Source: Sipunculus nudus (taxonomy: Eukaryota > Annelida > Sipuncula > Golfingiida > Sipunculidae). Taken from it: a stretch of DNA of 64,000 nt. Every line of letters begins with the position of its first letter. Within the stretch, counting starts at the first letter, position 1. Under the pieces are notes generated by a model. The model was not told where the DNA came from and did not search any database. It saw only the letters and a list, made by a program, of their open reading frames with translations. Made by a program: the position numbers and the translations under genes. Location of the stretch: NCBI GenBank assembly GCA_026874595.1, contig CM049319.1:5298601-5362600 (forward strand). Direction: 5' to 3'. Positions 1 through 64,000 of the stretch are shown piece by piece.

Positions 1-221
1 TTTGCAAAGTTGTGCTAGAGGGCTCAGACGTAATTATATGGTTTAGAATTGTTCATTATACAATGCTCATACGTTGTTTTTTTTCAGCTAAAGTAAATAT
101 TAAATACTTTTGCTCATTGCTGGTTTTACACCATCTGTCTCAATTTCGGTGAATGCTTTGAAACGCAACCATTTTTTGATAAAATTAAGAGAGGTTTGCT
201 GTTACTTTGCCCAAACTTAGA

Positions 222-468
222 GGCCTGGACAGCTGAGTGGTAAAACGCTTGGCTCTCTCCGCTGGCGACCCGAGTTCGATCTGCGGCGTGGCTATGAAAA
301 TGGGTTGTAGTTGCCCGTCCAAGGCCGGTGGTTTTCTCCGATAACTCCGTTTCCTCCACCCCTGCAGACTATCGAACGCCATCACCGGAGCCATGGAGAG
401 TGCCGCGACTAGTTATAATAATTATTTGTACAATCCATGTAAAATAAATAAGTTTATATTTATATTTT
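222..468 (+). repeat. tRNA-derived SINE, copy 1
   Basis: The 5' part resembles a tRNA gene. An A-box-like stretch lies at about 230-245 (AGCTGAGTGGTAAAA) and a B-box-like stretch at about 272-281 (GAGTTCGAT), the spacing of an internal RNA polymerase III promoter. A non-tRNA body follows and the element ends in an AT-rich tail near 440-468. A clearly homologous copy sits in reverse orientation at 61782-62021, so this is a dispersed element and not a functional tRNA gene. SINEs depend on LINE machinery to move; no partner can be assigned here. Confidence 0.8.
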
Positions 469-1829
469 AACTTTTCCGCTATAGTCAAATAATTATCTCT
501 TTTGAAGTCCATCACACAAGTTCTTATAAATTAAGCTTTTATTTGGTATATCATAAGCCCCTCTACCTGTCATGCAAGTGTAAAAACCAGGCTCCTAATT
601 AGGTGAATGAAATGTAACACCATGTGTGTCTGAGATAACTACGTTTAAATCAGCATGTTACTGGATTGAGGAATCAAACTCCATTGACTCTTCATTTACT
701 AGGGCAGCTACCATTATAAAGAGTGGCAGTGAATCTAGGATAGAGCTGTGGAGGAAAAACAAGGGCCCAAAGACCCAATGCACAACTGTAACATTTGCAT
801 TAACAAAATCTGAAGAGGCTTACCTTTTTTTGTGCCATAGACACGAATTAATCAATATTGACCCATAAACACACCATTTTTCAGAAAAATCCATAAAGCC
901 ATTCATTTGTATGAATTAAATCAGAATGTGACATCAGAAGTTCAAGGATTCTTACAAAAAGGTTATGAGCTCTTTGTTAAAGGGCTTGGTCCTATGACTT
1001 ATTTCTTGTTTTAGGTTTCATCCGACACAAAACTTATTTCAAATGTGTAATCATGACGAAAAGGGACTTAGTTTTATTAAGGATCAAATGTTATCATTTG
1101 GTAATATTTTGATCAATGAAATCTGGGTCAATTTACAGGTTAAACAAAGAGACATTAGTACACCATGATTTCCTTCAGAATATAGTAGTGCCACTTTACC
1201 CTGAAAGGTCAGACTTCATTTAGGACATTTCTGACCATCAATATGTATTAACTGTACTTTTGTAATTATATTTTTTAAGGTGAGACCTTGTTTTATATAG
1301 GCAGAATTTGTTTACTCCATAGTCATAATATGAATGATTCCATGCTTTAATCGCTTTCGATTATTGTTGTTTAACGACAACTTGTATCCACAAACTATAA
1401 CTCTCATATCTATGAACATTTCAATGTGACCCGACAAAAATTAAGAGGTAATGACATTGATGTTGTTTGTAAAAAAAATTCCAGAAATGGTAGTTTTGAA
1501 CTATGTCACACTTTTTTGACGACCTTGTGAAATGTTATCAATATCGCGCAGCCCTAACATTAAAGTTAGAGATGGTCATACATTCAGTAATCATTGGGCA
1601 GGAAAAAAAATCACTAAAAATGTTTAGAAAAATATTTAATTCGACTGAAAGTTTTTCCTGAAAATTATTGTTTTATTTAAAACCAATATAATCGATTTCT
1701 TGATTGGTAAAAAAGCTGCATAATGCTCATTGGTATTTTTTAATGTATTCAAGGGTCTTATTCAAAGAGTTACCTATACCATATCCTGGAAGGCGTCAGC
1801 TGCTTGCATGGTTAATTGTCTTGGCTAAG

Positions 1830-1831
<2 letters not shown>
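469..1831. other. intergenic, nothing recognised
   Basis: AT-rich DNA without a convincing gene. An 80-codon open stretch on the plus strand at 626-868 has no recognisable domain or splice context and is not called. Confidence 0.5.

Positions 1832-1885
<54 letters not shown>
1832..1885. repeat. (TA)n microsatellite
   Basis: Uninterrupted TA dinucleotides over about 54 bases. It is one of several similar tracts in the window. Confidence 0.95.
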
Positions 1886-1889
<4 letters not shown>

Positions 1890-2898
1890 TGACCTTTCAC
1901 TCATATGAACTTATTTGGCGTATTTATTTACATTGAAAAATTAGTGAAACATTCATCCGAACTGAATTATTTTATCAATCGTTATAATAAACAACGTAAA
2001 TTCTCCGAGCACTCTCCGGAAATTAGTGGTCTCCCCTCCCCCTCTCCGGAAACCCTCCGTGGATAAGTAGTATACTCACAAGGCTCAAAACCGCGGACTG
2101 AGCGAAAGAACAAGTGAACATCGGTAAGAAGTTAAAATATAGCTTGCATGGACAAAATTGACCCCATCCGATATTGTAATTTTAATTTCGACAAACTTAC
2201 TTTTCAGACTGCCATTAATAATTTACAGACTACAAATGTCAGTGAAATTAAATGGTTATTTGTTAGGTGCATGGTCCGGTGTTCAGGTGTTTGCGTTTGC
2301 TCTGGTCTGGGGTCGTGTTCACAGTTCATTGAGCGATTGATGATGTATCAGCTGATATAAACAGGTTACTGTGGGCGACTGTTGTGGCATGTGTGGTTTC
2401 CTGGTATTGAACTCACCGTGGGGCGAAGAAGGGGTCTGATTTAATGTAATTCTTGAAATAAAAGTTTACTTTAGCCGAATATGGGTAACAAAAATTAGCC
2501 CAAAGTTTAGTTGTTGCAATGCAACCATAGACAGAGTGTCTGTCTCTATAATACAGAGACAAAGAGCACTGCATGCATTCTGGTGATGCCCTGTCTGATA
2601 TTACTGAATGTCCCTCCTTTGGCCAAATAACCAAACATAATCTAGCTAACATACCCTTAACCATGAGTCCTTACCTGTTTTCTTGCTCAAATAAGAAAGG
2701 CTGTTGCTATTGGTCCGGGCCCGGACCCATTATGCAGCTGGCTATTCGTCCGGCACTTCCTGTGCACATGCGCAGTGAGCAGTTGCACCGTAATGCAGAA
2801 GTGCCGGGCGCAGACTACGCACAACTTATGGTCCAGCACTCTTTGAATCTGGCTCAGTACCGGTACTTCATATGATATACGCACGGCGCGGCAGTGAG
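1886..2898. other. intergenic, contains a 16-bp perfect palindrome
   Basis: No gene is supported. A perfect palindrome, GGTCCGGGCCCGGACC, lies at about 2716-2731. Related GTCCGGCA words follow in the next few hundred bases, which suggests a repeat-derived stretch. Confidence 0.5.
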
Positions 2899-3117
2899 TG
2901 CCAGACCCACAACAATTGAGCTATTGGTCCGGCAGTTTTATTTTATGTCACTTAAATAGTAAAAGAGACGGTGCCGGAACCAAACAACTGAGCTGTTCGT
3001 CCGGCAGTTTTATTTTATGTCACTTATATAGTAAAAATGGTCAGTGCCAGACCCACAACGATTGAGCTATATGCCGGCAGTTTTATTATATGTCACTTAT
3101 ATAGTAAAAATAGTCAG
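2899..3117. repeat. three-unit tandem repeat of about 73 bp
   Basis: Units begin at 2899, 2972 and 3044. Each starts TGCC(A/G)GA or TGCCGGAAC, then has an ATTGAGCTAT-like word, CCGGCAGTTTTATT and TGTCACTTATATAG. A fourth start, TGCCGGAC, at 3118 is followed by unrelated sequence. Confidence 0.85.
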
Positions 3118-4070
3118 TGCCGGACAGGTTGCCAACCATGACGGCAGCCATAGCGTTTGAAACTTTTTGTCCTCGATGCTGGATGATGTTCTTGCAATGC
3201 GGTACGCAGAAATGGAGGTTGCCTTTTGAAGCCTAACAGCTTATTCACAGCCATTTTAGCGGGAAAGAACGCCAGCGCTGGCACAGCACAGCTCAGTTTG
3301 GCTGTACCAGTCAAAACAAGATGCCCGTTTCTGGTTATCTGCGCAGTACGCCACTGCGCATGTAAACCGGAACTAGTACGGAAAAATAGCTGCATGGCAG
3401 TATTCACGGGTCCGGAGCTCTAGACACTTCGAATAAGAAAATGAAACATATAATCCAGGTGCAAAGTTAAGAAGCGATGCTCGTAGGTTTCTAACCAAAC
3501 ATGACATGTTGCTTTAGGGTCAAGGTCACAGGGAGAAGCCAGTTTTCAAAGTCCTTCTTCTGATTGGCTGTTAGGTTTCAGGCTCATTCATCATGGAAAT
3601 CCAACTTAATTCCAAGCATAAGATTTACTGCCTGGTCCCTAAAATAGGGCCATATAGTGAATAAAACAGAAAGTGCAAGCAAAACAATGGTTTCAAGCGG
3701 GGCCAATAGCCACCTGCAAATTTTCTTGTTTTCACTCATTAGAAATGGTTCACACACTCAGTTAAGACCCACGTTTGCTTATTTTAAGCTTATTATCTGA
3801 TTTATCTAAATTTCTGTCCTAGCTTGCACACCAATAATTTCAATAGAGTGCTCGTAAGCCTCACTGGGAGGCTTACTAAGTAGGCTATTGCAACCATAAC
3901 TCTAACTCTGTTTCAACACCCATGTCCATCAATTTGTCCCAATATTTCTTTCAAATCTTTTTTGTTTACAACTGTAAAATAGTTTTTATCAAAAGAGGTA
4001 ATGTTGCGATTTTTCATGATTTAAACAAGTATAAAATAAACATTGCCTTTGCAACCCAGGGACGGTTTTG
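3118..4070. other. intergenic, nothing recognised
   Basis: No coding or repeat structure could be supported up to the target duplication of the outer Gypsy element. Confidence 0.5.
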
Positions 4071-4075
4071 GCCAG

Positions 4076-4258
4076 TGATATATCTGTAACAACAGTCTAT
4101 GCTTGGGAAATATCTGTTTATTTCCATATACATCAGTGCATGCAACATCGGACCAGCATGGTCTCAAGCTAACGTAAACTGGTCGTATCTGATTTCCGGT
4201 TGTCGCAATACTGTAATGGAATTTACGGTTACCCTGCATTTAACTCGTGGATATTACA
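4076..4258 (-). repeat. 3' LTR of outer Gypsy element
   Basis: It starts TGTAATATCC and ends ATATATCA on the minus strand, matching the LTR at 15445-15627 with five substitutions in 183 bases. The 5-bp repeat GCCAG lies directly outside. Confidence 0.92.
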
Positions 4259-4579
4259 TTCCTCCTTTCCTTTAAGAGAATAATGAATATTAACATACTT
4301 AAAATGTAGAACAATAGCAGGCATACTATGAGACTGTTGATGAATATTATGATATTTTTGGAATAAAATACTGATTTGGATTAACCATATTTCTTTTTAC
4401 TGTTGAATATATTAATGAAACAATTGTGTTCTGGTACAATATTAACAAGTCTGTGGGTATATATAAACATGTTTGTATATATATAAATACATATGTATAT
4501 GATATAAGGGCAGCGATCCGCCTACACCCTTTCATATGATCACTGAATGTGTATCATCCATTGAAGCTCTGCTTCAGTT

Positions 4580-6420
4580 TCATTTTGCACCAAGTCCATG
4601 GACCACAAAGTCTTTTAGATAGGCTGGCTGTTTACGATCTCTTTTTGATCGATGCAGATCTAATTTCGGCTCAGCTACTATTGCTGTGGTTTCAGCTTTA
4701 TATGACTCTGCTTGGTCGTTTTGATTTGAGCTTTGTGGAGTTGATGCGGTCTCTTCCTTCGCGTCCACTAAGATGGTCTCACGCCAGTCATATTCTGGTT
4801 CTGTGTTTGTTGTCCAATCCGGTGCATTGCCCACAATGGAATTAGCAAGTTTAAAATGGCTCGAGTCACGATATATTTCTCGCCCATCGGATATCCTTCT
4901 TGCTGCGACACTGGAACCATCAATTCTGTAGATGATATAGAATGAAGGCTCATATGCTGTTGACCATTTGTTTGTCTTGGTTTGTCGGAGTAATACATAA
5001 TCTCCCACCACAAAACTGTGAGGTTTGGTATTGCGATTTTCACTGTTCTGCTTTATCTTTTGCTTGTATTCTTTGTCATTCCTGTTGATGATGTAATCTC
5101 GTTCTGGTGCTGGATTTTGTTGCGTGGAGTAATCCAGTTTTGTCCTGACTGTCCTGTTCATGAGAGCTTCGTATGGTGTTACACCTGTGGCAGGATGTGG
5201 CGTTGACCTGTAAGCAGTCAGCATGTTTTGCAGTTTTTCATTGCGTTCATGTTTTGTCAGTTTTTCAAGTTGACAGATCTGTTCATTTTTGTTCAATACT
5301 TTCATGAAGCTCTCTGCCTCACCATTTGCCCGAGCATGAATTGGTGTCACTCTGTGGTGTGTGAATCCTTCTTTTTGTGCAAACTCTGCAAATTCTTGGG
5401 ACTGAAAGGGTGGTCCATTGTCTGATTCTAGTACTCGTGGTGTCCCGTGTGTTGCAAATATTCTCTTTAACTTTTCAACAGTTGTTGTCGCTGATGTTGT
5501 GTATACAACTTCCACTTCAGGATACCTGGTTCTTTTATCAACAACTACTAAATTGTAATGTCCATCCGGGTATGGTCCACCAAAATCCACCGATACTACT
5601 TCCCATGCTTTCTCTGGGATCTCTGTTACTTTGACAGGTTCTTGCCTGTGTGATTTAGTTGTAACCTGGCAATCAAAGCATTGACCTACAATCTGTTCGG
5701 TCATTCTATTCATTTGCGGAAACCAGTATCTGAATCTTAGCATCTGCTTGGTCTTGGTCATTCCCAGGTGACCCATTTCATGGGCTGTTTTCACAATCTT
5801 TCTTTGCAGTTTGACAGGAACGATAATTTGATGTGACCTGAAGATAAGTCCTTCTGCAATATACAGTTCTTGTCTAATAGAGTAAAATGGTTGAATGTCC
5901 AGATCAGTGCGGCGTCTCTCCCAATCTCCAGTAAGAATGGTATCTCTCAATTTACAGAGTTGTTCATCTAGTCTTGTTTCCTCTTTGATGTGGTCTAATA
6001 CCACTGCATGTTCTGCTTGTATAATGTGCTTGATGACTTTCTCTGTGTCGTCATTACCAGTTATTGGTAATGGGTGTCTTGACAGAAAATCAAGAGGATC
6101 TGCCTCGTCCTTTCCTGCTTCATAGATCAGTTCATAGTCAATATCTTGCATATCCATTACCCACTTCTCGATTCGGGGTGGCAGTTTTGCTGTTGCTTTG
6201 TTGAAGAGTGTGAGTAGTGGCTTATGCGCAGTGATAATGGTGAATCTGGGTGCTCCCAGTAAATACATCCTGAACCTGTCTTTGGCCCACTGTATGGCCA
6301 GTGCATCCTTTTCAGTTTGACTGTATCTCTGCTCAGTTTCTGTGAGTGTTCTGCTAAAAAGTGCACTGGTTGTAATCCTTTGTCAGTTTTCTGGAATAGC
6401 CCTGCTGCTAGACCTTCATT
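4580..6420 (-). pseudogene. outer Gypsy RNase H (part) and integrase
   Basis: This is the 3' part of pol. The main open stretch (6268 down to 4580, 562 residues) begins in the C-terminal half of RNase H and continues into integrase. It has an HHCC zinc-binding site (H163, H167, C197, C200 of that stretch) and a DDE triad (D228, D283, E319, with 35 residues between the last two), followed by a basic C-terminal tail. The RNase H start lies upstream in another frame; the shift maps to a T-run (minus strand) near 6356-6360 that is one base short. The integrase core looks intact, so decay is recent. The left edge at 6420 is the junction with the Helentron-like insertion. Confidence 0.9.
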
Positions 6421-8771
6421 GTATCGCCAGACATAGTCTGGTTTACTATGGTTACTGTAAAATCTCCACTTAAAACCGCGGTTTAATCAAAAAAAATTCA
6501 AAATCTTGAAATCGGGTTGATTTCCTGAAAGCACTGTGCGGTTTATACTAGAAGGGTTTCCTGAATATCTTCCTGACAGACATCGTTTTCGGGCCGGCGA
6601 GTGGGCGATAATATCGCATCTTTCGAAGGCTGTTCTTAGCAGCAGTCTCGCATGCATGGCAGCCGTGTGTTAATGTGTTATTTACGATTATTTGTTATTT
6701 ATAGATTAAATATTGCTGATTAGTTTTCGTGTGATATATAACTTGTTATAAAATCTTGGTAATTGTCACCAAATAATACGTTTACAACAACCCTGCTGTA
6801 ACACACAGCGGCCCATTTCGTTGGGCATGGTCAAGCAAAATTGAAATAAAAGCCTACTTTAAACCCATTTGCGGCATTATTTAGCAATGATTATTTGTTT
6901 CAAACGTAAAATGAATAAAAGGCTGACATCGTAAAGAGTCACACAATGGCAGACGATCGTTTTAAAATCAAGTTTGAGTGCCGCCATGTGCTGAAACGCC
7001 CTGGTATTCTGCCAAGAATTTTTTGAACGGCTGTACGCTGTGGGTGGTAAACAGAACAGCCACCTTTTTTGTCCCATCGTGCCTTGCGCGAACACTGCCT
7101 TGACAAAATGGCTCCCCACACGGGAACTTTCTTCAGGAAAAAACTTGCTTACCCGGACTGGCCACTTTAATTTTACCTATACGTGCGTATCTCGACAAGG
7201 TAACTTCAGTTACTTTGATATTTAATTAAGAAGACCAGCAATGTTTTCAAACGCACCAGCAAATTGTGACATGGAGCGATGTCAACGTACGATGTGACGA
7301 TGATAATACCGAAGTAACCGGTATGAAAATGATTTGAATCTTCCGAGTAATTCCAGAAAATGGAATTTTAATCAAAAATTAAGATTTCAAAATATTACTT
7401 TTAGAATTAAAATATACAGTGACTTGAAATGGATCAGCAGAATATTTTTTTTCCAAAATATAATGACAAATCGGTAGTAAACAAGAATACGGCACGGAAT
7501 ATAAAATCTGTATAAACAGGCAGAGGTTCATCGGCCCTTACGTCTTCCCAAACTTCATGCTTGAGTGATCCTGCAAAAAAAAGTGTTATGATGTGTTTAA
7601 ATAATATGCCCAAGGAATTTTAATGTGGACAGGAATGGCTGAGGTGCAACCTACGCCTGTTCATTTCTAGATGATAGCTTGATTGTGTCTTTTGTCAAAT
7701 CATTCCGTAGCAAAAGTTGGTGCGGTTTTAAAGGGGGGTTCTTAGTATTTGAGCCTCTCGCGGTGTCTCACCTGGAATTTCGGAGAAGTCTAGGTGCGGT
7801 TTTAATCGGAAGTGCGGTTTTAAGTGGAGATTTTACGGTACTATGGTTTAGGCACGGTTGCGCCGCCTCCGCCGCCGCAGAGATTTCTTTTGGACACAAT
7901 AACTCAAAAAATATTTCACGGATCTTTACCAAACTTGGTATATGTATAGATATGGGTGAGAGGACGACGCCTATTTAAAATGAGGTCATGACCTCAACTA
8001 GGAGAGTGACCTTGACCTTGAATAGGTTCAATTTTGGGGAAAATCACACAAATTCTTAAATATCACAAGAAAACTTGCATGGATTGATCCCAAAATCAAG
8101 TTGATCTAAGATCATGGATAGGGTTGTCATGTTCCAGAAACTGGTGGCGCCACCTATTATTGTTTACTTGTTTTCATGCCGTTTTATATCCCCAAAATTG
8201 CTACTTGACAGTACTATGAGCATTATAAGTCAAAAACTAATGAACAGATTTCTTTCATATTATGCAAATACATAGATATGGGTTATGGGATAATGTTTAT
8301 TTAAATTGGGGTCATGACCTTTCCTATGAGAGTGGCCTTGACCTTGAATATTGCCATATATGGTGAAAATCACACAAAATCATTAATTTCTCAATAAGGG
8401 ATGCATGCATTGGTCCAAAAATCAACTTGACCGAAGATCTTGGATAGTAATATCATGTACCGGAAACAGGTGGTGCCACCTGTTATTCTTTTACTTGTTT
8501 TCGTGCCGTTTAATACCCCATCATTGCCACTTAACAGTATTGTTAGCATTATAAGTCAAAAACTAATGGACAGATTTCTTGCATGTACATAGACATGGGT
8601 TAGGGGATGATGTATATTGAAATTTGGATCATGACCTTTTCTATGAGAATGACCTTTTCTATGAGTGTGGTCTGATATTAATTGTTGCTGAAGATGGGGG
8701 GCCTATTCTTAAAGGGGGCGGATTAATTGTCTGGGGAAACTATGGCACCTGCGGTGCCAAGAAATATCTAG
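6421..8771 (+). mobile_element. Helentron-like non-autonomous element, copy 1 (split)
   Basis: The element begins GTATCGCCAGAC, a degenerate form of the GTATCCCCAGAC start of the copy at 40309-44069. It ends with a short hairpin (imperfect stem around GGCACCTGCGGTGCC) followed about 10 bases later by ATATCTAG. Both copies are bordered by T on each side. Interior sequence has repeats of roughly 320 bp with TGACCTTGACCTTGA words and GGTGGCGCCACC palindromes. No coding capacity is seen. It interrupts the RNase H frame of the outer Gypsy element and is itself split by the TIR element at 6454-7839. The assignment rests on the 3' hairpin and the T^T junction, features described for Helentrons; no Rep/helicase gene is present. 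Confidence 0.72.
6454..7839 (-). mobile_element. TIR transposon with 9-bp target duplication, copy 1
   Basis: Terminal inverted repeats of about 26 bp (ACTGTAAAATCTCCACTT on the left; the right end is its complement with one mismatch) bound 1386 bp. The 9-bp direct repeat ACTATGGTT flanks it (6445-6453 and 7840-7848). No transposase frame is visible, so it is non-autonomous. A 9-bp duplication fits the Mutator-like superfamily; that assignment is an inference. A second copy in opposite orientation lies at 28282-29690. Confidence 0.85.
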
Positions 8772-8866
8772 TTAAAACTTGCTTCAGTTCTCAGGATAAT
8801 AGGTTTAGTGGGGTCAAAGTACGCCATTGTCCTTTCACTCGTTATACTGTCTTTCAGTATCTGAAA
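8772..8866 (-). pseudogene. outer Gypsy RNase H, short internal piece
   Basis: About 95 bases of pol stranded between the Helentron-like element and the inner Gypsy element. Read on the minus strand it gives the start of RNase H (AYFDPTKP, then a TEAS catalytic-site word). Its two ends continue the reading frames broken at 13027 and at 6420. This shows that both insertions entered one pre-existing pol gene. Confidence 0.85.
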
Positions 8867-8871
8867 GGCTG

Positions 8872-9059
8872 TGTGGTGATTGAGAAGTAACAAGGATAGC
8901 TCAAATTCACTCTTGAACCCTAGTGTAGGCTTTAATCATCAGAAAACTGAACATATGACCTACAAAGAAAGAAACAAAAACTACTACTACTACTACACAT
9001 GCACAAGAAACAAAAAACTACAATGACTGCATAGAAATGAGTTCATACAGGTCACAACA
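8872..9059 (-). repeat. 3' LTR of inner Gypsy element
   Basis: 188 bp, beginning TGTTGTGACC and ending TCACCACA on the minus strand. It matches 12838-13026 except for one base in an A-run. It contains a short run of ACT trinucleotides. Confidence 0.93.
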
Positions 9060-9207
9060 TTTTCCCCCTCTGGGTGGAAAAAGGTCACAGATCGTGTTAT
9101 TTAAAACTAACTTCTTGAAGACAAATGAGAATCTGTTCAGTAAGGGACATTCTTAAAAGTTAATCTTTAAGATTCTGGGCCGGAGCAATGCACCGATAGG
9201 GTAAGAT

Positions 9208-12200
9208 TTAGTATTCTCGTCCAGAGCGAGTGCATCTGGCAGGGACAGAGTCCGCAGGGAAGTTTACAGATTGCTCGGTCTGTAGAAAAGGAGTGAGTGT
9301 CTCTGGCTGAGCTGTAACAGGGGCACTTGGTGTGACAGCATCTTTGTTTGCAGATTCATGGTCCCTGTCTGTTACATCAGGAAGAGCAGATTCTTCATTT
9401 CCAACAGTGGATGGACTCGGGTCGCCCCTAGGTGCCAGGTGTCTCACAGAAACGGTAGTTTCACGCCCATCAGGTAAACGAACATAGGCGTAAGCTGGAT
9501 TAGCAGCCTGCAGTAGGTCAACCTCTTCTACTAGAGGTTCATATTTGCTAGCCCGAACATGACGACGTAGTAGCACCTTCCCAGGTTTGGTCAGCCAGGT
9601 CGGAACAGAAGAACCACTTACTGAACGGCGTTGATGCCCGAACATTCTCTCATGTGGAGTTGCATTGGTTGCGGTACACAGCAGGGATCTCAGAGAATGT
9701 AAGACATCTGGAAGCATATGTTCCCAAGCTGCGACAGGAAGGTCATGGGACCTGAGAGCAAGATTGACAGCTTTCCAGATAACACCATTGTACCTTTCAG
9801 TCTGCCCATTTCCCTGCGGATTGTAAGCAGTTGTACGGCTAGTGGCCACACCTCGACTATGCAGGAAGTTTGTTAGTTCTGATGACATGAATGCAGTTCC
9901 TCTGTCAGAGTGAATATATGCTGGCAATCCAAAAGTGGAAAAGAGAGATGTAAGACACTTAATAACAGAGTCAGCATCAACATTAGGACATGGATAGGCC
10001 CAAGGAAAACGTGAGTACTCATCAATGACTACTAACAGATAGCGGTTTTTCGTGCTGGAGGGCAAAGGGCCCTTGAAGTCTATGTTGAGTCGCTCCAGTG
10101 GTTGGGTGGCCTTTACCAGTTTGCCTTGAAACTTCTGATATCGAGGTTTAAGCTCAGCACAAACAGGGCAAGAACTACACAACTTGCGAATGTCATCAAC
10201 TGAGTAGGGGAGGTTACGGCATTTCACAAAATGAATCATTCTAGTCACTCCTGGATGACACAGAGACTCGTGGAGATGTTTCAATGTTTTCTCATCACTT
10301 GTAACCATGGAGCACTGAATGCGAGAGAAAGTATCAGGTGCTACATTCTTCTCTCCTGATCTGTACACAATGTCATAACTGTAGCTTGCGAGTTCAATGC
10401 GCCACCTTTGGAGCTTTTCATTCTTGATCTTTCCTCTGTTCTGTTTGTCAAACATAAAACTGACAGATCTCTGATCAGTCACTAATTGGAAATGATTTCC
10501 AAGCAGGTAGTGTTTCCACTTTCTCAGTGCTTCCACGATAGCGTATGCCTCCTTTTCTACAGCTGGATGGCGGCGTTCAGAGGCATTCAGTGTTCGTGAG
10601 AAAAAGGCAACAGGTCTACCATTTTGATTGAGAGTAGCAGCAATCGCAAACTCAGAGGCATCTGTCTCTACGACTAAGGGAACATCCCTATCAACTGTTA
10701 CTACTACTGCTGAGCTTATGTCCTGTTTCAGGGCTCTGAATGCTTCAACAGCTTCCTTGGCTAGAGGGAATGACTGAGACGAGACCAGTGGATGCACTTT
10801 AGTGGAGAAGTTTTGGATCCACTGAGCATAGTAAGAGAACATACCCAATACTCTCTCAAGTTCCTTTTTTGTTTGGGGAAGAGGAAGCTCAAGCAATGGT
10901 CTTAAACGTTCTGGGTCAGGTCTGTAACTGCCATGTGAGACTGTGTAGCCTAGGATGTTCAGTGTTTCTGTAGAATATACAGTCTTTGTTTCATTGAATT
11001 CTAGCTTCTTTTGATTTGCTACTTGCAAGAATTTCTGGAGATTGTCGTCATGTTCTTGCTGATTCATGCCACAAACAGTTACATTGTCAACATAAGCGTA
11101 GGTTCCGCAAAGCTTGTTTTCTGCGATTATATTATCTATTGTCCGCTGAAACGCAGCCACACCGTTTGTCACACCAAATGGAATGCGAGTGAACTGATAG
11201 AGTTTCCCGTCGGCTTCAAAACCAGTGAAATGTTTCTCTTGTTCAAGGATAGGTACTTGGTGGTAGGCGCTCTTCAAGTCCAGGGTAGTGAAGATGCGGA
11301 ACTGAGCGATATTTTCAATCATTTCATCGATTCTCGGAAGGGGGTATGCGTCAAGTTGAGTGAAACGATTGATAGTCTGGGAATAATCAACCACCATCCT
11401 TTTTTTGTGTCTCTCATCCTTGGTAACCAAAACTTGGGCTCTCCAGGGTGACTCACTGTGTTCAATGATTTTGTGTTCTAGCAACCTATTTACTTCCTGA
11501 CGGATGAAGTTGCGGTCCTCCTCTGAGAAGCGTCTAGACTTCACAGCTATTGGGTGGCAGTCAGCTGTGAGGTGTTTAAAAAGTGGTGGTGCACTCACAG
11601 AAGCAGGGGTGACAGAGTTCAACCTGAGTGGGGGCCTTGATCCTCCGAATGCAACTTCTAAGGAGGAGTGTTGTCCAAGAAAGTCATGGCCTAGCAGCAC
11701 TGGAGCACAGAGAGATTTAAGAACTAGGAGCTTTACTTGAGTATACTCCTGCCCTAGCAAACTAACGGTAACATAGCAGTAACCTTCAATATCTACATTG
11801 AGTGAGGAGTCAGCCATTTTCACTTTGCTGAGGCAAGGTATTAAGTCAATGTTCAGTTGTTTCACCAGCTCAGTGTCTATATAGCTGTCAGAGCTTCCTG
11901 TATCTAGCAAAACAACAGTTTCATACTGACCGTTTAGTTTGCACTTAACAAGTGTTCTCTGTAAATTACTTGTTCCAGTTGTAGCAGTGACTGTTGCAAG
12001 TGTAGAAGGGACAATAGCTGACGCATTCTTACTTGGTGCAGACCTGCAAACTTTTGAGAAATGCCCCTTCTTTTGACATCGATGGCATACCTCATCTCGA
12101 GCAGGGCACCTACTCCGAGGATGCCGTGGGTTTCCACAGAAAAAACAGCTAGATTTGTTTGTGGCCGCTGCCATTAGATTGTCACTAGGACGGGAATCAC

Positions 12201-12822
12201 ATTCATCTGGAAACAAAGAACTTTCCTTGCCTGTGCTAAGTGGTTTGTTTGTGGCGGCATTCAGCATGTAAGAGGACGAGTGATAAGTTGCACTTTGTTT
12301 TTGAGCACTCTCAAATGATCTGGCTTGATCAAAAGCAGTCTGCAGTGTCAGAGTTGTGTTCTCTAGAAGCCTTTGGCATATGGAATTAGACTGTAGTCCA
12401 TTAATGAAGGCATCACGAATATAGTCATTCCGGTTTTGATCTGCATCTACGGCCTGAAAATTACATTCTTTACTCAGTGACTTCAGAACTTGCATATATG
12501 CATCAAGGCTTTCAGTAGCCTCCTGGCGTCTAGTGGCAAGAACATGACGTGCAAATACCTCATTTTTAGGTTTCACGTATAGGGTGTTAAGCATTTTTAT
12601 TGCGGCAGTATATGTTTCAGCCTCAGCAATAAAATCGAACACGTCAGCAGATATATAGTTTATAAGAGTTTTGAGTTTCATGATTTCGATGTCTGTCCCC
12701 TTTTCGGGTTTAATGACCCCAATAAAGTTTTCAAAAGTTCTGTAAAAGTGGGTCCATCGTTTGGCTGCTTCTGGGTGAGACGGGTCAATTTCAAACACTT
12801 GAGGACGTAGCAGGCGTTCCAT
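9208..12822 (-). CDS. Gag-Pol polyprotein of inner Gypsy element
   Basis: A single 1204-residue frame encodes the structural and enzymatic proteins of the retrotransposon. Gag occupies about 1-260 and ends in two CCHC zinc knuckles (C226/C229/H234/C239 and C246/C249/H254/C259). The aspartic protease has D307-T-G. Reverse transcriptase has the TLDLKSAY motif with D515 and a YVDN motif at 577-580 in place of the usual YxDD. RNase H has D721, E758, D783 and D830. Integrase has an HHCC site (H851, H856, C885, C888) and the DDE triad D915, D973, E1009 with 35 residues between the last two. The start codon lies 15 bases after the 5' LTR. No frameshift or stop separates Gag from Pol, so regulation of the Gag:Pol ratio is not evident. 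All catalytic sites are present, with the YVDN variant the only oddity. Confidence 0.93.
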   Translation of the reverse strand: MERLLRPQVFEIDPSHPEAAKRWTHFYRTFENFIGVIKPEKGTDIEIMKLKTLINYISADVFDFIAEAETYTAAIKMLNTLYVKPKNEVFARHVLATRRQEATESLDAYMQVLKSLSKECNFQAVDADQNRNDYIRDAFINGLQSNSICQRLLENTTLTLQTAFDQARSFESAQKQSATYHSSSYMLNAATNKPLSTGKESSLFPDECDSRPSDNLMAAATNKSSCFFCGNPRHPRSRCPARDEVCHRCQKKGHFSKVCRSAPSKNASAIVPSTLATVTATTGTSNLQRTLVKCKLNGQYETVVLLDTGSSDSYIDTELVKQLNIDLIPCLSKVKMADSSLNVDIEGYCYVTVSLLGQEYTQVKLLVLKSLCAPVLLGHDFLGQHSSLEVAFGGSRPPLRLNSVTPASVSAPPLFKHLTADCHPIAVKSRRFSEEDRNFIRQEVNRLLEHKIIEHSESPWRAQVLVTKDERHKKRMVVDYSQTINRFTQLDAYPLPRIDEMIENIAQFRIFTTLDLKSAYHQVPILEQEKHFTGFEADGKLYQFTRIPFGVTNGVAAFQRTIDNIIAENKLCGTYAYVDNVTVCGMNQQEHDDNLQKFLQVANQKKLEFNETKTVYSTETLNILGYTVSHGSYRPDPERLRPLLELPLPQTKKELERVLGMFSYYAQWIQNFSTKVHPLVSSQSFPLAKEAVEAFRALKQDISSAVVVTVDRDVPLVVETDASEFAIAATLNQNGRPVAFFSRTLNASERRHPAVEKEAYAIVEALRKWKHYLLGNHFQLVTDQRSVSFMFDKQNRGKIKNEKLQRWRIELASYSYDIVYRSGEKNVAPDTFSRIQCSMVTSDEKTLKHLHESLCHPGVTRMIHFVKCRNLPYSVDDIRKLCSSCPVCAELKPRYQKFQGKLVKATQPLERLNIDFKGPLPSSTKNRYLLVVIDEYSRFPWAYPCPNVDADSVIKCLTSLFSTFGLPAYIHSDRGTAFMSSELTNFLHSRGVATSRTTAYNPQGNGQTERYNGVIWKAVNLALRSHDLPVAAWEHMLPDVLHSLRSLLCTATNATPHERMFGHQRRSVSGSSVPTWLTKPGKVLLRRHVRASKYEPLVEEVDLLQAANPAYAYVRLPDGRETTVSVRHLAPRGDPSPSTVGNEESALPDVTDRDHESANKDAVTPSAPVTAQPETLTPFLQTEQSVNFPADSVPARCTRSGREY

Positions 12823-12837
12823 TTCTGATGATTAAAT

Positions 12838-13026
12838 TGTGGTGATTGAGAAGTAACAAGGATAGCTCAAATTCACTCTTGAACCCTAGTGTAGGCTTTA
12901 ATCATCAGAAAACTGAACATATGACCTACAAAGAAAGAAACAAAAAACTACTACTACTACTACACATGCACAAGAAACAAAAAACTACAATGACTGCATA
13001 GAAATGAGTTCATACAGGTCACAACA
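12838..13026 (-). repeat. 5' LTR of inner Gypsy element
   Basis: 189 bp, the partner of 8872-9059, with GGCTG directly outside it. It should carry the element's promoter, but no motif is clear enough to call. Confidence 0.93.
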
Positions 13027-13815
13027 GGCTGCGTCCTCCTTTGGCCCCCATCTGAAGTGCGTGTCTTTGTGCGTCAGTTTTCTGAGTGGCGCCGTTAAAG
13101 AAGAAAACTTAGGGATGAATTTTGACAGATATCCAACCATGCCTAAGAAACTCCTCACTGCACTTTTAGACTGTGGGCTAGCACATTCGTGAATAGCTCT
13201 CACCTTATCCGGAGCTGGTTTCAAACCTTCATTTGTGAAATTGTAGCCATAGAAATCAATAGTCTGTTTGCCAAATTCCACCTTGTCAAGGTTAAATGTC
13301 ACACCGTAATCAGATGCTCTCTGCAGCACCTTTTCTAATATCTCATCATGTTCTGCTTGATCTCGACCACCTATGAGGATGTCATTTCTCTGGTTCAAGC
13401 ATCTTGGTATATCACCAAATATTTTGTACACAGCTTCATCAAAGATGTCCTGTGATGCTTTGGCCCCAAATATTAGTCGTTTTGGTCTCATGTTTCCCCA
13501 TGGGGTGCTGAATGTTGCTACATTTCTAGAATCAGGGTCAAGCAAGAGCTGGTGGTATCCCTGGCGCATATCAAGTTTTGTCCAGATTCGGCAATCATGA
13601 AACTTATGAGTGAAATCCTCAACTGCAGGTGCTTGTACAATTCTGGTTCGTTCCATTGATTTATTTGGCACTCTCAAATCAACACTCGCTCGAATCATAT
13701 GTGGCTCTAGCTTATCTTTTTCTATATTTGTGAACTTTGGTTTTGGTTGAACGACCAGCGGTGAACACCAAGTCACTGGCTCCCCCTCTGGGACTGGCTT
13801 GATCTAGCCACCTTT
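13027..13815 (-). pseudogene. outer Gypsy reverse transcriptase
   Basis: The minus-strand frame covers the RT palm and thumb: WTKLDMRQGYHQ with the first catalytic Asp, a fingers region before it, and the connection region ending in FRWGPKEDA. The YxDD site is degenerate (the sequence reads NQRNDILIGG), so the enzyme would be dead even if translated. Two stop codons, TGA at 13816-13818 and TAG just downstream of it, separate it from the segment before. The lower end is cut exactly by the inner Gypsy insertion. Confidence 0.88.
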
Positions 13816-15390
13816 TCAGGGTTCTTTAAGGTGATATGGCACCTGCATGGGTTTCTGTGCTGCTGGTGCTGCCGCTTGTTTCATTTGAAAATGGCCATAG
13901 AATTCACAATCATTCTTGTGATCTCTAATCTTTCCAATACCCTTAAATACCTTGGGGTATTTATCAATAATATCACGCATCGTCTGTTGATTAGGTTGCC
14001 CACTGTTGATATTCTTAATTCGGAGGTCATTTGTGTCTGCGAATGATCCATCCTCCTTTATTTTCATCATGCCTAACTGAACAAGTGTCTCTCAGCATAG
14101 CAATGGTGGTGATGTCATTCGTCCTTTTATTACCACAAACTTTGTCGGAATACCACACGTGACATTTCTGACAGTTGTTTGAAAAATACCCTTAACTGGT
14201 AACTGGGTTTGCAAGTTTTGTAACTTAATTTCACTGTCTAGTAGTTCTGGCACATCTCTAGCTCTGTGTTGTAGTGCCTTGAACTGATGTTCATCCATTA
14301 TGTTAATATCTGCACCACTATCTGGTTCAATCCATACTTTAACATCTTGTATGTGTACTGGAATTGTTTTGTTCCAGGTTTGTTCATCTCCAATCTGTCT
14401 CACTTTCTTTACATCATTCAAGTGTCTCACTGTGGGTTCAAAATAAACATCATCTGAACTGGTAGATTCCTGTTCATATGTATCCTCAGTTTTTCTCACT
14501 CGATTAGGTTTTGACTGTTGCTTGTAATGTTGTTTTTGATGTTGTCCTTTTCTATTCTGCCCTGTTCCCTGTTCAACATTTTGGCATACACTTGCAAAGT
14601 GGTTTTTCCGACCACACTTATGACAAATTTTACCATATGCTGGGCAGTTTTGTCCTTTCTGGTGCACACCTGAGAGTCCACAACACTTGCATGGTTTCTT
14701 GCTAGCTGTCTGATTATGTGTAGGTGTATAATCTCTCCTGTATCTGTTTCTTTTAGCTGTGCTATTGCTTTGCTTTCTGTGTTGCTGTGTGCGAGCGACA
14801 TATTGTTCATTTGCTGATGATGTCATCTCCCTCATTTGGAGAGACACGTCCTCCATCTGTGAAGCTTCTGTTAAAAACTGATTTAAGTCCCATTTCTTAC
14901 TGATAGCTTTCTGGACTAAATGTTTATTATCAGTTGTCTGTATGAGATGTTCTAGTATCCCCTCATCACAGTTATCTCCGAATTCACACTCTATTGCTTG
15001 ATCTCTAAGTCGGGCAGCATAAGCACTGGTGGTCTCGGTTTTATTTGGCTTCAATTTCAAGAATAATTACCGTGCATGGTGTTTATTTTTCTTGGGCAGA
15101 AAGTGTTCATTTAGCTTTTTTCTCAGAATGCTGTACTCGTCTGTGCCTTCTCCATCTGGCAGGCTACGCTCTAATCTGGCGAGTTCTTTACCCCCATAGA
15201 TGATTAGTGCATCCTTCTTATCTAAGGGGTCCGTGATTTTGAAGAATCTGAACTCTCTCTCGATCCCCTCTAACCACTCCTCCCAGGCTTTACCGGCCGC
15301 TATGGGTTCATCAGGAAGTATAAATGGCGGGGACCTGAGGCTACGAGTGTCCGCTATGATACAAGTGGCTGCCGCCTGAGATTGTGACAT
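13816..15390 (-). pseudogene. outer Gypsy Gag, zinc knuckle and protease
   Basis: Gag starts with ATG at 15390 (MSQSQAAATC), about 55 bases inside the 5' LTR. One continuous frame runs from there to the RT but is broken by stops at 15067-15069 (TAA), 14092-14094 (TGA) and 13816-13818 (TGA). The middle segment has a basic stretch, cysteine motifs including CHKCGRKNHFASVC (a CCHC knuckle) and a protease active site EPDSGADINIM. Several stops in one frame fit ordinary point decay, with C-to-T changes likely for the TGA codons. Confidence 0.88.
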
Positions 15391-15444
15391 GGCTGCTAAT
15401 CACACGAAAAGAATATGAACAGTCCTACCTCTGTCCGTCGCCAA

Positions 15445-15627
15445 TGATATATCTGTAACAACAGTCTGTGCTTGGGAAATATCTGTTTATTTCCATGTAC
15501 ATCAGTGCATGCAACATGGGACCAGCATGGTCTCAAGCTAACGTAAACTGGTCGTATCTGATTTCCGGTTGTCGCAATTCTGTAATGGAATTTACGGTTA
15601 CCCTGCATTTAACTCGTGGATATAACA
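15445..15627 (-). repeat. 5' LTR of outer Gypsy element
   Basis: 183 bp, starting TGTTATATCC and ending ATATATCA on the minus strand, with GCCAG outside at 15628-15632. The following bases on the minus strand, TTGGCGACGGACAGAGG, are the expected position of the primer-binding site. Confidence 0.92.
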
Positions 15628-15632
15628 GCCAG

Positions 15633-17357
15633 TTCACCAACATTTTAGAAAGATCTGCAGAATAATGGCATGATTTATTTGGCCATATGTGTTTAACCAT
15701 GTAAAGGCTTGTTGACACAGAATGCTGCACTCGCCTTGCTCCGCTGCAGGAAATGTTGCGTAAATGCAGATGCACAGGGGTGTCCACAACAAACGCCACA
15801 CTGTGAAGCGCTGCATTCAGAATAGCATTTGTAGCGCTGCTGGGCGTGATGCAGCGTTTGGTGTGACCAGGCCTTAATGTAGGAGAAAGGTATGTGTGCG
15901 TAACAAACGCGTGACGCACAAATACCATTACTACTGTGATGTCATCCCTAAAATCATCAGATGGATCTAGTTTTAGATTGTCAGCTCAGGTCTTCAGTGA
16001 TATGTTGCAAGACTGTACATTTTATGTATATTATTTTGCTTTTAGATAATTGACATATTTGTCTTATTTACCCCTGAGGTATATGAAGGTAAGCTTTAGT
16101 GTATTTTATAAAAAATATAAGGAAAAAACAGATGGACAGGGGTAGTGGAGTGGAGTAAAGTGTTTATATTTATTGTAATTTCATGATTGATCATCAGTAA
16201 AGAAATTGATGCTGATGATTACAAAGATCACTCCCAGGGCATTCGTTAGACTATATACTCTTAATAGTCTTAATTACTCTTATCAAATAAAAGGTCATAT
16301 AACACTTCCACATTGTTCCCTCTTCATTGACCTATTTTGACATCAAGCCTTTATTGTTGTTATTGTATCCACAACTGTTCACGACACTCCATTGATGTAG
16401 AGCAGCAGAGCGAATCGGAATAAAGTTTCTTGGGACGAAACAAATTATATTGTTGCCATGTATACATTGCCAGCAAAATGGACACCAGCCTGACGAGGAG
16501 CGGGCAGGGTCAATGTTGTTACATTTCATTTGACTGACAGCTAACTGGCCTGGCAACCTGTCTGCATATTGCCCTGTGCAAGGGTGGTGTCAGGCCTTTC
16601 TTTGAGAGCCTGTGGCCTACACACAAAAAATCATACTTACCAAAGAATGACATAATATTTAAATAAAATTTAGCTAAGTTGAAGACATTTAATCAGAGTA
16701 AAAGTGGCATTTGTTGTATTGCTGCAGTTGCAATAAAATGATTTGGGCAACATTTAGTATTTAAGTGACAAAATATTTAGATTTAACCCCAGAGGAGGTG
16801 GCTCAATATGTTTCCAAGTTTTGTCCTTAAAGTTTGTTGTTATTGGTACATTATGGGCCCAAATATTTCAAAATTTAGTTTTAGTAATAATACATGGGTG
16901 TATATTTGTGTGTACATGTACATGTCTATATAGACTTTAAGCTCATTGGATTATTTGCATTATAAGATTACTTGAGAGAAGATTACTGGTAGGTCCAAAG
17001 CTACTCAGTGCAGAATGACTTTAACATCACAAGTCACTCTTATTGGATTGGATTCTAAATATTTCTGTGAACTTAAGAGTTTGGTGACTTTACAATGAGT
17101 ATGTCTGGTTTTTAAAGCCTCTCTTTCTTGAAATTCATTTGCTTTGAAAGTGAGTCTGGAGATTACAGGTACAGGTAATGTGCACAATGAAGTTTTAAGC
17201 TCTAAATTACTTGAGTCTCAATGCTCAGTTACAAATTAACTGTACAGTATCCACTTTACCCACTCCCCCCTCTTCAACTGCAAATGTGTGGAGTGCATTG
17301 TTTTAGGTACCCCAGGTGTGCAGTGATGCACTTCTGCCTACACCTTGCCTGAATCAG
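15633..17357. other. upstream of RFWD3, little recognised
   Basis: No promoter could be identified. A 43-base segment at 16046-16088 sits between a good acceptor (TTTTGCTTTTAG) and a good donor (AAGGTAAGC). It is open in phase 0 and would end in the phase needed by the candidate exon at 17358. It is recorded only as a possible 5' exon of RFWD3, with low confidence. Confidence 0.3.
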
Positions 17358-17426
17358 AAAATTCATCCAGTTTTGATGAAGCCAGTGAGAGTGAGAAAGC
17401 GTGGGTTACATCGGGAGAGTTTATAG
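17358..17426 (+). CDS. RFWD3: candidate upstream coding exon of RFWD3
   Basis: An AATCAG acceptor opens a short acidic, serine-rich frame (NSSSFDEASESEKAW) ending at a GTAGGT donor with one base left over. The exon at 18775 needs exactly one base to continue in frame into the [11 protein letters not shown] segment, so the phases agree. Vertebrate RFWD3 also has a Ser/Asp-rich stretch just before an equivalent hydrophobic-acidic patch. The frame is closed upstream at 17324-17326 (TGA), which limits the acceptor choice. If real, the protein starts further upstream than position 18801. Confidence 0.5.
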   Translation, partial: KIHPVLMKPVRVRKRGLHRESL

Positions 17427-18774
17427 GTAGGTATTGTTTTTATCTGCCAGTCCTCCAGTTGAAAAAAAACAAGTCCTATTATAGTGTAATCGTTGACCCA
17501 ATCAGTGCAAATTTCAGAAAAAAATGTATTTATATGGTGCATGTATCAGTGTGTTGAGATGACTTGTGGCAACTGTATTAAGGTTTCTCTTTTAAATGTT
17601 TAATATTAGATGGGTAATTAGTATCATTCTGGCATTTGCAGACACTAGCCATGTAACTTAAACTCTGCTATTGACATGTTACATGTAGAATGTTTACAGT
17701 TCCTGTTTTCTGTCACATGTTTTAGATTCAGATGTGTTCATGGGGCTTTTAATTAAAAAAACTATGTTAATTATCAATTTCTTAAACTGTGAGAACTGAA
17801 CATAATTTTGCAAGAAAAAGTGCAGATTTAAAAGACCGCTATAAATAATAATTTAATATAACTTTAAACTATACTTGATCAGATATGGATATGTGAAGAA
17901 ATATCCATATATATTATAAATAACAATAAAAGTGAGAAAAGAATATAAGTAAGTCCTTAGAGGTTTTCTTCCTTAATTGCATTTCTTTGTCAACAGGTTT
18001 TATTTTAAGCCATTGAGCACTGCTGCAACTGAGTATTTCTTAATACTGACACAGTTGTATAGTAGGTATCTGATGTCATAATCCATAAAGACTGGGTAAC
18101 TTGAGTCATTGAAAATTCTCTATTAGGCTGACTGAGTCTCTTTCATACTCTTCTCTTGTAACGGGTTTGTATATGGTAGGCTTTACACACACATGCCACC
18201 CCCCACCCCACCAAACTGAATGTACTGCCAACATATGGGATCATTGCCTTATTGTAGTAATTGCAAATGCTAGGTTTATGGACTTCTGTTTCTCCAAGTT
18301 TCAGTCCATTGTGAAGTATATTAGTTCAGATCACTCATTTGCTTGATTAATATTTAGAAGACTGCATGGGCAATTGTTATTGACCAGTTAATGTTTTATT
18401 ATGGCTTTAACCATAAATTACTGAAACAAATATAAACATTACATGGTATGAACTATTATGAAACTTTATATAATATAGTGTATGTCACACTATATTATTT
18501 TCTTATATTTTTAGGGATCTTTGATTTATTTTGTATTTGCAATTGTGTGTGCATTTCCTTATTGGTAGAGTATGCTTGATATATATTCATAATAATTTGG
18601 AAATTTATTATCTATAAAAACAGTGATCAGGTAGGACAACATTTGATCCACCTTACATTATAGACAGAATCTGTCATATCTAGCCTGAGAAACCTCACAG
18701 TACTATGTTCTACTAATGGCTGATGTTGGCCCTGACTCAGGACTGGTGACCTTTTTGTTGTTTATGTGGTTCAG

Positions 18775-18869
18775 GGGCTGCCCATCACAGATGGCTCAGC
18801 ATGTCCAGTGGCGTGATAATCCTAGATGACGATAACAGTGTCACTGCTCCAGGACGTCCAGGCAGCCAG
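18775..18869 (+). CDS. RFWD3: RFWD3 exon 1 (first certain exon)
   Basis: The acceptor is GTGGTTCAG and the donor CAGGTAATG. From ATG 18801 it encodes 23 residues ([11 protein letters not shown]...). The sequence is open from 18775, so it could also be an internal exon joined in phase to 17358-17426. A second ATG at 18791 opens a 12-codon frame that overlaps 18801 and ends at TGA; if transcription began nearby it would act as an overlapping upstream ORF. Confidence 0.8.
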
Positions 18870-21800
18870 GTAATGTTCTTCTTCATCTAACCCCCAGCGC
18901 CATCTAGTGATGATTAATAAACATTCAAACATGCAGGGTAAAAATATTAGGCCTGTGACTTGTGATGAGCCTTAGGATAGATTTGATAATCGACTCTCAT
19001 ACCTTTCATTCAATTCTCGAATTCAGTATTTACTTTGTGGTAAATTAAATAGTCTCCTTTTATTTAAAAGCAAACATTTTACCACCATGTATGTAGGTTT
19101 ATTTTAAAAAGTAAAATAAAAACAAGTTTATCTCCACCATCCTTTTCTGAGTGAGTTGAATGGTCTAAAGGTGAGTGTTGTAAGTAGATATAGGGCAAAT
19201 GCACAATAAATAGTCTCAGCAAGACGGTGTGCTCTGTCAAATTTGACAGCTCACACAGCCCGTGTGGTATAAATGCAGAAAAGAAACAATAATCAAAAGG
19301 AATAAATTCTGAGGTTACAGTCAATTACAGTTTAATCGAGGGGTTACAATTCAATGCAACATTTATTCAGTGCATTTTTAACCCCTAGAAATAGGCTATA
19401 TATACAGCTTGGAAATTGAAGTGTCTTGTAAAAACTAAGCATACATCATGTCTGGTTGATCATGCACCACAAAAAGAACTACCACCATTTATGGGGATGG
19501 TTGGCTTTTATGTTACCGTGTAGTGTCATCTTTTCATTTTGTTTATCAGCAATATTTGATATTTCCATAACATTTGGCTATTTCTTTTTACCTTTAACCA
19601 TCTGCCTCTCTTTAATTTGAAAAAATGTCTTATGCTTGTTTTTTGTTCCCCGTTTCTGTGGACGGGGAACATTGATTTAGGTTTTTCTGTCTGTCCCTCT
19701 GTCTCTCCGTCTGTCAGGTTTGTTTCGGTGCAATAACTTTCCTAAATATTATCCAGTTTCATTCAGATTTGGGTTAGTAATTGCTCTCATGCATACCTTG
19801 GTTGGGATAGGTTTTGGAGTGTTTATCTGGAAAATAATTCTCTCCAGGTCAAAATCAAAATTCTAAAACTTTGTTCCAAATTCTCAATGTGTTTTAGTTT
19901 TTATGTTCCTCTGCAGATGTCTCAACATGTCATAGTGGATAGACTGGCCCAGTCCGTGAAAAAGTTATGACTTAATTGTTGCTTCTGACAGAGAAATCAA
20001 ATGTTCCTGCATTGTATCGCACTTAGTATCATTACCACCATCTTGTGGCAATTCATATAACTAATTTACCACTATCTGACCCTCTTATTTCTGAAAGTCA
20101 TGGCCAGTTGCTGGATGATCAGCGCCACACATCACCGCCTCACTAAACTAAGGTCTTTTTTTTAGTGACATCAGCAGTGGTCTTTCCCAGAATCTTTTTC
20201 AAAACCAGCATGGTTCATTAAGTCATCGCCTATTCTGGGCTTCTAATTTGCTACTAATATTTCCATTTAATTAGTCTTAATGTTTTTTTGGCCGTGGCTT
20301 ACGTTTAGTTTTGCAAGACTTGAAAACACTATAACCCTCCGCCTCAGTGTTAACTCTTGACTGTAGGCCTAACAAACTCTGGCACAGCCAATCAGCTTGA
20401 GATATTTAGGTGCACACGCAACAGGCGCAGTCAAAAGGTACTGGCTGACTGAAACGATCACGATTTGGAAGTCACAATTTGACAGTTAATACACAGGTTC
20501 AGACAAATGCTGCCAGCTGCTCTAGTCATCTCGTCAAATTTACTGGACCTATCAGTACAAAATTGTTGCGACAGAGTCTACAATATGCACTTACATTTGG
20601 CCCATGGACCATAATATTTGTTAAGCAGAGATACATCATAGGAGACGAAGGTCTATGTGTGGAATGCCTGAATACATGATTTCAGTGTGAATGTTACCAA
20701 GCAGGTAAGCGGGTCAAACTATTGGACCGCTGTTGGCATTCTCATAGCAACGATGCTGCTCACATGAGGCATGACAGCCTGAAATGTAAATATGGAGGAA
20801 TCGTCAGGTCTTCAAAGAGCCTTATGACACCTTAATTTATGCAAATATCATGGATTCACCATACAGACTTTACAGGGCTTTACTGATAAGAGCTGGCACT
20901 GAGTTAAGTCTATCGGTGCATGGAATCACGTTTAATTTTAAGCATTTTATTAGTAATCGCAAATCCTAACCCAGGCAGGGCTAAATAGTGGATTTTGGTC
21001 CTATTTCTCAATTTATAGTTTTTCATGTTTGCCTGCAGATGTATCCACATGTCAGTGGTTCTGTTTAAGTTTTTTTAGTTGTGCCCTCAAGATTTTCTTC
21101 ACATGTCATAATTTTGGTTGTTTATCAAGCATGAAAGACAACAAGAGCCTAAAGCGGGGGACATTAATTCCACTAATTTGCTTGTTTTTTCAGCCTCTAC
21201 CTGCACTGCCACAGTTGACAGAAATCCGAGGGTCCCCTGACATCTTTGATGGGGATGATGACAGCGACAATCAGTCCACAGCTTCCACAGTGCTGGGGGT
21301 TCAGGTAACTTATTACTTGCTGAATTATTTTCACAGACTTATGGGGCCTTGACTCAGATTTAAGTTCAACAAACTCGGACTCAGTTTCAGGTTATTTTAA
21401 ATTGTCTTTTGTCTCTGCTACCAGTTCAGATCGGAGTAACATATTCTGATCATTAAAGTGAGATGATGGGAGAATGTGAGGTAAAAGGAAAGAATGAAAT
21501 TGTAAACCCATGAAGTTCTTGCAAAGCAGCTCATCAAGACTTATAATGTGATAAATTTATTGATGAATATTAATATTCAGCAGGTACACTTAGCTGTCTT
21601 TGAATACCATTTGTTAAGATTTTCTATAATGCAGGGTGAAGAGCCAATAGAGATTGATGATGACGTGTCAGATAATCCAAGTAGGCCAGCATCACCAGTG
21701 CCTCCTACTGGAACACCAGATGAACTACAAGCTCAGACACCAGATGGTGCTGACAGTGCACCTGGTGACCCATCCCCAGCAACAACAGGTGCTGCCCCCC

Positions 21801-24800
21801 AGGAAGGGTCATCAGAACTAACAGTACAGGGACCACTGACAGACACTGCCCAGCAGCCAGTAGCCGTACAGCCAACCAGTGCACCTGCTAATACATCCCT
21901 TAATTCATCAATACTGCAGTTCCAATCACCGAAGAAGATCAAACCAAAATCACCAGAGAAAGATGAAGAGGAAGGGGAGGTATGTGATGGGAGTGGCCAA
22001 GCCTAATTGACAGTTTATTTGTATATGGGAGGAGCTAGGCAAATGAATGACAGTTATTTTGTGGTGGAAGGGGCAATGAAAATAATGACTTTATGCGGCT
22101 TTAATAACTCACAGCAAATTGTTTGAATGACTGCTTTTAGGTAATTACTATAAAACAGATTTTCCTGTATTTGAAATTTACCAGATCCTTAAAAGACATC
22201 CTTTATTTACTGCATGCATTAAGAATTTAAATGTTACTGACAAGTTTAGGTGCCAAGGTCATCTTTTTAATATTAATTATTAAATTTCAAAATGATATCA
22301 ATTGTATTAATTTGATCATATATGCTTTTGTCAACAAGTTCCTTAAATAATATCACTGGTCAATTGATGAGATTATTCAAACTATGTATGTTTGTTCCTG
22401 TCCCTGGAGATTCAATAAAGGTAAGTTATATTCTCACTCAGGGACTTACATTATACGTTGCTGTAGCTTTTGAACATGTCTCACAATCAGCAGACTGGCA
22501 TGCTTGGAGAAGGTCATGTGGTTAACACCCGAGTCATCGTCAAGCACTGCAGTCTTCTGATGAAGTGGTTAAAAGCTACAGCAACATACAATGTTAGTCC
22601 CTGAGTTGAGAATTTACAAACCTTTATGGATCGGATTATTCTTCCCTGCCATCTAATATATGAGTTGTTACTATTGATTCACTTGTTTATTTAGTGACAT
22701 AAGTTCATGTTATATTTTATCTGTTACCAGTGTTGTCCAATCTGCTTTGAATCGTGGACCAACTCGGGGATTCATCGTCTGGTTTCACTCAAATGTGGTC
22801 ACCTGTTTGGACAAAGGTAATTCCCGTGATTCTACATGTGTGTGTGTGGGTGTGTACCAGTGGTGTGCCAGTTAATCATTTATCTTGATGATGGGTAGTT
22901 TTCTTTTATAATTGATTAAATTGGTTGTATTTTTGCATAATTGATCTCAAACGATTTTGTATGTACATCCAAAGAAGTCATATGAACCAGAAAAAATATG
23001 CTGACCAAGTCAGTGGGATAAGAAAGACTGGACACCAAGTAGGGAACAGCATTTTCCCAGTCAGCTCTTTAAAAAATATCTCTAACAATTAAAGAAAAAA
23101 ATATTGTCCTTGCAGATTGTTAGTTTCTAATAAGGAATTTCATGTTGTCATATGTCTTGTAATTGAAGAATTGAATATTTTCTATTTGTAGTTGTATAGA
23201 GAAATGGCTAAGGGGCCAGGGTGGAAAATGTCCTCAGTGCAATGCTAAAGCTCAACGCAAAGATATCCGAGTCATATATGCCAAAGCTCTTAAGGTAAGC
23301 TTTTTCTAAGAGGCATGATGCATCACATTGAAAATACAAAACTTAATTAGTGCTTGGAACTGCCTGTGTTTATTGTTTCTTTATCTGTCATTGATGACTG
23401 AAATGAAATGGCTATATTTATGAAACTGGCTATATTTATTGAGTAGTCTTTGTACCACTAAAATTTTGAATTTGTGTTTCTGTAAAAACCAGTATAGTTC
23501 AAATACTGGTAACTTTTTGTGTAATTTTTCTGTCTTTCTCATTTGTTCAAACAATATTGTAAGGTATTCATTCACAAGTATATGATTGTAGTGTAAAAAA
23601 TTATATTTATATTATAATAATATTATAATATATTCAGCCTGATCACCTTCAGAAATAAAGGTTAAAGCCTCGTTTAACTAGATCTAGATTTCGACTTGTT
23701 TGGTCTCTGTTGTAGTAAGATCTGCTAGCAAAGCGTTTGTATGTCATTTGAGACATTTAGACATTTCAGATACTTATATTACCTGAAGCAGAGGGCTGTA
23801 TGGACATTGATAAATAAATATACTGTAGATTCAGATAATATCGTGGGCTTAAAATTTCGTGGTTTTTGTACAAACCGCATATCGTGGGGTATTTGAATTC
23901 GTGGACAGACAAAGAAAACTTTAGGAAATTATGTTTATTAATACCGCCATGTGCGCAAGGAAGACGAGCCCGATGTGCCCAGGTGGTTCGGCTTTGATGC
24001 TTATCACAAGGTGCGCCTGTACCGCGGTCAGTCGGGTCAGTGTTGAACAAACATGCTCCGCCCGACCCGTGCCTAACAAAGAATTAATCAGCCGTGACCG
24101 ACACGTGCCGGGCGATACATCGGCTGTTAGTTGTAACACCCCATACATCGGCTATCAGTTGTAACACCCGATCACACCACCTTCACAGAAAACGTAAACC
24201 ATCACTTGACCGGAGGAAAAATGATACGGGACCGTCCACATGAAGGTTTTAAACTTTTTTTTAAATCTAGGCGGTAGTCACATGTGGCGCCTGTAAATCC
24301 CTGACGGGGCGGTGAGACGAGACACGGTTCGTTCGTCATTCATCATGTCAGCTATATTTGGAGATTATAAAGAAATAATTTTCCTAATATAATATACTGT
24401 GACGCTTACTGACGCTAACATATATGTACAACTATCGGCAATATTCGGGAGAGTTACCGCCTGTATGTATTTTTATTGGCTCACTGTTATGCACGCAAAT
24501 GTTGTCGTCATATTCGGAATAAGTGCGGTTATCGCGGTAATGCAAATGAGTTTACACGGCCCTTGTATTTTAGGCCAATAGGTAGCGTAAGTCTCGTTTA
24601 ATCTCTATTGAAAGAAGGATGAAAAGGGTGGTTCCGAAAAAGCGGCGCCTCGATAGCTGTGGTTACGAACATTGGAACCTGTGTACCGTTCTTGGCGTGT
24701 CAGATCTACCGCTTTGCACGACAAAAATGTGGTATTGTTCTTGAATTTTTTTCACCCGATATGTTAATAAGAGGAAATGTGGGGATACGTTTTCAGTTTA

Positions 24801-27800
24801 AATTACAATTTGATATTGTTTTATTTTAAAGATATCAGGGGGGCCGTGTTTGTACGATATAAGGGAAAATAATTCAATTGACAAAAGAATATTTATAAAT
24901 CCCGTATTTTTATAGTAATTTACGAAAAGCAATTCATTGCATTTAATAAATGTATCAAAAACAATCATAAAATAGTAATAAACAATTTTTGATCTTTATT
25001 GAAAATTCAGCCAGCGGTAACAATTATATATATAAAGTTGACCACCAGCTGCCGTTAAGATACCGTATTTCCTTTGACCGTATAATTTTTTTATCGTTGG
25101 AATCATGAATTTGTGGATTATCTTGATCCACGAAAACCACGAAAATAAAATCCCAACTAATATTTCTGAATCTACAGTATCTTGTTATTTTAGTTGAATT
25201 TTACATGTGATAATAATATTCTTTTCTCTTTAAGGTACATATGTTGATCAGATGTTGAGTTTATGTATAAAGTTGGTTTGCTTTAACAAGAGTACAAAAT
25301 TCTGATGGAATGTGTATTTTTACAGCATTGATACTATTTTCAGTCAATAGATACCACAGAGAGAGACAGAGCTCTTCAGGATTTGGAGAAAGAAAAGGAA
25401 GCTCGACGCAAGGCGGAGGTGGAGGCAGCACAGGCTCGGCTGAGATACCAGATGGCCATCGACGAGTGCAATAAACTGAAGCAGGAAATAGAACGACAGA
25501 GGCAACAGTTACAAAATATAAGGTAGAATGGACTGATCATCCCTCTGTTTAATTATGCAGAATATTAAATGTGTGAAAATACTTCCTTCGTCTCTAAGAA
25601 ATTTTGATTTTATACAGTTTGACGGTAGCGACACCTGTTTAGTGACTAAGATTCCTTGTCAGAAGTAAAATGTCTCTTTGATTAAAGTGTACGTGTTTGC
25701 CTCGGCTCCAGCTGCAAATTTAAATCAGTACCATTGTTGTATTTGCTGCAAGCTGTTACTAGGTTTCTGGGAATCTGACTCGCTCTGCTTTTCATCAACC
25801 ATGTGCGAATAATGCTTAGTATATTCTGTTTCCTATAAAAATTACTATTCGGGGTAAGAAACTTTAAATTGCATCAGCCACTTATTGCTTTAATGCCAAC
25901 AACAGTTCCCTTTATTTCCCATCCTATGAGACTAAGAGTATTAACCTTACAGTAAGTCGGTATTAGAAAGTAACCTTTAAATCTTCTTACAACTTGACCA
26001 TATCAAAAGTAATCAATGAAGATCTGCCTACAATTTGGAAGTTTCATTGTTTTAATATTACCTTCATAAAGGAAATTATGTTTTCACCCATATCTGTCTG
26101 TCTGTTTGTTTATAAGCAAGATTAATCTAAAAACCATTGAATTGATTTCCCTGAAACAGGAGGGCTGGGGAAATGTTGTAAAATTTAGCCTTGTAGGGGT
26201 GTTGGTTTTTAATTTGTAATGTTGTTGAACTGTTGGATATTGATGACTGCTGCAGGAGTGCAGGTTCTGCTGCAGCCTTCACTGGACCCAGTGCCACCCA
26301 GCAGTCACAGAGCGGGAACAAGACGGTCTACGCAGCTCATACAAACATAAAAATATTTGAGGTAAGAACAAAATGACACGGAACATTCTTTTTCATCTCC
26401 ATACAAAATACCTGTATGTGCATAATTGTGTATCAGCTGAACCATATTAGAGTTAGTTGTATTTTGTGTACTAAATGCGGGGGTACCACCACAAGCTGTC
26501 AACACGATTGTTGATACACCTGGGATCATCAGGGAGGAACTCTTATACAGTGAAACTCCTCTGAGTCAGACTCTCAAGGGACTGCAGGATTTTGTCCTGA
26601 TTAGGGAGTTATCCTGAATAGAGTAGTTGTGTTAATTTGTCATTTATTAAGACTGGTATTTTAATTAATTGTACATTTAATTTGAAATTTATAAATTATA
26701 TTTAAAGGGGCCCAATCACATATAAAGCATGTTGAATTGACACGAAAAATAACTTCTTTCCTTTAAATTAAATTTTTGCCTGCCAAAATATTGCCCGGAA
26801 ACCGTTTGCTTACTCCTGGAAACGAGTGTTAAAAACAGTGGACCGAGCGCAATCACAGGTGTCAACATAAACACAGCGTGTGCAGCGTCCGGTTCACAAC
26901 ATGTCAATCAAAAGATTCCTTGACTGACTTGGCCCAAAAAAATGCAGTACCTGTTTCTGCTGGCTGAAACATCACGTGTTGCGGGTCACAATCAGACCTC
27001 CGGTCATGCGGCCTTGTTATGGTAAACAGACCAAGGTTGACCGTGTTTACCAACAGGCAAAACAATAATAACAAGCTGTTTAACAGCCGTATACAAGGTT
27101 TTTGAGACTAAATGCTGGTTTTGCTGGAAAACTTTGTACAAAGCAAAACTGAACTGATAGTGTGAAATAATAGGCATAATATTGCTCCTAATTATGTCCC
27201 TTTCAGGTGTATTCTGAAAAGATTAAATATATATGTATAAGTAATATATAATTATTTATATATATATATATATATATATTGTAAAATAAATGAAGAACAT
27301 GAATAAGAATCTTGAGCTGTGGTCATCGAGATCATGAAGCAAAGATAATTAAAACTCCGAAAAATCTACAGCCTTGAAGTTGATACAAACAACCTTTTAA
27401 TGAATCATGTGAGGAACGCCTCACCACACATTTGCTGCAACAAAGTACAAAATGTTGCTGACTAATTAATGCTAACTGTGCATGATGCTGATCACATAGC
27501 ACGAGTGGTAGTCTTTGGTGGTGGTCTTGTTGAAGAAAAAGCCGTATGAGACCCTACAGTTATTTTGTTTGGTTGGCTGGCCAATCCTAATTGAATAATA
27601 ATTGTGAAGTCTACACACAATTGCGAGATTTCTGAAATAAACTAAGGTTTCGAAGTATATTCACATGTAACATATGATGGTTCACCAAATTACACTTTTC
27701 CTTTGGCTGTTGTTTTGACCAAAACAGGTCATACGAGGACATTACCTCGGAGTGCCTTATCCCGGCAGAAAAAAATAGAACTTGTGATGTCTGTTCACTT

Positions 27801-30800
27801 CAGAGGGTCTAATATGTACTGGATACGCAGACGGGATGGGAAAGTTTGTCCGTTGTCCGGGATAGTGAGTTGTCCGCTTTACTGAGTTTACGTTTAACAT
27901 AATATAGAGGCAAATTTGAAGGGACTGAGTGTCCGCATTAGTGGGTTGTCCACCTTACTGAGTTGTCCGCAAGTAGGAGTTATACTGTATCTGCTGTTTG
28001 TAACCTTAATATAATCCCTTGAACCTTTTATAAAAATAGACCAAAAACTCTCATTCCACCACACACAAGCTTTTCTTTCTGTTTATATCCATGTTGTTAT
28101 AACGTGGGGGCCAAACATAATAATCCTAATGCACTCAACAAGGACACCCTGGCAGCAGGTCAGACAATCCCTGCATTTTGCAAAGGGTGTTTTGCAACAT
28201 TTCAACTTCTGCACATATACTACCAACCATTTTAAGTGACATGATTTTCTGTTTGTCATCATTGGCACATGCACTGTGTTTACCGTAAAATCTCCACTTA
28301 AAACCGCACTTCCTATTGAAACCGCACCCAGACTCCACCGAAATTCCAGGTGAGACACCGCAAGGGGCTCAAATACTAAGAACCCCCCTTTGAAACCGCA
28401 CCAACTTTCGCTACGGAATGATTTGACAAAAGACACAATCAAGCTATCATCTAGAAATGAACACGCGTAGGTTGCGACTCGGCCATTCCTGTCCACTTTA
28501 AAATTCCTTGGGCATTTTATTTAAACACATCATCACACTTATTTGCAGGGTCACTCAAGCATGAAGTTTGGGAAGACGTAAGGGCCGGTGAACCTCTGCC
28601 TGTTTATACAGATTTTATATTCTGTGCCGTATTCTTGTTTGCTACTGTTTGGTCATTATATTTTTGAAAAAATATTCTGCTGATCCATTTCAAGTTACTG
28701 TATATTTTAATTCTAAAAGTAATATTTTGAAATCTTAATCTATGATGAAAATTCCATTTTCTGGAATTACTCGGAAGATTCAAATCATTTTCATACCGGT
28801 TACTTCGGTCACATCGTACGTTGACATCCATCCATGTCACAATTTGCTGGTGCATTTGAAAACATCGCTGGTCAGCTTAACTAAATATCAAAGTAACTGA
28901 AATCACCTTGTCGAGATACGCACGTATAGGAAACATGACGCTTGAAAACGAGTGATTTTAAGGTAAAATAAAGTGGCCAGTCGGGGTAAGCAAGTTTTTT
29001 CCTGAAGAAAGTTTCCATGCGGGGAGCCATTTTGTCAAGGCAGTGTTCGCGCAAGGCACGCTGGGACGAAATAGGTGGCTGTTCTGTTTACCACCCACCG
29101 CGTACAGCCGTTCAAAATAAGCTTAGCAGAATACCGGGGCGTTTCAGCACATGGCGGCACTCAAACTTGATTTTAAACGATCGTCTGCCATTGTGTGACT
29201 CTATACGATAACAGCTTTTTGTTCATTTAACGTTTTAAACAAATAATCATTGCTAAATAATGCCGCAATTCGCGCAAATGGGTTTAAAGTAGGCTTTTAT
29301 TTAAATTTTGCTTGACCATGCCCAACGAAATGGACCGCTGTGTGTTACAGCAGGGTTGTTGTAAACGTATTATTTGGTGACAGTTACCAATATTTTATAA
29401 CAAGTTATATATCACACGAAAACTAATCAGCAATATTTAATTTATAAATAACAAATAATCGTAAATAATACATTTACACACGGCTCCCATGCATGCGAGA
29501 CTGCTGCTAACAACGGCCTTCGAAAGTTGCAATATTATCGCCCACTCGTTGGCCAAAAAACGATGTCTGTCAGGAAGATATTCAGGAAACCCTTCTAGTA
29601 TAAACCGCACAGTGCTTTCAGGAAATCAACCTGATTTCAAGATTTTGAATTTCTTGATTAAACCCCGGTTTTAAGTGGAGATTTTACGGTACTAACACCT
29701 AAACAAGCTCAGACATCCATCACAGAGGCGGTATAAGAACTTTTCTTGACAGGAGTAACCTCTAGTTCATTAATATGTATGCAGAGTAAGCTAGAAATCA
29801 CATAAATTCTACAGATACAGCAGTCAGCCATGTGTGTCAGAACAAAGACTGATCAGCTTGGCCTTTTGGAAAGGCCATCAGGACTGGCTCCCTAGATTGG
29901 CGATTCTAGCAAAAAATCATTTAGAAAGTCCAGCGTCATCGACACCAGTGGAAAGAATATTTAGGTTTACGGGCAAAGTGTTCCCGTCTGACAGATCCTT
30001 AACTGACAAAAAACTTGAGTCTATGATATTTATTAAATGCAATTTAAAATGCTTAAATGAATTGGTCGAACTAAAGATAAACTCAAGGTGAGTTTATCTT
30101 ATTCAATCATCTGAAGATTAGCTCACTCTAAATCACACATGTCTTGGGTTTGCTGGCAGTCATAGCCCAGTGGGTTCACTAAATACTCGCAGGAGGTTTT
30201 TTCACAACCTATACTCATTTTATTGCTGTACTATAATGAAACGGTGAACTCAAGGTGAACTAGCAGAATATAGCAAAACACAACCCTGCACAACACATAA
30301 AAAATGGCATACCTACAAGTAGATAGACACCAAAGAGGATAAACTACTTATAAAACTGCAAGATTGTTTAAGTTTTCTTTATCAGTAAATATATGCAGAG
30401 TTTTGGATGACATCAGTGTTGAGCCGAATTCAAGGTAAATTAGCAATGGCACTGTGTGTTCCCTTTTATGCTGTTTTCACATGATCTGGTTAAGTTAACA
30501 AATTGGCATGATTGTTGTGGGGTCAGCTTATAAAGGGAAGATTTGATAAGGATAATTTTTCATGGAGTCTACAATCTAGGTCTTCATTCTCATTTTCTGT
30601 AAAGTGTAGGACAAACAGTTACATGGTTTCCTACATTTGATGTTGTTTTACAGGCTGGAGGTTGCCGTGTGATGGCCTACTGCTCTCGCCTTGCTACTCT
30701 TCTTGTTTCTCAGCCATCTGCTAGTCCTCTCTTCCCAGGGTTTGGGGTGAAAAAAGTGAGTAATATATAACTCATTTAGGATTATGATTGCTTGAAAGAA

Positions 30801-33800
30801 TAGGAAATAAACCATTGATTGCATCTGAAAATTTCCAGTGCTTTATTGTGAGTGTTCAGATGATTACCAGATATTTGTTGTTTTTTTTTTATCATATACA
30901 GGCCTTCCATTGTGGGAACTCTATTGTGGGCCAGTGTCAAATCGTAACATGAAATTTCTTAAACATTTTATCCCTAGAACAGTCGACCTTGTTTTTACAT
31001 ATTTGAAAGCCAAAAAGAATCCGCCTGTGTTAATAACTGCATCTGTAACCACTTTATCAGGTAATCTAATGTTGGCAGTTTTACATAAGAGAAAAGTTCA
31101 ATCTTTAATAATTAAATAAGAGATTAAAGATGAAAAAGAGCTAGTGTCAGTCTTTCACCCAAAGAAACAAATTGGTTAGAATGTGCCAAAATCAGGACCC
31201 ACATTCATTTTATTATGCATGATTATTTTTTAAGGAGACTTTTCATTATTTATGACTTTCATTATTTAAGTAATGCCAGTAAACATTTTATAGCGTATGA
31301 TGATCTCAGCATCATCCCATTTGTATGTCTTTAAACCATTTTTAGCTCAGCTGACTATAAGTCATCTGAGCTATAGTCGTGGTCCATTGTCCATCGTCCG
31401 TCTGTCTGTCCGTCCGTCCGTAGATGTGGCACGTTTTGAAACCCTAAGACCTAGGAATCCAAATTCAGCATAATGTTAGATGTCCCCAAGATCTCCTACC
31501 AAGCCGAAAACTGGGTCTTTGCGACTTCGTTCCTCTGAGATATTAAGGAAAAACCTCAATTTTTTAGTAAAATCCTATTTTCACATTTCAGGACTGCCTA
31601 ATATCAAAACCACTCATCTGTTTTTCCTCATATTTACCATAAATATTCCTCTATATAGTTCCTATGTACATGCCAGAAATTAACTCTGTTAAGTATAAAT
31701 TCTTTAAGTTATGGGCCCAAACATGATGGACTTTGTAAAAAATCAGGAAAAATATTTACTCACTTAACATGAAAAATTTGAAACTAGAGTCTATTTTCTC
31801 AAGTATATAACTATGTTTAATTAAGATTCAATTGTTTACCCAAAATTAGATCTGAATTTTGTAAATTTTTTAAGTTATTAGCATAAAAAAAGTACCTTAA
31901 ATTTTGCCCAACTTTGACCATGGCACGTTTTTTTCCTGTAAGCACCATTGATTTCATTTTCACAGCACGTAAACATAAATATTTAGTTTGTCTAAATCTG
32001 AAATTTGAAAATAAAAGCTTGAAAATTAAGCTAGTTATTGAATTTTTAGCTCAGCTGACTATAAGTCATCTGAGCTATAGTCGTGGTCCATTGTCCGTCG
32101 TCCGTCCGTCTGTCCGTCCGTCCGTCCGTAGATGTGGCACGTTTTGAAACCGTAAGACCTAGGAATCCAAAATTCGGCATAATGTTAGATGTCCCCAAGA
32201 TCTCCTACCAAGCCGAAAACTGGGTGTTTGCAACTTCGTTCCTTTGAGAAATTAAGGAAAAACCTCAATTTTTTATTAAAAACCTATTTTCACACTTCAG
32301 GACTGCCTAATATCAAAACCACTCATCTGTTTTACCTCATATTTACCATAAATATTCCTCTATATAGTTCCTATGTACATGCCAGAAATTATGTCTGTAT
32401 TATTTAATTTAAAAAAGTTATGGGCCCAAACATAATGCATTTTGTAAAAAATCAGGAAAGATATTTGATCACTTAACACAAAAAACGTTAAAGCTATGGA
32501 CCCTTTTCTCCAGTAAAATAACTTTAATTAATCAAAATTAAATTGTATACCCAAAATTAGATGAAAATCTTGTAAATTTTTTAAAATATTATTAAAAATA
32601 AAAAATTGGTACCTTAAATTTTGCCCAACTTTGACCATGGCACGTTTTTTTCCTGTAAGTGCTGTGGATTTAATTTTCACAGCATGTTTTTGTTAGCATT
32701 TCAACTGTGAACACCAAAAATTTGAAACCAGATGATCAAAAACTGTAGATTTTAATCAAGTTTTCAAGCACCATATAACATATTGTTTACATCAAGCTAG
32801 TGTTATGCAGTTTGCAAGAGCTCAGCTCCCCAGCTTCAAATCTAAGTTCCTTAAATTCGGCATACAGTTAGATGTCTCCAAAATGCCCTACCATGCCAAG
32901 AATTTGGTCACTAGGACATTCGAGATATTAATGAAAAACTTCATTTTTCCATAAAAAACCCATTGTTACACTTCAAAACTGCCTAATATCAACACCACTG
33001 ATCTGACTTTAATCATAAATAATATACATATTTTTCATTCTCTATGCACGTGCCAGAATGATGTCAGTATTGTGTAATTGTTTTAAGTTATGGGCCAAAA
33101 CATAATGCACTTTGTAAAAAATCAAGAAATATATTTACTCCCTTAACAAAAGCATTGCTGAAGCTAGAGATTTTTTTGTCAGGGATGTAACATTATTTAA
33201 TCAAGATTCAATTGAATACCCAAAATTAGTTCTGAATTTTTCAAATTTTATTTAGTATAAATATAAAATTAGTACCTTAAATTTTGCCCAACTGTGACCA
33301 TGGCACATTTGTTTCCCGTGAGCACTGTTGATATAATTTTCATATCATGCACACATAAGCATTTCAGCTTTTTAGTTTAGAAAGCTGAAAGAAATTGGCC
33401 AAAAATTATAGCTTTTATTAATGTTTTTTATGAGACCCTGTCAGACTTTGGCTCTCTTCAGCCCCTCTTGAGTCACCTGTATGTTGACCTTGTTGACCTT
33501 TCATCAAATTATGCACGCTTGAGGCGAGGCATACATGGAATCCAGGCAGCTAATGGCAAGCCACAGTTGATCCAGGTGTCCAACCCAACTCATCTAGTAG
33601 TTTTAACCAAGAACATAACAAAAAACAATAAATTAATAAATTTTTATTGGTTTTTAATAACAAATTAAAGAAAAATAGAAAAGGAATTTGTTAGTTTATA
33701 ATAACAGGAAATTAACTTGCAGTTACTGATGATATAAGAATCTTGTATCGATGGGTAGAATATCACATATTCCAAATAACACCATGCAGTCACCTATGGC

Positions 33801-36800
33801 ATTTTTCAGTTCAATTTTAATGATAAAGAAGTAAATTTTATTATTCATTACTAATCATTAGGGATCATATGAAGGAAATTAGACAAAGATGCAGTTGATA
33901 ATATTAACCTAGATTCCTGCTGTGTCTAGTGTGTACATTGATGTGAAATTAGTCCAAAATGAATTTTTTACAGTTATTTTTAATATAAATAAAAGCCATA
34001 AAACCAGGTACTTATGATCATTATTTAAATGTGTGAATTTTGTATATTCTGGATTCTCAACATCATTGTTTGGTGAAAACTGAATAAATTCCAGACATGG
34101 TGCAAATACTTTGTAATTGTATTTAAATACGAATATGATTTTGTACTCCATTATAAAATTTCTTGCATAAAGAATGGGAATTCAGGTAAAAATGAAAATA
34201 TATGAATACTTGTGCAAATACTTTCAAAATGTATTCATGAATGCATTCATGAATATATTCTTTAATATTATTTTAATAATCATATCAGTTATATTTCATT
34301 TTAAAAAATCATATGATTCTCTTATTATTTTTAATAAAAAATTATATTTGGGACAATATTTGTATTTTTTTTAATAAATAGTTAAACTCTTATATTATAT
34401 GTTCTGCTTATAAGTTATATGGCCAAGTCAAAATCTGTGTGACAATAGTACTCCATTTGTTAATAAAATAAATGAAATCAATCCTCTTCCCTGTCTCCAA
34501 AGGTACTATCAAAATCATACATAAGCTAAACAACAACTCATAATACAGCTTATATTTATTACCACACAAAACCAGCATGTGCCTCATTTCTAAATAATAT
34601 TTTTTTATCATATATAACAGCTGAGCGTCGTGACCCATAGGTCCCTTGTTTTTCTGTAGTCTTTTGCTTTGATTGCAGATGCAGGGTCCCACTCAAGGTC
34701 ACTGGAAGTCAGCTATGCCAGGGTTTCTGATTTGTTACAGTCACTGGGGGAGATCCCTGCTGTGACAGGTGTACAGTTATTCTCATATCACCACCCCAAT
34801 CATCCCCCCCCCCCCCAAACCCAACCCACCAAGTGTTATGCAGTAATTGTTATTGTTTTCACTGTATCTCCTTAATTGTAATGCTGTTTCCACTCCGATA
34901 TGCAAAAACTTTCACTGAAAAAATAATTCAAGGTGTAATCCAGAAGATGCAATGTTGTGTAATGTAGCATTTTTAAAGAAATCAATTTTCTTTTAAATGA
35001 TTTTAACAAATATAAATGAACCCATCAGTATGCTTAAATTATTATAAAATATGAAGCACATTATGGATAAATAAAGACACAATTAAAAATTGTGAAATCT
35101 AAATCAAGTGTTAATCAAGTATTATTTTTATATATTTATTGTTTTGCAGATTTAAAAGATATATTTTTGTGGTAAAAAATAAATAAACATTTGTATGCAT
35201 GATGTGGTGTTATCTGACAAGATTGAGATTTATGATGATGCAATTGAGAATTATTAATCAACTTTTATATTCAGATATATATGTTAAATTGGAAATGTAT
35301 AGAAATATAAACTTAAATTAGAAAATAATTGATGTGATAAAAAAATCAGGATTTAATACAAACATTTGTTCATTATTTTCCTGCCTCAGCAGAATTTGAG
35401 ATCAGGCTTTGTTTGCCCTGTTTAATTTTGTTAATTAGCTATATTTCAACTGTATACATTTCATAAAAAATACATATATATTTGATAATATATATTATAC
35501 AAAAAAATAGATGCAATTGAACAAATGTGTAAACTACTGAAATGTCAACAGTTAATCAAAAAGCCAACTAATGATCATGGTAATAGTACAGATCATTTGT
35601 TCACAAACTGCTCACATGCTTTAGTTTCAACATTAGGAAACACATGGTCAGGTCACAAAATATTTTTTTTGCAATAATTTCTTGCTCATCAATACAAACC
35701 AATCATATAAACCAACCATGGCCTCTATTACCTCTTCCTCTTACACTTTATCTCCATTTGATATTATTTTAGATTTTTACCTTCAAGGTTAACGTCAGCT
35801 GAGCACAGTGACCCATAGGTCCCTTGTTGATGATTTAAAGATTGGTTCTGTGTGTGCATTGTAGTTGTTATTTGTAATTATTCTTAAGGCTTTTTTTTGT
35901 AATTTTTCTAATCTATTTGTGTCAGAACCCCATATTAGGATTCCGTAATTTAATTGGGACAGAATAAGTGTATCATATATGGTTTTAAGTATGTGTATTG
36001 GTAGGTATTGTTTTAATTTATTTAGTACTCCTATGTATTTTCTCCATTAGATATTATTTTAGATTTTTACCTTCAAGGTTAGGGCAGCTGAGCACAGTGA
36101 CCCATAGGTCCCTTGTTTTTTTTACATTTTCATAAACCAGCATTCTAGATGTGAAAATTGTGCATTTGTTTTATACTGCTGGTTAGTTCAGGTGCCTTCC
36201 AGCAGATGGCAGCACACACTTGATTGGCGACTCAATCCCATGTGGGAAGGCCCCTGACCCTCTTCTGATTCAACACCCACCTTCCACTCGTACCCATAAA
36301 AAATGCTTTAATTGCAGATTATTATAGCAAAATTAAAGTGCTTTCTCTTCCAGAAATGCTGCTCAGGGTATTTAATACAGTTTCATGAAAACAGAGAAGT
36401 TTGGCAAAAAATATGTTAAGACCATGTCTTTCTATTGTCTAATTAAAGTACTGGTGAATATGGTATGTTCTTTTTACCATAACAACATTTATCTTTATTG
36501 CCAGGTGAGTGCCTTGGATTTCAAGACAGCTCAGTATGTGTCTGTCCACAGTAAAGTGATCCGTGACATGGCAGTCAATCCTCACGGGTCAGAGGGCATG
36601 ACCTTGTTGACCTGTGGAATAGACAAAACCATCAAGATAACCAATCTGCTCAGTAATAATGTTGTTCAAAGGTAAGATAATTAATCTGCTCAGTAATAAT
36701 GTTGTTCAAAGGTAAGATAATTAATCTGCTCAGTAATAATGTTGTTCAAAGGTAAGATAATTAATCTGCTCAGTAATAATGTTGTTCAAAGGTAAGACAA

Positions 36801-39800
36801 TTAATCTGCTCAGTAATAATGTTGTTCAAAGGTAAGACAATTAATCTGCTCAGTAATAATGTTGTTCAAAGGTAAGATAATTAATCTGCTCAGTAATAAT
36901 GTTGTTCACAGGTAAGACAATTAATCTGCTCAGTAATAATGTTGTTCAAAGGTAAGACAATTTATCTGCTCAGTAATAATGTTGTTCAAAGGTAAGACAA
37001 TTAATCTGCTCAGTAATACCTGGTAATGTTGTTCAAAGGTAAGACAATTAATCTACTCAGTAATAATGTTGTTCAAAGGTAAGACAATTAATCTGCTCAG
37101 TAATACCCGGTAATGTTGTTCAAAGGTAAGACAGTTAATCTGCTCAGTAATAATGTTGTTTAAAGGTAAGACAATTAATCTGCTCAGTAATAATGTTGTT
37201 CAAAGGTAAGACAATTAATCTGCTCAGTAATAATGTTGTTCAAAGGTAAGACAATTAATCTGCTCAGTAATAATGTTGTTCAAAGGTAAGACAATCTTCT
37301 CAGTAATAATGTTGTTCAAAGGTAAGATAATTAATCTGCCAAGTAATAATGTTCATTAATGTGTATGCAGAAACAGCCAGAAAACACATTACTTCTACAA
37401 AAAGAGCAGACCAATAGGTGGCTTTAACTTCCAAATTTTTTAATCTTCCTTAGATATTGCAAGATGCCACAAGCTAATAATACTGTATTATTGTATTACT
37501 TCTGCTGGTTTGTCATTTTGATTTAAAAAAAAATAAGTCATTTTCTTAAGTGTACCAAACTACCATATTAAAATTAGATACAGAATATCAGAAGCTGCAC
37601 TAGCCAGACCTTTGACTGTGCTGTGTTTACAGCTACCAGGCCGGTTTACCTGTGTGGTCTTGTACGTGGAGCGGTGATGATCGTTACTGCTTCTACGCGG
37701 GACAGCAGAACGGTACAGTCCTCATGTACGATATCCGTAACACAGGGGAACATATCATGGAGCTCAACAAAGAGGGGTCAAGGTCACCTGTGGTGTCTTT
37801 GCAGTATGTGCCAAGCAACCCAGATTCTCTTTTCAGGTGATAACTACATAGGATCACTCATATTGAACTGTTAATCTGTTATAGAAGAAAATTGAAAAAG
37901 CTTATCCAACTAGCACAAATTTGACAAAAGCGTCACTGTGAGTAATTAATAGCCTCATTTTTTGTGGAAGGATGATAAATATCCTTGTCACTCTCTTGTG
38001 ATGTGCTGACACAAAGATTTTAAGTTTCATGATTTCATTGCAACTACTGAATATATAAAACAGTGTTGCTCTTTAAAAGTTTAAATGTACACATCACGGG
38101 TAAAATTTACAAAAAAAGTTCCTAAAGGCCAAAAAAATAAAAGGTATGGTTTTCAGGAACCTTCTGCATCAATTTTAACCCCCCCATATCAACTATTTTG
38201 ATTTTCATCTTTCAAGAAGATAAAATAATACATTTTGATAAGAATTTCATGGTTATGTTGTGCTTTTACCTGATTTAAAAAAAAATCTGTTATTTTCATG
38301 CTTTTCCCTTATTTTCACATTTTAATCAAAACACAAAAATAGGAAAATAAAATATCAATCACTCGCACGGAATTTTGAAAAAATGTGCCTGAGAACCAAA
38401 ACTTTTTTTTTTTGGCCTTAGTCTGATCTCATCCACATCCAACTGATGATTTAATATATCTGCAGGTTTTACTTTTCCGGTTATACATACAGACTGATTA
38501 TGGCCATGTTTATTTTGTTCTAGGTGTGGAGGTCTGATTGTTGGACAACTGGATCGGACGTCTTTCTATGAGAAAAAATCTGGAGAGGAGTTCAAAATCC
38601 ATGCTCTGCCACTTGAAGGTAAGGTCACTGTCAAGGTCATTTGCCTGGCTGAAGGTCAAGGTTGAGGTCAGGCATCAGTTGGCATACTAAATTCTTAAAA
38701 AAAACTTCAGATATTCTCAAAGTGGTAACATTAATTTAAAAGGGAATACTAAATAGTACAGACTGTTTCAGCATATAATACCAGTCATAATCATTACCGG
38801 TACTATAAACTGTTAGAAAGAGATAAACTACAAAAAGATAAGATAATGGTTATACTGATATAAGAGATTACACTGAACCTTCAGATGTTTAAACTACTTG
38901 TAAAATTTAACTAAAAGCAAATTTTCACCCATTTATTATCCAAATCACTTTCAAAAACAATTAGATTAATCGAAGATTTCTTATGCACCAGGTAAGTCCA
39001 TTTAATTACTTTCTTCACCATACATGAAGCCTCAGCAGTGTATTATGTTCTTCATTTTACAGAGAAGCTCACCATTAATAGTTTTCTTTGTTTGTACAGG
39101 GAGTCTCATCAGTTTATCATTAGAGCCGGCCACTAGATATTTTCTTGCCACTTTCCGACCAACAACCAAACACCCGTCAGTTAGACACCAGGTAAGGCCA
39201 GGTGTGATCTCACCTGAAATGTAACAAGATATCACATTTAACATGCACAACAGGAAAAATGCTTTCTTTTGTGTAATGCCCAGGTACTAAAAGAACATTA
39301 GAATATATAACCTATTCCTTATCAGAGAAATGCTCCAGCTTGGCATATAGAACCCCTTACTTGACTATATTCTCTGAGGTCAGATATATTGAATATTCTT
39401 TTTCAGATCAATTCCTTTAATGTTTGCTGGCTCACTAAAGTGCACTCTGAAGTGGCACCTAGAGCCCGCTCATATGGCTATATAATCTGAGCTTAATCAT
39501 ATTGTATATTCATTTTCAGATTCCCCCTAACCTAAAGCTAACCCTCTCAGTTGGAAATGTTCTAATTTGTCCAAAATCTATAATCATTGTAAACAGGAAA
39601 GGGTTAACTTAAACTAAAGCAAACCATGTTTGTAGTAAATGTTAAAAAATAAATTAAGATGGAACCAAAGCTGGAACAAGATTTATATATAAGACTGTCA
39701 GAATTTAAAATAAAGGAATGTTGATTAATCTTTGCAGCAAAGGGTTAATTCACAATGTAATTATTGATTTAAATGTACAATATATTTTCACAGATGTGTG

Positions 39801-40353
39801 AGTTAAGCTGCACCAACTTGAGTGGTGATCCAACTGTGATAGATAACTCGTGCACCTGTCATAACGTCCACACATTCCACGGGGGAAGTACACAGAAACT
39901 TCTGTCAAGGTCAAGATTGTTTTCCGGCCCGGGGACAGACAATAACCTGTTGGCCTGTACTGGAGATGAGGCTTCACAAAGTGTTAGTATTTATTATACA
40001 TGTAAAAGTTATAAGGATGGATCCCTAAATTACTATTTTGTCTTGCTTGTGTTGATTGTTAAATTTCCTTTGTGATTTTATAGGCTTAATGTGCAAGTAA
40101 TTTTTCCTTGTCATATAGTGGGAGTTTTTATAAAATAACCACCACACCCATGGTTACATGATTTTGAGTAAATATAATAATGATAGATTCCAGATATTGA
40201 AGAACGATAATAAATCATAAGAATAAACATAAGAGAATAAATCTTTATATTTATGTATATGCTTCATATGGTATTATAACCTCTTCTCATCAGATATGTG
40301 TATTAATTGTATCCCCAGACAAAGTCGGGGGATACTATGTTTTCATACCGGTC

Positions 40354-40387
<34 letters not shown>

Positions 40388-43300
40388 ATATGAATCTTGT
40401 TGGCGCGATAACCCAAAAAATATTTCACGGAACTTTACCAAACTTGGTATATGTATAGATATGGGTAAGAGGACGACGCCTATTTAAAATGAGGTCATGA
40501 CCTTTACTAGGAGAGTGTCCTTGACCTTGAATAGGTCCAATTTTGGGGAAAATCACACAAATTCTTTAATATCTCAAGAAATCTTGCATGGATTTATCCC
40601 AAAATCAAGTTGATGGAAGATCATGGATAGGGTTGTCATGTTCCAGAAACTGGTGGCGCCACCTATTATTCTTTACTTGTTTTCGTGCCGTTTAATACCC
40701 CCTAAATTGCCACCTTACAGCACTGTGAGCATTATAAGTCAAAAACTAATGGACAGATTTCTTTTATATTATGCATATACATAGGTATGGGTTATGGGAT
40801 GATGCTTATTTAAATTGGGGTCATGACCTTTACTATGATAGTGGCCTTGACCTTGAATATTGCCATATATGGTGAAAATCACACACCTCTTATGATATCT
40901 CCAGTGTTGATAGCCATATGGATTTCAAACATGACTTATGTATGGCCCACCACTAAAGTAAGAACCCTATAGGTTCTAGGGTCATGAGGTCAAAGGTCAA
41001 GGTCACTGGACTGGCATTTTAAAAGATACTGTGGATGCATTTTAAGCCAAACTTTCATCCCAGGTCTTCCATCTTGAATATATAGCTCACTTGCCAATAA
41101 TGGATGATCCATATAAATTTTGGGGTCACAAGGTCAAAGGTCAAGGCCACAGGAGCTATCTGTCGAAAAATTAGTTTCTGGATGATAATTCCTGCTTTTA
41201 TTGATGTAATGATTTCAAAATTGACTTATATATGTCCCATTGAAAAAGCAAGACCCAAATTGATTTTGGGGTCATGAGGTCAAAGGTCAAGGTCACAGGA
41301 AATCTCTTTAAAAAGATTGTGGATGCATTTTCAGCCAAACAATTCATCTCAGATCTTTCATCTTGCACATATAGTTCACCTGCCAAGAGTGGAAGACCCC
41401 TATCAATTTTGAGGTCACAAGGTCAAAGGTGAAGGTCACAGGAGCCATATGTCCAAAAATTAGTTTCTGGATGATAATTCCTGCTTTTATTGATGTATGG
41501 ATTTCAAACTTGACTTATATATGTCCCATAGGAAAAGCAAGACCCAAATTGATTTTGGGGTCATGAGGTCAAAGGTCAAGGTCACAGGACACATCTTTAA
41601 AAAGATGTGGATGCATTTTCAGCCAAACATTTCATCTCAGACCTTTCATCTTGCACATAATAGTCATCTGCCAATAGAGGATGACCCCTATCAATTTTGA
41701 GGTCACAAGGTCAAAGGTGAAGGTCACAGGAGCCATCTGTCCAAAAATTAGTTTCTGGATGATAATTCCTTCTTTTATTGATGTATGGATTTCAAACTAT
41801 ACATGTATTTGACCCATTGGAAATGCAAAACCGGAATTGAATTTCGGGTCATGAGGTCTAAGGTCAAGGTCACAGGACACATCTTTAAAAAGATTGTGGA
41901 TGCATTTTCAGCCATACAATTCATCTCAGATTTTTCATTTTGCACATATAGTTCACCTGCCAAGAGTGGAAGACCCCTATCAATTTTGAGGTCACAAGGT
42001 CAATGGTGAAGGTCACAGGAGCCATATATCCAAAAATTAGTTTCTGGATGATAATTCCTGCTTTTATTGATGTATGGATTTCAAACTTGACTTATATATG
42101 TCCCATTGGAAAAGCAAGACCCAAATTGATTTTGGGGTCATGAGGTCAAAGGTCAAGGTCACAGGACACATCTTTAAAAAGATGTGGATGCATTTTCAGC
42201 CAAACATTTCATCTCAGATCTTTCATTTTGCACATATAGTTCACCTGCCAAGAGAGGAAGAACCCTATCAATTTTGAGGTCACAAGGTCAAAGGTGAAGG
42301 TCACAGGAGCCATCTGTCCAAAAATTAGTTTCTGGATGATAATTCCTTCTTTTATTGATGTTTGGATTTCAAACTTGACTTGTATTTGACCCATTGGAAA
42401 AGCAAGACCGGAATTGAATTTGGGGTCATGAGGTCAAAGGTCAAGGTCACAGGAAACCTCTATAAAAAGATTGTGGATGCATTTTCAGCCAAACGATTCA
42501 TCTCAGATCTTTCATCTTGCACATATAGTTCACCTGCCAAGAGTAAAAGACCCCTATCAATTTTGAGGTCACAAGGTCAAAGGTGAAGGTCACAGGAGCC
42601 ATATGTCCAAAAATTAGTTTCTGGATGATAATTCCTGCTTTTATTGATGTATGGATTTCAAACTTGACTTATATATGTCCCATTGGAAAAGCAAGACCCA
42701 AATTGACTTTGGGGTCATGAGGTCAAAGGTCAAGGTCACATCTTTAAAAAGAGGTGGATGCATTTTCAGCCAAACATTTCATCTCAGACCTTTCATCTTG
42801 CACATATAAGTCATCTGCCAATAGAGGAAGACCCCTATCAATTTTGAGGTCACAAGGTCAAAGGTGAAGGTCACAGGAGCCATCTGTCCAAAAATTAGTT
42901 TCTGGATGATAATTCCTTCTTTTATTGATGTATGGATTTCAAACTATACATGTATTTGACCCATTGGAAATGCAAAATCGGAATTGAATTTCGGGTCATG
43001 TGGTCAAAGGTCAAGGTCACATCTTTAAAAAGAGGTGGATGCATTTTTAGCCAAACATTTCATCTCAGGTCTTTCATCTTGCACATATAGTTCACCTGCC
43101 AAGAGAGGAAGAACCCTATCAGTTTTGAGGTCACAAGGTCAAAGGTGAAGGTCACAGGAGCCATCTGTCCAAAAATTAGTTTCTGGATGATAATTCCATC
43201 TTTTACTGATGTATGGATTTCAAACTTGGCTTTGTTATTGACCCATTAGAAAAGCAAGACCCAAATTGATTTTAGGGTCATGAGGTCAAAAAGGTCAAGG

Positions 43301-44431
43301 TCACAGGAAACCTCTTTAAAAAGATTGTGGATGCATTTTCAGCCAAACAATTCATCTCAGATCTTTCCTCTTGCACATATAGTTCACCTGCCAAGAGTGG
43401 AAGACCCCTATCAATTTTGAGGTCACAAGGTCAAAGATGAAGGTCACAGGAGCCATATGTCCAAAAATTAGTTTCTGGATGATAATTCCTGCTTTTATTG
43501 ATGTATGGATTTCAAACTTGACTTGTATATGTCCCATTGGAAAAGTAAGACCAAAATTGATTTTGGGGTCATGAGGTCAAAGGTCAAGGTCACAGGACAC
43601 ATCTCAAAAAGAGGTGGGTGCATTTTCAGCCAAACATTTCATCTCATATCTTTCATCTTGCACAAATAGTTCTCCTGCCAAGAGGATGAACACTATCAAT
43701 TTTGAGGTCACAAGGTCAAAGGTGAAGGTCACAGGAGCCATCTGTCCAAAAATAAGTTTCTGGATGATAATTCCTGCTTTATTGATGTATAGATTTCAAT
43801 CTTGACTTGCATATGTCCCATTGGAAAAGCAAGACCCAAATTGATTTTGGGGTTATGAGATCAAAGGTCAAGGTCACAGGACACATCTTTAAAAAGATCA
43901 AGGTCACAGGACCAACATCTTCAACAAGATTGTGGATCTTTAGATGGAATAAACAATAGATATGCCAAGTGTCAGTATATGCTGCTAAAAATGGGGGTCT
44001 GTTCTTGTAGGAGGGGGGCCTACTATGGCTGGGGATACTCTGGTACCTGCGGTGCCAAGAAATGTCTAGTTGTATTTGTGTGCTCTGATTATTTCTCATG
44101 TACATTGATCAATAACAGTGTTTCATACTGATATTTCTAATCTCCATATTCACTGAAGTCATTACAATTATACTTATTGATTTTATGTTTGTACCAAATC
44201 TAAAACAATCAGTTCTGTTTTAAGACGCTATCACTATCAGTCATCATGGCTCTTTGGTCATAAATGTATGTATTCTTTCAGGTTCAAGTATGGGATGCCA
44301 GCAATGGACATCTGAAGCAAAAACTGCCGATGCCAGGGCCTGTGGTTGACCTTTGCCCTTTCACTCACAATGACACTAATTATCTTGCATGTTTGACAGA
44401 CAAAATGGTGCGTGTTCATAAATGGTTATAG
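18801..44431 (+). CDS. RFWD3: RFWD3, E3 ubiquitin ligase (gene span, 14 coding exons)
   Basis: RFWD3 is a nuclear E3 ubiquitin ligase acting at stalled replication forks and in interstrand crosslink repair; in humans it targets RPA and RAD51 and is Fanconi gene FANCW. Fourteen exons join with compatible phases into 665 residues, versus 774 in human; the shortfall is in the poorly conserved N-terminus. Residue order: acidic and Pro/Ser-rich N-terminus (1-175), RING (177-220), coiled coil (about 239-297), then a WD40-type C-terminal domain (about 330-665). All introns are GT-AG. Family landmarks are [38 protein letters not shown] and a C-terminal VRVHKWL. The first ATG shown is at 18801; an upstream exon may extend it. 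Repeats fill introns of up to 5.7 kb. Identification is strong; the true start is not settled. Confidence 0.95.
21194..21304 (+). CDS. RFWD3: RFWD3 exon 2
   Basis: 37 codons in phase 0 between TTTTTTCAG and CAGGTAACT. Rich in Asp and Ser ([10 protein letters not shown]), a typical disordered N-terminal segment. Confidence 0.85.
21635..21979 (+). CDS. RFWD3: RFWD3 exon 3
   Basis: 115 codons in phase 0. It begins [10 protein letters not shown], is rich in Pro, Gln, Ala and Thr, and ends with a basic [10 protein letters not shown] stretch followed by DEEEGE just before the RING. It is disordered, with no folded domain expected. Confidence 0.9.
22731..22816 (+). CDS. RFWD3: RFWD3 exon 4, RING first half
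   Basis: Encodes [17 protein letters not shown] and KCGHLFGQ, the first zinc-ligand pairs of the RING (residues 177-199). It ends in phase 2 at an AAGGTAATT donor, splitting the Ser204 codon. Confidence 0.95.
23192..23294 (+). CDS. RFWD3: RFWD3 exon 5, RING second half
   Basis: Encodes [16 protein letters not shown] and a basic follow-on ending in YAKALK. Only one Cys (C205) lies between the GH and the CPQC pair, so the RING shows seven obvious ligands rather than eight. The human protein has the same spacing, so this is a family feature and not damage. Confidence 0.95.
23823..25177. mobile_element. TIR element flanked by TA, in RFWD3 intron 5
   Basis: Inverted ends CTGTAGATTCAGA and TCTGAATCTACAG bound 1355 bp, with TA on each side (23821-23822 and 25178-25179). 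Subterminal CGTGGG and CCACGAAAACCACGAAA words are also roughly inverted. No transposase frame is seen. A TA duplication fits Tc1/mariner-like or related cut-and-paste elements. Confidence 0.75.
25344..25522 (+). CDS. RFWD3: RFWD3 exon 6, coiled coil
   Basis: 59 codons plus two bases. A long charged helix ([20 protein letters not shown], then more of the same) with heptad-like leucines matches the coiled coil that follows the RING in RFWD3. It ends in phase 2 at an AGGTAGAA donor. Confidence 0.93.
26256..26361 (+). CDS. RFWD3: RFWD3 exon 7
   Basis: 35 codons after completing the split Arg codon. A Ser/Gln-rich linker leads into [11 protein letters not shown], the entry to the WD40-type domain. 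Phase 0 at the donor. Confidence 0.9.
26548..27987. mobile_element. TIR element flanked by TA, in RFWD3 intron 7
   Basis: Ends CAGTGAAACTCCT and AGGAGTTATACTG are imperfect inverted repeats bounding 1440 bp, with TA on both sides (26546-26547 and 27988-27989). The right third has GAGTTGTCCGC words repeated three to four times. No coding frame. A (TA)n run lies inside at about 27256-27280. Confidence 0.65.
28282..29690 (+). mobile_element. TIR transposon, copy 2 of the 9-bp-TSD family
   Basis: This 1409-bp segment is the reverse complement of the element at 6454-7839 along most of its length, with the same terminal repeats (ACCGTAAAATCTCCACTT). The bases outside the two ends do not match each other, so the target duplication is lost or the flank has rearranged. 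No transposase frame is seen. It lies in RFWD3 intron 7. Confidence 0.85.
29834..30091 (+). pseudogene. hAT transposase C-terminal dimerisation domain remnant
   Basis: An 85-residue open stretch contains [20 protein letters not shown], then VERIFRFTG and a later [11 protein letters not shown]. These are the hallmark blocks of the hAT family C-terminal dimerisation domain. The catalytic DDE regions and the BED zinc finger are absent, and no inverted ends were found. It is a fossil fragment inside RFWD3 intron 7. Confidence 0.88.
30654..30755 (+). CDS. RFWD3: RFWD3 exon 8
   Basis: 34 codons, phase 0 at both ends. [20 protein letters not shown] and [10 protein letters not shown] match a conserved block of the RFWD3 C-terminal domain. 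Confidence 0.96.
31344..34652 (+). mobile_element. hairpin-ended tandem element, Helentron-like (family 2)
   Basis: Two units begin at 31344 and 32048 with a near-perfect hairpin (AGCTCAG paired with CTGAGCT, extended inward by TGACT/AGTCA). A CCGTCCGTCTGTCCGT tract follows each. A degenerate third unit starts near 32819. The element appears to end near 34652 with CGTGACCCATAGGTCCCTTG, a short GACC/GGTC hairpin close to the terminus. Two further copies of that 3' end lie at about 35797-35828 and 36090-36120. No protein is encoded. Grouping with Helentron-like elements is an inference from the 5' hairpin and 3' hairpin plan shared with 40309-44069. Confidence 0.55.
35830..36046 (-). pseudogene. 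non-LTR retrotransposon reverse transcriptase remnant
   Basis: Read on the minus strand it encodes [11 protein letters not shown], then [13 protein letters not shown] and [13 protein letters not shown], the thumb region of Jockey/CR1-type LINE reverse transcriptases. It is closed by a stop upstream and merges into unrelated repeat sequence downstream. Both sides carry near-identical copies of a segment ending TGACCCATAGGTCCCTTGTT, so it sits between two repeat copies. Confidence 0.8.
36505..36671 (+). CDS. RFWD3: RFWD3 exon 9, WD40 region
   Basis: 55 codons plus two bases: [17 protein letters not shown] through [18 protein letters not shown], one blade of the WD40-type domain. The donor at 36672 (AAGGTAAGA) is the first of 17 copies; see the minisatellite that follows. 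Confidence 0.95.
36641..37352 (+). repeat. 40-bp minisatellite carrying exon end and splice donor
   Basis: The last 31 bases of exon 9 and the first bases of the intron are tandemly repeated. The unit is 40 bp (47 bp in two variants that contain TACCTGG or TACCCGG). It reads GTAAGAYAATTAATCTGCTC, then AGTAATAATG and TTGTTCAAAG. Seventeen GGTAAG donors occur at steps of about 40, from 36671 to 37321. Each has the same AAAG|GTAAG context except one with ACAG and one preceded by TTAAAG. Confidence 0.97.
37633..37836 (+). CDS. RFWD3: RFWD3 exon 10, WD40 region
   Basis: Completes the split Ser codon and adds 67 codons: [20 protein letters not shown], then [11 protein letters not shown], a highly conserved RFWD3 block. 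Phase 2 at the CAGGTGATA donor. Confidence 0.97.
38524..38618 (+). CDS. RFWD3: RFWD3 exon 11
   Basis: [20 protein letters not shown] through HALPLE, with a phase 1 donor GAAGGTAAG. It matches the human GGVLAGTLEDASFWE block in position and pattern. Confidence 0.94.
39100..39191 (+). CDS. RFWD3: RFWD3 exon 12
   Basis: [20 protein letters not shown] followed by [11 protein letters not shown], phase 0 donor CAGGTAAGG. It matches the human block with HCLVTYRPD. Confidence 0.94.
39794..39982 (+). CDS. RFWD3: RFWD3 exon 13
   Basis: 63 codons in phase 0: MCELSC, then [20 protein letters not shown] and [12 protein letters not shown]. The donor AGT|GTTAGT is weaker than the others, but the join to exon 14 reproduces the family pattern CTGDEA-x-S-...-WDA. 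Confidence 0.93.
40309..44069 (+). mobile_element. Helentron-like element, copy 2, in RFWD3 last intron
   Basis: It starts with a hairpin made of GTATCCCC and GGGGATAC, followed by a (CCG)n run (about 40355-40388). It ends with the hairpin GGTACCTGCGGTGCC, then AAGAAATGTCTAG, with T on both sides of the element. It encodes no protein. The first 560 bp match the copy at 6421-8771. The middle is a large satellite-like tandem array (listed separately). The 3' hairpin about 10 bases before the end and T^T flanks fit Helentron-derived non-autonomous elements. Confidence 0.75.
41171..43900 (+). repeat. 288-bp tandem array rich in AGGTCA half-sites
   Basis: The phrase TAGTTTCTGGATGATAATTC recurs ten times with one variant (41171, 41459, 41749, 42039, 42327, 42614, 42896, 43177, 43467, 43754), giving about nine full units of 281-290 bp. 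Alternate units share subtype markers (CATATGTCC with TCCTGCTTT versus CATCTGTCC with TCCTTCTTT), so a two-unit higher-order repeat is likely. Each unit holds two clusters: AGGTCAAAGGTCAAGGTCAC and AGGTCACAAGGTCAAAGG. Confidence 0.95.
44282..44431 (+). CDS. RFWD3: RFWD3 exon 14 with stop codon
   Basis: 49 codons, then [30 protein letters not shown] and the terminal MVRVHKWL align with the human C-terminus, which ends in a similar KW pair. The stop sits one residue after the conserved Trp. Confidence 0.97.
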   Translation, partial: VQVWDASNGHLKQKLPMPGPVVDLCPFTHNDTNYLACLTDKMVRVHKWL

Positions 44432-44651
44432 TCGTGATTGAATTGGTGCTGTTTAAAGAGCTGCCTCTCTTTCCATTAAAAATTATTGTGCCTAAACTCT
44501 GTTCAATCACTAGGGCTTCAGTTATACATTCGTTCACAAAATGATGTGTATCTTGATACTTTCCTCATGATATTACACACGATCTGGTACTTATTTGATA
44601 TTTTATAATTTATATTCCAATCAAAAAATATCTCTTGTATATAGAAATGTA

Positions 44652-44695
44652 AATAAACTTACTGTTGTAAAATGTATTTCAAACCCATAAATAAA
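44652..44695 (+). terminator. RFWD3: candidate RFWD3 polyadenylation signals
   Basis: Two AATAAA hexamers (44652-44657 and 44690-44695) lie 220-260 bases after the stop codon. Other AATAAA words further downstream could serve instead. Confidence 0.5.
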
Positions 44696-44699
44696 ATCA

Positions 44700-47630
44700 A
44701 TTAGGCATCAGGATGCTGCTCAAAGCTTTCTTACCAGTGAAATTACACTTTTGGTGTCCTACATGGTGCTGGGAGACTGTTTTCAGTGTCAGATGTCACT
44801 TCTCATCAGATGATCATCAACGTTATGATACACAGACACTTGACGATACGGATACAATATTTGACTTTGTATTGTATTATTTCATTGCATTGGTGCATGG
44901 TTACAGCCTTATCCATTACTATAGTCCTGAGTGTCAGCATAGGGCATGAGGGTTCTGGTGGGGTCTTAGGTCTTAAAAAAGTCTTATTTTTTATTTTGCA
45001 TTTTAGGCCTTGAAAATTTTATCCATCCTGATATAATGAATGTGCAGAAACAGTTTGGTGATCAAACACAAGCTTGAGAAAGTTTAAGAGAAGTTTCCAC
45101 GGTTACTTGTCAAAGAAAGAACTCCGTAGATCTTCATTAGTTTTAAAGCACGGTAGGGCCATTCATGAATTTTATGTATAAATGGGTCTTATATTTCTGT
45201 CAGCTAGTCTTAAAAAGTCTTCAAAAGGTCTTAAATTTACTTTGACAAGAGATACAGGAACCCTGGGCATGTGTGTTTAGTTGTATTCTATATTTTCTGT
45301 CATGTCATAATGAAACAAGCCAGGTAGGACAAATCCATTGGCAGGCATGCCTAGCATTTTCATCATTTATTTTGCAGATTAAAAGACTCTTCCATGATAT
45401 GACTTCCTCTTTATCTGAGCTTGGGTCAGATGTCTTTGGAAATATATTTAAACCATTTTTAAGATCTGATTTTTCTCAAAATGTTGTAAAAGATATTTAT
45501 GTGAAAGGGGTATTATATATTGAAAAAATAATACTGCCATTTTATTCATTTAACTGAATTAATTGCAGTCCAGTATTACAAATGTACCCATCATGTGTTC
45601 ACTTTTTTCTTAAATATTCCATATGTAAGATTAGACGGCCACATATGTATTTATTAGGTATCTCCAGAGAGTTTATATAGATCTATATTAAACTTCCTTG
45701 GATATCTTTATTAGGAGAAATGAAGGGGTACAGCTCAAATGTAAATAATTTATAATCCCCTTTATTATTCTTTGTGAATAAATCCATTCTAACAACATCT
45801 GTACATATTCTTGAGTTCTTTATAGCATGCCAAGTGTATGATATTATAAAGATTTAGGGTTTGGGTACTAAGTGTATGTAGAGACAGTCTGAGGAGTTAC
45901 AGAGAGCGTGCTATAAAGTACTGTATAAATAAAGAAAACCAAGATTTTGTTGGAATCAGATAATCAGATGCATGGTGACTGGATTTGCACAGAAGTTGTT
46001 GTTGAACTTCCAGGGTTAAATTGAAGCTGATAATGATCAATCATTAAAAAGCATGGTGTGACCTTAAATTCAATAGGCATTCAAGTTGTAATTCACTGCA
46101 CGTAATATATCCATATTGAAAATGAATTGTATTTTTATATTATACTGCTGATCATGTTTCAGAAATAAATTTGTATAATCTTGTTTTTTTTACTTCTTTA
46201 TATATATCTGAGTGATGCTATGCTGACCTAAGTTTTCTGGGTTTTAAACAATTATCTGTTCAGTTGCTGGGCTTTTGATCTGGCATATTTGTCAGATAAT
46301 CATAGACAGCACTCATTACCGTCCCATATGTTTGGTCATATAATGCTATAGTCATTTATCATACTAAGTATATAGCCTCAAGCAGGCTGCACACAGAGTG
46401 GACGAGATGAGATTGAACCACACAGGACTGAGAATCCTGTAGAGTCCGCCACAATCTTTCCTGGTCCAGTCAGGTCCAATACAAGAGGGGTTGCACACAG
46501 AGCGGACCGGACCGTATAGGATTCTTTTACCCTGGTACTTTAATAAGAATCAAATCAAAGAGATACGCTTAAAGATACGCTTTTATGTATATATAGTCAT
46601 TGAACACAAAAAGAAGAGAGACATCAACGCCAGCATTTCAAACAATCATATTATTTGGATAACATGTACAGATTGTTGCTAAATTTTCAGCTAGCAAACT
46701 GAAGACAGTCCGTATTAAATCTGTATAAAATCCGTTGAAGCTATAGCTTCTCATCCGAAAGTTCTAGAAATGGAAAATTCCAAAGAACAATACACACGCA
46801 CATGAACGTCTCTACGCTCTAGACCCCTCACGCGAGCCAGCGCCCTACAAGCGAGGCTCCCATTACAACGAACTATGCCTGCGCTAAACGAATCAGAATG
46901 TCAACAGACACATGTAACACTCCTGCGCACAATATAAAACAGACGCCTGTAAAAATATATATATATATTTAAGTCCAGTCCGATTTCGTCTCGTCCCCTC
47001 GGCGTGAAGTCCTATTTTTCAAGCTATGTCAGCACTTTCATCTTTTCAAAAGACCAGAGCACATACTGGTAAGTACTAAAATAGCTACAGGCAGCTTGAT
47101 CTTCTCCGTGTGGAATCAGCGCGGGGGCGCCCTATAAAGATAATAAAAATGGGACCTTATAACTTCAGCAGTAAGGAAGGTTTTTGTAAATAATATTTTG
47201 CTGTCAATGATGCCACCCACCTGACTTCTAAAACAGTATGCCTCACTGGTCTCTCTGGCCTATCCATCCAACTTTTCTCGGCTTCTTCGGTAGACACGCC
47301 CATCCCACTCCACTTGTCCGGAAACGGATACTATTTCAATTAAAAAATGATAAAATATAAGGAGTGTTTCCACTTGTTCGGAAATGGCACCATATACGGC
47401 GATTTCCAACTTTAGTTCCCCATCATGCGCTGAACACGGCTCCTTAAATTATTCCCACAATGATGTAAAAATCTTAGGAAAATCCGAAAGCCGTGTGCTC
47501 TCAAGTGGATAAATTACTAAAATTATTAAAAATATAAGACTTCACTAATACATGACCAAAATCCCACTTCTTACATCCTCCAATACTATGTTTCCGCGCA
47601 GATACCGCCGCTGCTGCCGCGTAACAAAGA
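44700..47630. other. intergenic, nothing firmly recognised
   Basis: AT-rich DNA. Two related words, GCACACAGAGTGGACGAG (about 46389) and GCACACAGAGCGGACCGG (about 46493), suggest a degenerate small repeat. A 94-codon open stretch at 45273-45557 has no recognised domain. Confidence 0.45.
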
Positions 47631-47639
47631 ATGGTAGCG

Positions 47640-48610
47640 CCACCAGGTCAAAGGTCGATTGTAGAGAGTGGTAGCGCCACCTGCAATCCTTTTTTGTGCA
47701 GTATGAATCTGGGTGTCTTTGTGATAACAGCTCAGGAATGGTTCAATGTTTTGAACTTAAATTTTGCATGTCTATAGATCTTGTACTAGACACTGGTGGC
47801 GCCACCTACAATGGTTTTCGGGTGGCGTCTATCCATGCATTTGCCATCTTTTCGTCTTACTGATTGGTCCAATGTATTTTGTTAAATTTGTACATGTTCA
47901 TAGATCTTGGATACCTCCACCTCATATTCAAGACTGGTGGCGCCATCTGCAGTCGTTTTCGCGTGGCTTTCAACCTTAAATTTGCTTTGGGTTCAATGTA
48001 TTGGTTTGAAATTTGGCACGTCCATCCATGTGAGATTTTCCGTAGACCCGACAGGTGGCGCCACCTACCTTCTCGTTTTCGTTGCCCTTATCACAGGAGC
48101 TGTTTGATGTATTGGCCCGAAATTTTTGCATATACATAGATCTTGCATACTTCAATCTAATACTCAAGATTTGTGGCCCCATCTGCAATCGTTTTCGTGT
48201 GGCCACCATCCGTGCGTTTGCTTTGGGTGAAATTGCTCATATCTCAGAAGTGATTCAATGTATTGGTCTGAAATTTGGCGTGTCCATCCATCTCGGAGAG
48301 TTTTTGAAAGACCAGACAAGTGGCATCACCTACATTCCAGTTTTCGTAGAACACATTGATGCCCTTGCTCATATCTCAGGACTGAAAAAATGCTGGCATG
48401 TTTATCCGTTTTGGAAAGCTTTTTTTGTAGATCAGAAAGATGGTGCCACCTGCTGTTCTGTTTTTTTTTTAGAATATATTGATGCTCTTATTCTCAGAAG
48501 TGGAATGGTGTCTCGGCCAGAAATTTTGCAGGATGTATCCATCTGTAGATCTGTTTTTGGTGAAAACTGCACATTTTTTGTGGAGTTTAATTGGCATCCC
48601 TGATGCCACA
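47640..48610. repeat. degenerate tandem array with GGTGGCGCCACC words
   Basis: Imperfect units of about 125-150 bp recur. Each has a GGTGGCGCCACCT-like word, a CGTTTTCGTGTGGC-like word, a TCAATGTATTGGTCTGAAATTT-type phrase, and a CATCCAT(C/G)-type word. The word GGTGGCGCCACC is perfect or near perfect at about 47800, 47937 and 48053. A 182-codon plus-strand open frame (48055-48603) is a by-product of the repeat and is not called as a gene. Confidence 0.7.
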
Positions 48611-49510
48611 TATTTGGTGTCATGTCATGCCATATCGGGAAAATTTGCTTGCTCAGTGGTAACACACAAAATGTATCCGTACCCGTATCTATTTCCGAAC
48701 CTCATTAAGGAAACAGCTTTATCCCTTCCATATTTGTCTGCCTTCCATGTTCAGTACCCGATGATTGGCGGACGCCGACGTACCTTATGGACAAATCTTT
48801 GCCAGTTTCTTCGTGAGGAGAACGGGACACGAAGCCGCAACCCTGTGATCGCAGTGCACTTGTCTTAAATAATGTAACACAATTTATCAGTAAGCAGCTA
48901 ACTTAAGCATAAACATCAATTATTTCTGCACGATGAGACTGACCTGATTTCCTAAAATGAGGAAAGTAGCATGTTGCTGTAGCCTGTTATCACCAAAACC
49001 AAACAAGAACACCGTATGTAAGTGTATTATATAAGCTTATTTTTAGTTTTCTTTAATATCTCCGAAACCGTTTGTCCAATCAGGAAAGTCTAAACACACT
49101 GCACAGCTTTTAGCCAAAGATAGATCTTTTGACCCCAGAAATATCCCTTTCTTTGAAAAGAAAAAAAAAATTAATCAAAAAGTCCTGGGTCACAAAACGG
49201 ATGTGATAGTGTGAGATGTGATAGTGTCAGAGGCTGTTTCTTAGTCCTAGTCACCTAGAGCTTTTGTGACATGGTACTTTGGGCCGATGTCGTCACAGAA
49301 TAGGAGAGTGCCCACTGAAGTATTTAAGCCTCCTTTATAAATCAGATAACCTCCAGTTAATAAAATAGTAATAACAGTTTTTTCTGCCAGAAAATGGACT
49401 CGGCTAATCTTAATTTAATTGCATTTATCGTTCACAGCCAGGTGTGTCATATCATAATGAATGGCAAATTGGGTAATTTTCCTTGACCTGTGTCCCTTAA
49501 AGAATCAGCC
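48611..49510. other. intergenic, nothing recognised
   Basis: No gene, clear repeat or structured RNA is supported here. Confidence 0.45.
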
Positions 49511-49512
49511 GT

Positions 49513-49650
49513 ACAGCTCGGCCACTGACCAGTGGCCACTGAGGGGCTGTCCTGGACCTGTCAGCACTGAGATTACACCCCTGTGTACCCGTGTGTTTAT
49601 CTGTTTGACTGGACGTTCACGTCAATGCCCTCAGCGTCGAACTGTCACGA
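49513..49650 (+). repeat. dispersed 130-bp unit, copy A
   Basis: Contains ACTGACCAGTGGCCACTGAG, then CCTGTCAGCACTG and TGTTTATCTGTTTGACTGGACGT-like sequence. It is homologous over about 110-130 bases to the segment at 51450-51560. It is open and Cys-containing in the frame reading SSATDQWPLRGCPGP. Whether it is an exon or a non-coding repeat is not settled. Confidence 0.6.
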
Positions 49651-51449
49651 TCTGTCCGGACTGATTTAATACGCCAGCCTACCTGAACGCCAAGCTTGTC
49701 AATCAGCGCACAATGTAAAGGTCATGAGGTCATATGAATATGCATTTATATTTAAAATCTGAATCTTATTTGGCAGGTTTGCTTTGCTGTAGGGACATGA
49801 AAAAGAAAAGAAAGATTATGCACTAATTTTCATATAAAAAAATATTTATTACGTTTCTTATTACGTGTATTATTCTGACACGGGCAGAGTTGTAAGATAA
49901 TCGATTATTTTCTTGTTTCTGTTGCTCTGTCATAAGAAGTCTTGGATAAATTATATGATGTATATAATATTATATATTATAATATAATATAATAAATATA
50001 ATGTGATATAATATAATATAAAGTGAAATAATATAATATATTATATTTATATGACCACATTTGATGATCATTTTACTAATTGACAGCTGAATTTTTAATA
50101 ACAGATGGGCCTATCTTCCTTGCTTTTCATGTCGTTATAACGATTATTTAAATTCAGTAACATAACTAACATTTCCAGCATCATATGTATGATATGCTAT
50201 TGTAAGAACAAATGCATAAATATATATACCGGTGTATTCAAGTTTTTGCAAAACAACCAAGATATCTCACTGAGGTAATTAAACAAGGACCCATATCATC
50301 TCTCTAGCCACTGAGGCAATATCAGCTCTATAGATATATAAATGGGGAAACCTGTGTGTGACGTCAACGTTTTAAGCAACCTGAGCGAACTTGTCCAGCA
50401 CCTCTCCTCCCCTTAAAGTCCTGCATTTGTCAGGGCGTTAACTTCACCGTACACTGTTCTCATAGACCTGACCCCGTACACACCTCTGTGCACCTGTGTT
50501 CCCTGATTTGTACTCAAAACCCGATATTTCTGACCTGTCGTTCACCTCGCCTATTGACCACTGGTCAGTAAGAAGAGGAAGACTGCACTCGCCAGTTTAT
50601 ATGCTTGCTTGGTCATCCACTTAGCCGCCCCCGGGCTTGCCCTTGTTCGAGCTTGTCCTGCAACCAAGCAGTCAAGGCCCCGGCCGCTTCTCTTTATATA
50701 CAGAATTCCTGGTTTTATTTAAAGTCGTGTACATTGACGTATGTAATGTGAAAAGAGAGTGCTTGAGTGTGGCTTGTATCCTCTACATATTTAACAATTT
50801 ATTATTCAATCCTTCAGTAGATCATCGATTGGACGCTTATCAATAAGACAGTGCCACAAACGTTACAATAAAGAAATATACCTCTATGGCGACTCTTTGC
50901 TTACTCAGCTAAACAGTTTTGTATCATGTACAGAAAGGAACACAACAAGTAATAATTTAATTATGCTGCATTCTTTGTTTCCCTTTTTGGTGTTGCGAAC
51001 CATATATATACTCTGTGATATATTTTGATTAATGCTTTAATGTAGGATAGATTCACAATAGACAATAACGTAGTAATGATTCATCATAGGGGTATTAATG
51101 TATAACATAAGGTTAATGAAACAAATATTTATTTTTTTAATAATTATTTTTGGTCCAGTACTTTAAGATGGCACAGTCTATTGAATGATAATGGAAATGA
51201 CCATAGGATACTAGCGACAGGTTATAATTATTGTTTAGCCTTCTAGACTATAGATTTTCGTGGACTGAATCTGCAGCTGAGATATAAAAACGGATCCCTC
51301 GGGTTCAAATGGGATCTTCCCAATTTTCACTTGTTCATTCTTGCGGGGATCGAACTTGAGACTTTCGGTCCAACCCGCGAACGATCAGGATAAGCTTGAC
51401 CTTGAGTCCATGATCGCTTTCAAGTTCCGGGAGGTGTTTGACGGCCCTG
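49651..51449. other. intergenic with (TA)-rich tract
   Basis: AT-rich DNA with a TATAATATAATA-type simple repeat at about 49965-50050. A segment at about 50455-50520 is distantly like the 3' half of the 130-bp unit. No gene is supported. Confidence 0.4.
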
Positions 51450-51560
51450 TACTCGGTAACTGACCAGTGTCCAGTGATGGACTTCCCGTACCTGGCAGCA
51501 CTGGATGGGCACTCCTGCGTGTTGGTGTTTACCTGGTTTATTGGACGTGTACCCCGGCTG
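51450..51560 (+). repeat. dispersed 130-bp unit, copy B
   Basis: ACTGACCAGTGTCCAGTGAT, then CCTGGCAGCACTG and GTTTACCTGGTTTATTGGAC. It parallels copy A word for word. One frame reads YSVTDQCPVMDFPYLAALDG and stops at TGA near 51565. Confidence 0.6.
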
Positions 51561-51657
51561 GCTCCCTGAGCACCGGCTTGTCCTCGGTCACTGTCCGGTC
51601 CGGGAGACCCAGATTATTCATTATATACTTAGCCCTGCTATTATAATCAGCTCACAG

Positions 51658-51769
51658 GTTAACGTGTTAGCACACGCTGACATGTGGCTGGCTCGGATTA
51701 AACAGATCGATGAACAGAGGAAAATAGATCAGAGAAGCCTGCACGAGCGCAACGCTATCCTGAGTGACA
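51658..51769 (+). CDS. candidate coding exon, helical protein, unidentified
   Basis: A good acceptor (CAGCTCACAG) opens a frame with coding-like composition: VNVLAHADMWLARIKQIDEQ, then RKIDQRSLHERNAILSD. A possible donor GTATCA follows at 51770. The peptide is amphipathic and charged, suggesting a helix or coiled coil. No family is recognised and no partner exon was found, so this stays a candidate. It could belong to a gene whose other exons are the Cys-containing 130-bp units nearby, but nothing joins them in the sequence. Confidence 0.35.
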
Positions 51770-51770
51770 G

Positions 51771-54700
51771 TATCAAACATTTTAAAGCTAATTCTCTTCA
51801 CAATAATAAATTATTCTTATACACATTAAATTTTAATATGGACCATATCCAACATGTTTTTTATATCTTTCACTCTCATTTGATTATGTACAGTGAGAAT
51901 GGACTCAGTTTACCTTTTACAAGTTTCATTACAATCTTCGTGGGCGCAAGGTCTGTGGTTCGTTTGAGCACATACCTTGCTTCAGCGAGCCCCCGTGCCT
52001 GTCATTTCATGAATTATTGATAAGACAATTGAATTAATCAGATGGCTCGCGTACAGCCCGTCCACGCGGCGGGAAAGACTATTTTTACTTCAATCGTCTG
52101 GCGATGGGAGACGTTATGTAGATTCTGACCCTTCATACAAAGGCTTGTAAACCTGGTGGGTTTCAGGTGCATGTGACGTCGTTGACAAGACGTGTGAACA
52201 GTTTTGATTTCTGTGTACCGTTTGTAACCAGGGAGTTGGTAAGTCGTTATGGTTTCGGCTCCATCACATGTGCACCTGTTCAAAATTCATGATAAAGCAG
52301 GGCCAGTATAGGCCCACTAAAGCAAGGTCTCTGACAGTGATGTAGGACTCGAGTCCACTTTTTATCGAGGGTCCAGGACTCGGATTTGTACTTGGACTCG
52401 GAGGTAAGGACTCGAGAATTTAGGCCTACTCCATCTCGAGTTCAGTAAAAAAGGAAAGCTCTTTAAAATAGTATGGGGGCTTATATAAAAGCGAAAACGA
52501 TTACCAGGATATTACAAAAAACGGTTATATATTAACAAATAGGTCTTCACTGGGAGATACATGTAATTACACATTCATGTTAAAAGAGTGTGTAAAATTA
52601 ACATAAAAGCACACGTGATAACCTCAAATTTTTTTTTCAATTTCTTAGAATAAGGATATATATACTTGCATTGGACTCAGACTTATACCCGGGTTCCATG
52701 TGACTCGGACTCGAAGGCTGAACATGGACTTGAACCGACACGACTTGGACTCGGACTCGAGCTGCCCAAACTCGGACTTGGACTCGGATATTGTGGATTC
52801 GACTTCATCACTGGTCTCTGCTAAATTAACCGAGTAAGAAACTTAGCTCCCAGGTTTGTATATTTTTATAACTCGTCGCTGACTGGAGCTAATGGAGGTT
52901 TTACTGTTTGTATTTGTTTGAATATGGAAAACCGGCCTTATATAAAACAACAATATGTGTACAACGGAGTCGTTTGGTTGAGACAGCCAGTGTGTTTTAC
53001 CCGAGTTGATACAGAATAACTTTAGGTGGGCATTAAATGACATTTAAACATGCAACATCAATGCACTTTGATCATAGATCACAGGGACCTAATCTGTTGT
53101 TCTAGCTTTATAAAGAACATGTCTACAAGTATAGTATGACAAGTAAAGTATGACCTTTATGTGTCTATTGTGGCTTCTTGAGGGGTAAACTTGTAGTTGT
53201 TGTCTATTTACAGGAACCTCAGGGGGTGTAAATTGTGCATGGTTGTGATATCAGTTTAGTAGTGGCGCCACCTATATATACACCTTATATTGAGTTACCA
53301 CCCGCATGATCAATATGTCATTAAATTTGAGACTCATGCCTGCAGCCGGTAGAACCGTCCTGTGATATTTAGTGTACCATATACACATTTAAATTATGTA
53401 TGAAATTTCATTAGCAAAATTTATATTTCTACGAAGACAACATTTCAGTTAAATCAGTGTAAGGCGTGCTCACGTGAATCTTAAAATCAATATCTCCGTA
53501 AAATCTGTTGATGATAGCCGTAAACTCTCTTCAAATGTTTCCAACGGATATGATTTTATGCAGGCATATATGAAAACACTTGAATTGTCAAATATTGCAG
53601 TCAGCGAGATTAAAGTTATATAAAACAGCTTTTTGGGGGAAATAATTTATATGTTTGTACCCTTTTAAATCCTCTTGCTAAAATATAAATAAACAATCAA
53701 CTTAAAAAGACCAACGTCTTTAAATTTTCCCATATCGTCTTAGAGATATGGAAAAATTAAGATTTGTTGTAGTTCGCAGAACTGTCACCCAGTTGGCGCC
53801 CCAAAGTTTATTTTTCATCCATATTTCTGAGACATGGCCTGGTGATCAAGTCGGTGCCTGGCCGGATGATGGGAGAAAGCCAGACTAAAAAGGCAAGTGG
53901 AATGCTTCAGCTTAATAAATTTTAGTGACAACTGGCCTATATGTAGCATTTGAAGGTTTTCAGGATGTATAAATACGTTGCTTCTTTCTGTCTGGCATTT
54001 TGAGATTTTACCAACAGCAATCAACCTTTTTCACCGTTCTCAAACTTATGTGTTGCAAACTTATATGCAATCCTAGGAATATTATTACATGGCTATCTAA
54101 TATTCACTGGATAGTCTTTAACATTCAAGACGGAATGCGAATCACAATCTAGGTTGAATTACTATTTCCGAAGTCTAATATGGCATCATAGTATGTATAT
54201 GAAACAAATTACCTATTATGATCCAAAAATCACAACAAAAAGTTGAAAAACCAAGGATATCTAAATCTAATGTTATTTTGTACGAGCACTTAAGAAATTG
54301 GGGAGCGTCAGATATAAAAAAAAATATTTATAAATGAAGAAATATCAAATAGAAGACTATGATAGTAATAATTAAACATGAATTAAAAATAGGATCTAGG
54401 CCCAACAGGGCCAATTAATCAAGCCAGTTATCCTTATCTCACCTTTGGCGATAAAACCTATCACTTATTGAACATTACCCTGCCGTCCCAACCTTGCCGT
54501 ATAGGTCAAATCAAAACCAAGTGTCTCCAAAAGCTAATTGCTGTACCCTGCACATATTGATTATCCACAAAGTTCACTATACGATGAATGAAATCCTTTT
54601 TTTCGGGCATTATGTTAATCAGGGAACAGTTTAATATTCTACTCAAGTAAAACTGTGTAAAAATTGAAATTTCGTCAAATTTGACGAAATTGTATCCTAG

Positions 54701-54905
54701 ACATCCTAGTCCATGCATACATTACAATTAATACTTGTTTATTACTGATTAAAATGATGACAAAATGTACTAGTCTTAAGGACTTTTATATGAATTGAAG
54801 AAAATGTATGGTCAAATTTATTGAGATTAAAATGAAATCCTAAAATCCTAAAAATATTGCTATCCTGGTAACATTGAGCAAGGACACGTACAGGGTCAAC
54901 TGTGT
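51771..54905. other. intergenic, low-complexity GACTCGGACT words
   Basis: Between about 52330 and 52790 the words ACTCGGACT/GGACTCGAG recur many times, forming a degenerate simple repeat. No gene is supported. An isolated AGTGGCGCCACCT word lies at about 53262. Confidence 0.45.
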
Positions 54906-54975
54906 TATCAAGACGCCATGGACAGGGACGGTGGGGTCGAGGACAACTGGCCACCGGTCAGTGTAACGGATAGGT
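54906..54975 (-). repeat. dispersed 130-bp unit, partial copy D
   Basis: On the minus strand TACACTGACCGGTGGCCAGT is followed by a diverged continuation. It matches the core of copies A and B; one frame reads YTDRWPVV. Confidence 0.45.
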
Positions 54976-57112
54976 AAGGCCAATAAGAGCTCATTATTTT
55001 CACTATTAGCAAGTGAATTAATTTGCCTCGGCTAATTGCACCTGCCTTGATCCCCCGGCTCCCGACTGTCAGCAGACCACTGTGGGTCAAAGATAGTATA
55101 TATTGAAGACTCATTTAAACAGTGGCTGTCTGAATGTGCTTTCCTTGCATATTGTGTATATGCAATATCGTGTTGACCTGATCAAGAAGTTTAAATGGAA
55201 CCTTCCGGACCCAATCTAACAGTGGCAAACCTAATTTTATATGAATTTTGAAATTCATCACTAAATGGTAAAGGACGACAAACTGCCAGTCAAAATAATA
55301 AGGAGTGTAGCGCCTCTTACTGGATAATAGTTAAAGTATCATAAAACGAGCACATGTTGGCATGAAGTTATGGGACCTGCCGTTTAATTACATACAAGTA
55401 CGTATACATGTTACTCCAGGTCAATCTAATTATATTATCATATAACACACTTGAATATATAAAGTATATATTAATATAGATTTTGTATGAACTGAACTAT
55501 ATTCCTGGAAGAAATACATTTTTTTTCTTTCAAATTTTTCTACAAAAACATAAGGTTTTGTGATTTGTTTAAAGCTATTGGCACATATATTAGCCGTAAC
55601 AACCCGACTCAGTAGGCAATCGGATATTTGGGCAGGAAAGCCTACTGGGACCAGTAATCTGGTCCTAACGCCAGAGGGTCGATATGACGCTACACATATA
55701 TGAGCACTGTCAACTCGGAGTGACGTCAGCATCAGGGAAAATCCCTGTGACTAAACATTTAAGATCTCATCTATAAAGCTTAGTATATATAACACAGTCA
55801 GCCCTATTTTATCAGGGAAGAATAAAAACAACATTTATTGCTAGATTAAGGTTACATTTCTAAATGTTTTCCTGTGACATCATACTTTGCCTCAGCCAAT
55901 CACATCAGGGTCCAGTCTTTGTCCTCTGTCTGGAAACAATGCACCATACACATAATACGTTTATCTAACCTTCAGTCTTGGCCAGGATTGGTTGGTATGA
56001 TACTATGTCACGGCGGCCATTATAAAGGCAAACACCATTCAGACAGTCACAAATGTTGTTACACTTAACTGTCTCTATATTTGTTTGTGTTTGACATATA
56101 TTATATGTCAAAATAACAGGCAGACCAGACATTAACACACTCAATGAAAAACTCTGAGACTAAAAATAAAAAATACAATGCAAATAAATGGGTAACTTAT
56201 AGATCCGGGGGGGGGGGGGGGAGGGGTGTCTTCAGCACAAATATCACAATAATCCCGCTACCGTACTGAGTCCATAATCCGATCAACAATGAAAAAGTTC
56301 AAAATGCTTCAGATCACGTGACTCCTCGCTTTCATGTTACCTCTAGACGTTATGGTGGTCCCTGGCGTAATCCATGTGTACATGGAGCATAGTACAATCC
56401 CGGCGGAATGATGGTCACAACACACAACTGGTTCTTACTGCGGTATAACTGTTAAATTGCCGTAAAATACAATTCGAGTGCCGCACACCGAATGTTCTAG
56501 CAGGGTTTCTCAGCTGCAGTCTACTGTAGCCCTCCAGTTGCCGGATATCGAACAAACGCACTCTGGGGCGAAATTCAGCACCATCATAGTTTCGCGTCAA
56601 GACAAAGTTCCTGGGAGCGCGCACCATCACAAGAATGCCTTTACTTCGGCAAACAATATTACTGTATCTGAAGTACTTTACAGATCGAGTATCAACAAGG
56701 TGGCCTCCCTCAGACGTAGACTGTCAATAACCACTGAGGCGATCGCCAATCTCGACACACAAAGTTAGCAGACCAGCTGGTTGGACCAGCTACTGAAGCA
56801 GGCTCAGGTGACGCTACACTCACGAAGCGCTCCGGCTCTTCTCCAGATTACTGGGAAACGCCTTATATGAGATTCCTGACATCACAGATCCCGCTAGACT
56901 TCTCCGCCAATCAGCTGTTCCATCCACGATGTCCGTCTCAACACACATCAAACTTAACGCAGACGCGCCCCCCAGCTTTGAATTCGTGGGAAAACTGCCC
57001 TATACAAATTCGCAGACAACACGTCGCCTACCAGACACACTTACTGTGGAGACCGTCATACGAGATCAGTTCTCACGATCATTTACACTCCCCGTAATGA
57101 TGCTAATTTTGA

Positions 57113-57116
<4 letters not shown>
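54976..57116. other. intergenic, with a CpG-richer patch at about 56.3-57.1 kb
   Basis: Most of this is AT-rich. From about 56390 to 57100 CG dinucleotides are visibly commoner than in neighbouring DNA. A CCAAT word (about 56908, in GCCAATCAGCTG) and the word CCTTATATGAG (about 56862) occur there. It could be an unmethylated promoter or first exon of an undetected gene; no gene structure is visible. Confidence 0.35.

Positions 57117-57178
<62 letters not shown>
57117..57178. repeat. (TA)n microsatellite
   Basis: About 60 bases of uninterrupted TA. Confidence 0.95.
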
Positions 57179-57179
<1 letters not shown>

Positions 57180-58951
57180 CCTGATTCCTTAAAATAATTC
57201 TTAAAGGTTTGGAAATGGATTGAATGTTGTATTCATTATGCATGAACCTTTTAAAGAATTGGCAAGCTTGCAAATTCCACTTACTGTGTCTTGACCGGTA
57301 TATTAAAAATAAAAAAAATTAATAAAACCACTCACTAATATAATAATTTGTTCTAATAGTCAAAAGAACAATAAATTCTTTTGTGTGGCCTTATTTAGAA
57401 TATATTGATATTCATCATGAGACATCTGGTGGTATACTGGTAAACGACAACCTGTTTCCCCTGAAATGGAAATGAACTAATCTAACCTAGCTGCTAAAAG
57501 GTTGCGCAAAGTGAACAGTCAATGATATTATGGGGGAAGGGGCAGGCCAGACAAATCCATGTACATTTTACTTTCACTTCTATTGCGTTCTTTTTTGATA
57601 ATAAAAAAACCCAATCCAACCAATAATCCAACATCTTTTATTCAGTCTATTCCTGAGATTACATACACTTAATTGCACGCAGTTGTAGAAGAAAAGCACA
57701 TCAGTTCCCTGCTTCATCCTATTCATAAAATGGACTGCGCCGACGGTTAACCTGGATACAGTTAAGACCAATTAAACAGACCGTATGGAGGTGGACCTAT
57801 TCTGTCCAGAAATACGTGATTGCCAATGTTTGGATAATACTTTGCTAAGAATATTATGATATTACGATTGTTTTATATTAAAATATGATCTCTATTTGTT
57901 TCAAATTTTTTTTTTAAATATCAATAAATATACATGCAATTATGTATATAAATCGTATATTTGTATAGGGTATTTTCAACCTAATCTGATATTGTAATTA
58001 AATATGAATTTTTATGCATTAATGGGGGAGGCAGCGTGGGGAAGGAATACCTTAACTGCACAAAACTATCTCCGTCGGTCTTTTAAAAATTAAATTGAAA
58101 GTTAAAACTTGTCGTTATCACCTATTGACTATCATAAATTAATAAAATGGCAAAATGCAGTTAAATTAAAATTTTTGATTTAATAGTTTAAGCTTTATAA
58201 TGACATATTATAGGTTATCACTGCCTTGTTAATTTCCTCATAATATTTTGTTTTCAGGACAATTATCACCCTTTTATCCCCTTGACCGAGTACTTAATGC
58301 CCCTGCCTGGCAGCAAAACAGTGTGCTTGTGACTCGGATAAGCACGAGTTAGAGGAGGCTTTCGTCCAGGGTCACTGTTCAGTCGAGGAGCCTCGGTTTC
58401 GACTACTGTTATTTGGCCTTCACAAGAGAAACAAACAATCGGTCAGTACCGTGTGGCACAGACAGTTCATAGGAATTCGGTGAGTGTGTGACCAGGGGTT
58501 ACGTCGGTCAAGGTGGTTCGTTGTTTGTATTATGGTCAAGGCTGTGACGTGAAACACTCAATTAGATTTACTCCCTTCGAGCAAATGCCTTTTGATTTTT
58601 CTTACAGCAGGAACCAATCTATTTTGGAGTTAGTTGAGAAGACGTGCGTGGGTCTCTTCAGTTTTGTCTAACATAGCAATAAGAGGTAGCCCGCTTGAGA
58701 GGGAAAGCATACTGTCTGTACTGCACACTGTACCGCTCATACATGAATGTACCACTAAACAGAGGGAACAGTAATGGTAAAAACCTGGTTTTGTTATTAT
58801 CTTGTCTTTTAAAAAAAGTTATTCATCGACCTGTAATCAGTGGCGTCAATATTTCCTCAATCTAGGGGTGGGGGTGTGGTGGGGGAACTGTCGGCGCAAT
58901 TAAACACACAGTCACACACATATATCTTTTTTGCGTATGTATTACACCTTT

Positions 58952-58952
<1 letters not shown>
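57179..58952. other. intergenic, nothing recognised
   Basis: AT-rich DNA without supported features. Around 58340-58390 a GGTCACTGTTCAGTCGAGGA word loosely recalls the sequence at about 51588-51607, too weakly to call. Confidence 0.4.

Positions 58953-59013
<61 letters not shown>
58953..59013. repeat. (TA)n microsatellite
   Basis: About 60 bases of TA. A C-run of about 20 bases follows at 59121-59140. Confidence 0.95.
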
Positions 59014-59014
<1 letters not shown>

Positions 59015-60819
59015 TAAACCAGTTTTAGATATTATATTTCAAAGTAAACTCATAAATAGAACCAAAGTCTATAATTCTGTTGATTAATTTGCAATATATA
59101 AATATTATTCTCTGAAATACCCCCCCCCCCCCCCCCCCCCATATTGACGTCCCTGCCTGTATCTCCACACAGAGGCGCCATCTAGTTGTGGATTAAGACA
59201 ACGTGCAAACAGCGCCATAGATGCATTTTACACGCGTATTATATCCAAATAATTCACCTAGGAACTAAAATTAAAGCTTTTCGGTCAGGTATATAGATAA
59301 ACCGCATGACACTTTAAATTATTAATTGACCTTAAATAACAAACCAAAGTGTGTTTATGTTGTTCATGTTTCTATATATTGTGAAAGAGTTGGATTCATA
59401 CATAGGCCTAAGAACAGACTGTAGAATTTGCGCCGCTGATATTAAGTTATAGAACATAATCTTTAAACACAACATGTGCGATATAAACTGGAATAACGTT
59501 ATTATGAGTTCCAACGTGAAATCGGCGTACGCGCTATGTAAAATGGAAGAAATAAACCCCCATTGGGTCGTGACAAAGTACGTGGATTTTGTCACCTACC
59601 AGGAAGGATACAAGTTTTTACGACCATTCTATGCATGGTACACATGAACGACAAAGGTTCTTCATATATATATGACATCTCTACGAATGACATTTGCATT
59701 GTTAATACACAAAAAGATTTCTTGAAATGAATTAAAGCTAAAGCATCTGTTCTCAGCATTACTACCGAAAAACACTACTCGTTCACCCCCCCCCCCCCCC
59801 ATCCCCACCACCAATTATCCTTAAAAACAGGAGATGTGGTACGTATATGGCGTGGCCTTAATGGTTGAGTCAAAGAGAAAGAGTTATCGATTCGGGAGGG
59901 GTTCACGTGAAACGGCACGGTTAAATATCTCTATAGAAAAATACAAGTATAATTAAGACAAAACAAATCACTATATTGACTTCTTGTAATTTTAACTCGC
60001 ACATTAAAAACGTTGATTTATTATAAACATCATTTATTTTTCCATTGCATTTTGTAAATTCACCTGTTCTGATTATGCTAATAAATTCATAGTCTGGTCA
60101 TGGTTTAAACAATAATTCTTTATTGAAATCAACCTGTATTTTGAAACAAGTTATATCTTTATATAACTGCCTTTCTTGGATAGATACAGATAACATATAA
60201 TGTAATACATGTACGTTTAATACACACAGAGATAATAAGAATCATTTGACTGTTATGATTTGACAATTTGAATTATATCACAGTTTGTGTTATTATATTT
60301 TGTTTGATTAATAGACTAAGGAAAAAGTCTTTAAGATTAGTGAAAAAAACAAACAAATCAAATTCAATGAATAAATAAACATTTATTAAAAATATAATCA
60401 CATAAATAGCCAATGGTCAATATTGGAATATATAATATTGGTATATGCATTATTTGATCTGATTTGAAAACCCGGGATTCCTTTATGTAAGTTTTAAAGT
60501 CGTGTAGGACAATTTAAACATTTCGTCGATGTCTTAATATACACTAGCTGTTTTTTTTTCATTATTCCACCATCTGCCGATACTGATACTCTTATGATTC
60601 ATATTTAAAAATAATAATATGTATTGAATAGTAAAAGGAACCAAATTTTTAAACAGCCTAAGACTGAATAGGGATTCCTGATAAAATGTAATGGCGATAA
60701 ATGAAGAAATCCTGAATACAATTAACCATTTATATATATATATTGTAACATGAAGTCTCCGCCCCCGCCTTCTTTGATCTGGTCCTGCCACACGAGGATA
60801 GTCGATCCTGCGCTTCATT

Positions 60820-60821
<2 letters not shown>
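59014..60821. other. intergenic, nothing recognised
   Basis: AT-rich. Contains C-runs near 59121 and 59787 and short A-runs, with no gene supported. Confidence 0.4.

Positions 60822-60883
<62 letters not shown>
60822..60883. repeat. (TA)n microsatellite
   Basis: About 60 bases of TA. Immediately after it, at about 60940-60995, lies a partial copy of the dispersed 130-bp unit (TACACTGACCAGTGTCCATC). Confidence 0.95.
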
Positions 60884-60886
<3 letters not shown>

Positions 60887-60939
60887 CTTAAAACCAGCAT
60901 ATACCATTGCTAATATACGGCCCATGCCAGTGACATATC

Positions 60940-60995
60940 GTTGCCCGGCGTACACTGACCAGTGTCCATCCCTGACCTGTGTACCAGGCTGTATC
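60940..60995 (+). repeat. dispersed 130-bp unit, partial copy C
   Basis: TACACTGACCAGTGTCCATC followed by CCTGACCTGTGTACCAGG. The frame YTDQCPSLTCVPGCI ends at TGA. It shares the 15-base core with copy B. Confidence 0.5.
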
Positions 60996-61574
60996 TGAAG
61001 GCGGACCTTTCGTACTATCGCGTACCGGGTAACGTTCGGCAGATGTTCACGGCAGTTATCGTCCTTCACAGAATTAACGGTCGTTAACCTGACAGATATG
61101 TATTACAGGTCTGTATACGTTTCGTGTTGTTCAGGTTTCAACGTCTGTTATGATTGACAAGTTAAAGATGTATGTTTATATATTGTATAAGTGCATTAAT
61201 GTTTGTGTGTGTGCGCTTAAATATAAATTATGTATAACCTATGTTTAACATATAATGTTATGTTGTAATATTGTGATATAATAAATGGTTATATAATATT
61301 AGTAGAGATATAATCGTGTTAGTCTGTAGATAAAGGAGGAGTGACGGCTATTTTAGATGGATTAATGGACTAGATAGACTATTAAATTAAAATCTAAATA
61401 ATAGTTTAGTATAGATAGTCTAAAGTATATTTATAGGTAGGTATGTTCCTGTTTGAATACCACCAAAGCTTCATTTTATATTCCGATTCTAGCAACAGAA
61501 AGATGAGTGTATAACAATCAAATATATTAATATAATAATATAATATATAAATTATATAATATATGTTTACATGT

Positions 61575-61775
61575 CAGGGGCGGATCCAGAATTTAGGAAA
61601 AGGAGGGATCAAACCACGAAGGACTTATGATAAAACCTATAAAAAGGACCCAAGGTCAGGAAGGGGGCGGGAGCATGCCGCAAAAATTCGTCTGAACCCC
61701 CTAAAAAGGGTTGCGGGACTGGAAAAAAGGGGAGTGGGTGGGTTGCGGACCCCCTGCCCCCTGGATCTGCTTCTG
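61575..61775. mobile_element. short TIR element (MITE) with CATGT flanks
   Basis: Ends CAGGGGCGGATCCAG and CTGGATCTGCTTCTG are imperfect inverted repeats bounding 201 bp. CATGT lies on each side (61570-61574 and 61776-61780). The CAGGGGCGGATCCA end is a widespread type in animal hAT-like MITEs. No coding capacity. Confidence 0.65.
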
Positions 61776-61781
61776 CATGTA

Positions 61782-62019
61782 TATAAATATAAACTTATTT
61801 ATTTTACATGGATTGGACAAATAGTTAACTAATCGCGGCACTCTCCTTGGCTCAGACTTTGGCGTTCGGCAGACTGTATAGTTGGAGGAAACCGGAGAAC
61901 CTGAAGAAAACCACCGGCCTGGGACGGGCAATTGTAACCCGCACTCATAGCCACGCCGGGGATCGAACCTGGGTCGCCAGCGGAGAGAGCCGAACGTTTT
62001 ACCCCTCGACTAACCAGGC

Positions 62020-62021
<2 letters not shown>
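61782..62021 (-). repeat. tRNA-derived SINE, copy 2
   Basis: Reverse complement of the family at 222-468. On the minus strand the head has GGGTAAAACGTTCGGCTCTC (A-box side) and AGGTTCGATCC (B-box), then the shared body with GGCCGGTGGTTTTCTTC, and the tail ends in AAGTTTATATTTATA. The head abuts a (TA)n tract, so the 5' limit is set by homology to copy 1. Confidence 0.85.

Positions 62022-62093
<72 letters not shown>
62022..62093. repeat. (TA)n microsatellite
   Basis: About 70 bases of TA adjoining the SINE head. Confidence 0.95.
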
Positions 62094-62096
<3 letters not shown>

Positions 62097-62171
62097 AAAT
62101 GACACCTCCTATAAAAGAATTGTAACAATAGTAATAAGTCAAACTGAACCGAAATTCTAAGTCTCGGTTCA

Positions 62172-64000
62172 TTATTCCCGTGCTTGTTGTACCTGCTTAC
62201 GTATGAGCTTGTTTACTTCTTCCCGTAAAGTCATCTGAGATTCTTCTCTTGAATAAACATAGTCCGACCAGCTGAATATCCGTGGGATCCACACGACAAC
62301 GACTGAAACCATTGTGGACCCCAATCCGGCGGAGGAAGTCAGATTAAACTGAAAAAGGTCAAAGTTTACGACAATGAACGCAAGCAGCAACAGCAGCAGA
62401 TTTACGACTGCCCCAAAACGGAGGACATGCGCAGGAGGGACTAGCTGGTAACTTTTCTCCAGGAGCTCCAGGGACACCTCTGACCCATCTCTGTCCTGTC
62501 TGAATACAGCCTTAGCGGTGTCTGGCGAGTGTTTATGAAACTCCCCGCATTCTTGGAAAACAATCAGTTTGACATTTCGATGACGTTCTCCTATGTGACT
62601 CAAGATGTGCTTGGCGTAAAACAGACAGGCGAGAGAGAAAACCAGGCGCGGCAGCTGGGTGTCAAAGTTCAGGAGTAATCCCGCCATGACGTATATCACC
62701 ATCTTAACAAGAAGCACCGTGGACGGCACAACCAGCGCTACTATGAATGAGCCTATAAGGATCACAAGTCCCAGCAAGATGAGGAGAAATCTACCCCAAC
62801 CAAACGGCACGACATCTTTGTCGCCATCCGGGATTGGTTCATAACCTCCATGCCTCCGTCGGGGGAGATTATTACGCAAAATGTTGCACACCAAGGATCC
62901 TAAAGGAGTTGTCAACAGCAGTGGCGTTAATGTTAATAACCAAATAAACATGAAGGGGACGTCAAAACACCAGTAACCAATTATAGTGGGCACTTTCTTA
63001 GGAAAAAACAAACTGAAGTAATGCTTCCAGAACGGCTGTCGCACGAGCAGCGCCGCCCTGGATACCAAGGCTGTAAAACTGTCCACTAGAGGTCGCTGTG
63101 TAGTCGGCGTCTTTAAATCCTCCGGAAGAGGTCGTCCGAGGTAACTGTCGTCATCTCTATAGCGCCATGGCGGAAGCGTCTCGTCTGACAGGAACGGGAA
63201 GACAAAAGTATACACCAAGGCGACGATAGCACAAATCGCAAAACAAACAATGAACGGAATACTGTACCAGTCAAAAATTGGTCCCAGGGTTCTCTCAACT
63301 TGGGTCAGCGTCACATCGCGGTACTTCACGCTCAAATCGAATTCCTTTGGGTATTTGTAGTAATCCGCCACTATATAGAAGACCAGGTACCAGGAGAGGA
63401 TGGCCACAAACATAAGCCTACGCGCGATCGTCACGGCAACGTTAGAACTAAATAGCGTATCAGCGAGACTCCCAGGGATTTCCACATCATAGCGGGCCCA
63501 TCCCGCCCGTGGCATCATGGTGACGTTCTTCAATGGTAAAAAGAACAGAAGTGGGAGGTAGAGATAAATAAGACAGCCGATCCCTATACAAACCCACTCA
63601 ACCGTCGTTTTAATATGTGGCATCCTAAGACACCACGGGCCACATTTTTTCTCGTGCAGGTGGCGACATCTGTACGTGAATGTCTTTGAATGCTTGAATG
63701 CTTTTGGGGGTATCATCCCCATGGGCGTGAGAAAATACTGCTTGTCTTTTTCAGGATCCACAAACTTTAAGTTTCTATGGCATATATGACGTCGTTGCAG
63801 CTTTTCCTCTGTGGACTTACTCGGTTCCATCACAGTTTTCCAGATGGCGAGGGATATCTGATCCAGCTGATCCATCAAGGACAGGTTTTGGAAACACATG
63901 TCGTCAAAATCAACATGAACACTGACGTTTGAGATTTCATCCGTGAAAGTCCCGAGAGCAAGCAAGTTGAATTTATGGTCCATAGACAACAGGTTGGCGC
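62172..64000 (-). CDS. multi-pass membrane protein, unknown function (5' end beyond window)
   Basis: One open frame of at least 605 residues on the minus strand ends at TAA 62172-62174. It is open to the window edge, so the start shown (ATG near 63983) is not secure and the gene may extend further. No intron is visible. The N-terminal 125 residues are hydrophilic, with several Cys and His residues (HICHRN, YRCRHLHEKKCGPWC). About eight hydrophobic segments follow, near residues 133-153, 190-210, 243-265, 335-360, 401-422, 425-445, 523-545 and 556-575 (numbering from 63989). A loop with PPWRYRDDDSYLGRPLPED and a basic C-terminal tail lie outside the membrane. It is not recognised as a known transporter, channel or receptor. 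Higher GC and coding-like codon use support a real gene. Confidence 0.85.
   Translation of the reverse strand, partial: ANLLSMDHKFNLLALGTFTDEISNVSVHVDFDDMCFQNLSLMDQLDQISLAIWKTVMEPSKSTEEKLQRRHICHRNLKFVDPEKDKQYFLTPMGMIPPKAFKHSKTFTYRCRHLHEKKCGPWCLRMPHIKTTVEWVCIGIGCLIYLYLPLLFFLPLKNVTMMPRAGWARYDVEIPGSLADTLFSSNVAVTIARRLMFVAILSWYLVFYIVADYYKYPKEFDLSVKYRDVTLTQVERTLGPIFDWYSIPFIVCFAICAIVALVYTFVFPFLSDETLPPWRYRDDDSYLGRPLPEDLKTPTTQRPLVDSFTALVSRAALLVRQPFWKHYFSLFFPKKVPTIIGYWCFDVPFMFIWLLTLTPLLLTTPLGSLVCNILRNNLPRRRHGGYEPIPDGDKDVVPFGWGRFLLILLGLVILIGSFIVALVVPSTVLLVKMVIYVMAGLLLNFDTQLPRLVFSLACLFYAKHILSHIGERHRNVKLIVFQECGEFHKHSPDTAKAVFRQDRDGSEVSLELLEKSYQLVPPAHVLRFGAVVNLLLLLLAFIVVNFDLFQFNLTSSAGLGSTMVSVVVVWIPRIFSWSDYVYSREESQMTLREEVNKLIRKQVQQARE

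Follow-up and report, generated by a model that had tools for sequence, protein, structure and literature searches.

A row of 17 near-identical 5′ splice sites starts at a coding exon border in the annelid Sipunculus nudus, which raises two questions: which of these donors is used, and how such a row could arise in the gene that carries it. To our knowledge, most work on how one donor is chosen among several identical ones has relied on built constructs. If conserved genes carry natural rows of near-identical donors that differ in spacing and number, the selection rule could be read from ordinary RNA-seq. The window analysed here is a stretch of 64,000 nucleotides from contig CM049319.1; window coordinates are used for the locus, all of whose features lie on the forward strand, and a slash marks a splice border.

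The host gene had been described as RFWD3, and a domain test of the partial gene model supports this orthology: a RING domain is combined with a WD40 domain of the RFWD3 type, Pfam giving 225.6 bits for WD40_RFWD3 (PF23419; cut-off 47) and 34.6 bits for PF13639. Seven upstream exons (21194-21304, 21635-21979, 22731-22816, 23192-23294, 25344-25522, 26256-26361 and 30654-30755) keep a single open frame across all joins and encode an acidic region, the RING domain, a coiled-coil-like stretch and the start of the WD40 domain (RING and WD40 by Pfam, acidic region and coiled-coil by eye). The model has no start codon and therefore lacks the N-terminal sequence. The next exon considered, numbered 9 after the preliminary description, spans 36505..36671 (167 nt; acceptor ccag/GTGAGT, donor AAAG/gtaaga), is in frame with its flanking exons and ends in CAA AG (phase 2). 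Exon 10 (37633..37836; acceptor tttacag/CTACC) follows after an intron of 961 nt (36672..37632), 71% of which is array. When exons 9 and 10 are joined at the first donor, the product aligns with the RFWD3 of 6cvz (E = 8.3e-30) across the junction, so the array does border a real coding exon, as had been claimed.

Tandem Repeats Finder reports the array at 36643-37353, with period 40, 17.5 copies, 92% matches and a score of 1177. The repeat unit is made of the coding tail of exon 9 (its last 29 nt) and the head of the intron with its donor; a tandem repeat with a consensus donor in each unit thus lies at the exon 9 border, which is the structure of the IFI6 type discussed below. The 17 AGGTAAG donors, whose first intron bases run from 36672 to 37322, read AAAG/GTAAGA in 16 instances and ACAG/GTAAGA in one (36912), and 13 of the 16 donor-to-donor spacings are 40, two being 47 and one 36. 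The 17 strong, near-identical donors about 40 bases apart of the preliminary description are thus found again; the repeat also lies where it was placed (36641..37352), except that the copy in the exon can be followed upstream as far as 36632 and a degenerate part copy comes after the last donor. Across the 16 downstream units 6 of 40 columns vary, and divergence between units is 3% (computed on the 13 units of 40 nt, excluding three of other lengths). The exon-tail 29-mer, with up to three mismatches, has 15 matches in the window against 0 in 100 shuffles, and a genome-wide search found none outside the array, all 15 being in the RFWD3 array. On inspection, unit variants look clustered along the array, and the two 47-nt units share one kind of insert; this is a pattern that slippage gives.

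Among the 17, only donor 1 (GTAAGA, 36672..36677) preserves the reading frame on joining to exon 10. Joining any of donors 2-17 to exon 10 in silico yields CAA AGG TAA, the peptide VVQR and a stop, the TAA at 36673..36675 ending translation at residue 400 of the partial model without start codon (residue 423 in the preliminary description). The earlier statement that only the first donor keeps the frame, the others adding AGG and then TAA, is right for all 17 direct joins but misses two frame-keeping routes that exist on paper. Since every unit is also an AG/GT site, a first splice at the donor of unit k could be followed by a second, from donor 1 to the AG of that unit, which would restore the exact mRNA (16/16 in silico). 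Combinations of a CTCAG acceptor with a donor keep the frame in 13 of 136 in silico cases, adding SNNVVQ or SNNVVH; an example is an 18-nt microexon inside a unit (36694..36711), preceded by CTCAG, ending in CAAAG and having an acceptor pyrimidine content of 0.47. From frame and conservation we infer that donor 1 is the donor in use; use of a later donor would presumably lead to an immediate stop and decay of the transcript.

The exon itself appears to hold the founder copy of the unit, at 36632..36671, with 36 of 40 positions identical to unit 2 and the last 29 nt identical. A 7-bp word, AAGATAA, occurs in the exon at 36634..36640 and again 40 bp downstream, at the donor (36674..36680); as microhomology the pair is suggestive only, runs of at least 7 at offset 40 being found at 1.03% of random window sites. 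Because the last 40 bases of the exon match the unit and AAGATAA is repeated 40 bp apart, microhomology-mediated duplication across the exon 9 border is a likely birth of the array.

Our preferred reading, to which we give a probability of about 0.7, is that this is an exon-border minisatellite, a neutral duplication that stays hidden as long as splicing keeps to the exon-side donor. Slippage or microhomology between the exon and donor copies of AAGATAA would have duplicated a 40-bp segment spanning the border. The spliceosome would have stayed on the exon-side donor, probably through exon definition of the 167-nt exon, and the duplication would have been silent because that donor was still used; the downstream copies would therefore have become free intron sequence, able to grow by more slippage inside the intron. 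No regulatory role would be required. Against this reading stands classical work on duplicated donors, in which the intron-proximal one is reported to be favoured in some cases; on that rule the final donor would be expected to be used here. The same birth route would be open to any gene, so arrays would be expected to recur at exon ends.

The best-surviving rival, which we nevertheless consider improbable, is dual-specific or recursive splicing. Each AAAG/GTAAG would serve as both acceptor and donor, later donors being used first and the extra sequence removed afterwards (intrasplicing) or trimmed stepwise, and the correct mRNA would result whichever donor was used. The 16 in silico restorations speak for it, AGGT is present in 17/17 units as in dual-specific arrays, and PMC10809524 reports dual donor/acceptor AGGT sites and an excess of human tandem-repeat introns of unit-multiple length. 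Against it, the unit AGs look like poor acceptors, with pyrimidine contents of 0.47-0.59, a longest run of 3 and AAAG in place of YAG in 15 of 16 downstream units, though the real acceptors of RFWD3 (0.47-0.76, runs of 2-6) include one, at 0.47 with a run of 2, that is no better in base composition; the other eight of nine have at least 0.53. Neighbouring units are also 40 bp apart, which is shorter than usual introns.

Slightly less probable again is a regulatory decoy or U1 reservoir, in which more copies would mean less correct splicing (length-variable and coupled to decay) or downstream U1 would strengthen exon 9. All 17 donors are intact with equal or stronger predicted U1 pairing (-9.5 kcal/mol, one at -11.5), and an exon can be influenced by U1 bound 3′ of a donor (PMC5933811). 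But selection on the donors is not apparent: the variable columns are too few to show that it keeps them intact, and with so little variation intact donors are expected in a young array. Moreover, arrays of the same design occur at functionally unrelated genes. The preliminary description had proposed a decoy or length-variable splicing switch, of which the sequence gives no sign, or else strong selection for the first donor, which is likewise unsupported. Donor 1 is among the least accessible: its accessibility of 0.017 is the second lowest of the 17 (regional mean 0.055), and structure favouring the first donor was rejected on this ground. An assembly artefact or a collapsed or expanded repeat is very improbable, for although tandem repeats are error-prone in assemblies, unit-to-unit differences here are structured, the assembly's contigs reach at least 110 Mb and arrays of the same design stand at exon-like ends of other genes.

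Comparable systems are known. In human IFI6, as in RFWD3, one gene receives several splice donors from a minisatellite; there, two units further downstream in the repeat reportedly serve as donors, giving three mRNAs (PMC4526556), whereas in RFWD3 every later donor is predicted from sequence to lead to a stop at once. UBC and VCX3A have dual-specific splice-site arrays in tandem repeats (PMC10809524), with an AGGT per unit as in RFWD3, but the UBC units are coding, 228 nt long and frame-keeping, while the RFWD3 unit has 40 nt, lies out of frame in its intron copies and has a putative acceptor role. Internal tandem repeats at exon-intron boundaries of human duplicated genes (PMC2812944) and intron gain via tandem duplication of exon sequence (PMC2891723) resemble RFWD3 in that gene structure is altered or masked by a tandem duplication lying at an exon border or close to it; in RFWD3, unlike those cases, the extra copies stay inside the intron, and the intron itself is not shown to be new. 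In human ATP11A an 8-bp exon-border duplication is predicted to shift the donor 8 bp downstream, the first copy keeping GT alone (PMC9035003). In the literature covered, no report of a genome-wide class of splice-donor minisatellites was seen, and among the matches listed for duplicated or repeated splice donors none named a minisatellite.

Outside the window, 10 of 15 CAGGTAAGT minisatellites lie at apparent coding-exon 3′ ends (contigs C1-C5, among the matches listed, first 100 of 406), as do 4 of 7 AGGTAAG arrays (first 10.2 Mb of C1, among the matches listed, first 100 of 3788); for CAAAGGTAAG a single exon-border array (L052) makes up all the matches listed (100 of 154). These are 15 exon-border arrays (4, 10 and 1), with exons judged by eye and unblinded. 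In 13 of the 15 the exon end recurs in another copy, the unit joining an exon tail of 18-45 nt to the head of the intron. This measurement accepts only copies matching the exon end and covers 14 of 16 arrays with RFWD3 included, L049 and L066 being left out for want of a period; for SLC22 the measurement gave twice the period (88 instead of 44), and at L059 the measured copy is without a good donor. Similarity to the exon extends over nearly the whole unit in 3 of the 14 (RFWD3, L051 and L052), which we count against the preferred reading. Homology supports the array-bearing exon in 5 of 15: ABCC2 (1.3e-9), mandelate racemase-like/L-fuconate dehydratase (8.6e-7; ENOSF1 itself 0.016), SLC22/OCT2 (3.7e-6), 3HCDH_N (1.5e-5) and thioredoxin (8.3e-11). 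Two matches are weak (L066, DNA-PKcs, E 0.61; L056, PH, 0.016, under its cut-off), and for eight (L049, L050, L051, L054, L055, L058, L064 and L065) exon homology was not found.

Splice-donor minisatellites thus seem to be a recurrent class in this genome. Extrapolating very roughly from the four arrays in 10.2 Mb of a single contig (Poisson interval) would put near-identical donor rows at 150-1400 exon ends, and RFWD3 and similar genes are candidate length-variable loci. A more tentative idea, which we rate well below even odds, is that minisatellites arise preferentially at splice donors in this animal, either because the donor region is a duplication hotspot or because splicing shields growth there, any splice between units being silent. 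If so, the spliceosome would choose the first donor of a long identical row in one gene after another. Arrays of this kind also suggest how introns can grow out of coding sequence harmlessly.

The control consisted of the first 20 listed single CAGGTAAGT sites outside one obvious array, all within the initial 2.95 Mb of C1; L078, L079, L080 and L082 were excluded because of their own repeats, leaving 16. Apparent exon ends were seen at 3 of 16, against 10 of 15 arrays (Fisher P = 0.011), or at 3 of 13 with related interspersed-repeat copies (L068/L087, L069/L072, L074/L075) collapsed (P = 0.030). L070, in a short repeat, was scored as not exon. The control exons L076, L085 and L086 had no convincing Pfam match and the exon-like L080 none in Pfam or PDB; the provisional labels PARP-like and CACUL1-like were guesswork and are dropped. 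The AGGTAAG sample alone (4/7) does not differ significantly from the control (P = 0.14). Array L060 was scored as not exon; scoring it as exon gives 11/15 and P = 0.0038. Pooled arrays, the only proportion test to include L052, give 15/23 vs 3/16 (P = 0.0082).

Raw counts do not show donor arrays to be commoner than arrays of other 7-mers. Array matches exceed those of the reversed word for AGGTAAG (3788/1265), CAGGTAAGT (406/166) and CAAAGGTAAG (154/2), but so do those of a rotated control, AAGAGGT (2916 vs 1557), and single giant arrays dominate the matches listed; enrichment by raw counts was therefore rejected and only array-level samples were used. Nor is the reversed word a secure reference, single sites numbering 18647 vs 21724 reversed for AAAGGTAAG and 15332 vs 12946 for CAGGTAAGT. 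Among eight TTTTACAGG acceptor arrays (among the matches listed, first 100 of 370), six are without a visible exon start and one (L090/L096) resembles an exon start (64 aa of open frame; best Pfam E 0.18). With L095/L097 left out, 1 of 7 acceptor arrays at exon starts compares with 10 of 15 donor arrays (P = 0.063), so the array data do not establish donor specificity. An array of period 40 without a visible exon (C1:1888024-1888969, L014/L046) shares AAAGGTA with the RFWD3 array and was rejected as a like array. Some flanks of the array loci have interspersed repeats in common.

The array on the 3′ border of RFWD3 exon 9, described in the preliminary description as a splice-donor minisatellite with 17 donors, is real: the repeat is strong (36643-37353, period 40, 17.5 copies), begins inside the coding end of the exon and carries 17 intact donors. 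A gene model built from splice signals has nine exons and an open frame throughout, and its product contains a RING domain as well as a WD40 domain of the RFWD3 type. The exon pair flanking the array, when joined at the first, exon-side donor (donor 1), matches RFWD3 of 6cvz across the junction (VVQS-YQAG versus VVQT-YNAG). Since the frame is open and the alignment runs through this junction, a functional transcript is expected to splice exon 9 from donor 1. Splicing from any of donors 2-17 gives CAA AGG TAA, which bears out the earlier reading that later donors add AGG and then a stop. This stop is not peculiar to the array, as phase-2 introns that start GTAAG after AG give AGG TAA whenever retained.

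A 289-bp satellite (10.4 copies, 40917-43898) lies downstream of exon 10. By eye, minus-strand open frames at 14092-15066 and 35795-36046, the second immediately preceding exon 9, resemble retrotransposon gag (CCHC knuckles) and a reverse-transcriptase end, and a plus-strand frame at 29795-30091 resembles the end of a hAT-type transposase.

Each unit comprises the 29 terminal bases of the exon and the 11 initial bases of the intron. The 11 exon bases preceding the tail resemble the intron part (TCAAGATAACC versus GTAAGATAATT, 7 of 11 alike), so that unit 2 and the exon's own founder copy agree at 36 of 40 positions, with AAGATAA occurring both in the exon and at the donor, 40 bp apart. Duplication between these two words would set the 40-bp period, an origin in which we place moderate confidence, because comparable runs at offset 40 occur at about 1% of random sites in the window. 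The 13 units of 40 nt diverge by 3% on average, variants seem common to adjacent units, and two 47-base units hold a similar 7-base insert; the apparent sharing and the inserts are the pattern expected from slippage. In the genome searched (1.43 Gb, 153 contigs) all 15 matches to the 29-base tail fall in this array and none elsewhere.

Pairing to U1 is equal or better across all 17 donors, and the accessibility of donor 1 is the second lowest of the 17. Protein conservation points to no more than the production of a correct mRNA. Donor choice is most cheaply explained by simple exon definition through the exon-side donor. Re-splicing would also restore that mRNA after use of a later donor: because each unit ends in AG and begins with GT, a further splicing step that joins donor 1 to the AG of the unit used would exactly undo the error (16/16 cases in silico), but the unit AGs look weaker than eight of the nine real RFWD3 acceptors, and we rate this route unlikely. 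In silico, 13 of 136 acceptor/donor combinations yield an 18-nt microexon adding six in-frame residues.

Similar arrays seem to recur at other genes. A search for CAGGTAAGT gave 406 matches, of which the 100 listed form 15 arrays on five contigs. Upstream flanks of all 15 were inspected by eye, and among these listed matches 10 arrays adjoin apparent exon ends: L054, L055, L056 (PH-like, weak), L057 (ABCC), L058, L059 (3-hydroxyacyl-CoA dehydrogenase), L064, L065, L066 (DNA-PKcs-like, weak) and L067 (thioredoxin fold). By eye, the upstream flanks of L053, L061, L062 and L063 have no exon end at the array, and L060 is ambiguous. Three successive AGGTAAG words gave 3788 matches; the 100 listed all fall within the initial 10.2 Mb of contig C1 and make up seven arrays, four of which (L048, SLC22; L049; L050; L051) begin, by eye, at an apparent coding-exon end. 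A search for CAAAGGTAAG gave 154 matches, and the 100 listed form one long array of a 45-bp unit (L052, G000:C4:24479404-24488320; last 2 kb read, the remainder from pattern matches) at the exon end of an L-fuconate dehydratase/ENOSF1-like gene; GTAAGTC also lies inside that exon, one unit upstream of the donor. Homology among the 15 exon-like arrays outside the window is clear for five and weak for two, with none found for the other eight, and in 13 of the 15, where measured, the unit is exon tail plus intron head. A 30-bp array (L045, C1:1645403-1647960, minus strand) has 49 AGGTAAG copies in two clusters and the unit TTTTGTTTTATAG/GAG/GTAAG, with acceptor-like and donor-like sites three bases apart.

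Single occurrences of CAGGTAAGT total 15332 and those of the reversed word 12946, a difference suggesting that true donors make up a minority of the sites. As a control we took the first 20 listed single sites outside one obvious array; four sit in their own repeats and 16 were kept. Exon-like ends were seen by eye at three of the 16. Three of the four excluded sites share one repeat unit, which recurs at these places over 16 kb (L078-L080; C1:1777139, 1784198 and 1793632), the last resembling by eye a coding-exon end, with no match in Pfam or PDB. The difference between arrays and single sites (10/15 versus 3/16, P = 0.011) rests on calls by a reader aware of which set was in view and on control sites from 3 Mb of one contig; counting once each of three pairs of interspersed repeat copies among the 16 gives 3/13 (P = 0.030). 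The AGGTAAG sample alone is not significant (4/7 versus 3/16, P = 0.14). Raw match counts give no evidence of a donor-array excess, since a rotated word also yields 2916. The rotated-word control also hit a tract of roughly 15 kb (C1:3897394-3912316) built of a 50-bp unit that carries AAAGAG/GTAGGTG, itself donor-like.

The RFWD3 locus is most likely a neutral accident, exposed by its strong splice site. The class of exon-border arrays is of more interest, as it would allow donor choice to be studied in nature. The nearest published cases found are the minisatellite of human IFI6 and, in UBC and VCX3A, arrays of dual-specific splice sites; RFWD3 differs in that its extra donors are out of frame, and the design differs in recurring at unrelated genes within one genome.

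Of eight acceptor-like arrays among the matches listed, seven were resolved and one of these lies at an exon start (1/7 versus 10/15 for the donor arrays, P = 0.063), too few for any claim that donors are special. An array of 3′ splice sites (TTTTACAG; L090 and L096, C2:9191700-9194902, minus strand) appears to stop where a coding exon begins, mirroring the donor arrays.
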